Below are positions 1 through 64,000 of a stretch of DNA of 64,000 nt, piece after piece. The stretch spans positions 41,981,034 through 42,045,033 of the forward strand of contig NC_133169.1 of assembly GCF_040802235.1 (NCBI RefSeq), read 5' to 3'. A model generated the notes under the pieces. It was not told the origin of the DNA. It worked only from the letters and a program-made list of their open reading frames with translations, and made no database searches. Position 1 is the stretch's first letter, and each line of letters begins with the position of its first letter. Source of the stretch: Manis javanica (taxonomy: Eukaryota; Chordata; Mammalia; Pholidota; Manidae). A program made the translations under genes and the position numbers.

Positions 1-3000
1 GCTTTCCACAATGGTTGAACTAATTTACATTCCCACCAGCAGTGTAGGAGGGTTCCCCTTTCTCCACAGCCTCGCCAACATTTGTTGTTGTTTGTCTTTT
101 GGATGGCAGCTATCCTTACTGGTGTGAGGTGATACCTCATTGTAGTTTTAATTTGCATTTCTCTGATAATTAGCGATGTGGAGCATCTTTTCATGTGTCT
201 CTTGGCCATCTGTATTTCTTTTTTGGAGAACTGTCTGTTCAGTTCCTCTGCCCATTTTTTAATTGGGTTATTTGTTTTTTGTTTGTTGAGGCGTGTGAGC
301 TCTTTATATATTCTGGACGTCAAGCCTTTATCAGATCTGTCATTTTCAAATATATTCTCCCATACTGTAGGGTTCCTTTTTGTTCTATTGATGGTGTCTT
401 TCGCTGTACAGAAGCTTTTCAGCTTAATGTAGTCCCACTTGCTCATTTTTGCTGTTGTTTTCCTTGCCCGGGGAGATATGTTCAAGAAGAGATCACTCAT
501 GTTTATGTCTAAGAGGTTTTTGCCTATGTTTTTTTCCAAGAGTTTAATGGTTTCGTGAGTTACATTCAGGTCTTTCATCCATTTTGAGTTTACCTTTGTA
601 TATGGGGTTAGAATATGGTCCAGTTTCATTCTCCTACATGTAGCTGTCCAGTTTTGCCAGCACCATCTGTTGAAGAGACTGTCATTTTGCCATTGTATGT
701 CCATGGCTCCTTTATCAAATATTAATTGACCATATATGTTTGGGTTAATTTCTGGGGTCTCTAATCTGTTCCACTGGTCTGTGGCTCTGTTCTTGTGCCA
801 GTACCAAATTGTCTTGATTACTATGGCTTTGTAGTAGAGCTTGAAGTTGGGGAGTGAGATCCCCCCTACTTTATTCTTCTTTTTCAGGATTGCTTTGGCT
901 ATTTGGGGTCTTTGGTGTTTCCATATGAATTTTTGAATTATTTGTTCCAATTCATTGAAGAATGTTGCTGGTAATTTGAGAGGGATTGCATCAAATTTGT
1001 ATATTGCTTTCGGCAGGATGGCCATTTTGACGATATTAATTCTTCCTAGCCATGAGCATGGGATGAGTTTCCATTTATTAGTGTCCCCTTTAATTTCTCT
1101 TAAGAGTGACTTGTAGTTTTCAGAGTATAAGTCTTTCACTTCCTTGGTTAGGTTTATTCCTAGGTATTTTATTCTTTTTGATGCAATGGTGAATGGAATT
1201 GTTTTCCTGATTTCTCTTTCTATTGATTCGTTGTTAGTGTATAGGAAAGCTACAGATTTCTGTGTGTTGATTTTGTATCCTGCAACTTTGCTGTATTCCG
1301 ATATCAGTTCTAGTAGTTTTGGAGTGGAGTCTTTAGGGTTTTTTATGTACAGTATCATATCATCTGCAAATAGTGACAGTTTAACTTCTTCTTTACCAAT
1401 CTGGATTCCTTGTATTTCTTTGTTTTGTCTGATTGCCGTGGCTAGGACCTCCAGTACTATGTTGAATAACAGTGGGGAGAGTGGGCATCCCTGTCTGGTT
1501 CCCGATCTCAGTGGAAATGCTTTCAGCTTCTCGCTGTTCAGTATAATGCTGGCTGTGGGTTTATCATATATGGCCTTTATTATGTTGAGGTACTTGCCCT
1601 CTATTCCCATTTTGCTGAGAGTTTTTATCATGAATGGATGTTGAATTTTGTCAAATGCTTTTTCAGCATCTATGGAGATGATCATGTGGTTTTTGTCTTT
1701 CTTTTTGTTGATGTGGTGGATGATGTTGATGGATTTTCGAATGTTGTACCATCCTTGCATCCCTGGGATGAACCCCACTTGGTCATGGTGTATGATCCTT
1801 TTGATATACTGTTGAATTCTGTTTGCTAATATTTTGTTGAGTATTTTTGCATCTACATTCATCAGGGATATTGGTCTGTAATTTTCTTTTTTGGTGGGGT
1901 CTTTTCCTGGTTTTGGTATTAGGGTGATGTTGGCTTCATAGAATGAGTTTGGGAGTATTCCCTCTTCTTCTATTTTGTGGAACACTTTAAGGAGAATGGG
2001 TATTATGTCTTCTCTGTGTGTCTGATAAAATTCCGAGGTAAATCCGTCCGGCCCCGGGGTTTTGTTCTTGGGTAGTTTTTTGATTACTGTTTCAATTTCT
2101 TTGCTTGTAATTGGTTTGTTTAACTTTTGTGTTTCTTCCTTGGTCAGTCTTGGGAGGTTGTATTTTTCTAGGAAGTTGTCCATTTCTTCTAGGTTTTCCA
2201 GCTTGTTGGCATATAGGTTTTCATAGTAGTCTTTAATAATTCTTTGTATTTCTGTGGAGTCTGTTGTGATTTTTCCATTCTCATTTCTGATTATGTTGAT
2301 TTGTGTTGACTCTCTTTTTCTCTTAATAAGTTGGGCTAGAGGCTTATCTATTTTGTTTATTTTCTCAAAGAACCAGCTCTTGGTTTCGTTGATTTTTGCT
2401 ATTGTTTTATTCTTCTCAATTTTGTTTATTTCTTCTCTGATCTTTATTATGTCCCTCCTTCTGCTGACTTTAGGCCTCATTTGTTCTTCTTTTTCCAGTT
2501 TTAATAATTGTGATGTTAGACTATTCATTTGGGATTGTTCTTCCTTCTTCAAGTGTGCCTGGATTGCTATATACTTTCCTCTTAAGACTGCTTTCGCTGC
2601 ATCCCACAGAAGTTGGGGCTTAGTGTTGTTGTTGTCATTTGTTTCTATATATTCCTTGATCTCTATTTTGATTTGTTCATTGATCCATTGATTATTTAGT
2701 AGCATGTTGTTAAGCCTCCATGTGTTTGTGAGCCTTTTTGTTTTCTTTGTAGAATTTATTTCTACTTTCATACCTTTGTGGTCTGAAAAATTGGTTGGTA
2801 GAATTTCAATATTGTGGAATTTACTGAGGCTCTTTTTGTGAGCTAGTATGTGGTCTATTCTGGAGAATGTTCCATGTGCACTTGAGAAGAATGTATATCC
2901 TGTTGCTTTTGGATGTAAAGTTCTATAGATGTCTATTAGGTCCATCTGTTCTAGTGTGTTGTTCAGTGCCTGTGTGTCTTTACTTATTTTCTGCCCGGTG

Positions 3001-3464
3001 GATCTATCCTTTGGGGTGAGTGGTGTGTTGAAGTCTCCTACAATGAATGCATTGCAGTCTATTTCCCTCTTTAGTTCTGTTAGTATTTGCTTCACATATG
3101 CTGGTGCTCCTGTATTGGGTGCATATATATTTAGAATGGTTATATCCTCTTGTTGGACTAAGCCCTTTATCATTATGTAGTGGCCTTCTTTATCTCTTGT
3201 TACTTTCTTTGTTTTGAAGTCTATTTTGTCTGATATTAGTACTGCAACCCCTGCTTTCTTCTCACTGTTGTTTGCCTGAAATATGTTTTTCCATCCCTTG
3301 ACTTTTAGTCTATGCTTATCTTTGGGTTTAAGGTGAGTTTCTTGTAAGCAGCATATAGATGGGTCTTGCTTTTTTATCCATTCTATTACTCTATGTCTTT
3401 TGATTGGTGCATTAAGTCCATTTACATTTAGGGTGACTATTGAAAGATATGTACTTATTGCCAT
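1..3464 (-). CDS. L1 ORF2p, endonuclease/reverse transcriptase, 3' end cut by window edge
   Basis: ORF2p nicks target DNA and reverse-transcribes L1 RNA onto it (target-primed reverse transcription). The frame opens at ATG 3464 (protein starts MAISTYLS) and is still in the same frame at position 3, which is 1154 codons. An N-terminal APE-type endonuclease has LNVNGLN, CLQETH, DFNTP and an intact SDHK motif. The RT domain has FADDM with its aspartates at codons 701-702, the same numbering as the catalytic Asp of human L1. The Cys-rich C-terminal motif (CWRGCG...HCWWEC) lies near the window edge. About 110 codons should remain outside. Codon frame was checked at the start, at the RT motif and at the edge; compensating indels between those points are unlikely but not excluded base by base. 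Confidence 0.9.
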
Positions 3465-3659
3465 TGCAGGCTTTAGATTCGTGGTTACTAAAGGTTCAAG
3501 GTTAGCCTCTTTAGTATCTTACTGCCTAACTTAGCTCGCTTATTGAGCTGTTATATACACTGTCTGGAGAGTCTTTTCTTCTCTCCCTTCTTATTCCTCC
3601 TCCTCCATTCTTCATATGTTGTGTGTTTTGTTCTGTGCTCTTTTTAGGGGTGCTCCCAT

Positions 3660-4583
3660 CTAGAGCAGTCCCTGTAGGATGCCCTGTAGAGGTGGTTTGT
3701 GGGAAGCAAATTCCCTCAGCTTTTGCTTGTCTGGGAATTGTTTGATCCCACCATCATATTTAAATGATAGTCGTGCTGGATACAGTATCCTTGGTTCAAG
3801 GCCCTTCTGTTTCATTGCATTAAGTATATCATGCCATTCTCTTCTGGCCTGTAGGGTTTCTGTTGAGAAGTCTGATGTTAGCCTGATTGGTTTTCCTTTA
3901 TAGGTGACCTTTTTCTCTCTAGCTGCCTTTAAAACTCTTTCTTTGTCCTTGATCCTTGCCATTTTAATTATTATGTGTCTTGGTGTTGTCCTCCTTGGAT
4001 CCTTTCTGTTGGGGGTTCTGTATAATTCCATGGTCTGTTCGATTATTTCCTCCCCCAGTTTGGGGAAGTTTTCAGCAATTATTTCTTCAAAGACACTTTC
4101 TATCCCTTTTCCTCTTTCTTCCTCTTCTGGTATCCCTATAATACGAATGTTTTTCCTTTTGTATTGGTCACATATTTCTCTTAGTGTTGTTTCATTCCTG
4201 GAGATCCTTTTATCTCTCTCTCTGTCAGCTTCTATACGTTCCTGTTCTCTGGCTTCTATTCCTTCAATGGCCTCTTGCATCTTATCCATTCTGCTTATAA
4301 ATCCTTCCAGGGATTGTTTCACTTCTGTGATCTCTTTCCTGACATCTGTGATCTCCTTCCGGACTTCATCCCACTGCTCTTGCATTTTTCTCTGCATCTC
4401 ATCCCACTGCTCTTGCATTTTTCTCTGCATCTCATCCCATTGCTCTTGCATTTTTTTCTGCATCTCTGTCAGCATGTTCATGATTTTTATTTTGTATTCT
4501 TTTTCAGGAGGACTAGTTAGGTCTGTCTCCTTCTCAGGTGTTGTCTCTGTGATCTTTGTCTGCCTGTAGTTTTGCCTTTTCAT
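3660..4583 (-). CDS. L1 ORF1p, RNA-binding trimeric chaperone, intact
   Basis: A complete 307-residue ORF1 starting MKRQNYRQ. ORF1p coats L1 RNA as trimers and acts as a nucleic-acid chaperone in the RNP. Visible in order: a short charged N-terminus, a long coiled coil (about residues 35-125), an RRM domain (about 140-215, with NIRIIGIPEEEE), and a C-terminal domain with RTPNRKDPRR, RHIIIKMARIKDKERVL and the QARREWHDI block. The coiled coil holds three tandem 11-residue units (MQRKMQEQWDE type) followed by two VRKEITD/E heptads, an arrangement absent from the other L1 copies here. Inter-ORF spacing to ORF2 is about 195 bp. This is the only undamaged ORF1 in the window. Confidence 0.95.
   Translation of the reverse strand: MKRQNYRQTKITETTPEKETDLTSPPEKEYKIKIMNMLTEMQKKMQEQWDEMQRKMQEQWDEMQRKMQEQWDEVRKEITDVRKEITEVKQSLEGFISRMDKMQEAIEGIEAREQERIEADRERDKRISRNETTLREICDQYKRKNIRIIGIPEEEERGKGIESVFEEIIAENFPKLGEEIIEQTMELYRTPNRKDPRRTTPRHIIIKMARIKDKERVLKAAREKKVTYKGKPIRLTSDFSTETLQARREWHDILNAMKQKGLEPRILYPARLSFKYDGGIKQFPDKQKLREFASHKPPLQGILQGLL
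4368..4470 (-). repeat. 33-bp tandem triplication in the L1-A ORF1 coiled coil
   Basis: Three consecutive 33-bp units encode MQ(R/K)KMQEQWDE. The 11-residue period is a hendecad, which is compatible with coiled-coil packing (three turns per 11 residues) and keeps the frame. Unit 3 (4436-4468, N-terminal in the protein) has diverged by a few bases. Confidence 0.9.
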
Positions 4584-5079
4584 GGTGATAGAGATAGTTT
4601 GCAGAGCTGGTACAAGTGACCGCTGGAAGAGCTTCCCTTCTTGTTGGTTTGTAGCCTTTTCCTGGGAGAATAGTGACCTCTAGTGGCTTGTGCTGGGCAG
4701 CTGTGCGCAGACAGGGCTTCTGCTTCCTGCCCAGTTGCTTTGGGGTTTATCTCCGCTGTTGCTGTGGGCTTGGCCTGGCTGGGGCTCTTCCTCCAAAATG
4801 GTGGAGCCCCGTTGGAGGGGGAGCAGCCAGGAGACTATTTATCTCCGTAAGGGGCCTCTGTGCTCCCTGCTGCCCAGGGGGTTAGAGTGCCCAGAGATCC
4901 CCAGATTCCCTGCTTCTGGTCTAAGTGACCTGTCCTGCCCCTTTAAGATTTCCAAAAAGCACTCTCCAAACCAAAACAACAACAGCAACAATGAGAGAGG
5001 GAACAGAAAGAAAGAGAAAAAAAAAAAAAGGAAAAAAAAAGGAAAAAACAAGCGATTTTTTTTTTTTTTTTTTTTTTGT

Positions 5080-5770
5080 CCTCAGGTGCCGGTCCCAGGC
5101 ACCCGCTCACTGGTCCTGCTGCCCTGTCTCCCTAGCACCAGGGTCCCTGTCCTTTCAAGGCTTCCAAAAAGCACCCACCCACCGGTCCCGCAGGGAAGGA
5201 ACGCTCAATATTCTTTGTCCTCTGGCACTGGTCCCACGCACCCGCTCACCAGTCCCGCCGCCCTGCCTCCCTAGCACCGGGGTCCCTGTCCCTTCAAGGC
5301 TTCCAAAAAGCACTCGGCAAAAAGAGAAAAAAAAAGGGGAAAAACGCGCGATTTCCTCTGTCCTCAAGTGCCGGTCTCAGGCACCCGCCCACCGGTCCCG
5401 CAGGGAAAAACGGGGGATATTCTTTGTCCTCAGGCGCCGGTCCCAGCCACCCGCTCACCAGTCCCGCCACCGTGCCTCCCTAGCACTGGGGTCCCCGTCC
5501 CTTCAAGGCTTCCAAAAAGCGCTCGCCCAAAAGAGAAAAAAAAAAAGGGGAAAAACGCGCGACCTCCTCCGTCCTCAGGCACCGGTCTCAGGCACCCGCC
5601 CCCAGGTCTCGCAGGGAGAAACGCGGGATATTCTTTGTCCTCCGGCGCCGTTCCCAGGCACCTCCTCACCGGTCCCGCCACCCTGCCTCCCCAGCAACGG
5701 GGGCCCGTCCCTCTAAGGCTTCCAAAAAGCGCTCGCCAAAAAAAAAACCGCTCCGGTTTCTCTCCACCCG
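5080..5770 (-). repeat. Tandem CpG-rich promoter monomers of about 210 bp (3-4 units)
   Basis: Units start near 5080, 5219, 5428 and 5639, spaced 139 (internally deleted), 209 and 211 bp. Each holds a conserved box around CTTCAAGGCTTCCAAAAAGC, a poly-A/G spacer, CGCGCGA and GATATTCTTTGTCC. A partial internal duplication of the GTCCTCAGGCGCCGGT-type box gives a nested sub-period. L1-B has only a single diverged copy of this block (about 18710-18900). Confidence 0.9.
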
Positions 5771-5976
5771 CCGGGAGCCGGGGGGAGGGGCGCTTGGGTC
5801 CCGCCGGGCTGGGGCTTGTATCTTACCCCCTTCACAAGGCGCTGGGTTCTTGCAGGTGTGGATGTGGTCTGGATGTTGTCCTGTGTCCTGTGGTCTCTAT
5901 TTTAGGAAGATTTTTCTTTATTATATTTTCATAGCTCTATGTGTTTTTGGGAGGAGATTTCCACTGCTCTACTCAC

Positions 5977-5989
5977 GCCGCCATCTTGG
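5977..5989 (-). promoter_or_regulatory. YY1-type motif at the L1-A 5' terminus
   Basis: The minus strand reads CCAAGATGGCGGC, the YY1 core (AAGATGGCGGC) found at the very start of human L1, where it fixes the transcription start. It is perfect here and altered in L1-B (19138-19148) and L1-D (57451-57463). Confidence 0.75.
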
Positions 5990-6639
5990 CTCCGCTAAAG
6001 AGTACGTGCATTTTTAAGGGCTTTTCTGTTTCTTCACTTCATTATCTCGGATTCCGTGACCCCGTGGCACCATGGATGTGCCCATGGCACCGGCAGCCCA
6101 GGTCACAGCTGCTCAATGAGACTCACTGAGTGAATCACGGGAAAGAAGCACTGAGTCACCAGAATCCGTTCCAAAGAATAAGCGAAGCTCTATGTAACAG
6201 GATGTCAGCCTGTACCTATTCAGGTAATCATCTCTGGATGCCACACCAATTTTTTTTATAGAAGTAAATATCATGAATACAAAAATATCAGAAATTTTTT
6301 AAAAAACCTCTTATATGGGAAGACAGACCACAACAACTCTGTCTGCAGTAGGAAAATACAACCCAAATGTTCAGTAATGGGATTAATAACCATAGGTACA
6401 GGTCATATCATCAGTGAGCCTCAAGAGGAGAATATTGACTGAAGAAAGTAGGTCATATGGGATCTTCCTCATGATTCCTATCATAGGAATTTCAACCACA
6501 CATAGTATATTATTTAAGGCAAGTAGCAGTGTGGAGATAATCAATATCACCAGCATGGACCAAGAGGGTCATATGATCAGAGGGTGTCATACAACTTTTT
6601 TATACCACTGGTAAAAACAGTGTTTCTTAAAATTTTGCA

Positions 6640-6865
6640 AAAATTAATTTGGAATCACAATTTAAGTTGGTCACAGGGATGGTAGTACAGCAGAGACAAT
6701 ATAGTCAATGATTCTGTAACACCTTCCTATGTGGACAAGGCAGTACCTGCACCAGAGGGAGTGAGGATATAATAGCGCAGGTAACTGTTCAACCACTGTG
6801 CTGCACACTTGAAACCAGTACGAGATTGTTTATCTGCAACACTTCAATTAAAAAATATGTTTGTA
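6640..6865 (+). mobile_element. Old L1 3'-end fragment
   Basis: The text from the GACAATATAGTCAATGATT-type segment through TTGAAACCAGTACGAGATTG to a short AATTAAAAAA tail matches the general pattern of ancient L1 3' ends and resembles 61490-61862. It is diverged and has no ORF. The flanking stretch 5996-6639 shows no feature I can name. Confidence 0.55.
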
Positions 6866-8377
6866 TACAGAAATGGCTGTTATAAAATGTTTGGTCTATT
6901 TGAAACTAAGTAAATCAATTTAAAAACAGGCGTGCAAGTGTTACAGGAGCACAAGGCAACTGTAGAGTATCTGTGACTGTGCACTGCGCTTATTAAAAAA
7001 GAGAATGTGGCCCGAAGCTGCTATTCAGATCACTCAGTTATGCCCTTTTTCTCACCTGACACATTTTTCCTACTCACCACCCTTCACTACTGCCTCAGGA
7101 GTGCCAGTGTATGTGGAAATAGAAAAAGCAAAAAGGACCTTTATCCAACCTGTCCTGTCTCTGAGCTGAGGTGGGCAACCCTCTGCCTCAGTTCTCATGT
7201 CCCTACAAGGAGGGTGATACCACATTCCTCAAAGTCATACGGTGCAAATGAAGTGAAAGAATGACAGTAAGTCCTTAGCTCAGAAATCTCTTAAGAAGTG
7301 AAACCAATCATCACCAATCTCCATGTTCAACAGAATGTCTGACAGTAGCTCACACACATCCTCACCTGGCTATTTCACAGTGGGTCCGCGTACTGTATGA
7401 TTCCAATGAGACCTTAGGCTACTGGAAAGGCAGATTACATATCTTGTATGTTTTTATATTTCCTTGATAAAAAAGCTACCAATACACAGCTGGAAATTTT
7501 ATCATTGAAAAATGAATGGAAAGACAAAGTAATGAACTAGAGATAAAAAGATATTTACTCATAGTATTGATGAGAATAGCCCAAAGTATTCTTGAAACCA
7601 CTCATTTAAATACAATTCTGTTTATTATATTACTTAACCCCCAAGGTATCAATATTATTCTAATTTTAATAAAAGTATATATCCATGAATGTAAACATTT
7701 CTGTTCATATTAATATACCCATGGCAAATACAATACACCCATCTTTTTGGAGACTTTCTAAGCAGCAAATTTTTAATACATTTCCACCTGCATTTTAGCT
7801 CATGGATTCTAAAAGTCTTACCTGCCCTCAGTTGTTTGGTGGAAACCTTATCCTCTCCAGCTTCCCAGAAAGACAGGAATTGTCAATAAAAATTAAAAGG
7901 ATTTTCATTCCTAGAATATTCCTACTCAGCCTGCCCATGGTAAAAAGAAACTTAAGCTTTCAGCCCTGCGGGAAATCCATTCCCTTGCCTTTAATTATAG
8001 GAGTCGGTGTTGTTTTCTGCCTCCTCTCCTAGGGCAGAGATGGAATAAGCTTCCTTTACCTACATGAAAATACTTATTCAGGGTAGATAATTATGACTCC
8101 TTATTGAGTATTATTGTGAACTTCCTAAAACTCCCCTCCATCTCCCTGAACGTAATGACAGGAAAAACACTGAGTGCTGCCTGTGTGACGTCACTGTGGT
8201 TAGCATGTGTGCAAACTCACAGCACACTCGCAAATACGCTGTGTCAGGTACTCTAATTATCTGATGATTACACCCTCATGCTTTCCTCCACAGTGGAACT
8301 GCTAAACTCACTTCCCCAAGTTATAGAGCTAGTAAATTCCATACAGGATGCTCCAGTGCTCATATGAGTTTCCATTT
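6866..8377. other. Intergenic, no recognisable feature
   Basis: AT-rich single-copy-looking DNA. Short open frames (for example 7007-7264 on the plus strand) show no homology pattern I recognise and no codon bias. I see no RNA gene, LTR or SINE. Confidence 0.5.
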
Positions 8378-8800
8378 TTTTCAGCTGTATTAAGATAAAA
8401 TTAACCAATAAACAATGTATACATTTAAGGTCTTCAACTTGATGTTCTGATAGATGTATACATTGAGAAATGATCAGCACAATGTTGCACATTAACATAT
8501 TCATCACCTTACGCAGTGACCATTGTGTGTGTCTGTCTGTGCTGAGAACACTTGAGATCTACCTTTCTAGCAAGTTTGGAGCATATAGTGCAGTTTCAGT
8601 AACTAGAGTCACCGTGCTGTGCATGATGCACACACGGCTTCCGTCCTGTAATATTACTCACTCGGCTTCAAAGTTGCATCTTCCCTCTTCCCTGTGCCCC
8701 CTCTTCCCACATCCTTGCAGGGTGAGCATGTTTTTACTTGGGCAGAGTTGACATTTTTAATACCTTGAAGTTCCACACATACTTCTCAAATAGTCTTTAA
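8378..8800 (-). mobile_element. Old L1 3'UTR fragment (L1M-like)
   Basis: The minus-strand pattern of the L1M 3'UTR is recognisable on the plus strand: TAAGATAAAATTAACCAATA, then the AAATGATCAGCACAATG and TATTCATCACCTTACGCAGTG segments, GAGAACACTTGAGATCTACC, and AACTAGAGTCACCGTGCTGT. It closely parallels 49140-49500. It is heavily diverged and non-coding. Confidence 0.7.
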
Positions 8801-10599
8801 TGTTTCTTACCCACTTCAAAACTATTCTTAGAGTTATAAACTCTATTAGATGGAAATGTCCTGGGTATTTTACACTTGTTATTATCATGTATGGAACATG
8901 TTTCCATTGCTTTGTCTTTGCTTTTGCTGATACTTAGAAATCTATTGATTGCTGTATACTTATCCTGAATCAACAATGCCATTTCCTACTTTAGTATCCT
9001 TTCTTGTAGAATATAACATTTAAGTGATAAAATGTCTCTTTATACCATTTCTTAAATCTCTTTTTCTTAATGTAACTGATTAAAAGAAAATATTTAGCAT
9101 TATATATGTGTATATAATTTACAGTATGTAATACAGGTTATGCTTATAAAGATTCACCATTAAGTCTGAGGCTGGCTTGAGGTTTTGGTAGATATACTTA
9201 CCACATGAGCACAATGCCTTCTGATTTACTCCACTAAAGCTTTAGTCAACAAATTGTCATTGAAATTTACCAAATAATGTCCTCCTTTCCTTGAGATTGT
9301 GGCATCATGCTTCTCCTTGGGTTGTTCACAGGCTGTATTACAATGATATATATTCCTTAGCTTCATAAATATTTCAGTGAGAACATAGTACATGAAATAA
9401 TTACTAAATGAAAGTGGACCAATACTCATCTGAAAATAAACAATTATAGATTAAATTGATTCCTGTATTTGTGCACAGAATCTGAGTATGTGTCTTTTGC
9501 TTTTTGCCTCCAGAGATTATCAAAGGATTATATTTTTGTTAAATATTCCTGGCCTTATATATCGTTAATGCCCATTTCTGTCTTAATAGATATAGTACCA
9601 CTTTGTATGTTGGACACTTTCCTTTCAGAATTCTGTGTGACTTTCTTCCATTTTGATAACGTGGCTATATGATTTTTCAGTTTTAATAATGCATGGAATT
9701 ACATATCTACTTGAAAAATTAAGTTTTATACCACTGCTTAACCTGTACTTTCCTTTGAGTATATATTCAATTCTATCTAGAATGTTGATGGGAAGTGGAG
9801 TCATTGCTAACAATATTTCTGAATATATTAATTTTACTAATATTTCCAAATTTCTCTCTGAAGAAACTATAATAATTTACATTATCAATAGGACCATATT
9901 TGTATTTCTATTGCTGTTTATCTTTACAAAAATGGGATTTTCATAAGCTTCAAAGTTTTTAATCTTTGTCTTGAATTTTTTTGTCAGATAAAAATAAAGC
10001 GTCCTGTTAAATTTGGATGTCAGATAAACAATGAGTATTATTGATATAGACATTGATATGGATTGAGATATTATTGATATAGACATGAGTATATTCATAT
10101 ATACTAAGAAAATTACACATTGTGTCTCTGAAATTCAACTCAGTTATGTGTCCGGTGCTTTTATTTGCACAATCCAGAGACCTGGCAGTGCTGCACCCGG
10201 ACGTCAGCTGTGCACGACCTGCATTCACTGCTGTCCTGCTGCTCTCTTCTACATCCTCAGGACATAGGCACAGCTGAGGGCCTTGTACATCCTTGACTCA
10301 GGTTAGTGAGAATGAGACATAGTTGTGATAGTTGTATTTTTGTAATTCCTACTCATTTATTTGTTGAAATAAAGTGGAGTTCATGATACTGGTTTACACC
10401 TAGTAGCATTGTTAAATTCAGTTAACATATAGTAAATATTATAAATAATATAGTATACACACACATACACAAATGCACACACTTTATAATCTTTTATATC
10501 TTTCTGAAATTTTAAAGCCAGATCTATAGATGATCTTGGTTTTCTGATATCTGATACAGGAAATTAGAGAGAATGACATTATCAAGATGATCACAGGTC
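8801..10599. other. Intergenic AT-rich DNA
   Basis: No gene or repeat recognised. A small run of degenerate TTGATATAGACAT-like repeats lies at about 10035-10090 and a CA-rich patch at about 10455-10485. Confidence 0.5.
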
Positions 10600-12060
10600 T
10601 TCCCCGGCTTCACTCTCCCTCACAAGCAGAGACAGCTATTCATGGATGGCACAGCACTGAGGGAACCCTAGAATATGGGGGTGAGGCCGAAGCATCCCCT
10701 GGACCACAGAGGGCCAAGATAACCCGTATTAGAAGGATAGGAGACGTGGCTACATCATGACTGCTTTGCCCCTCCCCCAGGCCAGCACAGTGTCCTGCTG
10801 GGAGGTCCCCCTTGAGCCTACATTTCCTCCAGTGGGGGGAAAAATCCCCACTTTGTGACAACCAGGTCCCTCCAGCACTGTGGGTCACTTCCATGGAGCC
10901 CCTTCTCTGTTTTCTCCCAATGGGGATTAGGGAATTGGAGCGAGATCTGTAGGGCTGAACCACTGGGAATTTGACAGAAAAACAAGAGGTCAGGAGCTTC
11001 CAAAAGACAAGCTTGGATCTTTGTAACCTGAGTTCCTCCCTGCGGTGCTCAGGTAACAGTTCCAACCTGTGGCATTGCCATCTGAAGAAAGAAGTCAGGG
11101 GTCAGTTCAACCTGGGAACTTGGTGGGGCACAGGTCTGCCTGTCACAGGTTCAGATGATGGTCCTGCAGCCAGGTGTGCCCACACCCAGGCTGAGAGCTG
11201 AGTCCCAGCCCCACTGGCTGTGGTGTGGCTTCCAGCTCCAGGTGACCATTAAGGCCAGTGAGAAGATCTGGCAGCTGCATAAGCAAGCAAGAACTGAGCT
11301 GAGAGGCGGGCAGCCAGAGCTCATCACCTCCAGAGCGGAGCCGGTGGCCCTGTCCAGCTGGGAACTTGGGCCACCAGTAAGCTGGCTCAGGACGATCGAA
11401 GAGCCTCGGCAGCCTTGAAGGTGTTTCTTGTACTGCGACCAGACAGGTAGCAAACCTGTAAACTCACTACTGGTGACTAGAGTCTATGAGACTTTTGAGA
11501 CCACCTGGGAAGCTGCCCACCCCATCCAACAGCCCTGCTTAGGGCTTCGTGTGAGCAGAGAGCAATGCCTGCGGCTTTCCCTGTCTGTTGAGAAAAACAA
11601 TCGGTGGCCTCACGGGACCATCACAGACCATTAGCTGACTCAGGGTCACCACATACGAGCTGTGAAGGCCCTGGGTATATCGCCAGGCAATGAGGCTAAT
11701 TCATATTTCCGCCTAACGCTGAGTACAGTACCGAGTCCCTGAGCACCTAGTAAGCCTGACCCAAGAATCTAGGCAGTTGCTGAGCCTATCCTCCAGCTTT
11801 AATTGGACAGGGAACACCACCATCGGGCTAATCCATCTGTTCTCAGCCAGTGACACACCTGTCAGCCCAAACCTTACAGCTCAAGCAGTTGCCTCACCAA
11901 AAAAATAGATCCTAATAGCAGGCCCAGCCTAACCAAGAATATTACCAGCAGAAACATCCAGAAACAAAACTGAGATGGCTGCTGGAGAACTGTCTCTGCC
12001 TGAGCAAAACTGAAAATTCTGGAACAAGAACTACATAATAGAATGTCACATACCAACATA
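10600..12060. other. Unidentified GC-richer block, possible old retroelement 5' region
   Basis: About 1.4 kb noticeably richer in G+C than its flanks, with CAG/CTGG-rich text (for example 10640-11450). Open frames on both strands (141 aa minus at 10640-11065, 100 aa minus at 11151-11453, 87 aa plus at 11155-11418) overlap each other without a clear coding frame. It runs straight into an L1 ORF2 fragment on the plus strand at about 12095, so an old L1 5'UTR with internal deletion is possible. I cannot name it with confidence. Confidence 0.35.
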
Positions 12061-12094
12061 AGGCATCAAGGAACACAAATATTAAGATAAATAA

Positions 12095-12335
12095 GATGTT
12101 ATCAGAATAAACAGATACATCTCTAAAGACACAAACAAATGGAAAGGTATCCGACATTCATAGGTTGGAAGAATTAATATTGTCAAAATGTTAATACTAC
12201 CAAAATCCCTGAGTGTTTTCAGTGCCATCCCTGTTGAAATTTCAATGGTCCTTTTAACAGACATAAATACAAAATTTTTAAATTTTTACTAAAACAAAAA
12301 GGCTGAATTGAAAAGCATTGTGAGAAAGAAGAGCA
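12095..12335 (+). mobile_element. Old L1 ORF2 fragment
   Basis: The region AAAGACACAAACAAATGGAA, then GGTTGGAAGAATTAATATTG and the downstream CCATCCCTGTTGAAATTTCA is the conserved 3' RT region of mammalian L1 ORF2 in sense orientation. It has many substitutions and no long frame, and it is older than the five L1s labelled A-E here. Confidence 0.7.
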
Positions 12336-12770
12336 AAGCTTATATGATAATGTCTCCATGTCATTGCTACTTGAAAAAGGAGCAGATTTTAATGAAAATT
12401 CTTGAACATGTAGGATCACATTTCTCAGACCTCTGTGGTTAGATGGATCCACTTAGTTCAGTTAAGAAACAGGGACATGAGTAGCAGTGCCATTTTGTCT
12501 TTGAAGCCAAGACTATCAAGAAAGTCTGTCACCAATTGGCTTGATGGAAAGGATACTGCATAGAAAACAGACAACAAGGAGATAAAAAGGCCCTGGCGTG
12601 AATGTTGTACTTAATGAAAGGAGCATGAAGTGGAGCCATTTTTCAGAGAAATTGCCCCATATGCAACTATGTATATACTCATCTGTTTCTGGACAGTATT
12701 ACGTCTCCACCATCAGATCACTAATTTTGTGTCTCTGTCACATGTGGGCATTTACTCCATTCACACACAT

Positions 12771-12787
12771 ATGATGGGAAGAAATAC
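12771..12787. repeat. Left target-site duplication of L1-B
   Basis: ATGATGGGAAGAAATAC just before the poly-T. The right copy is ATGATCTTGAAATAC at 19151-19165, diverged by an indel and substitutions, in keeping with an older insertion. Confidence 0.65.
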
Positions 12788-13149
12788 TTTTTTTTGGTAT
12801 CATTAATCTACAATTACAGAAAGAACATTATGTTTACTATGTTCCCCCCTTCACCAAGTCCCCCAAAAATACCCCTTCACAGTCTCTGTGCATCTGTGTA
12901 GTAAGATGCTGTAAAATCACTACTTGTCTTCTCTGTATTGCACAGCACTCCCGTGCCCCCCAAGCACTATACATGCTAATCGTAATGCCCTCTTTCTTTT
13001 CCCCACCCTTATCCCTCCCTTCCCACCCATCGTCTCCAGTCCCTTTCCCTTTGGTGACTATTAGTCCATTCTTGGGTTCTGTGATTCTGCTGCTGTTTTG
13101 TTCCTTCAGTTTTCCTTTGTTGTTATACTCCACAAATGATTGAAATCGT

Positions 13150-16100
13150 TTGGTACTTGTCCTTCTCCACTTGGCTTATTTCACTGAGCATAATACCCTC
13201 TAGCTCCATCCATGTTGCTGCGAAAGGTAGGATCTGCTTTTTCTTATGGCTGAGTAATATTCCATTGTGTATATGTCCCATATCTTCTTTATCCATTCAT
13301 CTACTGATGGACAATTTAGGTTGCTTCCATATCTTGGCTATTGTAAACAGTGCAGTGATAAACAGTGTGGTGCATCTGTCTTTTTTCAAACTGGAGTGCT
13401 GCATTCTTAGGGTAAATTCCTAGAAGCGGAATTCCTGCATCAAATGGTATTTCTATTTTGAGCATTCTGAGAAACCTCCATATTGCTTACCACAATGGTT
13501 GAACTAGTTTACATTCCCACCAGCACTGTAGGAGGGTTCCCCTTTCTCCACAACCTCGCCAACCTTTGTTGTTGTTTGTCTTTTAGATGATTGTGATCCT
13601 TATTGATGTGAGGTGATATCTCATTGTGGTTTTAATTTGCATTTCTCTGATGATTAGCAATGTGGAGCATCTTTTCATTTGCCTGTTGGCCATCTGGATT
13701 TCTTTAGAGAACTGTCTATTCAGCAAATCTGCCCATTTTTTAATCGGATTATTTGCTTTTTGTTTGTTGAGGTGTGTGAGCTCTTTATATATTTTGGATG
13801 TCAATCCTTTATCGGATCTGTCATTTATGAATATGTTCTCCCATACTGTAGGATACCTTTTTGTTCTATTGATGGTGTCCTTTGCTGTACAGAAGCTTTT
13901 TAGCTTGATATAGTCCCACTTGTTCATTTTTGCCTTTGTTTCCCTTGCCTGAGGAGATATGTTCATGAAGAAATCACTCATGTTTATGTCCATGAGAATT
14001 TTGCCTATGTTTTTTCTAAGAGTTTTATGGTTTCATGACTTAGATTCAGGTTGTTGATCAATTGTAGTTTACTTTTGTGTATGGGGTTAGACGGTGATAC
14101 AGTTTCATCTCTTACATGTAGCTGTCCAGTTTTGCCAGCACCATCTGTTGAAGAGACTGTCATTTCCCCATAGTATGTCCATGCCTCGTTTATCAAATAT
14201 TAATTGACCATATATGTTTGGGTTAATGTCTGGAGTCTCTACTCTGTTCCACTGGTCTGTGGCTCTGTTCTTGTCTCACTACCAAATTGTCTTGATTACT
14301 GTGGCTTTGCAGTAGAGCTTGAAGTTGGGGAGTGAGATTCCCCCCCCCCCACTTTATTCTTCCTTCTCAGGACTACTTTGGCTGTTCGGGGTCTTTGATG
14401 GTTCCATATGAATTTTTAAACTATTTGTTCCAGTTCATTGAAGAATGCTGTTGGTAATTTGATAGGGATTGCATCGAATCTGTATATTGCTTTTGGCAGG
14501 ATGGCTATTTTGACGATATTAATTCTTCCAGGCCAGGAGCATGGGATGAATTTACATTTGTTAGTGACCTCTTTAATTTCTGTTAAGAGTGTCTTGTAGT
14601 TTTCAGGGTATAGGTCTTTCACTTCCATGGTTAGATTTATTCCTAGGTATTTTATTCTTTTTGATGCTATTGTGAATGGAATTGTTTTCCTGATTTCTCT
14701 TTCTATTAGTTCATTTTTAGTGTATAGGAAAGCTACAGATTTCTGTGTGTTAATTTTGTATCCTGCAACTTTGCTGAATTCCGATATTAGTTCTAGTAGT
14801 TTTGCAGTGGAGTCTTTAGGGTTTGGTTTTTGATGTAAAATATCATGTCATCTGCAAAGAGTAATAGTTTGACTTCTTTACCAATCTGGATTCCTTGTAT
14901 TTCTTTGTTTTGTCTTAATGCCATGGCTAGGACCTCCAGTACCACGTTGAATAACAGTGGGGAGAGTAGGCATCCCTGCCTTATTCCTGATCTCAGAGGA
15001 AAAGCTTTCATCCTCTCGCTGTTCAGTATGATGTTAGCTGTGGGTTTATCATATACGGCCTTTATTATGTTGAGGTACTTGCCCTCTATGTCCATTTTGT
15101 TGAGAGTTTTTATCATGAAAGGATGTTAAATTTTGTCGAATGCTATTTCAGCATCTATGGTGATGATCATGTGGTTTTTGTCCTTTTTGTTGATGTGGTG
15201 GACAATGTTGATGGATTTTGGAATGTTGTACCATCCTTGCATCCCTGGGATGAATTCCACTTGATCATGGTGTATGATCCTTCTGATATATTTTTGAATT
15301 CAGTTTGCTAATATTTTGTTGAGTATTTTTGCATCGACGTTCATCAAGGATATTGGACTGTTGTTTTCTTTTTTGGTGGGGTCTTTGCCTGGTTTTGGTA
15401 TTAGGGTGATGTTGGCTTCATAGAATGAGTTTGGGAATATTCCCTCCTCTTCTATTTTTTGGAAAACTTTAAGGAGAATGGGTGTTATGTCTTCTTTGTA
15501 TGTCTGATAAAATTCCGAGGTAAATCCATCTGGCACAGGGGTTTTGTTCTTGGGTAGTTTTTTGATTACTGATTCAATTTCGTTGCTGTTAATTGGTCTG
15601 TTTAGATTTTCTGTTTCTTTCTGGGTCAGTCTTGGAAGGTTGTATTTTTCTAGGAAGTTGTCCATTTCTTCTAGGTTTTCCAGCTTGTTAGCATATAGGT
15701 TTTCATAGTATTCTCTAATAATTCTTTGTATTTCTGTTGGTTCTGTCATGATTTTTCTTTTCCCATTTCTAATTCTGTTGATGTGTGTTGACTCTCTTTT
15801 TATCTTAATTAGTCTGGCTAGAGGCTTATCTATTTTGTTTATTTTCTCAAAGAACCAGCTCTTGGTTTCATTGATTTTTTTCTATTGTTTTATTCTTCTC
15901 AATTTTATTTATTTCTTCTCTGATCTTTATTATGCCCCTCCGTCTGCTGACCTTAGGCCTCATTTGTTCTTCTTTTTCCAATTTCGATAATTGTGACATT
16001 AGACTATTCATTTGGGATTGTTCTTCCTTCTTTAAATATGTCTGGATTGCTATATACTTTCCTCTTAAGACTGCTTTTGCTCTGTCCCACAGAAGTTGGG

Positions 16101-16942
16101 GCTTTGTGTTATTGTCATTTGTTTCCATATATTGTTGGATCTCCACTTTAATTGTTCATTTATTCATTGATTATTTAGGAGCATGTTATTAAGCCTCTAT
16201 GTGTTTGTGAGCCTTTTTGCTTTCTTTGTACAATTTATTTCTAGTTTTATACCTTTGTGGTCTGAAAAGTTAGCTGGTAGGATTTCAATCTTTTGTAATT
16301 TACTGAGGTTCTTTTTGTGGGCTAGTATGTGGTCTGTTCTGGAGAATGTTCCATGTGCACCTGAGAAGAATGTGTATCCTGTTGCTTTTGGATGTAGAGT
16401 TCTATAGATGTCTATTAGGTCCATCTGTTCTAGCGTGTTGTTCAGTGTCTCTGTGTCCTTACTTATTTTCTGTCTGGAGGATCTGTCCTTTGGAGTGAGA
16501 GGTGTGTTAAAGACTCCCAAAATCAATGCATTGCATTCTATTTCCTCCTTTAATTCTGTTAGTATTTGTTTCACATATATTGGTGCTCCTGCATTGGGTG
16601 CATATATGTTTATAATGGTTATCTCCTCTTGTTGGACTGAGACCTTTATCATTATGTAGTGTCCTTCTTTATCTCTTGTCACTTTCCTTATTTTGAAGTC
16701 TATTTTGTCTGATACTAGTACTGCAATGCCTGCTTTTTCTCTCTGTTGTTTGCATGAAATATATTTCTCCAAACCTTGAGTTTTAATCTGTGCATGTCTT
16801 TGGGTTTGAGGTGAGTCTCTTGTAAGCAACATATAGATGGGTCTTGCTGTTTTATCCATTCTATTACTCTGTGTCTTTTGATTGGTGCATTCAGTCCATT
16901 TACATTTAATTTGATTATTGAAAGATATGTACTTATTGCCAT
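13150..16942 (-). pseudogene. L1-B ORF2 pseudogene
   Basis: Fragments in several frames cover the whole ORF2. The endonuclease start (MAISTYLS...LNVNGLN) is at 16942, endonuclease pieces at 16197-16859, RT fingers at 15300-15749, the FADDM core at about 14850-15116, and the C-terminal region at 13583-13993. At least five frame breaks separate them. The normal stop is also changed (TGA to a sense codon near 13150). It cannot make an active protein. Confidence 0.9.
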
Positions 16943-17131
16943 TGCAGACTTTAGAATTGTGGTTACCAAAGGTTCAAGGTTAGCTTGTTTACTACCTTAC
17001 TGTCTGATTTCACTCGCTTATTGAGCTGTTATAAACAGTCTGATGATTATTTCTTTGCCTTCTTTTTCCTCCTCCTCCATTCTTCATATGTTGGGTGTTT
17101 TGTTCTGTGCTGTTTTTAGGAGTACTCCCAT

Positions 17132-18017
17132 CTAGAGCAGTCCCTCTAAGATACCCTGTAGAGGTGGTTTGTGGGAGGGAAATTCCTTCAACTTTTGCTT
17201 GTCTGGGAATTGTTTAATCCCTCCTTCATATTTAAATGATAATCATGCTGGATACAGTATCCTTAGTTCAAGGCCCTTCTGTTTCATTCCGTTAAATATA
17301 TCATGCCATTCTCTTCTGGCCTGTAAGGTTTCTGTTGAGATGTCTGATGATAGCCTGATGGGTTTCCCTTTGTAGGTGACTTTTTTATTATCTCTGGCTT
17401 CCTTTAATACTATGTTCCTGTACTTGATCTTTGCCATTTTAATTATTATGTGTCTTGGTGTTGTCCTCTTTGGATCCCATCTCTTGGGAGTTCTGTGTGC
17501 CTCTGTAGTCTGAGCAACTATTTCCTCCCCCAGTTTGGGGAAGTTCTCAGCAATTATTGCTTCAAAGACACTTTCTATCCCCTTTTCTCTCTCTTCTTGC
17601 TCTGGTACCCTTATAATGCAGATATTGTTCCTTTTGGATTGGTCACACAGTTCTCTTAATATTGTTTCATTCCTGGAGATCCTTTTATCTCTCTCTGCAT
17701 CAGCTTCTATGCGTTCCTGTTCTCTTTTTCTATTCCATCAATGGCCTCTTGCATCATATCCATTCTGCTTATAAATCCTTCCAGAGTTTGTTTCACATCT
17801 GTAATCTCCCTCCAGACATCTGTAATCTCCCTCCATACGTCTGTAATCTCCCTCTGGACTTCATCCCTTAGCTCTTGCATATTTCTCTGCAGCTCTGTCA
17901 GCATGTTTCTGATTTTTATTTTGAATTCTTTTTCAGGGACACTGGTTATGTCTGCCTCTGCAGATCCTTTCTCAGGTGTAACTATCTTGGACTGGATCAG
18001 ATTTTTTGCCTTTTCAT
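17132..18017 (-). pseudogene. L1-B ORF1 pseudogene
   Basis: The start MKRQK is at 18017 and is followed within a few codons by a stop. Readable blocks include a coiled coil with three tandem heptads (VWREITD type) at about 17790-17880 and the C-terminal MAKIKYRN/QARREWHDI region at 17243-17437. The hendecad units of L1-A are missing; the heptad triplication is specific to this copy. Confidence 0.88.
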
Positions 18018-19150
18018 GGTGATAGCAGTGGCTGTAGGCAGGTTGCGGGTGTGTCAGCTGGGAGAAGAAAGTCCTTTCCTGCTTTCTATATGCCTTGCCC
18101 TCTCCACTGCCTATGACGACTACTGGCACTCCTGGAGCAGCCACCGGGTTAATCTCCTAAGCTGCTGTGGGTGGGGTGTCTATCAGAGGAGCTCAGAGCC
18201 CTGCAGGGAGTTGCAGACATGCCAGGTGCACTCCTCCGTTCTAGTGGTGACCCTGCTGGGCAGCTGTGTGACAGCAGCAGGCTTTGGGTCTGGCCCGGGA
18301 GGCTGTGCGTTGGGCTGGGATTCCGGTTGGCCACTTGGAGCACACCTGCTCCCTCTGTCTCCACTGCCTGTGTGTGCAGGGCTCTTCCGCGCAGGCTTCT
18401 ACCAGGCTCTGGCTTCAATGCTGCTGGTGCATGTGAGCCGTGCCCAGGCTGTTCTTTCATGCCACTGTGGGCTAGCACAAGCCTCTCCTGTGGTGCACAG
18501 ATCTGCTCTTGGTTCCTTCCAGCACTTCCGCCCCCGGCACATACTCCCACTCTCCTGCTACTGGGTCCATGTGTCGGAGTCCGTGCTAGTTGGAGCAACT
18601 ACTGGCAGGCTGCCCAGTGCTGTGAGGGGCTTCAGAGCTGCACTGCCTCTGTTTAGGTTGCCTACGTTTCCCTGGTATTCCCAGCTTCTGGAACAACTTC
18701 ATCCAGCTATGGGGTCCCTGTCTCTTAAGACTTTCAGAAAGCACTCACTTTTCTTTTGTCTCAGGGGCACTGGTTGTGGGGACCTGCCCACAGGTTTTGC
18801 TTTTCTATTTCTCTAATATCCAGCACCCCATGCACCTTGTGTCCACGTTCCAGGTGCAGATTTCTAGAGCTGGTTGTTTAGCAGTCCTGGGCTTTCACTC
18901 CCTCCCTGTTCCGACTCCTTTCTTCCCACTGGGTTTTTGGGGTGGAGGAGCATTTGGGTCCCGCCTGGCTGTGGCTTGTATCTTACCCCATTCATGTGAT
19001 GCTGAGTTCTCACAGATGTAGATGTATGCTGACTGTTGTACTGCATCCACTGGTGTCTCTTTTAGGAATAGTTGTATTTATTGTATTTTCATAAGTATAT
19101 ATGTTTTGGGGAGGCGATTTTCTCTGAACTACTCATGCCACCATCTTCCC
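18018..19150 (-). promoter_or_regulatory. L1-B 5'UTR, decayed
   Basis: The L1 5'UTR lies between ORF1 and the 5' terminus. It holds one diverged copy of the promoter unit seen repeated in L1-A (CTTTCAGAAAGCACTC at about 18735). The terminal YY1-type motif is mutated. CpGs are largely lost, as expected after long methylation. Confidence 0.8.
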
Positions 19151-19165
19151 ATGATCTTGAAATAC

Positions 19166-19705
19166 TTTTTATTTAACAAATAGCCACAATGAGACCTGGT
19201 CTCTGGTATGAGATTTATCATATTGGAGAGAGTCAGTTACAAATCTAAAAACTGCTATCCCAGTCCAGCTACGATGATCAAGTTAAAGTACAACCCAGGT
19301 GAGATGGTGGAAATGGGGGCTGCCTTAAAAAGGCTAAAGGTGTATTATCTAGTATGGAGATCCAATGGTCAGGTGTGATTATTGAGCACTCCAAGATATC
19401 AAATTAGGTCTTATAAACTGAATTTTAAACTTTAAACTTAATTAAACTAAAATTAAAAACTGAAATACTGTAAGCTATTTTTTTCCCATCATGAACAGCT
19501 TTGTTGTTTTGGCATGGATACATTTTATTGTGGCAGCTACTTCAGTAGATATATTGTTATATTGAGTGTACATGTCAGAAGGGTCATTTCTAATATTGCA
19601 TTTAAAAGCATGGTTGATTTAGCACCAATAGATTTTTCTCATTTTAAGTATGTTTTTTTAATTGACTAATACAATACTGTAACGTTTTCTTTGTATATTT
19701 TATTT
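19166..19705. other. Intergenic, no feature
   Basis: AT-rich DNA between L1-B and provirus P0. I see no ORF, repeat or RNA gene. Confidence 0.5.
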
Positions 19706-20198
19706 TGTTAGGGTCCTGGCTTCCGAGGCTTCTCCAGAGAACAAACTACACAGGCATAGAGATGTAAATTCAAGCAAAGTCTTTATTCAGCCAGCTATCT
19801 GGGGTCCAAGTGTCAGCCCGACGCAGCGGGTCTCAACAAGGACCCCAAGCACTCAAAGCCAAGGGTTTATATAGCATTTTCAAAACACTTAACTCATAGT
19901 AATTTTCCACAGCTGCACATTATTCTTGCAAGAAATACATCCTGGGATTAGGCAAGAGCAAGATAAGACCACTCCTCAATTGTCAGGGAGGATCTGCACG
20001 ATAAGCTTGGTATGTCAGATTAGCTGACCAAGGTTAGCTGACTAAAGGCCAGAGCTGCCTACCACCTGGTGTTCATGATTAACTTGTTTTTCAAGGCCTT
20101 ACCCAGTTCCAGTTTTTCTTTCTAAGTCACATACTCAGAAAATGGCTTCTAGGTCTTTAAGATGGCTATGCTTATGCTAACCTATTTCTATTCTTACA
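19706..20198 (-). repeat. P0 LTR, complete
   Basis: 493 bp, TG...CA in the minus orientation (sense TGTAAGAATAG...CCCTAACA). It contains a TATA-type box (sense TATATAAACCC, near 19866-19876) and a sense AATAAA (plus TTTATT at about 19781). It shares its body with the solo LTR at 47267-47775 and is a sister subfamily to the P1/P2 LTRs. Confidence 0.88.
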
Positions 20199-22111
20199 GT
20201 ATTAACCTAAAACCTTAAAGTTTTGCTAAGTTAAGAAGATATACTCTATGAGAGATTGTGCTGTAAAGCTCATAGTTACAGAAATTATAAAATGTGTTCA
20301 TAAATTTGTCAATCTAAAGAATGTTAGTTTAACAATTTACAATAGCCTACTTCTCAGTGATCACTGGAAATTAAAGTTTCTAATGGTTTTAATTTTTAAT
20401 TAAAACTACTTAAAGTAATAAAGAAAACATTTATCTATGCTAAAAGATGTATGTTTTAATAAGAAAAAGTATAAAGAATGAAAACTCTTCTGCATGCTAA
20501 AGAATGTGTTTTGTGATAAAAGAAAGTAACTTTGTTCTAAAGTACAGCTATTTATTTAAAGAGAGAAAACAGCGTGGTGCCTTTTGTTGTGGAAGATCCG
20601 CTCAGCCTGTTGCTTTGGGGGGAGGGTCAGGATATTTAGAGATAAGGTGAGATAAAACCAGTTAAGCCCAGGCAAGCCCAGGCATAATTCTCACTGGCTT
20701 ATGTGCTTGGGACCATGGGGCAAATGAAGAATAAATTACTATATTCTTACAGATATAGTCGTGCCTAGTGAAATTAAAGAAAGTGAGTCTTGATATCAAG
20801 TGCACAGCAAAATTAGAATCTCGTTTCCAGTTAAACAGTTTTCTTTAACCGTTAGTCTGCTCTTAATGTTAAAAGATCAAAGCAGTTTCTCATGCTTAAA
20901 GTCTCAGTGAGTTGCCAGAATATTAAGAAAAAAAAATGAAATCGTAATATTAAAAAGACTAAAAGCTAAAGTTTGTTAGCAACTGTATAACCTTTATTTG
21001 CCTTTGAAATATTTTGTTATTGAAAACGATTGCATGGCCTGAGAAATTGAATTATTTATTCCATATATTTTTATAAGTAGAAAAATCTCTAACCAACAAA
21101 TGATTAAAGTTGTTACTGATTATTTGTTTTCTTAATTTATCCTTCTAAGCAAAATGGTAACAAAGCTTTTTTCAGCTGATTAAATGCACTTAGTTAACAA
21201 ACAAAAGTTATTCTTAAAAATTAAACTGTAGAATCTGGACAAGATTATGTTTCTCCCAGAAAAACAGGTTTCACTGTAAAAGTTTAAATAGACAAACGTG
21301 TGACCACTTTTGAGAAAGGTTGTAATAGATTTTTTTTGACAACCACCAGGTCTTCTTGTTTAATTTATATGCTGTATGTTTTAAAAAACATGGGGGACTC
21401 TCCATATTTTTTTAATGCAAATGATCTTAGAGCTTTTAATAGAATTTGCATAGCAGCTTATATCTACTATTAAAGAGTAAAACATTCTTGAAGCTTTCAG
21501 GGAAGACCTGTAGACTTAAGCACTTTCTCTGCTTTTTTTTGTATCTGGTCTTGGACACTTATGCTAAGTTCAAAAAAGTGCTTTTACCTCTAGTTAACTC
21601 TGATATTTTCCGGAGGGCCCCTGGAACATGTCAGAAGAATTTTTTCTCATTAGAGAAAGTATTTGACTAATTTAGCTTATTTATCTGATATATATATATT
21701 TACCAGGAAAGCACTGTCAAAGAGAATGATGCTAAACTTTGTTACTGAATGTTTTGTATTACAGAAATATCAGAATTTCCTTATGTCAACTGTCTTACAG
21801 TAAGCTCTCATCAGATCTTTAACCATTGTCATTTGTAAGTCTTTTGTCATTTATAGTATTATCCCGAAACTGGTAAAGAACTAGATTTCAGCAGAACAGG
21901 TATTAGTTACATAAGATTACATAAACTAAAGAAAATGATTTTGTGTCTTTTTGTTTCAAATGTTGCTGGTAAAGTGTTTTAACCTTGTTCTCTTAAACTG
22001 ACAACAGTTTAGTAAATGACTATCTTTATAAGCAGAATTGAAACATCCTTCTCTCTACCTGATCCCTCCAGAGTTTAAAAACTTTCAGTGACTGTTTTTG
22101 TATTCCATGGC
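20199..22111 (+). mobile_element. P0 interior, inverted, non-coding ERV filler
   Basis: AT-rich sequence with no long ORF. It matches the reverse complement of P1 (about 31430-32730 and 24900-25480) and P2 (about 28100-29890). Landmarks are the GATCCGCTCAGCCTG box at about 20597, CATCAGATCTTTAACCATTG at about 21809 and TATTCCATGGCAGTATG at the right junction. Confidence 0.8.
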
Positions 22112-22416
22112 AGTATGTAATTTTCCACAGCTGCACATTATTCTTGCAAGACATACATCCTGGGGTTAGGCAAGAGCAAGATAAGACCACTCCTCAATTG
22201 TCAGGGAGGTTCTGCACGATAAGCTTGGTATGTCAGATTAAGTGACCAAGGTTAGCTGACTAAAGGCCACAGCTGCCCACCACCTGGTGTTCATGATTAA
22301 CTTGTTATTCAAGGCCTTACCCAGTTCCAGTTTTTCTTTCTAAGTCACATACTCAGAAAATGGCTTCTAGGCCTTTAAGATGGCTATGCTTATGCTAACC
22401 TATTTCTATTCTTACA
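22112..22416 (-). repeat. P0 second LTR, truncated to its U3 part
   Basis: Matches 19895-20198 closely from TAATTTTCCACAGCTGCACA to the terminal TTCTTACA. The R/U5 portion is missing at the junction with the inverted interior. Confidence 0.85.
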
Positions 22417-22420
22417 ATTT

Positions 22421-22676
22421 AAACAAAATAAGTTACATTGGTAACTATGATCACTGCAATGAGTAATTAAATTGACATAATTATTTTGAAATTTACCATA
22501 ATAAAATATTTTCTAATTAAGTAAAACATGGACAGGTTTTGAATATTAAAGACTAATTGTATCTTTATAAAACAATTTGTACTAAGTTAAAAAATAGCTT
22601 TTATCTTAACAAAAGTTGTTTCAGCCATGTCAGATCAAAAACCTAAGTTTGCTGAATTTTTAAAACATGGTGATAA
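22421..22676. other. Host spacer between P0 and P1
   Basis: AT-rich, without recognisable features. It ends in CATT, the target duplication of P1 (22677-22680 and 34289-34292). Confidence 0.6.
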
Positions 22677-22680
22677 CATT

Positions 22681-23202
22681 TGTTGGATTCTCCCTGAGGA
22701 GGATGCCGTCCCAAATCACTCACAAAGGCATCTCTTGATGCAACAAGCAAGAGGAATTTATTCAGGAACCAGCTGGCTGGGGTCCAAGCATCAGCCCGAC
22801 GCAGCGGGTCTCAACAAGGACCCCGAGCAGTCAAAGCCGGAGGTTTTTATAGCATTTTCTAAAAAGACAGTATTGTTCTACAAGCACATAACAGGGTTTT
22901 TTTTCTAAGGACGCATAAATCTTCAGTTGGCGCTACATCCCGGGGGTTTCATGAGATAAGAACACTCTCAGCCATACAGTGTTTCCGCAAGATAAGTTTG
23001 GTATGTATGACTAACTGACTAAGGTTAGCTGTCTGAAGGCCGCAGCTGCCCACCACCTGGTGTTTATGATTAACTTGTTTTTCACCTTGTTTTTCAAGGG
23101 CTTTCTGAACATATTCAGAAAGTGGCCTCTGAGCTTCTCAAGATGGCTCTGCTTAGGCTAACAGGCTAACCTGTTGTCTTCACTGAATGCTTAGATCCTA
23201 CA
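22681..23202 (-). repeat. P1 3' LTR
   Basis: 522 bp, sense TGTAGGATCTAAGC...GAATCCAACA. It has a sense AATAAA (plus TTTATT at about 22758) and is preceded in sense by a clean polypurine tract. It pairs with 33766-34288. Confidence 0.93.
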
Positions 23203-23221
23203 TTTCCCCACTTTTCTTTTT
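23203..23221 (-). promoter_or_regulatory. P1 polypurine tract
   Basis: Sense AAAAAGAAAAGTGGGGAAA directly upstream of the 3' LTR. This is the primer for plus-strand DNA synthesis in retroviruses. Confidence 0.9.
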
Positions 23222-23339
23222 GATCATTCCAATCATGGAATGTTCATTTTTTCTTGATGTGTGAGTGAGTGATACTGCTGCCTCAGCATTAGTACTTGAA
23301 CGGCACTCACTCTTTCTCTAACAAAGGATATTAGCCGGT

Positions 23340-24130
23340 TTAAAACACAGGGACTAAAAGTGAGAAGCAATACAAGAATAAGCAGGGACTAAAAGTGAGA
23401 AGCAATACAAGAATAAGCAGGGGTCCCGTTAGGGTGGATATCAGGGTTGTAAGCCATGGGGATCGAGTAAACCAAGATTCAAATAGACTTTGGCTAGCCT
23501 CCCGTTCTCTCTTCTTTTGATCTAGTCTTTCTCTGACTTTAGACATTGAGTCTCTTACAATTCTGGAATGGTCTGCATAGAAGCAGCATTCTTCTTTTAG
23601 GGCTGCACACAATCCTCCCTCTTTTAAGAACAGTGGATCTAGTCCTCGCCTATTCTGCAGCACTACTTCAGAAAGAGAGGTTAGGGACTCTTCAAGTTTA
23701 TTAATGGATTGTTCTATAGTTTTCAAATCTTCATCAATAGCTGCCCTTAGTCCCTCATAGTGTTGGTTTCCTTGAATAATGGCGGCTGTCCCTGTTCTTA
23801 CTCCAGCTGCAACTCTTACTCTCAGCAACTCGGCTAGGGTTAGCGAGACTGGCTCTCTTCTAAACCTCTGGTTGGACTTAAATTCTGTTATGAATGATGA
23901 ATTATCATGGTACATCAGTCTAGGTACTAGTTGGACTATAATGCAGAAGTCACGGGAGGAGTTGAAGGCGGAAGTGGAGACACATGGGGTTAGTCCAGTA
24001 TTACAAGCCCACCATCCCTTGGGAGGAGGGATTAAATACCTGTTTTTACCAGGGAAGGCTATGGGTATGGTCTCATTCTTTCTTCTACAGATGGAGACTC
24101 TAGCTGCTGCTAGGGAAAAGGGGCAATGAC
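23340..24130 (-). pseudogene. P1 env remnant: end of SU plus TM, C-terminus altered
   Basis: A gammaretroviral transmembrane (TM) envelope region. Readable in order: an SU tail with the GWWACN segment, a KREP-type SU/TM cleavage region (RFRREP here), a hydrophobic fusion-peptide region, the LQNRRGLD immunosuppressive-type motif and a CX6CC motif, then the membrane anchor. The normal cytoplasmic tail is lost: a 35-bp tandem duplication (23348-23417) overlaps the end of the frame and a different short C-terminus ending in a stop is read. Nearly all of SU is missing. Envelope proteins mediate receptor binding and fusion; this copy lacks the receptor-binding part. Confidence 0.88.
23348..23417. 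repeat. 35-bp perfect tandem duplication in the P1 env end
   Basis: The unit CAGGGACTAAAAGTGAGAAG... occurs twice at a 35-bp period. P2 has only one copy at the matching site (about 26578). The duplication length is not a multiple of three and changes the Env C-terminus. Confidence 0.92.
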
Positions 24131-25325
24131 CGCTCTGGCTGCTTCGTGCTGAGAAGGGGGCGCAGTAAAGGGTGCAGCTAGGTCTCTATCACTGGTCAGT
24201 TGAGAGGGCCTCAGAAGGCTGGCGCTTCTATTCTGGGTTTCATTTCTATTACTATTTGCAGTTTTGTGGCTTCTAGGCAAGATAAAACAAATTGTGTTAT
24301 TAGGTTATGTAGCAACATCTGGAGTTGGATTTTTTATTCTGAAAGGAGGCTACATTATTGAAACAATACTTTTCTCTAAAATCACTCTCATTTTTACTAG
24401 AAGTAACTAGGTTAAGAAAATAATTAACAGCTGGCTTGATTATTTGCACAGGTGCAGCAAGAAGAGCAATTGATTACACAGGCTCTTTTAAATATGCTTT
24501 GCTGGAACTTTTTGTAAGGAATTTCAGATTGAACTTTTAAAGGGTTCTTGAGGTCAGACAGCCAAGCTAGACTTGCCATCAGGCTTTGCCTGCAGTACCT
24601 GTAGATTTGGATGAATTCTTCTCTTCTCGAGGTCTCTGCACCTGCCAGGAAGTGACCTTCTTTCCTTACCTGGTAAGGCTGCTGGGAACTCTGTAAGCAA
24701 GGTACCAGGCCAGTTCTTCCAAGGGGCTTTGTTGGTTTTATAAAGTCAATCTTAGTTCCTTAAAGTTGTTCACATCTGAGTCTATACACATGTCTCTCAG
24801 GTATGACATTCCAGTCAAAGCCCTGGTAGTATAACCAGTGTTCTTAATGAGTCTTCTCACAAGGAAAGCAGATTCTTATTGAACTCGTGCAAATAAACAT
24901 ACTGCCATGGAATACAAAAACAGTCACTGAAAGTTTTTAAACTCTGGAGGGATCAAGTAGAGAGAAGGATGTTTCAATTCTGCTCATAAAGATAGTCATT
25001 TACTAAGCTGTTGTCAGTTTAAGAGAACAAGGTTAAAACACTTTATCAGCAACATTTGAAACAAAAAGACAAAATCATTTTCTTTAGTTTATGTAATCTT
25101 ATGTAACTAATACCTGTTCTGCTGAAATCTAGTTCTTTACCAGTTTCGGGATAATACTATAAATGACAAAAGACTTACAAATGACAATGGTTAAAGATCT
25201 GATGAGAGCTTACTGTAAAACAGTTGACATAAGGAAATTCTGATATTTCTGTAATACAAAACATTCAGTAACAAAGTTTAGCATCATTCTCTTTGACAGT
25301 GCTTTCCTGGTAAATAAATAAATAA

Positions 25326-25367
<42 letters not shown>

Positions 25368-25910
25368 TAAATAAGCCAAATTAGTCAAATACTTTCTCTA
25401 ATGAGAAAAAATTCTTCTGACATGTTCCAGGGGCCCTCTGGAAAATATCAGAGTTAAATAGAGGTAAAAGCACTTTTTTTTGCATTTAATTCTATTAGAA
25501 CTGTCTATCATTACACATTTATTATCTATATACCCAGCACAGTAAACGAGATACCTTAAAAAGGTAGGGCAGCAGGGGAGACAGCTGCTGTCAGTTTTAA
25601 AAGACAATATATAGAAAGTCAAAATAATTCTATGTCACTAAGCATTCTGGAGAGAATGGTAGCAGATGGTAGATTCTTCTGCTTTCATCTTCAGGAAGGG
25701 AAAAAAAGCTACAATAAGAATTCACATTTAGCTGAAAGAACTGTCTAAACTCAAGGCAGAGTATAATATCACTAGGCATACAAAAGACCTGTTAGAGATA
25801 CATACAAAGAATGAATATGGCTATAGTCAAATTCAACTTAAAAGTTTAAGCAGAATCTCAAATTTAAATGTCTCTTTCTTTCACACAGATATTCAGATAT
25901 GACTAGAAAT
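24131..25910 (-). mobile_element. P1 interior, env-proximal non-coding part
   Basis: No significant ORF. It includes a possible env splice acceptor region (sense TTATCTTGCCTAG/AAGCCAC, about 24270-24290), parallel to the one in P2. An expanded AAAT/AT microsatellite lies at 25311-25363. The segment continues to the P2 insertion point, where AAAT is duplicated (25907-25910 and 31429-31432). Confidence 0.8.
25311..25363. repeat. (AAAT)n/(AT)n microsatellite inside P1
   Basis: A run of TAAA units followed by about 17 AT units. The same site in P2 (about 28507-28528) and P0 (about 21690-21702) is much shorter, so it has expanded within P1. Confidence 0.9.
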
Positions 25911-26433
25911 TGTTGGATTCCCCTGAGGAAGGCGCCGCCCCAAATCACTCACCAAAGACGTTTCTTGATGCAACAAGCAAGAGGAATTTATTCAGAAGCC
26001 AACTAGTTGGGGTCCAAGTCAGCCCGTCGCAGCGGGTCTCAACGGGGACCCTGAGTACTTACAACTAAGTGGTTATATAGGATTTTCTGAGGCATTCAGC
26101 CCTAGAGAATTACTATGGTTACAGATTATTTTGTAATAACAAGATAACAATACTACATAGCAAGATAACAATACTACAAAGGCAGTAATTTTTCAAACCT
26201 ACGATTTCTGGGTTAGTGCCACGTCCTGGGGGTGTAGCAAGGTAGGGTCGGCATTTATGATTAACTAACCGAGAGGTTAGCGCTGCCAGCAGTCATGATT
26301 GATTAACTTGTTTTTCCAGAGGAGTTACCTGGTTTCAGTTGTTCCCTCTGAGTCATATATCAGAATGGCTTTTTTGGCTTCAAGATGGCCACTCTTAGGC
26401 TAACTTATTTCTCAGGGAGGTTGGGGTCCTACA
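25911..26433 (-). repeat. P2 3' LTR
   Basis: 523 bp, sense TGTAGGACCCC...GAATCCAACA. TATA-type box in sense CCTATATAACC at 26071-26081, and polyadenylation signal AATAAA in sense at 25987-25992. A direct repeat of CAAGATAACAATACTACA occurs within U3 (about 26139-26177). Confidence 0.95.
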
Positions 26434-26451
26434 TTCCCCACTTCTTTTTCT
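26434..26451 (-). promoter_or_regulatory. P2 polypurine tract
   Basis: Sense AGAAAAAGAAGTGGGGAA abuts the 3' LTR, as in P1. Confidence 0.9.
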
Positions 26452-26462
26452 GAACATTCTAA

Positions 26463-27310
26463 TCATGGAATGTTGGTTTCTTCTTGATGTGTGAGGGTAT
26501 GGTACTGTTGTCTCAGCATTAGCACCTGCACAGCACTCACTCTTTCTCTAATAAAGGTTATTACTTGATTTAAAATGCAGGGACCTAAGGTGAGGAGCAA
26601 TATAAAAATAAACAGGGGTCCTGCCAAGGTGGATATTAGAGTTGTAAGCCATGGGGATCTAGAAAACCAGGATTCAAACAGGCTCTGGTTAGCTTCTCGT
26701 TCTCGCTTTCGCTGATCTAATCTTTCTCTCAGTTTAGACATTGAGTCTCTTACTACTCTAGTATGGTCTGCATAGAAGCAACACTCTTCTTTTAGAGCTG
26801 CACATAATCCACCTTCTTTTAGAAATAGTAAATCTAACCCTCGTCTGTTTTGCAGCACTACTTCAGAGAGGGAGGTTAGGGACTCTTCAAGTTTAGAAAT
26901 AGACTGTTCTATAGTTCTCAAATCTTCATCGATAGCTATTCTTAGTCCTTCATAATGTTGGTTTCCTTGTATAATTGCAGCTGCCCCTGGTCTTACTCCG
27001 GCTGCGACTCCTACTCTTAGTAATACAGCTAGAGTGAGTGAGACTGGCTCTCTTTTATACCTTAGTTTAGGTTCTAATTCTGCCACGAATGATAAGTCAT
27101 CATGATACATTAGTCTGGGTACTAACTGGACTATGATACAGAAATCACGGGAGGAGTTGAAGGCAGAAGTAGAGACACATGGGGTCACTCCAGTGTTACA
27201 AGCCCACCATCCCTTGGGAGGAGGGATTAAATACCTGTTTTTACCAGGGAAGGCTATGGGTATGGTCTCATTCTTTCTTCTACAGATAGAGACTCTAGCT
27301 GCTGCTAGGG
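26463..27310 (-). pseudogene. P2 env: SU tail plus apparently intact TM subunit
   Basis: A continuous minus-strand frame runs from the C-terminal SU (ETIPIAFPG, GWWACN, TPCVS) through the whole TM to a stop at 26463. Gammaretroviral landmarks are present: a basic RYKREP cleavage region, a Gly/Ala-rich fusion-peptide region, the LQNRRGLD motif, CX6CC, a WLTTLIS membrane-proximal start and one hydrophobic anchor, then a cytoplasmic tail with an RQQYH segment typical of the R peptide. The SU receptor-binding domain and signal peptide are absent, so this is a remnant and not a working entry protein. Whether a product is made is unknown. The stop-free state may simply reflect youth. Confidence 0.9.
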
Positions 27311-27459
27311 AAAAGGGGCGATGACCGCTCTGGCTGCTTCGTGCTGAGAAGGGGGCGCAGTAAAGGGTGCAGCTAGGTCTCCATCACTGGTCAGTTGAGA
27401 GGGCTTCAGAAGGCTGGCGCTTCTATTCTGGGTTTCATTTTTATTACTATTTGCAGTTT

Positions 27460-27475
27460 TGTGGCTTCTAGGCAA
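27460..27475 (-). promoter_or_regulatory. Candidate env splice acceptor in P2
   Basis: Sense reads a pyrimidine-rich TTTTATCTTGCCTAG then AAGCC, with the AG at 27468-27469. It lies upstream of the env remnant and is also present in P1, 43105-44225 and 44300-45957. Function is inferred only from position and sequence. Confidence 0.5.
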
Positions 27476-27479
27476 GATA

Positions 27480-30401
27480 AAACAAATTGTGTTATTAGGT
27501 TATGTAGCAACATCTGGAGTTGGATTTTTTATTCTGGAAGGAGGCTACATTATTGAAACGATACTTCTCTCTAAAATCACTCTCATTTTTACTAGAAGTA
27601 ACTAGGTTAAGAAAATAATTAACAGCTGGCTTGATTATTTGCACAGGTGCAGCAAGAAGAGCAATTGATTACACAGGCTCTTTTAAATATGCTTTGCTGG
27701 AACTTTTTGTAAGGAATTTCAGATTGAACTTTTAAAGGCCTTTTGAGGCCAGACAGCCAAGCCAGACTTGCCATCAGGCTTTGCCTGTAGTACCTGTAGA
27801 TTTGGATGAATTCTTCTCTTCTCGAGGTCTCTGCACCTGCCAGGAAGTGACCTTCTTTACTCACCTGGTAAGGCTGCTGGGAACTCTGTAAGCAAGGTAC
27901 CAGGCCAGTTCTTCCAAGGGGCTTTGTTGGCTTTATAAAGTCAATCTTAGTTCTTTAAAGTTGTTCACATCTGAGTCTATGCACATGTCTCTCAGGTACG
28001 ACATTCCAGTCAAAGCCCTGGTAGTATAACCAGTGTTCTTAAGTAGTCTTCTCACAAGGAAAGCAGATTCTTATTGAACTCGTGCAAATAAACATACTGC
28101 CATGGAATACAAAAACAGTCACTGAAAGTTTTTAAACTCTGGAGGGATCAAGTAGAGAGAAGGATGTTTCAATTCTGCTCATAAAGATAGTCATTTACTA
28201 AACTGTTGTCAGTTTAAGAGAACAAGGTTAAAACACTTTACCAGCAACATTTGAAACAAAAAGACACAAAATCATTTTCTTTAGTTTATGTAATCTTATG
28301 TAACTAATACCTGTTCTGCTGAAATCTAGTTCTTTACCAGTTTCGGGATAATACTATAAATGACAAAAGACTTACAAATGACAATGGTTAAAGATCTGAT
28401 GAGAGCTTACTGTAAAACAGTTGACATAAGGAAATTTTGATATTTCTGTAATACAAAACATTCAGTAACAAAGTTTAGCATCATTCTCTTTGACAGTGCT
28501 TTCCAGGTAAATATATATATATATATATCAGATAAATAAGCCAAATTAGTCAAATACTTTCTCTAGTGAGAAAAATTCTTCTGACATGTTCCAGGGGCCC
28601 TCTGGAAAATATCAGAGTTAACTAGAGGTAAAAGCACTTTTTTGCATTTAATTTTTTAGAACTATCATTACACATTTATTGTCTATATACTCAGCACAGT
28701 AAACGAGATATCTTAAAAAGGTGGGGCAGCAGGGGAGATGCTGCTGTCAATTTTTAAAGACAACATACAGAAAGTCAAACTAATTCTATGTTACTAAGCA
28801 TTCTTGAGAGAATGGTAGCAGATGGTAGATTCTTCTGCTTTCATCTTCAGGAGGGGAAAAAAGCTACAATAAGAGTTCATATTTAGCTGAAAGAACTGTA
28901 AACTCAAGGCAGTGTATAATATCACCAGGCATACAAAAAACCTGTTAGAGATACATACAAAGAATGAATATGGCTATAGTCAAATTTAACTTAAAAGTTT
29001 AAGCAGAATCTCAAATTTAAATGTCTCTTTCTTTCACACAGATATTCAGATATGACCAGAAATATGATTTGAGATGAAAGAGATCAGGCATTTTACTTCT
29101 TCATTTAGGGACTGAGAAATGATGACCTTTGGCTTACAATTAATAGCTTACAAACAGTGAAAATAATAAGAACATAACTCAGCATAAGTGTCTAAGACCA
29201 GATACAAAAAAGCAGAGAAAGTGCTTAAGTTTACAGGTCTTCCCTGAAAGCTTCAAGAATGTTTTACTCTTTAATAGTAGATATAAGCTGCTATGCAAAT
29301 TTTATTAAAAGCTCTAAGATTATTTGCATTAAAAAATATGGAGAGTCCCCCATGTTTTTTTTAAAAAAACATACAGCATATAAATTAAACAAGAAGACCT
29401 GGTGGTTCTCAAAAAAATCTATTACAACTTTTCTCAAAAGTGGTCACACGTTCGTCTATCTAAACCTTTACAGTGAAACCTGTTTTTCTGGGAGAAACAT
29501 AATCTTGTCCAGATTCTACAGTTTAATAAATTTTGGTTTGTTAACTAAGTGCATTTAATCAGCTGAGAAAAGCTTTGTTACTATTCTGCTTAGGAATTCA
29601 ATTTTTCAGGCCATGCAATCATTTTTAATAACAAAATATTTCAAAGGCAAATAAAGGTTATACAGTTGTTAACAAACTTTAGCTTTTAGTTTCTTTAACA
29701 TTACGATTTCATGGCAACTCACTGAGACTTTAAGCATGAGAAACTGCTGTGATCTTTCAACATAGAGAAATGCCCTCTCTATCACTTTAAGCAGTTCTAA
29801 CCAGAACTCAAAACTATTAGAAACTTCAAGCTCCAGTGAACACTGAGAAGCAGGACACTGCAAACTGTCAAACCAACATTTCCTAGACTGACAAACTTAC
29901 GAACACATTCTACAATTTCTGCAACCATGAGCTTCACAGCACAATCTCCCAGAAAACACAGAGCACATCTTCTCAACTTAACAAAACTCTAAGGCCTTAA
30001 ATTACTACAAAGATTTTCAGGCTGCAGGTAGGCATACACACTGCAACACACAATTAAAAAGGTGTTCACTTGCCACACTTATCCAGTTCACCTACCTGCA
30101 ACAACTATGCTAGCCTACTCACAAGACCCCCACTGAACACTAGACAAAGCCAAGCTTCTAAGCATTCTATTCTTAAAAGATTTAGCAGATAACATGACTC
30201 AAATGACTCTAGGTAAACTCAGGCAGCCGACAACTACCAGGACATGCCCGCCTCAGGCAAACTCAAATTAGCATTAATGCTTAACACTTTTTTTATCAGG
30301 TTTTCTGGAAGTTTTAGAACACTCAATTTTCACAAGCGCTTGTCTTTAAATCAATTTCATTAATACCATCCGGAGGTAGAAAGATATATTCATTTACACA
30401 C
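27480..30401 (-). mobile_element. P2 non-coding filler in place of gag-pol
   Basis: About 2.9 kb of AT-rich sequence with no gag, protease, RT or integrase motif and no ORF above about 80 codons in sense. One 81-codon frame (27619-27864) is partly echoed at 43759-43947 and 45106-45294, but with different frame breaks, so I do not call it a gene. The filler is conserved in order in P0, P1 and the two head-to-head copies at 43.1-46.0 kb, so it belongs to the family and is not a private deletion scar. Confidence 0.85.
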
Positions 30402-30428
30402 TTAGGGGGTTGTCTGAGTCTGTCCCAT
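30402..30428 (-). pseudogene. P2 gag start stub (8 codons then stop)
   Basis: ATG at 30428 opens MGQTQTTP followed at once by TAA (30402-30404). MGQT is the gammaretroviral Gag start, with Gly2 as myristoylation site. What follows is non-coding filler, so Gag is truncated almost at its beginning. In P1 the second codon is AGA (Arg). Confidence 0.8.
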
Positions 30429-30885
30429 TGTCAGTATAACAATTATTAGGCACATGAAAGACACAAAAAACAGAGGCACACACAGATTAGACACACAGCG
30501 GCTGCTTTTTGTTTTTTCTCAGATTTTCAAACAGAAACCGAAAGGAATCAGAGGGTTGATATTCCTGGCGCCTGAAAATCAACCCTATCTCATCAGATTC
30601 ACCTTGCCAGAAAAACAGACGGGAGGCTACCAGGCGTCCCTGGCCTCCCAACCTCCCCGAGGCGTCCCCCAGGGTTGCAGCCTGCGGTGCTCCTAGTACG
30701 TCTACCGACCGCAATCTCGACCCCTTTACGGGATCGGGACAGCTGCCAGACAGTGGGTACCCCTTTTCAGAATTCTGACCGGTCTCACTGAAAAACAGAA
30801 GACAGAACACAGACAACTCAAGGCGCCACTAATCTTACCTCTTCCTCCAAGAGCGACTTTGGGAGTGAAGCGGGGTGAACGCATG
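30429..30885 (-). promoter_or_regulatory. P2 leader with splice donor and probable packaging region
   Basis: GC-richer 5' leader between PBS and gag start. Sense GGAAGAG/GTAAGATTAG places a strong splice donor at 30838/30839. In gammaretroviruses the leader downstream of the donor carries the dimerisation and packaging signal; retention here fits an element packaged by another virus. The packaging role is inferred. Confidence 0.6.
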
Positions 30886-30903
30886 ATCCCGGACAAGCCC
30901 CCA
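30886..30903 (-). promoter_or_regulatory. P2 primer-binding site, tRNA-Pro type
   Basis: Sense TGGGGGCTTGTCCGGGAT starts two bases inside the 5' LTR. It differs at one position from the P1 site and matches the tRNA-Pro primer class used by murine leukaemia-type viruses. Confidence 0.92.
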
Positions 30904-30905
30904 AA

Positions 30906-31428
30906 TGTTGGATTCCCCTGAGGAAGGCGCCGCCCCAAATCACTCACCAAAGACGTTTCTTGATGCAACAAGCAAGAGGAATTTATTCAGAAGCCAACTA
31001 GTTGGGGTCCAAGTCAGCCCGTCGCAGCGGGTCTCAACGAGGACCCTGAGTACTTACAACTAAGTGGTTATATAGGATTTTCTGAGGCATTCAGCCCTAG
31101 AGAATTACTATGGTTACAGATTATTTTGTAATAACAAGATAACAATACTACATAGCAAGATAACAATACTACAAAGGCAGTAATTTTTCAAACCTACGAT
31201 TTCTGGGTTAGTGCCACGTCCTGGGGGTGTAGCAAGGTAGGGTCGGCATTTATGATTAACTAACCGAGAGGTTAGCGCTGCCAGCAGTCATGATTGATTA
31301 ACTTGTTTTTCCAGAGGAGTTACCTGGTTTCAGTTGTTCCCTCTGAGTCATATATCAGAATGGCTTTTTTGGCTTCAAGATGGCCACTCTTAGGCTAACT
31401 TATTTCTCAGGGAGGTTGGGGTCCTACA
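30906..31428 (-). repeat. P2 5' LTR
   Basis: 523 bp, one mismatch to 25911-26433. Followed by AAAT (31429-31432), which matches 25907-25910. Confidence 0.95.
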
Positions 31429-33263
31429 AAATATGCTTTGAGATGAAAGAGATCAGTCATTTTACTTCTTCATTTAGGGACTGAGAAATGATGACTTTTG
31501 GCTTACAATCAACAGCTTACAAACAGTGAAAATAATAAGAACATAACTCAGCATAAGTGTCTAAGACCAGATACAAAAAAGCAGAGAAAGTGCTTAAGTC
31601 TACAGGTCTTCCCTGAAAGCTTCAAGAATGTTTTACTCTTTAATAGTAGATAGAGCTTTTAATAGAATTTGCATAGCAGCTTATAAGATCATTTGCATTA
31701 AAAAATATGGAGTCCTCTATGTTTTTTAACACATACAGCATATAAATTAAACAAGACCTGGTGGTTCTCAAAAAATCTATTACAATTTTTCTCAAAAGTG
31801 GTCACATGTTCGTCTATCTAAACCTTTACAGTGAAACCTGTTTTTCTGGGAGAAACATAATCTTGTCCAGATTCTACAGTTTAATTTTTAAGAATAAATT
31901 TTGGTTTGTTAACTAAGTGCATTTAATCAGCTGAAAAAAGTTTTGTTACCATTCTGCTTAGGATAAATTAAGAAAACAAATAATCAGTAACAACTTTAAT
32001 CATTTGTTGGTTAGAGATTTTTCTACTTATAAAAATATATGGAATAATTCAATTTCTCATGCCATGCAATCGTTTTCAATAACAAAATATTTCAAAGGCA
32101 AATAAAGGTTACACAGTTGTTAACAAACTTTAGCTTTTAGTCTTTTTAATATTACGATTTCTTTTTTTTAATATTCTGGCAACTCACTGAGACTTTAAGC
32201 ATGAGAAACTGCTTTGATCTTTCAACATTAAGAGCAGACAAACAGTTAAAGAAACTGTTTAACTGGAAACGAGATTCTAATTTTGCTGTGCACTTGATAT
32301 CAAGACTCACTTTCTTTAATTTCACTAGGCACGACTATATCTGTAAGAATATAGTAATTTATCCTTCATTTGCCCCATGGTCCCAAGCACATAAGCCGGT
32401 GAGAATTATGCCTGGGCTTGACTGGTTTTATCTCACTTTATCTCTAAAAGCAACAGGCTGAGCGGATCTTCCACAACAAAAGGCACCACGCTGTTTTCTC
32501 TCTTTAAATAAATAGCTGTACTTTAGAACAAAGTTACTTTCTTTTATCACAAAACACATTCTTTAGCATGCAGAAGAGTTTTCCTTCTTTATACTTTTTC
32601 TTATTAAAACATACATCTTTTAGCGTAGAGAAATGTTTTCTTTATTACTTTAAGTAGTTTTAATTAGAACTTAAAACCATTAGAAACTTTAACTTCTAGT
32701 GAACACTGAGAAGCAGGACACTGCAAACTGTCAAACTAACATTCTCTAGACCGACAAACTTACGAACACGTTCTACAATTTCTGCAACCATGAGCTTCAC
32801 AGCACAATCTCCCAGCAAACACAGAGCACATCTTCTCAACTTAACAAAACTCTAAGGCTTTAAGTTACTACAAAGATTCTCAGGCTGCAGGTAGGCATAC
32901 ACACTGCAACACACAATTAAAAAGGTGTTCACTTGCCACACTTATCCAGCTCACCTACCTGCAACAACTACGCTAGCCTACTCACAAGACCCCCACTGAA
33001 CACTAGACAAAGCCAAGCTTCTAAGCATTCTATTCTTAAAATATTTAGCAGATAACATGACTCAAATGACTCTAGGTAAACTCAGGCAGCCCACAACTAC
33101 CAAGACATGGCCGCCTTAGGCAAACTCAAATTAGCATTAATGCTTAACACTTTTTTATCAGGTTTTCTGGAAGTTTTAGAGTACTCAACTTTCACAAGCG
33201 CTTGTCTTTAAATCAATTTCATTAATACCATCCGGAGGTAGAAAGATATATTCATTTACACAC
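31429..33263 (-). mobile_element. P1 interior, 5' non-coding part
   Basis: Continuation of P1 beyond the P2 insertion. No ORF of interest. Collinear with P2 29060-30400 and the inverted P0 interior. Confidence 0.8.
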
Positions 33264-33290
33264 TTAGGGGGTTGTCTGAGTCTGTCTCAT
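33264..33290 (-). pseudogene. P1 gag start stub, Gly2 replaced by Arg
   Basis: ATG at 33290, then AGA CAG ACT CAG ACA ACC CCC TAA. Same early stop as P2, so the truncation predates both insertions, but the myristoylation Gly codon is mutated here. Confidence 0.78.
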
Positions 33291-33745
33291 TGTCACTATA
33301 ACAATTATAAGGCAAGTGAAAGACACAAAAAACAGACACACACACAGATTAGACACACGGCGGCCGCTCCTTGTTTTCCTCAGATTTTCAATCAGAAACT
33401 GAAAGGAATCAGACGGTTGATACTCTTGGCGCCCGAAAATCAGCCCTATCTCATCAGATTCACTTTGACCGAAAAACAGGTGAGAGGCCACCAGGCGTCC
33501 CTGGCCCTCCACTCTCCCCGAGGCATCCCTCACGGTTGCAGCCTGCGGTGCTCCAAGTACATCTACCAACCACGGTCTCGAGCCCTTTACGGGATCGGGA
33601 CGACTGCCAGACAGAGGGTACCCCTTTCAGAATTCTGACCGGTCTCACTGAAAAACAGAAGACAGAACACAGACAACTCAAGGCACCACTAATCTTACCT
33701 CTTCCTCCAAGAGCGACTTCGGGAGTGAAGCGTTGTGAGCGCACG

Positions 33746-33763
33746 ATCCCGGACGAGCCCCCA
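33746..33763 (-). promoter_or_regulatory. P1 primer-binding site, tRNA-Pro
   Basis: Sense TGGGGGCTCGTCCGGGAT, the canonical 18-nt tRNA-Pro complement, two bases from the 5' LTR. The leader at 33291-33745 has the same GTAAG splice donor as P2 (about 33700). Confidence 0.95.
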
Positions 33764-33765
33764 AA

Positions 33766-34288
33766 TGTTGGATTCTCCCTGAGGAGGACGCCGGCCCAAA
33801 TCACTCACGAAAGGCGTCTCTTGATGCAACAAGCAAGAGGAATTTATTCAGGAACCAGCTAGCTGGGGTCCAAGCATCAGCCCAACGCAGCGGGTCTCAA
33901 CAAGGACCCCGAGCAGTCAAAGCCGGAGGTTTTTATAGCATTTTCTAAAAAGACAGTATTGTTCTACAAGCATGTAACAGGGGTTATTTTCTAAGGACGC
34001 ATAAATCTTCGGTTGGCGCTACATCCCGGGGGTTTCACGAGATAAGAACACTCTCAGCCATACAGTGTTTCCGCAAGATAAGCTTGGTATGTATGACTAA
34101 CTGACTAAGGTTAGCTGTCTGAAGGCTGCAGCTGCCCACCACCTGGTGTTTATGATTAACTTGTTTTTCACCTTGTTTTTCAAGGGCTTTCTGAACATAT
34201 TCAGAAAGTGGCCTCTGAGCTTCTCAAGATGGCTGTGCTTAGGCTAACAGGCTAACCTGTTGTCTTCACTGAATGCTTAGATCCTACA
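33766..34288 (-). repeat. P1 5' LTR
   Basis: 523 bp, about 97% identical to 22681-23202. Followed by CATT (34289-34292). Confidence 0.93.
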
Positions 34289-34292
34289 CATT

Positions 34293-34618
34293 TCCTTATT
34301 TTTCTTTCATTCCTCTAGTGATACATATTGAAAATAATTATTCTCAGTTTTCTGAAGCATAATCTATGTATTATGAGTAAAGCTATTTAATTCACTCAGT
34401 GTATACTTGTAAATGTTATACAACACCAGTTAGTTCAATTTAATTAACTCAATTAATTAAATTTCAAAAAAGAGGAGAGGTAATTTAATGATATGTCCCT
34501 AGCCATTGCTTGTGGATTGTGTCATGGAAGAGCTTTGCAAAGATTTAATGTAGTTTTAAACCAATTTATACACCCTGAAACAAAACATACTGCATGCACA
34601 CATTGATGGTGGGGTTCT
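34293..34618. other. Host spacer, no feature
   Basis: AT-rich DNA between P1 and the next LTR-like repeat. Confidence 0.5.
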
Positions 34619-35416
34619 TGTTTGTGGAGCCGAAGAATGAGCTTCAAAAACAGTCAAGGTAGGAGAGCAAGGTACTGGCTTTTATTTAGAGATACAGTGA
34701 AAGGACAGCACTCCTGGCTCATGCCAGGAGGGGACAAGAGAGTCCGTAGTCGTGTTTTGTTTAGGGGGTTTTATAGGCAGCTGAGGATTTTTTGAGAACA
34801 TGAAAAAAGCTTAGGGGTGTGGACTTAAGTGGTCTCTGAATATTTAGAATTAATTTAACACAAGCAACTTCCTCTGATGATTTCTCCTTGAGATACTAGC
34901 ATCTCGGTCTGGGAGCATATGAAACAAGGCCACCTGCTCAGCCCCCAAAGTGGGCCCAGGTATTATTTGCTAAAGAGGAAGTTAAGAATTTCTAAGGTTT
35001 TAACTTCTTGGGTATTAAAATGCAATCTTATCTTTAAGGTGGAATCCTTCATGCCTTTTACTGTGTTGTTTATTCCTGGGCTTACTTGCTAAATTAGTTG
35101 CCCAGTTTGCAAAATCACTTCATCATATCTGAAGGAGAAAGACAGCACATAGGCCTGGGCCTTTTAGTATGCTAAAGAGAACTATACACATGATTACAAA
35201 TGGTTAGCATAATAAAACATGCGCTACTCTTCTTTATCCAGGGAACATTAACTGATTTCACTGAAGAATGATTCTAGGGCTCAATGTTTAACATAGAGTT
35301 TTAGCAGGGGGGTTTCTTTGCATGTAGTTACATTGCTCTGACTGCAAACATCTCACTCTGCCCCCTCCAGAGGCCCTCACCTTACTCTGACTACATCTAT
35401 GGTCTCCGTCTCAACA
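34619..35416 (-). repeat. LTR-X copy 1 (about 800 bp, different LTR family)
   Basis: Begins TGTTTGTGGAG and ends CTCAACA on the plus strand, giving a TG...CA LTR in the minus sense. A sense AATAAA (plus TTTATT at about 34680) lies near its 3' side. Two further truncated copies occur at 36279-36432 plus 42753-43104 and at 45958-46557. I found no clear 4-bp duplication, so the exact ends are provisional. Confidence 0.65.
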
Positions 35417-35869
35417 TGTCAATAATTAAGATAAAAATGCCATTTTTTAAAATCTTATCAGCAAGACCATAACTAGGCATGCTGCAGCTAAATTTGAATT
35501 CAGTAAAGGAAACAGCACATATTTGTGATCTAGCTATAAAGGTATGAGTGTTTACATCAAAATGGAAACATTTTATGATATAATAAAAATGATTTTACAT
35601 TTTTTATAATTTATGCATGCTGAGAAGTGTAATTGTAATCAATAATGTATGTGAATTGTCTGCAAAATCAATGAGAAACATTGGAAACATCTCTTGATTT
35701 TGATGAATTTAGAGTTACTTTTCAAATTATGTTTTAACTTTTTGAATTTCTGTTAATACTGATTTAATAGAAGTGTAAATTAATGTGGACATGCAAAGCT
35801 CTCAGTAAGAGGTCCCATCAGGGTGGAGTAGTAGGAATCTGTGGGAGATTTGGTTGGAGGGGAATAAGA
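35417..35869. other. AT-rich spacer, probably decayed ERV interior
   Basis: No ORF or motif. It lies between LTR-X copy 1 and the pol fragment and may be the remains of the same element. Confidence 0.4.
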
Positions 35870-36278
35870 TGAGACAAATGGCTTAAGGTGGGAGTTGTGT
35901 ATCTAATGGAGAAGACTCTGGAGTTTAACTGCAGTTGGCGTGGAAAGGTTACTGTGTATGGTCTTGGAATGGGCATGGTTTGGAGGAGTTTTTTCCTGTC
36001 TATGGTAATGGCCTTGTAGCACGGGGAGAGCTGAACTCCTAGTTACATGAACTGAGCAGCTGACAGCTGAACTTTGGAGGGTGAGACCGAATAGCTGTGT
36101 TCTGAGAGAAAGTTTAAAAGAAGAATAGTATCCCATTGAGAGGTTTGTAGGGAGGGACTGCATAGGAGAAGTTCATCTACATATTGAAGAAGGGTGGAGC
36201 TCAAGAGTAAGGGATTTGAGGTCTTGTACTAGAGCCTGTCCAAAAAGGTGGGGACTATCCCTAAATCCTTGGGGAAGG
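35870..36278 (-). pseudogene. Class I ERV pol (reverse transcriptase) fragment
   Basis: The minus strand reads LPQGFRDSPHLFGQALVQDL, then a YVDE version of the YVDD catalytic box, then an SEHSYSVSPSKVQ block. This order is typical of gammaretrovirus-like RT. Stops and a frame change break it, and one catalytic Asp is replaced by Glu. It may be the last interior piece of the ERV whose LTRs are LTR-X. It is the only clear pol sequence in the window. Confidence 0.75.
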
Positions 36279-36432
36279 ACTTGTTAAGTGTTCTCTGAAT
36301 ATTAAAAAGTCACTTAACATAAGGAATTTCCTGCCTTGATTTTTCTCTGGGATACCGGCATCTTGATCTGGGAGCATATCAAAAGGCTGCCTGCTCATCT
36401 CCCAAGGTGGGCTGAGGTATTATCTATTTGCT
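36279..36432 (-). repeat. LTR-X copy 2, part a (left of L1-C)
   Basis: Resembles 34820-34980 (GATTTTTCTCTGGGATACCG, ATCTTGATCTGGGAGCATAT). It is interrupted by L1-C and resumes at 42753. Confidence 0.7.
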
Positions 36433-36448
36433 AAAGAATCCTGCCTTT
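36433..36448. repeat. Left target-site duplication of L1-C
   Basis: AAAGAATCCTGCCTTT, repeated perfectly at 42737-42752 after the poly(A). A 16-bp perfect duplication is typical of a recent L1 insertion, and it encloses the ERV-derived tail. Confidence 0.93.
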
Positions 36449-36539
36449 CGGGATTAAACAATTCCCAGAAAAGCAAAAGCTGAGGGAATTTGCTTCCCAC
36501 AAACCACCTCTACAGGGCATCCTACAGGGACTGCTCTAG
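36449..36539 (+). pseudogene. L1-C ORF1, 3' remnant
   Basis: Encodes only the last residues of ORF1p (GIKQFP...ASHKPPLQ to the stop TAG at 36537), starting at the truncation point of the insertion. The matching end of ORF1 in L1-A is near 3660-3750. Confidence 0.9.
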
Positions 36540-36732
36540 ATGGGAGCACCCCTAAAAAGAGCACAGAACAAAACACAACATACGAAGAATGGAGGAGGAG
36601 GAATAAGAAGGGAGAGAAGAAAAGAATCTCCAGACAGTGTATATAACAGCTCAATAAGCGAGCTAAGTTAGGCAGTAAGATACTAAAGAAGCTAACCTTG
36701 AACCTTTGGTAACCACGAATCTAAAGCCTGCA

Positions 36733-39700
36733 ATGGCAATAAGTACATATCTCTCAATAGTCACCCTAAATGTAAATGGACTTAATGCACCAATCAAAAG
36801 ACATAGAGTAGTAGAATGGATAAAAAAACAAGACCCATCTATATGCTGCTTACAAGAAACTCACCTTAAACCCAAAGATAAGCATAGACTAAAAGTCAAG
36901 GGATGGAAAAACATATTTCAGGCAAACAACATAGAGAAGAAAGCAGGGGTTGCAGTACTAATATCAGACAAAATAGACTTCAAAACAAACAAAGTAACAA
37001 GAGATAAAGAAGGACACTACATAATGATAAAGGGCTCAGTCCAACAAGAGGATATGACCATTCTAAATATATATGCACCCAATAAAGAAGCACCAGCATA
37101 TGTGAAGCAAATACTAACAGAACTAAAGAGGGAAATAGACTGCAATGCATTCATTGTAGGAGACTTCAACACACCACTCACCCCAAAGGATAGATCCACT
37201 GGGCAGAAAATAAGTAAAGACACACAGGCACTGAACAACACCCTAGAACAGATGGACCTAATAGACATCTATAGAACTCTACATCCAAAAGCAACAGGAT
37301 ATACATTCTTCTCAAGTGCACATGGAACATTCTCCAGAATAGACCACATACTAGCTCACAAAAAGAGCCTCAGTAAATTCCAAAATATTGAAATTCTACC
37401 AACCAATTTTAAAGACCACAAATGTATGGAAGTAGAAATAAATTCTACAAAGAAAACAAAAAGGCTCACAAACACATGGAGGCTTAACAACATGCTACAA
37501 AATAATCAATGGATCAATGAACAAATCAAAATAGAGATCAAGGAATATATAGAAACAAATGACAACAACAACACTAAGCCCCAACTTCTGTGGGATGCAG
37601 CAAAAGCAGTCTTAAGAGGAAAGTATATAGCAATCCAGGCACACTTGAAGAAGGAAGAACAATCCCAAATGAATAGTCTAAATTCACAATTATTAAAACT
37701 GGAAAAAGAAGAACAAATGAGACCTAAAGTCAGCAGAAGGAGGGACATAATAAAGATCAGAGAAGAAATAAACAAAATTGAGAAGAATAAAACAATAACA
37801 AAAATCAACGAAACCAAGAGCTGGTTCTTCGAGAAAATAAACAAAATAGATAAGCCTCTATCCCAACTAGTTAAGAGAAAAAGAGAGTCAACACAAATCA
37901 ACATAATCAGAAATGAGAATGGAAAAATCATGACAGACTCCACAGAAATACAAAGAATGATTAAAGACTACTATGAAAACCTATATGCCAACAAGCTGGA
38001 AAACCTAGAAGAAATGGACAACTTCCTAGAAAAATACAACCTCCCAAGACTGACCAAGGAAGAAACACAAAAGTTAAACAAATCAATTACGAGCAAAGAA
38101 ATTGAAACAGTAATCAAAAAACTACCCAAGAACAAAACCCCGGGGCCGGACGGATTTACCTCGGAATTTTATCAGACACACAGAGAAGACATAATACCCA
38201 TTCTCTTTAAAGTGTTGCACAAAATAGAAGAAGAGGGAATACTCCCAAACTCATTCTATGAGGCCAACATCACCCTAATACCAAAACCAGGCAAAGACCC
38301 CACCAAAAAAGAAAATTACAGACCAATATCCCTGATGAATGTAGATGCAAAAACACTCAATAAAATATTAGCAAACAGAATTCAACAGTATATCAAAAGG
38401 ATCATACACCATGACCAAGTGGGGTTCATCCCAGTGATGCAAGGATGGTACAACATTCGAAAATCCATCAACATCATCCACCACATCAACAAAAAGAAAG
38501 ACGAAAACCACATGATCATCTCCATAGATGCTGAAAAAGCATTTGACAAAATTCAACATCCATTCATGATAAAAACTCTCAGCAAAATGGGAATAGAGGG
38601 CAAGTACCTCAACATAATAAAGGCCATATATGATAAACCCACAGGCAGCATTATACTGAACAGCAAGAAGCTGAAAGCATTTTCTCTGAGATCGGGAACC
38701 AGACAGGGATGCCCACTCTCCCCACTGTTATTTAACATAGTACTGGAGGTCCTAGCCACGGCAATCAGACAAAACAAAGAAATACAAGGAATCCAGATTG
38801 GTAAAGAAGAAGTTAAACTGTCACTATTTGCAGATGATATGATACTGTACATAAAAAACCCTAAAGACTCCACTCCAAAACTACTAGAACTGATATCAGA
38901 ATACAGCAAAGTTGCAGGATACAAAATTAACACACAGAAATCTGTAGCTTTCCTATACACTAACAACGAATCAATAGAAAGAGAAATCAGGAAAACAATT
39001 CCATTCACCATTGCATCAAAAAGAATAAAATACCTGGGAATAAACCTAACCAAAGAAGTGAAAGACTTATACTCTGAAAACTACAAGTCACTCTTAAGAG
39101 AAATTAAAGGGGACACTAATAAATGGAAACTCATCCCATGCTCATGGCTAGGAAGAATTAATATCGTCAAAATGGCCATCCTGCCCAAAGCAATATACAG
39201 ATTTGATGCAATCCCTCTCAAATTACCAGCAACATTCTTCAATGAATTGGAACAAATAATTCAAAAATTCATATGGAAACACCAAAGATCCCGAATAGCC
39301 AAAGCAATCCTGAAAAAGAAGAATAAATTAGGGGGGATCTCACTCCCCAACTTCAAGCTCTACTACAAAGCCATAGTAATCAAGACAATTTGGTACTGGC
39401 ACAAGAACAGAGCCACAGACCAGTGGAACAGATTAGAGACCCCAGAAATTAACCCAAACATATATGGTCAATTAATATTTGATAAAGGAGCCATGGACAT
39501 ACAATGGCAAAATGACAGTCTCTTCAACAGATGGTGCTGGCAAAACTGGACAGCTACATGTAGGAGAATGAAACTGGACCATTGTCTAACCCCATATACA
39601 AAGGTAAACTCAAAATGGATCAAAGACCTGAATGTAAGTCATGAAACCATTAAACTCTTGGAAAAAAACATAGGCAAAAACCTCTTAGACATAAACATGA

Positions 39701-40532
39701 GTGACCTCTTCTTGAACATATCTCCCTGGGCAAGGAAAACAACAGCAAAAATGAGCAAGTGGGACTACATTAAGCTGAAAAGCTTCTGTACAGCGAAAGA
39801 CACCATCAATAGAACAAAAAGGAACCCTACAGTATGGGAGAATATATTTGAAAATGACAGATCCGATAAAGGCTTGATGTCCAGAATATATAAAGAGCTC
39901 ACACGCCTCAACAAACAAAAAACAAATAACCCAATTAAAAAATGGGCAGAGGAACTGAACAGACAGTTCTCCAAAAAAGAAATACAGATGGCCAAGAGAC
40001 ACATGAAAAGATGCTCCACATCGCTAATTATCAGAAAATGCAAATTAAAACTACAATGAGGTATCACCTCACACCAGTAAGGATAGCTGCCATCCAAAAG
40101 ACAAACAACAACAAATGTTGGCGAGGCTGTGGAGAAAGGGGAACCCTCCTACACTGCTGGTGGGAATGTAAATTAGTTCAACCATTGTGGAAAGCAGTAT
40201 GGAGGTTCATCAAAATGCTCAAAACAGACCTACCATTTGACCCAGGAATTCCACTCCTAGGAATTTACCCTAAGAACGCAGCAATCAAGTTTGAGAAAGA
40301 CAGATGCACCCCTATGTTTATCGCAGCACTATTTACAATAGCCAAGAATTGGAAGCAACGTAAATGTCCATCGGTAGATGAATGGATAAAGAAGATGTGG
40401 TACATATACACAATGGAATACTACTCAGCCATAAGAAGTGGAAAAACCCAACCATTTGAAGCAACATGGATGGAGCTGGAGAGTATTATGCTCAGTGAAA
40501 TAAGCCAGTGGAGAAAGAGAAATACCAAATGA
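36733..40532 (+). pseudogene. L1-C ORF2, nearly intact with one 1-bp deletion
   Basis: Open from ATG 36733 (MAISTYLS) for 1108 codons to a premature stop at 40057-40059. A one-base deletion at about 40033-40036 (compared with the other L1s here) shifts the frame; the normal C-terminus, including the CWRGCG...HCWWEC motif and [17 protein letters not shown], continues in the other frame to 40532. The endonuclease and RT cores are readable, with LNVNGLN, CLQETH, DFNTP and FADDM. The SDH motif of the endonuclease is KDH here. The loss of the C-terminal Cys-rich domain would disable normal function. Confidence 0.93.
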
Positions 40533-40919
40533 TTTCACTCATCTGAGGAGTATAGGAACAATGGAAAAACTGAAGGAACAAAACAGCAGCGCAATTACAG
40601 AACCCAAAAATGGACTAACAGGTACCAAAGGGAAAGGAACTGGGGAGAATGGGTGGGCAGGGAGGGATGGGGGGGGAAGAAGAAGGGGGGTATTAAGATT
40701 AGCATGCATTGGGGGGAGGGAGATAGGGGAGGGTGGGCTGCACAACACAGAGAGGACAAGTAGTTACTCTACAACATTTTGCTAAGCTGATGGACAATAA
40801 CCGTAATGTGGTTGTTAGGGGGGACCTGGTATAGGGGAGAGCATAGTAAACATAGTATTCTTCATGTAAGTATAGATTAAAAATTTAAGAAAAAAAAAAA
40901 AAGAAAGAAAAAAAGAAAA
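40533..40919 (+). other. L1-C 3'UTR and internal A-rich run
   Basis: G-rich L1 3'UTR (GGTACCAAAGGGAAAGGAAC, poly-G tracts at about 40660-40750) ending in an A-rich run at 40887-40919. The G-tract-rich 3'UTR is a general L1 trait. The A run marks the original L1 end before the tail was added. Confidence 0.85.
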
Positions 40920-41374
40920 GGGGGATTACTCCTTGACAGGATAAAACTATTGGTAAATCAAATATCAATGCATGCTTTAAATATCCTTAATGTTGATCAC
41001 TTAAAGGGTGTCACATGATCAGCTATGGAGGTACTCTTTTCTGATAATATTCCTTTCTCTTAATTAGAAAAAAAAAAAAAAGGCAGTTACTGTGTGCTGA
41101 CCTCCAATGAGTTCTGCACAGTGGTATAGAAGGCATGTCAAAGTGTGGGCAAAGGGTCTGTTTGTTTCTACGCTGAAGATCAAGGCCTAGCTTGGATACC
41201 CAGAAAATGAACTAAGATATGATATGAGGAGGAGCTTCCGGCATCAGCACTCTCTGGAGGACTTGTGCCGGGGGATGATCATCAAAAAGCCTCCACAGGT
41301 ATCCGGACGATGCTGAGGTTGTGGCTGCATCCAGCCCACCATCTCCTGGACTTGCCATAGGAATGAGGAGGGAG

Positions 41375-41741
41375 ATGTCTAGGCTGGCATGTGCATACAG
41401 TGAGACAACGAATTTGACCGAATCTGTCCTGTTGGAACTCAACCAGGAGTTGGGAGGGGTGCAAGTTGTAGCACTCCAAAATCTCATAACTATAGACTAT
41501 CTACGATTAAAAGAACATATGGGATGTGAACAGATCCCAGAAATGGGCTGCTTTAATTTGTCTGATGGTTCAAGTACAGTTGGACAATATCCATCATATC
41601 ATAGATAAATTTTCACAAATGCCTAGGGTGCCTAAATGGTTTTCTTGGCTTCACTGGAGATGGATGGTAATTATAGATTTGCTTTGTTTATGTCACCGTA
41701 TTCCTATTATGTTAATATGTGTGTGCAAATTAGTAGTTTAA
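41375..41741 (+). pseudogene. Env TM remnant within L1-C tail
   Basis: Reads LELNQELGGVQVVALQN, then DYLRLKEHMGC, then a CX6GC box (the first cysteine of the usual CX6CC pair is Gly), then CFNLSD. A frameshift at about 41565-41575 moves the frame into the DNIHHIIDKFSQMP and WFSWLHWRW parts, followed by a hydrophobic segment. It belongs to a different Env type from P1/P2. It is broken, and no SU is present. Confidence 0.8.
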
Positions 41742-42395
41742 AACCTATACATACTTAAGGTACTCTACAAGAAGATATGTCAAAGAAATAATCAATCCTC
41801 CCAAGTTTCCTTCATATGCTACATCTATAGCTTTTCTTCTTCCTTCCTAATTACAACCCTTAAATAGAATTCGTGCCTCATATCAAATTTACCGAGTATC
41901 ATAATTCCTCCAGGTGGTAAAGATACCTTGAGACAAGTGCTGGGCATAGAAGCCACAGGGCATAAATCTGCAAAGAAGTAAAAAGCTAACCTTTGCAAAC
42001 AATATGGCTTCTCTCTCACTTACCAACTTTACATTTCCCTGTATGGCCCCGGAAGATGACTGGTTAGCCAGAGACGGGTAAGATTCCTCAAGGGAGGAAC
42101 AACCTAAGACAGGCACAGTCGCAGGGGGGCCATCAGGTGAGAATTTGGGGATCAACAGAGGTGAGGCTCAGAACCTCACCCCACCTGCTTTGAGAGAAAT
42201 CTTCTGCATCCGTGGATGTCTTGCTGCCCTTGTCTAGCCTGGATTAATACTTAGTCCATAGGCACATACCTGATCATCTGATCATCTACATTTGCCCTCT
42301 TACAGCACTAAACTATGTTTTCTACCTTTATCTTGCATCTACCTACCACTTCAGCATTTTATTAAAAATAAAAATAATAATAATAAAGGGAGAAA

Positions 42396-42718
42396 TGTGG
42401 GATCAACATATAAATCAAGTACAAAAATCAAACGAATATTCATATTTGACCTGATTGTTTATAGGTCATAATGCATGATCAAAACCGAAAGTTTCTGTGA
42501 TGAATGCCCTTGTACTGTTCACCATGTAAGAATTTATTCACTATGTAAGAATTCATTCACCATGTAAGAACTTGTTCGTTATGCTTCAGAAGATTGGAGA
42601 CTGACGAGAATTAGGCTTGAGATGGATTAATGATTGTACATTGAGCGTTGACCCCCCTATACTGAATTTTATTGTTGTTAACAACCATTTGATCAATAAA
42701 TATGAGAGATGCCCTCTC
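42396..42718 (+). repeat. LTR part (U3-R) in L1-C tail, with polyadenylation signal
   Basis: Starts TGTGGGATCAACATATAAAT after the purine tract AAAGGGAGAAA. A 19-bp unit (CACCATGTAAGAATTTATT type) is repeated three times at about 42520-42576. The AATAAA at 42695-42700 precedes the poly(A) start. In a provirus this is the 3' LTR; here it ends where a retroviral transcript would be cleaved. Confidence 0.85.
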
Positions 42719-42736
42719 AAATAAAAAAAAAAAAAA

Positions 42737-42752
42737 AAAGAATCCTGCCTTT
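42737..42752. repeat. Right target-site duplication of L1-C
   Basis: Perfect copy of 36433-36448 directly after the poly(A). Confidence 0.93.
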
Positions 42753-43104
42753 TACTATGCCGTCTATAGCTGGGTCTGCATGCTAAGTTAATTGCTCAGT
42801 TTGCAAAATTACCTCATCAGATCTGAAGGAGGAAAGACAGCACTTAGGCCTGGGCCTTTTAGTATGCTAAAGTGAATCTTATACACGATTACAAATGATT
42901 AGCATAATAAAATACGTGCTACTCTTCTTTATCTGGGGAACATTAATTGACCTCACTGAAGAATGATTCTAGAGCTTAATGTTCAACATAAGTTTAGTAG
43001 GGGGTGGTTCCTAGCATGTAGTTACATTGCTCTGACTGCAAATATCCTGCCTTGCTTTCTCCAGAGGCTCTCACCTTATTCTAAGCTTATGGTCCTTGTC
43101 TTAC
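42753..43104 (-). repeat. LTR-X copy 2, part b (right of L1-C)
   Basis: Matches 35050-35416 (CAGTTTGCAAAATTACCTCA, TTAGTATGCTAAAG, TAGTTACATTGCTCTGACTG). Its outer end abuts the ERV interior at about 43104. The same kind of junction is seen in the opposite arm at 45957. Confidence 0.75.
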
Positions 43105-44225
43105 TCTCCCCTCTATAGATAGATACTGTAGCTGCTTCTAGGGAAAGGGGGAGATGACCGCTCTGGCTGCTTCATGCTGAGAGGAGGCACAGTAAAGGGT
43201 GCATCTAGGTCTCCATCACTGGTCAGTTGAAAGGGCCTTGGAAGGTGGGCGCTTCTATTCTGGGTTTCATTTCTATTACATTTTGCAGTTTTGTGGCTTC
43301 TAGGCAAGATAGAACAAATTGTTATTAGGTTAAGTAGCAACATCTGGAGTTGGATTTTTCATTCTGGAAGGACAAACGATGAGATTAAGAAGGCATCTCA
43401 TATTTAGATATGAGAACTAGAAATATGAAGAGTCTAATTGAGAATCATAGCCAGGTATCATGGGGAAACTAGAATTCTGGATAGAGTTTAAATCTCAATG
43501 ACTAGTATTAGGATATAGTATAGATAAGACTGCATTATTGAAACAATACTTTTCTCTAAAAGCACCCTCAGTTTTATTAGAAGTATCCAGATTAAGAAAA
43601 TAATTAACAGTTGGCTTGATTATTTGCATAAGTGCAGCAAGAAGAGCAATTGATTACATCGGATCTTTTAAATGTGCTTTGCTGGAACTTTTTGTAAGGA
43701 ATTTCAGATTGAACTTTTAACGGCTTCTTAAGGCCAGAAAGCTAAGCCAGACTCGCCATCAGATTGTGCCTGCAGTACCTTTAGATTTGGGTGAATTCCT
43801 CTCTTCTTGAGATTCCCAAGACATTCCTGAGGTTCCTGCACTTGCCAGGAAGTGACCTTCCTTACTCACCAGGTAAGGCTGCTGGGAACCCTGTAAGCAA
43901 GGTACCAGGCCAGTTCTTCTAAGGGGCTTTGTTGACTTTATAGTCAATCTTAGTTCCTTAAAGCTCTCTGTTCATCTCTGAGTTTACACATGTGTCTCTC
44001 AGGCATGACATTCCAGTAGAAGCCTTGGTAATATAACCAGTGTTCTTAATTAGTCCTCTTACAAGGAAAGCAGATTCTTATTGAACTTGTGCAAATAAAC
44101 ATACTGCCATGAAATATAAAAATAGTCACTGAGAGTTTTTAAATTCTGGAGGGATCAGGTCGAGTGAAAGATAAAGTTTCAATTCTGCTTATAAAGACAG
44201 TCATTTACTAAACTTTTGTCAGCTT
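43105..44225 (-). mobile_element. ERV interior copy, minus arm of a head-to-head pair
   Basis: Collinear with P2 from about 27290 to 28210: the CCTAG/AAGCC region at about 43295-43305, then the filler. It has insertions compared with P2 (43372-43530) and no ORF. Its 5' side ends near the centre at about 44225, and no LTR or primer site is present there. Confidence 0.8.
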
Positions 44226-44299
44226 TGAGGTATTTTGTTGTCATTCTGGTTAAGTAAATAAGTATTGCTTCATGGCAACCTATAATCTTATTTAAGGAA

Positions 44300-45957
44300 G
44301 TGCCAAAGAATCTTTCTGACAGTTTCCCAAAATCAAATTTTAAAAATGTGTTTTTACTTCTAGTTAACTGATATTTTCCAGAAGGCCCCTGGAACATGTC
44401 AGAGGAACTTTTTCTCATTGGAGAAAGTATTTGGCTAATTTGGCTTATTTATCTAATATATAATTACCTGCTTGATTTTCTTGGAAGCACTGTCAAGAGG
44501 AATGATGCTAAACTTTCTTACTGAATGTTTTGTGTTACAAAAATGTCAGAATTTCCATATGTCAGCTGTCTTATAGTAAGCTCTCATCAGATCTTTAACC
44601 ATTGTCATTTGTAAGTCTTTTGTCATTTAAAGTCACTGTTTTATTACTCCTAAACTAGTGAAGAACTAGATTTCAGCAGAACAGGTATTGGTTACATAGG
44701 ATTAAGTAAACTTAAGAAAATGATTTTGTGACTTTTTGTTTCAAGTGTTACTGATAAAATGTTTAAAGTTTTTTCTCTTAAGCTGACTGACAACAGTTTT
44801 GTAAATGACAATACCTTTATAAGCAGAATTGAAACATTTATCTTTCTCTCTACCTGACCCCTCAAGAATTTTAAAGCTTTCAGTATTTTTATATTTCATG
44901 GCAGTATGTTTATTTGCATAAGTTCAATAAGAACCTGCTTTCCTTGTAAGAAGACCAATTAACAATACAGGTTATATTACCAAGGCTTTAACTGCAATGT
45001 CATACCTGAGAGACACGTGCATAAACTCAGATATGAACAGCTTTAAGGAACTAAGATTGACTTTATAAAGCCAACAAAGCCCCTTGGAGGAACTGACCTA
45101 GTAACTTGCTTACGGAGTTCCCAGCAGCCTTACAGGTGAGTAAGGAAGGTCACTTCCTGGCAGGTGCAGGAACCTCAAGATGTCTTGGGGACCTCGAAAG
45201 AGAGGAATTCAGCAAAATCTACAGGTACTGCAGGCAAAACCTGATGGCAAGTCTTGCTTGGCCGTCTGGCTTCAAGTGGCCTTTAAAAGTTTGATCTGAA
45301 ATTCCTTACAAAAAGTTCCAGCAAAGCACATTTAAAAGAGCCTATGTAATCAATTGCTCTTCTTGCTGCACTTACACAAATAATAGAGCCAAGTGTTGAT
45401 TATTTTCTTAATTTGTTTTTTTCTAGTGAGAATGAGGGTGATTTTAGAGAGGGGTATTGTTTCAATGGTGCAGCCTTGTCCATGCTGAGTCCTAGTACTG
45501 GTCATTGGGACATGGACTAGATCCAGAATTCAGGCTTCTTCAAAGTATCTGGCTATGATTTTCCAGATGTTTTGTTTTTTTCCTATCATTACAATTAGAG
45601 TTTTGCTGTTTCTAGTTCTCATATTCAACCATGCATTCTTGGTCTCATAAGGTTTCTCCTTCCAAAGTGGGGGGTACAACTCCAGATATTGCTACTTAAC
45701 TTAATGGCATAATCTGTTCTGTCTTGCCTAGAAGTCACAAAACTGCAAATAGTAGTGGAAATGAAACCAGCAGTGGAGGCACCAATCTTCTGGGGCCCTC
45801 TCAACTGACCACTGATGGAGACCTGGATGCACCCCTTACTGTGCCCCCTCTCAGCATGGAGCATCCGGAGCAGTCACCGCCCCTTTCCCTAGCAGCAGCT
45901 AGGGTCCCTACCTGTACAAGGGAGAATGAGACAGGGACCGTGGGCTTTGACAGAGTA
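44300..45957 (+). mobile_element. ERV interior copy, plus arm of the head-to-head pair
   Basis: The same family interior in the plus orientation, including CTCTCATCAGATCTTTAACC at 44580, TTTCATGGCAGTATG at about 44895 and the splice-acceptor-like CTTGCCTAG/AAGTC at about 45725-45735. Similarity to the minus arm is clear but imperfect. It ends at a junction with LTR-X sequence at about 45957. Confidence 0.8.
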
Positions 45958-46557
45958 GAGTGAGGGCCTCTAGACGGGGCAGGGTGAGATATTTGCAGTC
46001 GGAGCAGTGTAGCTACATGCAAAGAAACCCCCCTGCTGAAACTCTATGTTAAACATGGAGCTCTGGAATTATTCTTCAGTGAAATCAGTTGGTGTTCCCC
46101 AGATAAAGAAGAGTAGCATATGTTTTGTTATGCTAATCATTTATAACCATGTGGAGGATTCACTTTAGCATGCTGAAAGGCCCAGGCTTGTGTGCTCTCT
46201 TTCCTCCTTCAGACCTGACAGAGTAATTTTCCAAACTGAGCAACTAGCTTAGCATGCAGACCCAGCTGTAGATAGCATGGTAAAGGACAGAGAGAATTCC
46301 ATCTTGGAGATGAGATTGCATTTTAACACCCAGGAAGTTCAAGAGGCAAGATTCTTTAGCAAGTAGACAATGCCTCGGCCAACCTTGGGGGCTGGGCAGG
46401 CAGGCTTTTGATATGCTCCTGGACCCAGGCACCAGTGTCCCAGAGAGAAATCAAGGCAGGAAATTCCTTATATTAAGTTAATTTTTAATATTCAAAAACC
46501 ACTTAACAAGTCCCCACCCCTAAGTTTTTTCATGTTCTCGAAAAATCCTCAACTGCA
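45958..46557 (+). repeat. LTR-X copy 3, plus orientation, truncated
   Basis: Reverse-complement match to LTR-X copies 1 and 2 (GTGAGGGCCTCTAGACGGGG, CTACATGCAAAGAAACCC, GATATGCTCCTGGACCC). It ends within the GAAAAATCCTCAACTGC segment, where env-tail sequence begins. Confidence 0.72.
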
Positions 46558-46568
46558 TTGTAAACAAA

Positions 46569-46694
46569 CTTATTAATTTTGTAAGAGACCATGTTAATAC
46601 TGTCCAACTCCTGTTCTTAAGACAATACGAAAAGTTGCCCACTCCTGAGACCCCCTACGATTGCCCTACCAATGAGCAAGATTACTCATTGTAA
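46569..46694 (+). pseudogene. Env C-terminal tail of a plus-strand ERV
   Basis: An open stretch reading LINFVRDHVNTVQLLFLRQY, then a short Pro/Asp-rich end and a stop at 46692. It aligns in pattern with the cytoplasmic tail and R peptide of gammaretroviral Env and lies just before a polypurine tract and LTR. All upstream Env sequence has been lost or replaced by LTR-X. Confidence 0.72.
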
Positions 46695-46696
46695 CA

Positions 46697-46711
46697 ACAA
46701 AAAGGGGGGAA
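46697..46711 (+). promoter_or_regulatory. Polypurine tract before LTR at 46712
   Basis: An A/G-only run including AAAAAGGGGGGAA immediately upstream of the LTR. Confidence 0.8.
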
Positions 46712-47173
46712 TGTAAGGGCAAAAAGGCCATTTTCTGGGTACATGACACAGGGTAGGAGGAACTGGGTAAAGCTTGATAAATAGAGTTTTGAAGAACAAG
46801 TTAATCATGGACACTGGGTTGTGGGCGACTGTGACCCTTGATCAGCTAATCATGCATACCAGGTTGTGGGTGGTTGCGACTCTGGTTAGCTTATCTTGCT
46901 GAAGCACCCTAACATTTGAGGAGTGGTCTTATCTTGCTTTTGCTTAACACCCAGGATGTAGTACAAGCCAAAAATTATGGAAAATTACTGTGAGTAAGGG
47001 CTTTTTGAAAATGCCATATAAACCCCTGGCTTTGAGTGCTCTGGGTCCTTGTGGAGACCCACTGCGTTGGGCAGACACTTGGACCCCAGCTAGCTGGAAA
47101 TAAACCTCACTGTGTGACTTGCATTATCGTGAGTGTCTTCTATTTGAGAGGTGGCTGAATCCGAACCCTAACA
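46712..47173 (+). repeat. 3' LTR of the plus-strand ERV
   Basis: 462 bp, TGTAAGGGCAAAAAGG...CCCTAACA. It contains CCATATAAACCCC (TATA type, about 47014) and AATAAA at about 47099. Related to the LTRs of P0 and 47267-47775. CAGT follows; no matching 5' LTR is found in the window. Confidence 0.85.
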
Positions 47174-47266
47174 CAGTCAATACTGATATTACCTATATAC
47201 ACCTAAAAATGTATTACCTGGACTTATGGAACATAATATTAAGTTCTAAACTAAATTATATCATAT

Positions 47267-47775
47267 TGTAAGAATAGAAATAGGTTAGCATAAGAGTAGA
47301 CATCTTAAGGGCCTAGAAGCCATTTTCTGAGTGTGTGTTAAAAAGAAAAACTGAAACTGGGTAAGGCCTTGAAAAACAAGTTAATCAATCATGAACACCG
47401 GAATAAGGCAGTGGTGACCCTTGGTCAGCTAGCCTTGGTCAGTTAATCCTAAATACCAAGCTTATCGTGCGAAACCACCCTAACAATTGATGAGTGGTCT
47501 TATCTTGCTCTTGCCTAACCCCAGGATGTATGTCTTGCAAGAATAATGTATAGCTGTGAAAAATTACTATGAGTTAAGTGCTTTGAAAATGCTATATAAA
47601 CCCTTGGCTTTGGGTGCTCGGGGTCCTTGTTGAAACCCACTGTGTTGGGCAGACACTTGGACCCCAGCTAACTGGAATAATAATAAACCTCTTGCTTGTT
47701 GCATCGATCTGCCGTGGCCTTCATCTCTTCACTGGGGGGAAGCGCAGAATGGAATAAGGCCGTTGGGTCTTACAA
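47267..47775 (+). repeat. Solo LTR with ATAT duplication
   Basis: 509 bp, TGTAAGAATAGAAATAGG...GGTCTTACA, flanked by ATAT (47263-47266 and 47776-47779). A TATA-type box TATATAAACCC and an AATAAA are present. Same family as the P0 LTR, opposite orientation. Solo LTRs arise by recombination between the two LTRs of a provirus. Confidence 0.9.
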
Positions 47776-47779
47776 TATC

Positions 47780-49109
47780 ATGAAGATATGGTCACTGAAA
47801 AAAGAAGATATTGTGTGACAAAATACATACTAAATGGGTGCAAAGGCTACTTCAAAAATGAAGATAATTTATTTATACATAATTCAGCCAAAACTTGTCT
47901 TAGAAATGCAATTGAATTTAAAAGATATGTGTATTTACTGAGGAAGGTAAGGGGCATTGTGCTCTGGGTCTGTGATGAATCCCCTGGAGTTGGGGAGGAT
48001 TGCGTCTTAGTGGAGAGGCTTTAGAGGCTGTATGTAAGAGAAACTGTATTCCCCACCAGTAGGGCTGTTTTCATGGCAGACTGGGAGGTGCTTGCATAGC
48101 TGCTGATACTGCTATGCAATGTGTGGATTGTTGTCTGGGTTGAAATCCTAACAGATTTAAGGAGATCAGTTAAGGAAATGAGTGTCATGATCTATGTGAG
48201 AGTAGGTCAAGCTCAGAATTATATTTTAAGTGCTGTTTCGGTGTGAATGGCTGCACGTCTTTCAAAATAAAATGATTTGGGGGCTGTTTCATAAACATGC
48301 CTCCCTGGAGGGGAAGGTCAATGCTGGTCTTTGTACGAGACAGTGTTGAGTCACATTGGGGTGGGCTCTGGATGGGATCATGTGAAATTTAATTAAAAAT
48401 TAACACTTATATGTCCAAATCCTCAATATCAGTTGCTGAGAATAATATTTCCTATTTTTACTTGGTTGTTTGTGGGATTTTTTTCTTTCTTTCTTTTTCA
48501 AGTCATCGCACAGCACAGTTAAATGGTTCCTAGGGTAACTTATTGCATAAACACACTTTTATATTATATGAAACAGTTCTTCCTATTTAAGTGATTTCTT
48601 AAATGGGTGCAAAGAGTAATTTATGTTTTAACTCAGAAATAAAAAATGGATAAAATCATTAAAGTTAAATGGTAACGGGCAAGATGAACTGCCTATGGGG
48701 ACAATAAACTATTTTCTGAATTTGAAGGGCACATTTGGGAAATAATCCATGCCTTCATAGTGATAGTGGAGGTTTTATGGTTATCAAGAATTTCTTGTCA
48801 AATTTCCATGATTTTATTGCTTTCTGTTTAATTTTTACTTTTGATTTTTAATATTCTATGCATATCATGGAGCTTACAGTGAAATAATATCTTTATTAGC
48901 AACCTAGGACATGTTGTTGAAATGAAATAGTAGATAGAAACAGTGTGATAATTAAGTCACTTAGAAATCCAGGTAGCAGATGGTACAGTGACTATGATGG
49001 AGACGTGCTATGGGCAGAGCTGCTAATGAGGATGGTGCATTTCACAGCTGCTGTTCAGTGATGACTTCCACATGTCACACTGAAATTGTACAGACTTTGT
49101 TAACTCAAC
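47780..49109. other. Intergenic, no feature
   Basis: AT-rich unique-looking DNA. One 78-codon frame at 47788-48024 (plus) has no recognisable homology. Confidence 0.5.
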
Positions 49110-49605
49110 TATCATGAAGTGGTTGTTTTCCTCCTAGTTTACTAAGGTATGATGGACAAAATAAAAATTTTATATATTTGAAGTGTACAACTAATATTTT
49201 CATATATGTACACATTAAAATTATCACCAAAATGAAGGTAGTTAACATATCTATCATCTCACACAATTTTTTTTCTTTTGTCTGCTGAGAACACCAGCAG
49301 CTGGTGAAATCTGTCCTGGCAAATTTCAAGTGTACAAGACAATAAGTAACTATGTGCACATTGCTGTGCATTAGATCTACAGAGTTTATTCATTTTAATA
49401 ATAGTAATGCAGATTTTATGCACTCACCTCTTCTCCATCTCTTCAGCCACTGACAACCACCATTCTGTTCTCTCCTCTATGATTCTGATATTTTTTTATG
49501 ACACATAAGTATCATCAAGCTGTGTTTGTCTTTCCGAGCCTGGATTATTTCACTTAGAATGATGCCCTCCAGGTGTATCCGTGTCGTTGCAAATGGAAGT
49601 ATTAC
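49110..49605 (-). mobile_element. Old L1 3' region, part a (host of L1-D)
   Basis: Ancient L1 3'UTR/ORF2 end in minus orientation (ACTAAGGTATGATGGACAAA, GAGAACACCAGCAGCTGG, TTATTTCACTTAGAATGATG). It is split by L1-D and resumes at 57471. It parallels 8378-8800. Confidence 0.8.
49591..49605. repeat. Left target-site duplication of L1-D
   Basis: AAATGGAAGTATTAC. The right copy AATGGAAGTATCAC at 57471-57484 has one mismatch. The pair encloses both L1 and ERV tail. Confidence 0.85.
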
Positions 49606-49688
49606 TTTTTTTTCTTTTTATTTATTTATTTATTCATTCATTCATTCATTCATTTATTTATTTATTATTTATTTATTTATTTATTTTT
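49606..49688. repeat. (TTTA)n/(TTCA)n microsatellite from the L1-D poly(A)
   Basis: A poly-T start followed by TTTA and TTCA units. This is a typical decay and expansion of an L1 poly(A) tail. Confidence 0.9.
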
Positions 49689-51473
49689 GAGAGGGCATCT
49701 CTCATATTTATTGATCAAATGTTTGTTAACAACAATAAAATTCTGTATAGGGGAGTCAATGCTCAATGCACAATCATTAATTCACCCCAAGTCTAATTTT
49801 CATCAGTCTCCAATCTTCTGAAGCATAACCAACAAGTTCTTACATAGTGAACAAATTCTTACATAGTGAATAAGTTCTTACATGATGAACAGTACGAGGG
49901 CAGTCATCAGAGAAACTTTCGGTTTTGATCACACATTATGAACTATAAACAATCAGGTCAAATATGAACATTTGTTTGATTTTTATACTTGATTTATATG
50001 TGGATACCACATTTCTCCCTTTATTATTATTATTTTTATTTTTAATAAAATGCTGAAGTGGTAGGTAGATGCAAGATAAAGGTAGAAAACATAGTTTAGT
50101 TTTGTAAGAGAGCAAATGCAGATGATCAGGTGTGTGCCTGTAGACTATGTGTTAATCCAAGCTAGACAAGGGCAATAAAACATCCACGGATGCAGAAGAT
50201 TTCTCTCAAAACAGGGGGGGTGAGGTTCTGAGCCTCACCTCTGTTGATCCCCAAATTCTCACCTGATGGCCCCCCTGCGACTGTGCCTGTCTTAGGTTGT
50301 TCCTCCCTTGAGGAATCTTACCCGTTTCTGGCTAACCAGTCATCTTCTGGGGCCATACAGGGAAATGTAAAGTTGGTAAGTGAGAGAGAAGCCATATTGT
50401 TTGAAAAGGTTAGCTTTTTACTTCTTTATGCCCTGTGGCTTCTATGCCCAGCATTTGTCTTGAGGTATCTTTACCACTTGGAGGAATTATGATACTCGGT
50501 AAATTCGATATGAGGCACGAATTCTATTTAAGGGTTGTAATTAGGAAGGAAGAAGAAAAGCTATAGAGGTAGAAGATGGAAGAAAACATGGGAAGATTGA
50601 TTATTTCTTTGACATATCTTCTTGTAGAGTAACTTAAGCATGTATAGGTTTTAAACTACTAATTAAATTGTGCACACACATTAACATAATAGGAATACAG
50701 TTACATAAAGAAAGCAGATCTATAATTACCAGCCATCTCCAGTGAAACCAAGAAAACCAGTTAGGCATCCTAGGCATTTGTGAAAACTTATCTATGATAT
50801 AATGGATATTGTCCAACTGTACTTGAACAGTCTGAGAGAAATCAGACAAATTAAAACAACCCATTCCTTGGAACTGTTCACATCCCATATGTTCTTTTAA
50901 CAGTAGGTAGTCTATAGTTGCAAGATTTTGGAGCACTGCAACTTGCACTTCTGCTAATTCTTGGTTTAGTTCTGACAGTATAGATCCAGTCAAATTTGTT
51001 GTTTTACTCTATGCACAGGCCAGCTTAGATATCTCCTTCTTCATTCCCATGGAAAGTCCAGGAACCGGTGGAATTAATGAGCTACAGCTGTAGCAGCGCT
51101 TGGATCATTGTTGAGGTTTTTTGATGATCATCTTCTGGTATGAGTCTTTCAGAAAGTTTTGATGTTGGAAGTTCTTCTTCATATCGTATCTTAGTTCATT
51201 TTCTGGGTAGCCAAATTAGGCTTTGATCCTCTGTATAAACACAAACAAACCCTTTGCTCACACTTTGATATGCCCTTTATACCATTGTGTAGAACTCATT
51301 GGAGGTCACCATACAGGAACTGCTTTTTTTTTTAAGAGAAAGGAATATTATCAGAAAATGTACCTCCATAGCTGATCATCTGACACTCTTTAAGTGATCA
51401 AAATTAAGGATATTTAAAGCATGCATTAATCATTGATTTGCAGTTAGTTTTATCCTATCAGGGAGTAATCCCC
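49689..51473 (-). mobile_element. ERV-derived 3' tail of L1-D
   Basis: Same content as 40920-42718 in reverse: LTR U3-R at 49689-50011 (AATAAA in sense near 49708-49713), polypurine tract (sense GGGAGAAA) just inside 50012, non-coding part, Env TM remnant, then the junction to the L1 3'UTR. The three-unit repeat with TTCTTACATAGTGAA is at about 49827-49885. Confidence 0.93.
50634..50993 (-). pseudogene. Env TM remnant in the L1-D tail, 119-codon open frame
   Basis: An open frame from the ELNQELAEVQVAVLQN heptad region through DYLLLKEHMGC, a CX6GC box, CFNLSD, a DNIHYIIDKF helix, a Trp-rich WFSWFHWRW membrane-proximal segment and a hydrophobic anchor. The frame stays open here although it is broken in the younger L1-C. 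There is no SU and no signal peptide; the residue before the second Cys is Gly in both copies, so the canonical CX6CC is absent. It is a remnant, not a functional envelope. Confidence 0.8.
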
Positions 51474-51497
51474 CTTTTTTTTCTTTCTTTGTTTTTG

Positions 51498-51854
51498 GTT
51501 ATCATTAACCTACACTTACATGAATAATATTATGTTTACTAGGCTCTCCCCTATACCAGGTCCCCTCTATAAACTCTTTTACAGTCACTGTCCATCAGCA
51601 TAGCAAAATGTTGCAGAATCACTACTTGTCTTCTCTGTGTTGTACAGCCCTCCCCTTTCTCCCACCCCACCATTATGCATGCTAATCTTAATACCCCCCT
51701 TCTTCTTCCCACCCCTTATCCCTCCCTACCACACCCATCCTCCACAGTCCCTTTCTCTTTGGTACCTGTTAGTCCAATCTTGGGTTCTGTGATTCCACTG
51801 CTGTTTTGTTCCTTCAGTTTTTCCTTTGTTCTTATAATCTACAGATGAGTGAAA
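51498..51854 (-). other. L1-D 3'UTR
   Basis: C/T-rich on the plus strand (G/A-rich in sense), as in the 3'UTRs of L1-B, L1-C and L1-E. The sense end GTTAATGATAACCAAAAAC precedes the A-rich junction. Confidence 0.8.
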
Positions 51855-54800
51855 TCATTTGGTATTTCCCTTTCTCCACTTGGCTTATTTCACTGAGCAT
51901 AATGCCCTCCAGGTCCATCCATGTTGCTGCAAATGGTAGGATTTGCCCTCTTCTTATGGCTAAGTAGTATTCCATTGTGTATATGTACCACTCTTCCTTT
52001 TCCATTCATCTATCGATGTACATTTAGGTTGCTTCCAATTCTTGGCTATTGTAAATAGTGCTGCGATAAACATAGGAGTGCATCTGTCTTTTACAAACTT
52101 GAGTGCTGCATTCTTAGGGTAAATTCCTAGGAGTGAAATTCCTGGGTCAAATGGTAAGTCTGTTTTGAGTATTTTGATGAACCTCCATACTGCTTTCCAC
52201 AATGGTTGAACTAATTTGCATTCCTACCAGCAGTAGACGTGGGTTCCCCTTTCTCCACAGACTCGCCAACATTTGTTGTTGTTTGTCTTTTGGATGACAG
52301 CCATACTTACTGATGTTAGGTGATACCTCATTGTAGTTTTAATTTGCATTTCTCTGATAATTACCGATATGGAGCATCTTTTCATGTGTCTGTTGGCCAT
52401 CTATATTTCTTTTTTGGAGATTTGTCTGTTCAGTTCCTCTGCCCATTTTTTATTTGGGTTATTTGTTTTTTTTGTGTTGAGGCATGTGAGCTTTTTATAT
52501 ATTTTGGACATCAAGCCTTTATCAGATTTGTCATTTAGAAATATATTCTCCCATACTCTAGGATTCCTTTTTGTTCTATTGATGGTGTCTTTTGCTGTAC
52601 AGAAGCTTTTCAGCTTAATATAGTCCCACTTGTTCATTTTTGCTGTTGTTTTCTTTGCCCGAGGAGATATGTTCAAGAAGATGTCACTCATGTTTATGTC
52701 TAATAGGTTTTTGCCTATGTTTTTTTCCAAGAGTTTAATGGTTTCATGACTTACATTCAGGTCTTTGATCCATTTTGAGTTTACTTTTGTATATGGGGTT
52801 AGACAATGGTCCAGTTTCATTCTGCTACATGTAGCTGTCCAGTTTTGCCAGCACCATCTGTTGAAGAGACTGTCATTTCCCCATTGTATGTTCATGGCAC
52901 CTTTATCAAATATTAATTAACCATATATGTCTGGGTTAATGTCTGGAGTCTCTATCTGTTCCACTGGTCTGTGGCTCTGTTCTTGTGCCAGTACCAAATT
53001 TTCTTGATTACTATGTCTTTATAGTAGAGCTTAAAGTTGGGTAGTGAGATTCCCCCTACTTTATTCTTCTTTCTCAGGATTGCTTTGGCTACTCAGGGTC
53101 TTTGGTGTTTATATATGAAATTTTGAATTATTTGTTCCAGTTCATTGAAGAATATTGCTGGTAGTTTCATAGGGATTTCATCAAATCTGTATATTGCTTT
53201 GGGCAGGAAGGACATTTTGATGACAGTAATTCTTCCTAGCCACGAGCATGGGATGAGTTTCCATTTGTCAGTGTCCCCTTTAATTTCTCTTAAGAGTGAC
53301 TTGTAGTTTTCAGAGTATATGTCTTTCACTTCTTTGGTTAGGTTTATTCCTAGGTATTTTATTCTTTTTGATGCAATTGTGATTGGAGTTGTTTTCCTGG
53401 TTTCTCTTTCTATTGGTTCATTGTTAGTATATAGGAAAGCCACAGATATCTGTGTGTTAATTTTGTATCCTGCAACTTTGCTGTATTCCGATATCAGTTC
53501 TAGCAGTTTTGGGGTGTAGTCTTTAGGGTTTTTTATGTACAATATCATGTCATCTGTAAATAGTGACAGTTTAACTTCTTCTTTACCAATCTAGATTCCT
53601 TGTATTTCTTTGTGTTGTCTGATTGCTGTGGCTAAGACCTCCAGTATTATGTGAAATAACAGTGGGGAGAGTGGGCATCCCTGTCTTGTTCCCGATCTCA
53701 GACGAAAAGCTTTCAGCTTCTCGCTGTTCAGTATAATGTTGGCTGTGGGTTTATGATATATGGCCTTTATTATGTCGAGGTACATGCCCTCTTTTCGATT
53801 TTGCTGAGAGTTTTTACCATGAATGGATGTTGAATTTTGTCAAATGCTTTTTCAGCATCTATGGAAATGATCATATGGTTTTTGTCTTTCTTTTTGTTGA
53901 TGTAGTGGATGATGTTGATGGATTTTCGAATGTTGTAACATCCTTGCATCCTTGGGATGAATCCCGCTTGGTCATGGTATATGATCCTTTTGATGTATTT
54001 TTGAATTCAATTTGCTAATATTTTGTTGAGTATTTTGCATCTACATTCATCAGGGATATTGGGCTGTAGTTTTCTTTTTTGGTGCGGTCTTTTCCTGGTT
54101 TTGGTATTAGAGTGATGTTGGCTTCATAGAATGAGCTTGGGAGTATTCCCTCCAGTTGTATTTTTTGGAAAACTTTAAGGAGCATGAGTATTATGTCTTC
54201 CCTTTATGTCTGATAAAATTCCGAGTCGAATCCATCTGGCCGGCAGGTTTTGTTCTTTGGTAGTTTTTTGATTACCGCTTCAATTTCGTTGCTGGTAATT
54301 GGTCTGTTTAGATTTTCTGTTTCTTTCTGTGTCAGTCTTTGAAGGTTGTATTTTTCTAGGAAATTGTTCATTTCTCCTAGGTTTCCCAGTTTGTTAGCAT
54401 ATAGGTTTTCATAGTACTCTCTAATAATTCTTTGTATTTCTGTGGGGACCATCGTGATTTTTCCTTTCTCGTTTCTGACTCTGTTGATTTGTGTTGACTC
54501 CCTTTTCCTCTTAATAAGTCTGGCTAGAGACTTTTCTATTTTGTTTATTTTCTCAAAGAACCAGCTCTTGGTTTCATTGATTTTTGATATTGTTTTATTC
54601 TTCTCAATTTTATTTATTTCTTCTCTGATCTTTATTATGTCCCTCCTTCTGCTGACCTTAGGCCTCATTTGTTCCTCTTTTTCCAATTTCAATAATTGTG
54701 ACATTAGACCATTCATTTGGGATTATTCTTCCTTCTTTTAATATGCCTGGATTGCTATATACTTTCCTCTTAAGACTGCTTTTGCTATATCCCACAGCAG

Positions 54801-55652
54801 TTGAGGCTTTGTGTTGTTGTCTTCGTTTGTTTGCATATATTGCTGGTTCTCCATTTTGATTTGGTCATTGATCCCTTGATTATTTAGGAGCGTGTTGTTA
54901 AGCCTCCATGTGTTTGTGAGCCTTTTTGCTTTCTTTGTACAGTTTATTTCTACTTTTATGCCTTTGTGGTCTGAAAAGTTGCTTGGTAGCATTTCAATCT
55001 TTTGGAATTTACTGAGGCTCTTTTTGTGGCCTATTATGTGCTCTATTCTGGAGAATGTTCCATGTGCACTTGAGAAGAATGTGTGTCCTGTTGCTTTTGG
55101 ATGTAGAGTTCTGTAGATGTCTGTTAGGTCCATCTGTTCTAGTGTGTTGTTCAGTCCCTCTGTATCCTTACTTATTTTCTGTCTGGTGAATCTGTATTTG
55201 GAGTGAGTGGTGTGTTGAAGTCTCGCAGAATGAATGCGTTGCATTCTGTTTTCCTCCTTTAGCTCTGTTAGTATTTGTTTCAGATATGTTGGTGCTCCTG
55301 TATTGGGTGCATATATACTTATAATGGTTATATCCTCTTGTTGGACTGAGCCCTTTATCATTATGTAATGTCCTTCTTTATCTTTTGTTGCTGTCTTTAT
55401 TTTGAAATCTGTTTTTTCTGATACTAGAATTGCAACACCTGCTTTTTTCTATCTATTGTTTGCATGAAATATCTTTTTCCATCTCTTGACTTTAAGTCTG
55501 TGCATGTCTTTGGGTTTGAGGTGAGTCTCTTGTAAGCAGCATATGGAAGGATATTCCTTTATTATCCATTCTATTATGCTGTGTCTTTTGATTGCTGCAT
55601 TCAGTCCATTTACATTTAGGGTGATTATTGAAAGGTATGTACTTATTGCCAT
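51855..55652 (-). pseudogene. L1-D ORF2 pseudogene
   Basis: All domains are recognisable in separate frames: endonuclease start (MAISTYLS at 55652), later endonuclease (54738-55361), RT fingers (54204-54716), RT core and thumb (53093-53785), C-terminal region (52401-52895) and the Cys-rich end (51960-52202). At least six frame breaks or stops lie between them. The RT FADDM box region at about 53548 also has a changed codon (the ADD part is disrupted). Confidence 0.9.
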
Positions 55653-55848
55653 TGCAGGCTTTAGAATTGTGGTTACCAAAGGTTCAGGGTTAGCTTCTTT
55701 ACTATCTTACTGTCTAACTTAACTTGCTTGTTGTGCTATTATAAACACGGTCTGATGATTCTTTTTTTCTTGCCCTTCTTATTCCTCCTCCTCCCTTCTT
55801 TATAAGTTGGGTATTTTGTTCTGTGCTCTTTTTAGGAGTGCTCCCATC

Positions 55849-56669
55849 TAGAGCAGTCCCTGTAAGATGCCCTGTAGAGGTGGTTTGTGGGAGGCAAATT
55901 CCCTCAACTTTTGCTTGTCTGGGAATTATTTAATCCCACCTTCATATTTAAATGATAATCATCCTGGATACAGTAGTCTTGGTTCAAGACCCTTCTGTTT
56001 CATTGCATTAAGTATATCATGCCATTCTCTTCTGGCATGTAGGGTTTCTGTTGAGAAGTCTGATGATAGCCTCATGGGGTTTTTTTGTAGTTAACCTTTT
56101 TTTTCTCTCTGGCTGCCTTTAATTCTTTGTCCTTGTCTTTGATCTTTGCCATTTTAATTATTATGTGTCTTGGTGTTGCCCTCCTTGGATCCCTTCTTAT
56201 GGGAGTTCTGTGTACCTCTGTGGTCTGAGAGCAATTTTTCTTCAAAAACACTTTCTATCCCTTTTTCTCTCTCTTCTTCTGCTACCCCTATAATGTAGAT
56301 ATTGTTCCACTTCGATTGGTCTCTCAGCTCTCTTTGAACTCTTTCATTCCTGGACATCCTTTTATCTCTCTCTGCATCAGCTTCTCTGCGTTCCTGTTCT
56401 CTGTTTTCTAGTCCATTAATGGTCTCTTGCATCTCGTCCATTCTGTTCTGAAGTCCTTCCAGAGCTTGTTTTATTTCTGTATTCTTGTTCCTCAGTTCTT
56501 GCATATTTCTCTGCAAATCCATCAGGTTGGTTATGACTTTTGTTTTGAATTCTTTTTCAGGAAGACTGGTTAAATCTATTTCCCCAGGTTCCTTTGCAGG
56601 GGAAGATGTAGCAGATGCCAAAGCTGTCTGTATTAGTCTTGTCTGGATCATATTTTTTTGACTTTTCAT
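55849..56669 (-). pseudogene. L1-D ORF1 pseudogene
   Basis: The start MKSQKNMIQ at 56669 leads a 171-codon frame with a short coiled coil (LQRNMQELR, then directly EIKQALEGLQNRM), the ERVQREL region and NIYIIG of the RRM. It then shifts frame. Neither the 11-residue units of L1-A nor the heptad triplication of L1-B is present, so this copy shows the shortest coiled coil. The C-terminal domain is readable in pieces down to 55849. Confidence 0.88.
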
Positions 56670-57470
56670 GTTGATAGGTGCTACTGACTGTCAGCTGGGG
56701 GGGGGCATACTTTCCACGTGCTACTGGCCTTTCTTTACTGGGACATCTGCGACCCCTAGTGGCTTGTGTTGGGTAATTGTGTGTAGACTGGCTCTTTGTG
56801 TCTTGCCCGGCCAGTATGGAGGAAGCTCCCTTTCTGAGGGCGTGGCCAGCCTTACGCTGATTTTCTGCTTTCGCAGCGTCCATAGGGGTAATGAACGGGG
56901 GGGCTGTTTGGCTGTTTACCTCCATGAGGGGTCTCAGAGCTGTTTCCCAGGTAGTTAGTGCATCTGGTTTTCCCTGTAATTTCCAGCTGCTGATCTGTGA
57001 GCTGTGTTGTTTCCATCCAGCTGTTGCATCCCTGTTCCTTTAAGAATTTCAAAAAGCACTCGCTTTTCTTTGTCACGGGGGCATCAGCTTCGTGACCTGC
57101 TCACCGGCCCTGCTGTCCTGTTTCCCTAGTATCCAGGACCCCACGCATGCACTGTGTCTGTGTTCTGGTGCAGATGTCTGGGGCTGGGTGTTTAGCAGTC
57201 CTTGACTCCCTCTCCCTCCTTGCTCCGACACCTCTCCTCCCACAGGGAGCTGGGGTGAGGGGTGCTCAGGTCCCACCGAGCTGGGGCTTGTATCTTTATC
57301 CTTTCACCATGTGCTGGGCTCTCGCACGTGTGAATGTAGTCTGGCTGTTGTTCTGTGTCTTCTGGTCTCTCTTTTAGGTTTAGTTGTATTTGTTGTATTT
57401 TCAAAAATATATATGTTTTTGGGAGGAGATTCCCACTGTCCTACTCATGCCGCCATGTTGGCTCTGCCCC
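56670..57470 (-). promoter_or_regulatory. L1-D 5'UTR, decayed
   Basis: About 0.8 kb from ORF1 to the 5' terminus, with a single promoter block (TTCAAAAAGCACTCGC at about 57047-57063) and a mutated YY1-type start motif. No tandem monomers. Confidence 0.8.
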
Positions 57471-57690
57471 AATGGAAGTATCACCATTTTGAAGGCTAAA
57501 TATACTATTCATTCATTTGTCAATGGATATTTAGGGTCATCCCTACATCTTAGTTATTATGAAAAATGCTGCCATAATCATAGGAGTGTGGATAGTGATT
57601 TCATATCCTTTGGCTATACACTGATGAGTGGGATTGCTGAATAACTTTTTGAATAACATCTGTACAGAATTCCATTAATTGTAGCAATTT
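57471..57690 (-). mobile_element. Old L1 3' region, part b
   Basis: Continues 49110-49605 across the L1-D insertion (TCAATGGATATTTAGGGTCA, GGAGTGTGGATAGTGATTTC, GATGAGTGGGATTGCTGAAT). Confidence 0.78.
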
Positions 57691-58581
57691 TAATTAATCA
57701 TAAGGGAACTGAATATATCCTGAATATGTAGATATACATTTTGATTTACAAAGAAAGTAATACATCTGCTTATTTTAAATCAGAATCCCGAGGCAGGGGC
57801 ATTTGTGTGTTGAACAGAGACGTGAGTCAGAGCTCCTTCAGAGGATCTGAGGGTAATGCACGTGCTCTCTGCACCTGTTGTTATGTTTGAGTTGTTGCAG
57901 GAGACAAGGCAGGATAGGGGTAAGACAGCAGGGAAGAGATAAGGATTTGGGAATGAATAAAATTGAACTCAAAACCAATTTATTTGGGCATAAAGGAAAT
58001 CATACACATTCTTTACATTTTCAGCTGTAGTGAATGTATATTTTAAAAGTTTTCATTTTATGTGATTTTTTTGAGGTTAGTTTTTAGTAGACATAATAAA
58101 TTTATTTCAGAGTTGACCTCAAAAATTTTATGGGCAATTATGGGATATTTATTTAGACAAAAATTAAAATGTAAATAACTATATCTATCACTCTAACATC
58201 TAAAATAATAGCAGAGTAACTAGATAAAAGCACTTAAATCTCTGAATCTACTCTTATCATCTGTAAATTGCCAGATTATATCAGCCTCAAGAGCTAGCAG
58301 TCAAGTTAATCCTGACACAAATTTTGACACACATCAGATTGCACCTAGTGCAGAACGTTGGAAAAAGTTCACAGCTTGAACCTTTTTTCCATGTAAGGAC
58401 CTTATCTAGGGTCAAGGTTAGTTTCTCCAAATCACTGAGAAATCACGTGTTTTTGCTTTTCTACTGATATCCAAATCACAGGTTAAGTGGAATGTGAAAA
58501 ATGAAATAAGGAGAAAATCAACTTTAAATGGTCTTTAAAATATTCTTTATTATTATTATTTCTTAGATAAAAATAAAAGGG
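57691..58581. other. Intergenic, no feature
   Basis: AT-rich DNA without ORFs or recognised repeats. Confidence 0.5.
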
Positions 58582-59556
58582 GGAATTAAAAAATAGGCAG
58601 AGGAGATGAGCAGACAGTTCTCCAAAGAAGAAATTCAGATGGCCAACAGACATATGAAAAAATACTCCACATTGCTAGTCTTCAGAGAAATGCAAATTAA
58701 AACCACAATGAGATATCAGCTCACACCAGTAAGGATGGCTACCACCCAAAAGACAAACAACAACAAATGTTTGCAAGGTTGTGGAGAAAGGGGAACCCTC
58801 CTACACTGCTGATGGGAACGTAAATTAGTTCAACCATTGTGGAAATCAGTATGGAGGTTCCTCAAAATGGTCAAAATAGACATACCATTTGACCCAGGAA
58901 TTCCACTCTTAGGAGTTTACCCTAAGAATGCAGGAGCCCAGTTTCAAAGACATATGCACCCCTATGTTTATCACAGCACTATTTCCAATAGCCAAGAAAT
59001 GGAACCAACCTAAGTGTCCATCAGTAGATGAATGGATAAAGAAGATGTGGTACATATACACAATGGAATATTATTCAGCCATAAGAAGAAAACAAATCCT
59101 ACAATTTGCAACAACATGGATGGAGCTAGAGAGTATTATACTCAGTGAAATAAGCCAAGTGGAGAAAGACAAATACCAAATAATTTCACTCATATGTGGA
59201 GTATAAGAACAAAGAAAAACTGAAGGAACAAAACAGCAGCAGAATCACAGAACCCAAGAATGGACTAACAGGTACCAAAGGGAAAGGGACTGGGGAGAAT
59301 GGGAGGGTAGGAAGGGATAAGGGTGGGTAAGAAAGGGGGTATTATGATTAGCATTTATAATGTGGGAGGGGAGGAATGGGGAGGGCTGTGCAACACAGAG
59401 AAGACAAGTAGTGATTCTACAACATCTTACTAAGCTGATGGACAGTGACTGTAATGGGATTTGTGGGGGGGGACTTGGTGAAGGGGGGACCCTAGTAAAC
59501 ATAATGTTCTTCATATAATTTTTGATTAATGATAACAAAATTTTAAAAATTCCTAA
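58582..59556 (+). mobile_element. L1-E: 5'-truncated L1 3' fragment without ERV tail
   Basis: Starts in the ORF2 C-terminal region (ATTAAAAAATAGGCAGAGG) and runs through the 3'UTR to a degenerate A-rich end. ORF2 pieces at 58606-58812 (with [14 protein letters not shown]) and 58928-59206 are separated by frame breaks. Short A-rich duplications (AAAATAAAAGG at about 58570 and 59564) flank it. Like L1-B it ends at the normal L1 3'UTR. Confidence 0.88.
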
Positions 59557-61489
59557 TAATGAAAATAAAATAAAAGGTAAATATGTAATATTTTTACAGG
59601 AGAACAAAAGCAATCTGTTTTCCTTAGACCTTGAGACATATTCCATGGCCGAGGTTTCTTCCCTTTCAGATGCAACACTTCTTTAAATGATCAAATGCAA
59701 GTTTAATGCTAAAGGACAGAGGTACAGAGCCAATCAAATACTGCCGCATTTTCAGTCCTGCTACATGGCATCAAAATATACATCTAACTTGCCATTCATT
59801 ATTTCTGTTCTGTGTGCTTTTTCCTCATGATTAACCTGAGGTGATGTTAACTACCTCAGGGGGACTTTGCCACAGTAAGCCCTGCATGAAATGGAAATGA
59901 TAGGAATACATACAATGTGCACTTAATTGGCAATAACAAATACTACATTTTCAATCTTGTCAGTGTGTGTACTGATTCCACAATATCAGTCAATATGAAG
60001 TTCTCATGTTGAATCCAAATGCCATGTTATAAAAAAAAATGAATTCTCCCCGTTTTTCTCTGCAAGTTGTTGGCAGCAATTGAAAATCAATTTTTCCGCA
60101 TTTGCCTAGGATTGTGCTGTAGGATCCTTATAATTTATTTGATGGGTCATATATAAAATAAGTTGAGTACATGCAAATTATTAACTGAAATAATTGTATC
60201 ACATTAATATTTTGCTCAAATAATGTGTGGATAAGGCATCAACAACTCACAGGTAAATGGTCCTCTTGTTTGACTTAAATCCATCCCTGTGAGCTCCAAC
60301 ACAAATGCTTCAAATTATTTTGTAATTTTCCCCAGTATTTTGCCAATGTTTTAAAAAGTATTCATATGTTCTAATGCTTGACTCCTAAACCCCAAATGCG
60401 AAACAATTATTTGAGACCAGGGCGACTGCAGATGGGGAGCTGACCCCACCTACACCGTGCCTTCACCATCCTCCCTTCCTGCGTGCTCTCAACATAGGCA
60501 CAGCCCACTTTGTGTCTCAGGGAAGTGGGATGACGGCATTATTCCATATTCCATGATTTACTGGCCGCATATAAAAATACGACTATTGCAAAACCTGATG
60601 CTATCTTATTGGCCATTAATGCATATATTTCTTGTCATCATATTACTATAATTTCTCTGAAGACATTTTCAGGTTTTGACTTTATAACTAATGTTGATAA
60701 TTCCCAACAATATTCTTTTTTAAGACATTATTTAGACTTCAGAAAACTTTTCTTTAATAAATTATTTTTCCTTATTTTTCTGTCTTTTACATTGTATTTG
60801 AGTATTTTAGCTCATGTGTAACTATTCTGAGATAATGCTTTCTTTAATAATATTCACTCCATGATTTCTATGTCATATGCATTTTTACGAATGCTCATAA
60901 GCATATGTTGGGCCATCTTATCTCAATTCTTTAATTCTCTTATGTTTTCAAAATGTCGATCTTTTGTTTTTGATTCCCAGAAGTCTTTTATTATTACCCT
61001 TTTATATCACACATTTTATTAATAATGTAGAATTAACAACTCCTTATATTTTTCTGAACATAGCAATTTTCTTTTAAAGGTGTATTGTCATTATGTGGTG
61101 TATGTGTGACCTCTGTCATACATTCGGAGACATCCTCATCAGTATGATTGTCTTTGATCCTGGAAAATAATTAAAAACTGACATATTGCAAGATTCTTAT
61201 GCTAACATATTGCTGTTATTGCCTCTGGAAGAGAATCCACAGGCTCATTCCTTCTCAGAAGACCCTAAGGACGCCATTTCCTCTTTTCTCTGTTTACATG
61301 ACTGCTAACCAAAATTCCTTCTTCCAAAAGACTGAACTCTTTTTATCCTTGGATCCCCCCTCTTCTCCCTTCCACACTTTCTTTACATTTATAACATATT
61401 TATTTCTTTATTATAATGTTAGTTTAATGACAGAGGCCTGACATATGTGCTAAATTCCCACAATTATCTGATTGTTTAAAGAGTTTTAA
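59557..61489. other. Intergenic, no feature
   Basis: AT-rich DNA. Short frames (for example 60457-60821 on the plus strand) show no recognisable protein pattern. Confidence 0.5.
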
Positions 61490-61862
61490 ATAAATGAAAT
61501 TAAAAAGGAAAATTGAAAGAGACAGAAAAGACAATAAAATGAACAAAATAGCAGTAGTCTCAGAGACAGTGAGAAGTTCCTGTTGGTTGGAATGGGGGAA
61601 GGGTGGAGTGGGGAGGTAAACTAGGGGAAAGGGGTAAAGAGGCACAAAATCTCTCTCATAATATGTAAATTAGTCATGGGTGAAAGTATACCACAGAGAA
61701 TATTGTCAGTACTTCTGTAACATCTTTCTATATTGACAGATGTTATCTAAACTAGTTGGGATGAGGATTTAAAAATACATATAAATGTTGAATCGTTATG
61801 TTGTGTATTTGAAGCCAGTATAATATTGTATATGAACTATACCTCAATAAAAAAGCTTATTA
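61490..61862 (+). mobile_element. Old L1 3'-end fragment
   Basis: Ancient L1 3' end in sense orientation: A-rich start, GAATGGGGGAAGGGTGGAGT, AAATGTTGAATCGTTATG, GCCAGTATAATATTGTATAT and a final CAATAAAAAA. It directly precedes the olfactory receptor pseudogene and may have helped remove its 5' end. Confidence 0.6.
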
Positions 61863-61906
61863 CACTGTATTTACCTTAATGTACACCTGTTTTTAGGAAC
61901 AATTAA

Positions 61907-62800
61907 ATGAGTGAAATATGGAGAATTACAATCACAATCCTCAGCTGGCTTGCTCCTCTTCGTTCTCATTGTTCTCATTTTCCCGGTGGCCCTGCCGGGC
62001 AGCCTCTCCGTGATCCCCCCGACCCTCCTGGACACCCACCTCCACCCTCCCGTGTGCTTCCTGGTGAGCCGGCTCTCCCTGATGGGCCTGAGCCGCATCT
62101 CCACCATCGTCCCTGAGGTGGCTTCCAGTTATCTCTCTGGAAACATGTCCATCTCCTCAGTAGGCTGTGGGGTTCAGAGCTCCTTGTTCTTGCCTTTAGC
62201 AGCTGCAGAAGGATTACTACTGGCATCTATGGCCTATGATCGTTATGTAGCCATTTGCTTTCCTCTCCACTATCCCATCCTTATGAGCAACAGAGTGTGT
62301 GTGCTGCTGATAACAGGAACTTGAATAATGGGCTCCATCAAGTCCTGTGTCCACACCACGCATATCCTCCATATCCCTTACCGCCCATCCAGGGCCACCA
62401 ACCATTTCATCTGTGATGTCCCAGCCACGCTGACTCTGGCCTGCACGGACACCTGGGTCTACGAGCACACAGTGTCTCTGAGCACCACTCTCTGGATTGT
62501 GTTCCCTCTCATTGGCTTGCACGTTCCCATGGCCGTGCCCTCCTGGCTGCCCACTGCATGCCCTCACCCGAAGGGAGGAGGAAGGCTTATTCCACCTGCA
62601 GCACCCACCTCGCCATGGTGACCTCCTACTATGGGCCCTTGCTGACACTTACCTGTGCCCAAGATCCCTCCGAACTCCAACAGAGGGTAAAGTACTGACT
62701 GTGATCTGTACCGTCCTGACCCCAACGCTCAACCCCATCATATACAGCCTGAGAAACAAGGAGTGATGGGGGCCTGGAGGAGAGTGACTCAGAGATTCTG
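61907..62800 (+). pseudogene. Olfactory receptor pseudogene, OR2T-like
   Basis: A single-exon GPCR remnant. Recognisable: TM1 (LLLFVLIVLIFPVALPG), a degraded HPPVCF in place of the usual PMYF, TM2-TM3, MAYDRYVAIC with the DRY motif, an EC2 region with FICDVPATLTLACTDTWVYE, and TM7 LTPTLNPIIYSLRNKE. Disabling changes: no proper N-terminus and no glycosylation site; an in-frame TGA at 62322-62324; a frameshift near 62515-62520 in TM5; a one-base loss after RNKE at about 62765 that ends the frame early. The DVPA...DTWVYE pattern suggests the OR2T/OR2M group; family placement is by recollection of pattern. It is the only trace of a host gene here. Confidence 0.88.
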
Positions 62801-64000
62801 CTTTTTCAAAATGTAGACAATGGTTCTCTTTAGGACTGCAGTTTCAGAAGCAGATAAATTTAAAAATTAAAGAATATCATTACAAGATCAAGGAATGTAG
62901 TATTTAATATGGAGCATTAAATATTTGAGATTTGATAAAACACATATATTTCCAATCACTTTTTAGTTTTCTTCCTGATAACTTTTAATAAAGTACATAT
63001 AATTCCCACTATCACTTGAGCAATGAATAGTTATTAATGTGTAGAAATGAAGTTGAAAGCATCAAATTTGATGTTATCATTCAGAATAACTTTTCAGCTA
63101 TACATAATACATATCCAAAAATGTCTAAACATTGCAAAAGAACCATAAATATTATAACATTGTTTGATATAATTGAAAACAGAACAAATATTTCTATTAT
63201 AATTCACTCTTAACTGGTGCATATTGGTTCCACTATTCCCACTTTTCAGGGAAAATGATTAATATAGAGATTAGATAGAGAGCTCTACATGGATTTAAGA
63301 GTGCTTGGACCACTGTATATAAAATACAATATGTTTATATCATACATGCAAGGGTCCATGGAAATACCTAAATGTATCTTTAGGAAGTGATATATTTATG
63401 GTCTACCTTAGATTTCACAGCTTTGGCTGTGGAGATGCAAAAAAGCCTATACTGGAATGAGAGCCACTTTTTGAAAAGATTAATGCAAGTTACATATAAT
63501 ACTAGTGCAGATTAATCAGTCTGAGAAACACCTCAAGAATCCTTCAAAACACACTCAAATTGTATTTCCCAGGCAGCTACTTTTTACCCTTTATACAAAA
63601 GTATCTGTTATGAACATTTTGTTCTCCACTTACTAGTCTCAATATGCTTCTAAACCCGCTTAGGAGGTAGATTTGAGTTCAGCCTCCCTGGACCAAAATT
63701 TTTAATAGTTATTCTTGCCCATTCACTTGCCTACATAGTTCCCCCATCACTCCCAGCTGAGATTATGGGTGAAGGGTCATCAGGGTCCAAAAGGGAATTC
63801 TGGTTTACTCTTTATTCTGTGAGGACACATGAGAAGGAAGAAAGAATGGGCAGATAAGAATCTCTGTATTATCCAAATCATGACATTGATGGATCTCTGA
63901 TTATTACAAATGTAAATAATCATTTTTCTAAAATAGATCAACTTTTAATGTGGGCTGATATGATATTGGATATTTTTATAATAAAAAAGTTAGTATAGCT
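62801..64000. other. Intergenic AT-rich DNA, no feature
   Basis: No ORF, repeat or RNA gene recognised to the window end. Confidence 0.5.

Follow-up and report, generated by a model that had tools for sequence, protein, structure and literature searches.

A retrovirus-derived tail at the 3′ end of a pangolin L1 lineage, probably acquired by 3′ transduction

Results

The window, i.e., the whole stretch of 64,000 nucleotides of Manis javanica DNA that was analyzed, contains L1 elements with and without a retrovirus-derived tail. L1-D occupies positions 49606–57470 on the minus strand and comprises an L1, the tail, and an A-rich end, as delimited by BLAST, its boundaries, and a 14-bp target-site duplication (TSD) with one mismatch, read from the sequence (3′ side, 49592–49605; 5′ side, 57471–57484). 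The L1 part (51475–57470, minus strand), defined by alignment to L1-A, L1-B, L1-C, and L1-E, contains a 5′ UTR, broken ORF1 and ORF2, a 3′ UTR, and a native A-run, and L1-D is taken as full length because its 5′ start is common to two other copies, L009 and L026. The 1786-bp tail (49689–51474, minus strand) starts with GGGGGATTACTCC (51474) behind an A-rich run and has its last base at 49689, beyond which lies a degraded run of A/AAAT; its start and end are common to other copies, and it has kin among endogenous retroviruses (ERVs) at three loci (L001, L029, and L081). Reading frames of L1-D are broken, the longest being 236 codons. An earlier, sequence-only reading of L1-D as a decayed L1–ERV chimera is thus correct, as is its statement that L1-C and L1-D share both the junction point, each tail beginning at the native L1 3′ end, and the tail end base (42718 in L1-C and 49689 in L1-D). 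L1-C (36449–42739, plus strand; TSD GAATCCTGCCTTT at 36436–36448 and 42740–42752) carries its tail at 40920–42718 (plus strand), with start and end as in other copies; having been regarded as full length, it proved to be 5′-truncated, starting just before ORF2. Of its ORF2, 1126 codons are open (as compared to 1289 where the whole frame is open), and L1-C, previously called fresh, is not among the youngest copies. Identity between L1-C and L1-D is 87.4% for the tail and 90.4% for the L1 body. The tail of L1-A (1–5995, minus strand; 5′ end approximate) lies outside the window (L031) and is 97.0% identical to that of L1-C. Two older elements defined by alignment, L1-B (12787–19147, minus strand) and the 5′-truncated L1-E (58584–59540, plus strand), lack the tail, as previously noted, and stop at the native L1 3′ end (...GATTAATGATA plus an A-run), which is the point where the tail starts.

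Judged by sequence features, the tail is retroviral, consisting of an avian sarcoma/leukosis virus (ASLV)-like env transmembrane (TM) piece, a post-env segment, and an LTR up to its poly(A) site. The order is env TM, segment, purine tract, and LTR, so that a segment resembling a constitutive transport element (CTE) lies between env and the 3′ LTR. The open TM piece of L1-D (50634–51008, minus strand; 124 codons) matches ASLV TM chains 5h9c_A/4jpr_A (E 5e-12, residues 3–65), while a Pfam search with this piece returned no match. The LTR part (U3-R; 49689–50011, minus strand) ends at the LTR poly(A) site and is carried by two solo LTRs (L036 and L037), which extend 114 and 97 bp beyond the tail end, measure 412–413 bp, read TG...CA, and have exact 6-bp TSDs; the 6-bp TSD and CA end were thus found in two of three LTRs examined and are unclear in the third (L040). 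An A-rich run follows the same tail end base in all 21 rows with the end motif (19 from loci, duplicates included, plus L1-C and L1-D; 10 others are incomplete or interrupted), and AATAAA lies at most 30 nt upstream of the tail end in 19 of them. Among the ERV copies read, which are about 67–90% similar to the tail depending on the part, L081 is collinear with it from env through LTR but has an unlike U3, and L001 and L029 match it only to about position 811–835. From the env TM and LTR features, the source would be classed as an alpha/beta-like ERV. These ERV copies also hold 810–925 bp absent from every tail row shown. In L001 and L029 the edges of this segment are compatible with a GT...AG intron; the GT donor is present in L001, L029, and L081, and the acceptor AG is absent in L081. 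Deletion at a 3-bp repeat accounts equally well for the edges in L001 and L029, and splicing may or may not have removed the segment from the tails.

Genome-wide, a 13-mer spanning the junction has 11,077 exact matches (5469 + 5608), as compared to 27 (13 + 14) for the reversed control, which excludes chance. In a sample from one chromosome arm, some stretches of which are duplicated, 58 of 60 consecutive junction places (39/40 and 19/20) are joined to L1 at the same point; the other two are an ERV (L075) and an odd case (L016) in which the tail sits on an older L1 at a different L1 position. The many different junction points that were to speak against a single lineage did not appear among these 60 places. 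All 20 young-type L1 3′ ends among those listed, on C1 below 15.56 Mb, have a listed junction 43–66 bp away, for a young-end motif derived from tailed copies, which tail-less young L1s with other letters would escape. The tail thus marks a lineage, as had been claimed, but the wording “one sublineage” probably understates its extent. Of 12 long copies, 3 have ORF1 (328–339 codons) and ORF2 (1289 codons) open together. Tail-behind-tail pieces at L011, L012, and L014 were considered as tandem copies, but later insertion into an older tail explains them better.

Pairwise distances in the L1 3′ part and in the tail were compared among 18 distinct copies and agree closely (Mantel r 0.899, reached by 0 of 9999 permutations; Spearman 0.91). 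This set left out ERV rows (L001, L003, and L008), duplicates (L006, L017, L021, and L014_2210), nested or interrupted copies (L016, L010, and L028), and L002, which has a short L1 part. A first test with 20 rows had given r −0.02 (3688 of 9999 permutations as high) because the alignment was wrong for L013, with an internal deletion, and for L023, in which the L1 part spans just 399 bp; the 18-copy set omits the two. A common ladder is seen in both trees, with L018, L009, L1-D, and L026 oldest, then L004 and L022, and the young copies last. The trees nevertheless differ (Robinson–Foulds 14/30), and when the tree of one data set is imposed on the other, it is rejected both ways by the approximately unbiased (AU) test, at log-likelihood differences of 20 and 52 (random labels give about 495 and 1100), but not by the Shimodaira–Hasegawa (SH) test (p 0.45 and 0.33). 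The tree comparison proposed earlier was therefore borne out in distances but not in exact topology, and room must be left for short branches or a degree of exchange among copies. Two copies alone, as first offered in proof of a lineage, are insufficient, but the wider junction and distance tests mostly agree with it. The tailed lineage is presumably about 25–35 My old, by an assumed substitution rate.

The slowest-changing 120 bp of the tail show 17 changes versus 47 expected (2 of 10000 column permutations) and contain, in reversed order, both loop motifs of the simian retrovirus 1 (SRV-1) export element. The candidate core lies at 50286–50326 (minus strand) in L1-D (AACGGGTAA ... AACCTAAGACAGG; motifs from SRV-1 CTE primers, PMC4330393) and at 42073–42113 (plus strand) in L1-C (GACGGGTAA, 19 nt, AACCTAAGACAGG; motif search and fold). 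Both motifs (AACCTAAGACAGG and GACGGGTAA) are exact in 18 of 24 tails, and the 19-nt spacing is kept in 24 of 24; changes number one each in L1-D, L033, and L035, two each in L009 and L019, and three in L002. In the ERV L081, the first motif is exact and the second has two changes. One motif pair was recognized in the tail. An Rfam search with the L1-C tail gave only a subthreshold chance match, and an IMG/VR scan for both loop motifs gave 0 matches. Selection on the env frame was considered and rejected, the open piece differing among copies and being shortest in young ones (175 codons in L009 and L026, 164 in L022 and L024, 124 in L1-D and L019, and 109 in seven; none of at least 90 codons in L020).

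These data are suggestive of a tail kept for RNA export, as judged from conservation and motif content. There is an even chance, however, that the tail is an inert passenger that spread since its L1 lineage happened to win, a reading compatible with any of the origins discussed below. Against a passenger stand the slow change of the 120-bp stretch, the presence in it of both printed loop motifs, and the depletion there of lineage-shared variants (p 0.0008–0.001). In its favor, the env frame has not stayed open, folding z-scores are unremarkable (−1.89 for a 162-nt fold, −0.95, and −0.82), a McDonald–Kreitman (MK)-like contrast gives no significant difference between shared and singleton variants (p 0.27, 0.17, and 0.11), and singletons, too, are scarcer within the conserved stretch (15 rows, p 0.0013; 24 rows, p 0.06–0.08). 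Because singletons are expected to be neutral, low mutability may explain part of the conservation.

Discussion

The tailed elements are very probably L1s of one lineage in which a 3′ transduction, taken from an old ERV, has become fixed as the 3′ end. An L1 lacking AATAAA close to its end would have inserted in sense orientation into env of an alpha/beta-like provirus, putatively at AAAAAGGGGGATTACTCC, and its RNA would have run past the L1 poly(A) and terminated at the signal supplied by the 3′ LTR. As the anatomy of the copies shows, L1, A-run, env piece, post-env segment, and LTR up to its poly(A) site moved together in L1 retrotransposition, gaining a TSD and a new poly(A) tail. TSDs enclose L1 plus tail in L1-C, L1-D, L018 (16 bp), L023 (17 bp), and L024 (16 bp), the last three being those rightly placed by an automatic search of 15 loci, in which the others were chance, nested, or unresolved. 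Copy number and the largely concordant distances indicate that the transduction became the permanent 3′ UTR of the lineage, which, to judge from one stretch of one chromosome, may now dominate young L1s. The L1-bearing provirus was not found; the ERV kin read (L001, L003 = L008, and L081) are without L1.

An improbable alternative is a template switch, in which the L1 reverse transcriptase jumped once between L1 and retroviral RNA and that copy became the founder. Consistent with such a jump, the tail is a single retroviral stretch with a genuine retroviral poly(A) end, and it lacks the segment present in its ERV kin, whose intron-like edges in L001 and L029 mean that processed RNA could have been the template; the acceptor missing from L081 and the equal fit of a repeat deletion weaken this last point. 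Moreover, L1's own A-run lies between the two parts, as read-through past the poly(A) predicts. Sites of the form TTTT/AA are of the L1 endonuclease type, and the L081 junction reads TTATTAAAACAAAAAGGGGG, which is TTTT/AA on the opposite strand; at the junction of L001 and L003 the fit to such a site is poorer. It is very unlikely that several independent captures, or gene conversion among tails, mimic one lineage: the AU rejections, the different joint of L016, and the tail of L011, which is closer to the youngest copies than the L1 part of L011, would fit such origins, but these are countered by one junction point in 58 of 60 places, the distance correlation with a ladder alike in both trees, and the identical internal segment missing from every tail row shown.

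Under the transduction reading, the tail may have been kept for a better poly(A) signal in the LTR and for CTE-type export by the post-env segment. The fuller proposal, that L1 captured a working retroviral export element and poly(A) signal, was selected for it, and was thereby helped to replace tail-less pangolin L1s, is tentative and somewhat doubtful. If true, a LINE would be finishing and exporting its own RNA with retroviral parts. As a rule, L1 3′ transductions are regarded as a side effect of weak poly(A) signals; here, one would have become the regular 3′ terminus of a young and abundant L1 lineage, kept for tens of millions of years. The lineage would thus provide a natural experiment on whether L1 3′ UTR function (RNA 3′ end formation and export) limits L1 success, and on whether another retroelement class can domesticate the RNA-export elements of retroviruses. 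The findings also suggest that tails of this kind may be classified as LTR/ERV sequence in repeat annotation.

As in L1 3′ transduction in human and mouse, where sequence downstream of L1 is comobilized after read-through of a weak poly(A) signal, the pangolin tail follows the native L1 3′ end and A-run and ends in its own poly(A). To our knowledge, such transductions have so far marked small source-specific groups, whereas here one has become the 3′ terminus of a family in which exact junctions number about eleven thousand. The human L1 3′ UTR reportedly contains an export element that binds NXF1 (a finding credited to Lindtner in 2002). In the accessible part of one source, this element is not essential in a synthetic-L1 assay (PMC3045867); the pangolin candidate would likewise be a possible NXF1 element in an L1 3′ UTR, but one captured from a retrovirus instead of native to L1. 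The CTE of SRV-1 and Mason–Pfizer monkey virus (MPMV) lies downstream of env in the excerpts available (PMC4330393, PMC3621094, PMC7551171), and its SRV-1 half-mer is printed as beginning with AACCTAAGACAGG and ending with GACGGGTAA (PMC4330393). The pangolin segment is similarly placed downstream of env, with both loop motifs around a hairpin; unlike the CTE so described, it has GACGGGTAA first, a single recognized pair, and no Rfam match. Mouse L1 lineages, according to the sections available, recruit new untranslated sequence and then amplify (PMC3600994), as the pangolin L1 appears to have done; in mouse it is mainly the 5′ UTR that is replaced, by sequence of unknown source or from old L1 families, with exchange between L1s, whereas in pangolin it is the 3′ end and the source is retroviral. 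The SINE-R of hominid SVA elements, as given in the portion available, is an ERV env 3′ end plus 3′ LTR with an A-tail, moved by L1 (PMC12593883), and the pangolin tail is likewise an env 3′ end plus an LTR up to its poly(A) site. SVA is nonautonomous, with Alu-like and VNTR parts and without L1 ORFs; the pangolin 5′ part is instead an L1 with ORF1 and ORF2, and a tail from an ERV of another kind is here carried by the autonomous L1 itself.

Distribution of the tailed L1 copies

Three tailed L1 copies rather than two touch the window, since L1-A, which extends beyond it, has its tail in the adjoining 3.4 kb (97.0% identity to L1-C). L1-D (49606–57470, minus strand) lies between AATGGAAGTAT(T/C)AC target-site repeats and carries an A-rich run at its native L1 end (51475, minus strand), then the junction 13-mer GGGGGATTACTCC and a non-L1 tail of 1786 bp, the last base of which is at 49689, before a degraded A/AAAT run. 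L1-C occupies 36449–42739 on the plus strand, with the target-site duplication GAATCCTGCCTTT. As proposed in the sequence-only reading, the tail has identical start and end points in L1-C and L1-D. L1-B and L1-E, which lack it, each terminate at the native L1 end. A GC-rich 211-bp tandem repeat (2.7 copies, window 5171–5742) at the 5' end of L1-A is unmatched by L1-D, and the 5' UTR of young tailed copies also seems different. Several long direct repeats near L1-C (window 22724–34109; 25908/30903, 22724/33810 and 29752/32615, 91–99% identity) are perhaps LTRs of other ERVs.

The Malayan pangolin assembly is 35.41% LINE and 11.14% LTR sequence, as stated in an excerpt of PMC11825179. Exact genome matches to GGGGGATTACTCC numbered 5469 + 5608, as compared to 13 + 14 for the reversed control. 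Three sets among 100 listed junction places were read. The first eight (0.35–1.53 Mb) comprised five joined to L1 and three retroviral, two of the latter being one duplicated stretch; 19 of 20 consecutive places at 5.44–7.78 Mb were joined to L1 at the identical point, as were 39 of 40 at 7.78–12.47 Mb, the remaining one (L075) being retroviral. The remaining place of the 20, locus L016 (~6490, minus strand), shows no A-run: the tail is joined straight to an older L1 at a different L1 position, and a further L1 cuts it off at tail position 837. Truncation at the tail start within the old L1 may explain this, as may a different joint. A young-type L1 3' end motif has 2251 genome matches, and among the matches listed below 15.56 Mb of contig 1, 20/20 ends have a listed junction 43–66 bp away. 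The motif-defined young subfamily is thus tailed; because the motif was derived from tailed copies, the count speaks for that subfamily only, and tail-less young L1s could still exist.

Near-identical insertion pairs at the beginning of the longest contig (~0.3–8 Mb; L003/L008, L004/L006, L009/L017 and L018/L021) suggest segmental or assembly duplication. Young elements at L011, L012 and L014 have seemingly landed in the A-rich parts of older tails, just behind the tails, so that the tail itself seems to offer sites for further insertion. In L011 the L1 3' UTR contains a 92-bp tandem duplication, and the young part of L010 starts at that same point, inside an older L1.

Retroviral anatomy of the tail and origin of the fusion

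An open 124-codon piece of the L1-D tail (50634–51008) has a match in the transmembrane subunit of ASLV (E 5e-12); a Pfam search with the tail's env piece gave no match. ERV relatives that carry no L1 run collinear with the tail: L001 (with L030 counted as its continuation) and L029 do so up to about position 811–835, and L081 from position 1 to ~1260, in three blocks, and then again in the LTR. These three hold 810–925 bp between tail positions ~367 and 370–377, a segment missing from all tail rows shown in the comparison. From 3414 onward, L029 combines a similar env with a distinct LTR of its own, placed after a purine tract; env and LTR may have recombined in these ERV families. The final ~323 bp of the tail are LTR sequence. 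Solo LTRs L036 and L037 (412–413 bp, TG...CA ends, exact 6-bp target duplications) continue 114 and 97 bp beyond the tail's end, which marks that end as the poly(A) site of the LTR. A chosen non-A pattern behind the 16-base tail end occurred at three genome places, namely two tails, one chance match and no continuing LTR. The LTR start behind non-A bases occurred at 46 places; the six read were LTRs (L036, L037 and L040) and tails or tail fragments (L035, L038 and L039).

The junction coincides with the end of the L1's own A-run, which in young copies tends towards a longer (AAAG)n tract. AATAAA is absent near the native end in the L1 parts of L1-B, L1-C and L1-D, with ATTAAA present in L1-C. 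At the junction point, ERV L081 reads TTATTAAAACAAAAAGGGGGATTACTCC, a TTTT/AA site on the opposite strand of the type preferred by the L1 endonuclease; L001 and L003 have poorer sites there. Junction anatomy and the L081 site fit an origin in which an L1 inserted in the env of a provirus and its RNA then read through to the LTR. No source locus with an L1 in a provirus was found among the ERV kin read, and template switching is a possible alternative origin of the fusion. Behind the tail, L009 and L026 have in common a second 3' transduction (~210 bp in L009, shorter in L026 via internal deletion), which resembles an old L1 3' end and stops near AATAAA and a poly(A). Read-through therefore continued, and an older sublineage underwent serial 3' transduction.

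Lineage, age and coding capacity

K2P distances of the L1 3' part (~1.4 kb aligned) and of the tail (1.5 kb) are correlated across 18 distinct copies (r 0.899; 0/9999 permutations); in an earlier 20-row run, misalignment of two rows had lowered r to −0.02. Concordant L1 and tail trees, linked in the sequence-only reading to one founding event, were obtained in part. Both trees, that of the L1 part with L1-B and L1-E as root and that of the tail unrooted, have a common order, with L018, L009, L1-D and L026 at the old end and L1-C near the young end, but their topologies differ (Robinson-Foulds 14/30). Each tree on the other data set is rejected by the AU test (p 0.007 and 1e-5), with SH p 0.45 and 0.33; random labels fare far worse than the swapped trees.

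Tail distance to the youngest cluster is 0.151 for L018, 0.116 for L1-D, 0.025 for L1-C and 0.007–0.009 within the cluster. At a mammalian rate of 2.2e-9 substitutions per site per year, the splits would date to about 34 (L018), 26 (L1-D), 6 (L1-C) and 2 My (inside the youngest cluster). ORF1 (328–339 codons) and ORF2 (1289 codons) are both open in 3/12 long copies, none of which is named as active.

A slow-changing segment and candidate export element

The slowest 120-bp window of 15 full tails, D-tail 1074–1193, has 17 changes versus 47 expected, as low in 2/10000 column permutations, which cover the choice of window and assume even mutation rates. By 60-bp bins, the pre-LTR A-rich stretch 1381–1440 (p 0.020) is as slow as 1081–1200 (0.021–0.025), most other bins being at 0.04–0.12. 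Across 24 rows, variants in at least two copies are rarer in 1074–1193 (7/120 columns versus 275/1666, p 0.001; p 0.0008 without CpG-context sites), singletons are more weakly depleted (p 0.06–0.08) and the shared-versus-singleton contrast does not reach significance (p 0.17 and 0.11). In 15 rows, the depletion extends to singletons (p 0.0013; contrast p 0.27), so the slow change may in part reflect low mutability.

The post-env block (D-tail 1108–1260) is 87–90% alike between tails and ERV L081, as compared to 69–83% for env parts. It contains GACGGGTAA, then 19 bases, then AACCTAAGACAGG, both exact in 18/24 tails, with one change in L1-D, L033 and L035, two in L009 and L019 and three in L002; none of 1000 shuffles of the L1-C tail had both motifs, even with changes allowed. 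In an excerpt of PMC4330393, the first primer given for the SRV-1 CTE half-mer contains AACCTAAGACAGG and the second has GACGGGTAA in its complement; the half-mer has both motifs, but from the primer positions their order is the reverse of that in the tail. A conserved AAGACA is named in an NXF1-recruiting element of MLV (PMC7551171, in part), and according to the portion of PMC3621094 available, the MPMV/SRV CTE follows directly after env. Against a candidate export role stand the motif order, the single motif pair in comparison with the SRV-1/MPMV CTE, the lack of an Rfam match to the L1-C tail, the ordinary folding z-scores of the conserved segment and, from an excerpt of PMC3045867, the finding that human L1's own export element was dispensable in a synthetic-L1 assay whose reporter carried an intron.

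Relation to known systems

Within an open paper library (subscription papers, Dfam and Repbase lying outside the search), no title or abstract on this pangolin L1 tail was found, nor any close match on L1 families gaining a retroviral LTR by transduction. Among the Chinese-pangolin ERVs described in an excerpt of PMC12584738 are an alpha-like group and a single gamma ERV in which a LINE-1 lies between env and the 3' LTR. Dfam ManJav LTR families are also cited there, so that parts of the tail may have catalogue entries under different names. The closest layout found in print is that of the SVA SINE-R, described in the available part of PMC12593883 as the env 3' end and 3' LTR of HERV-K10.
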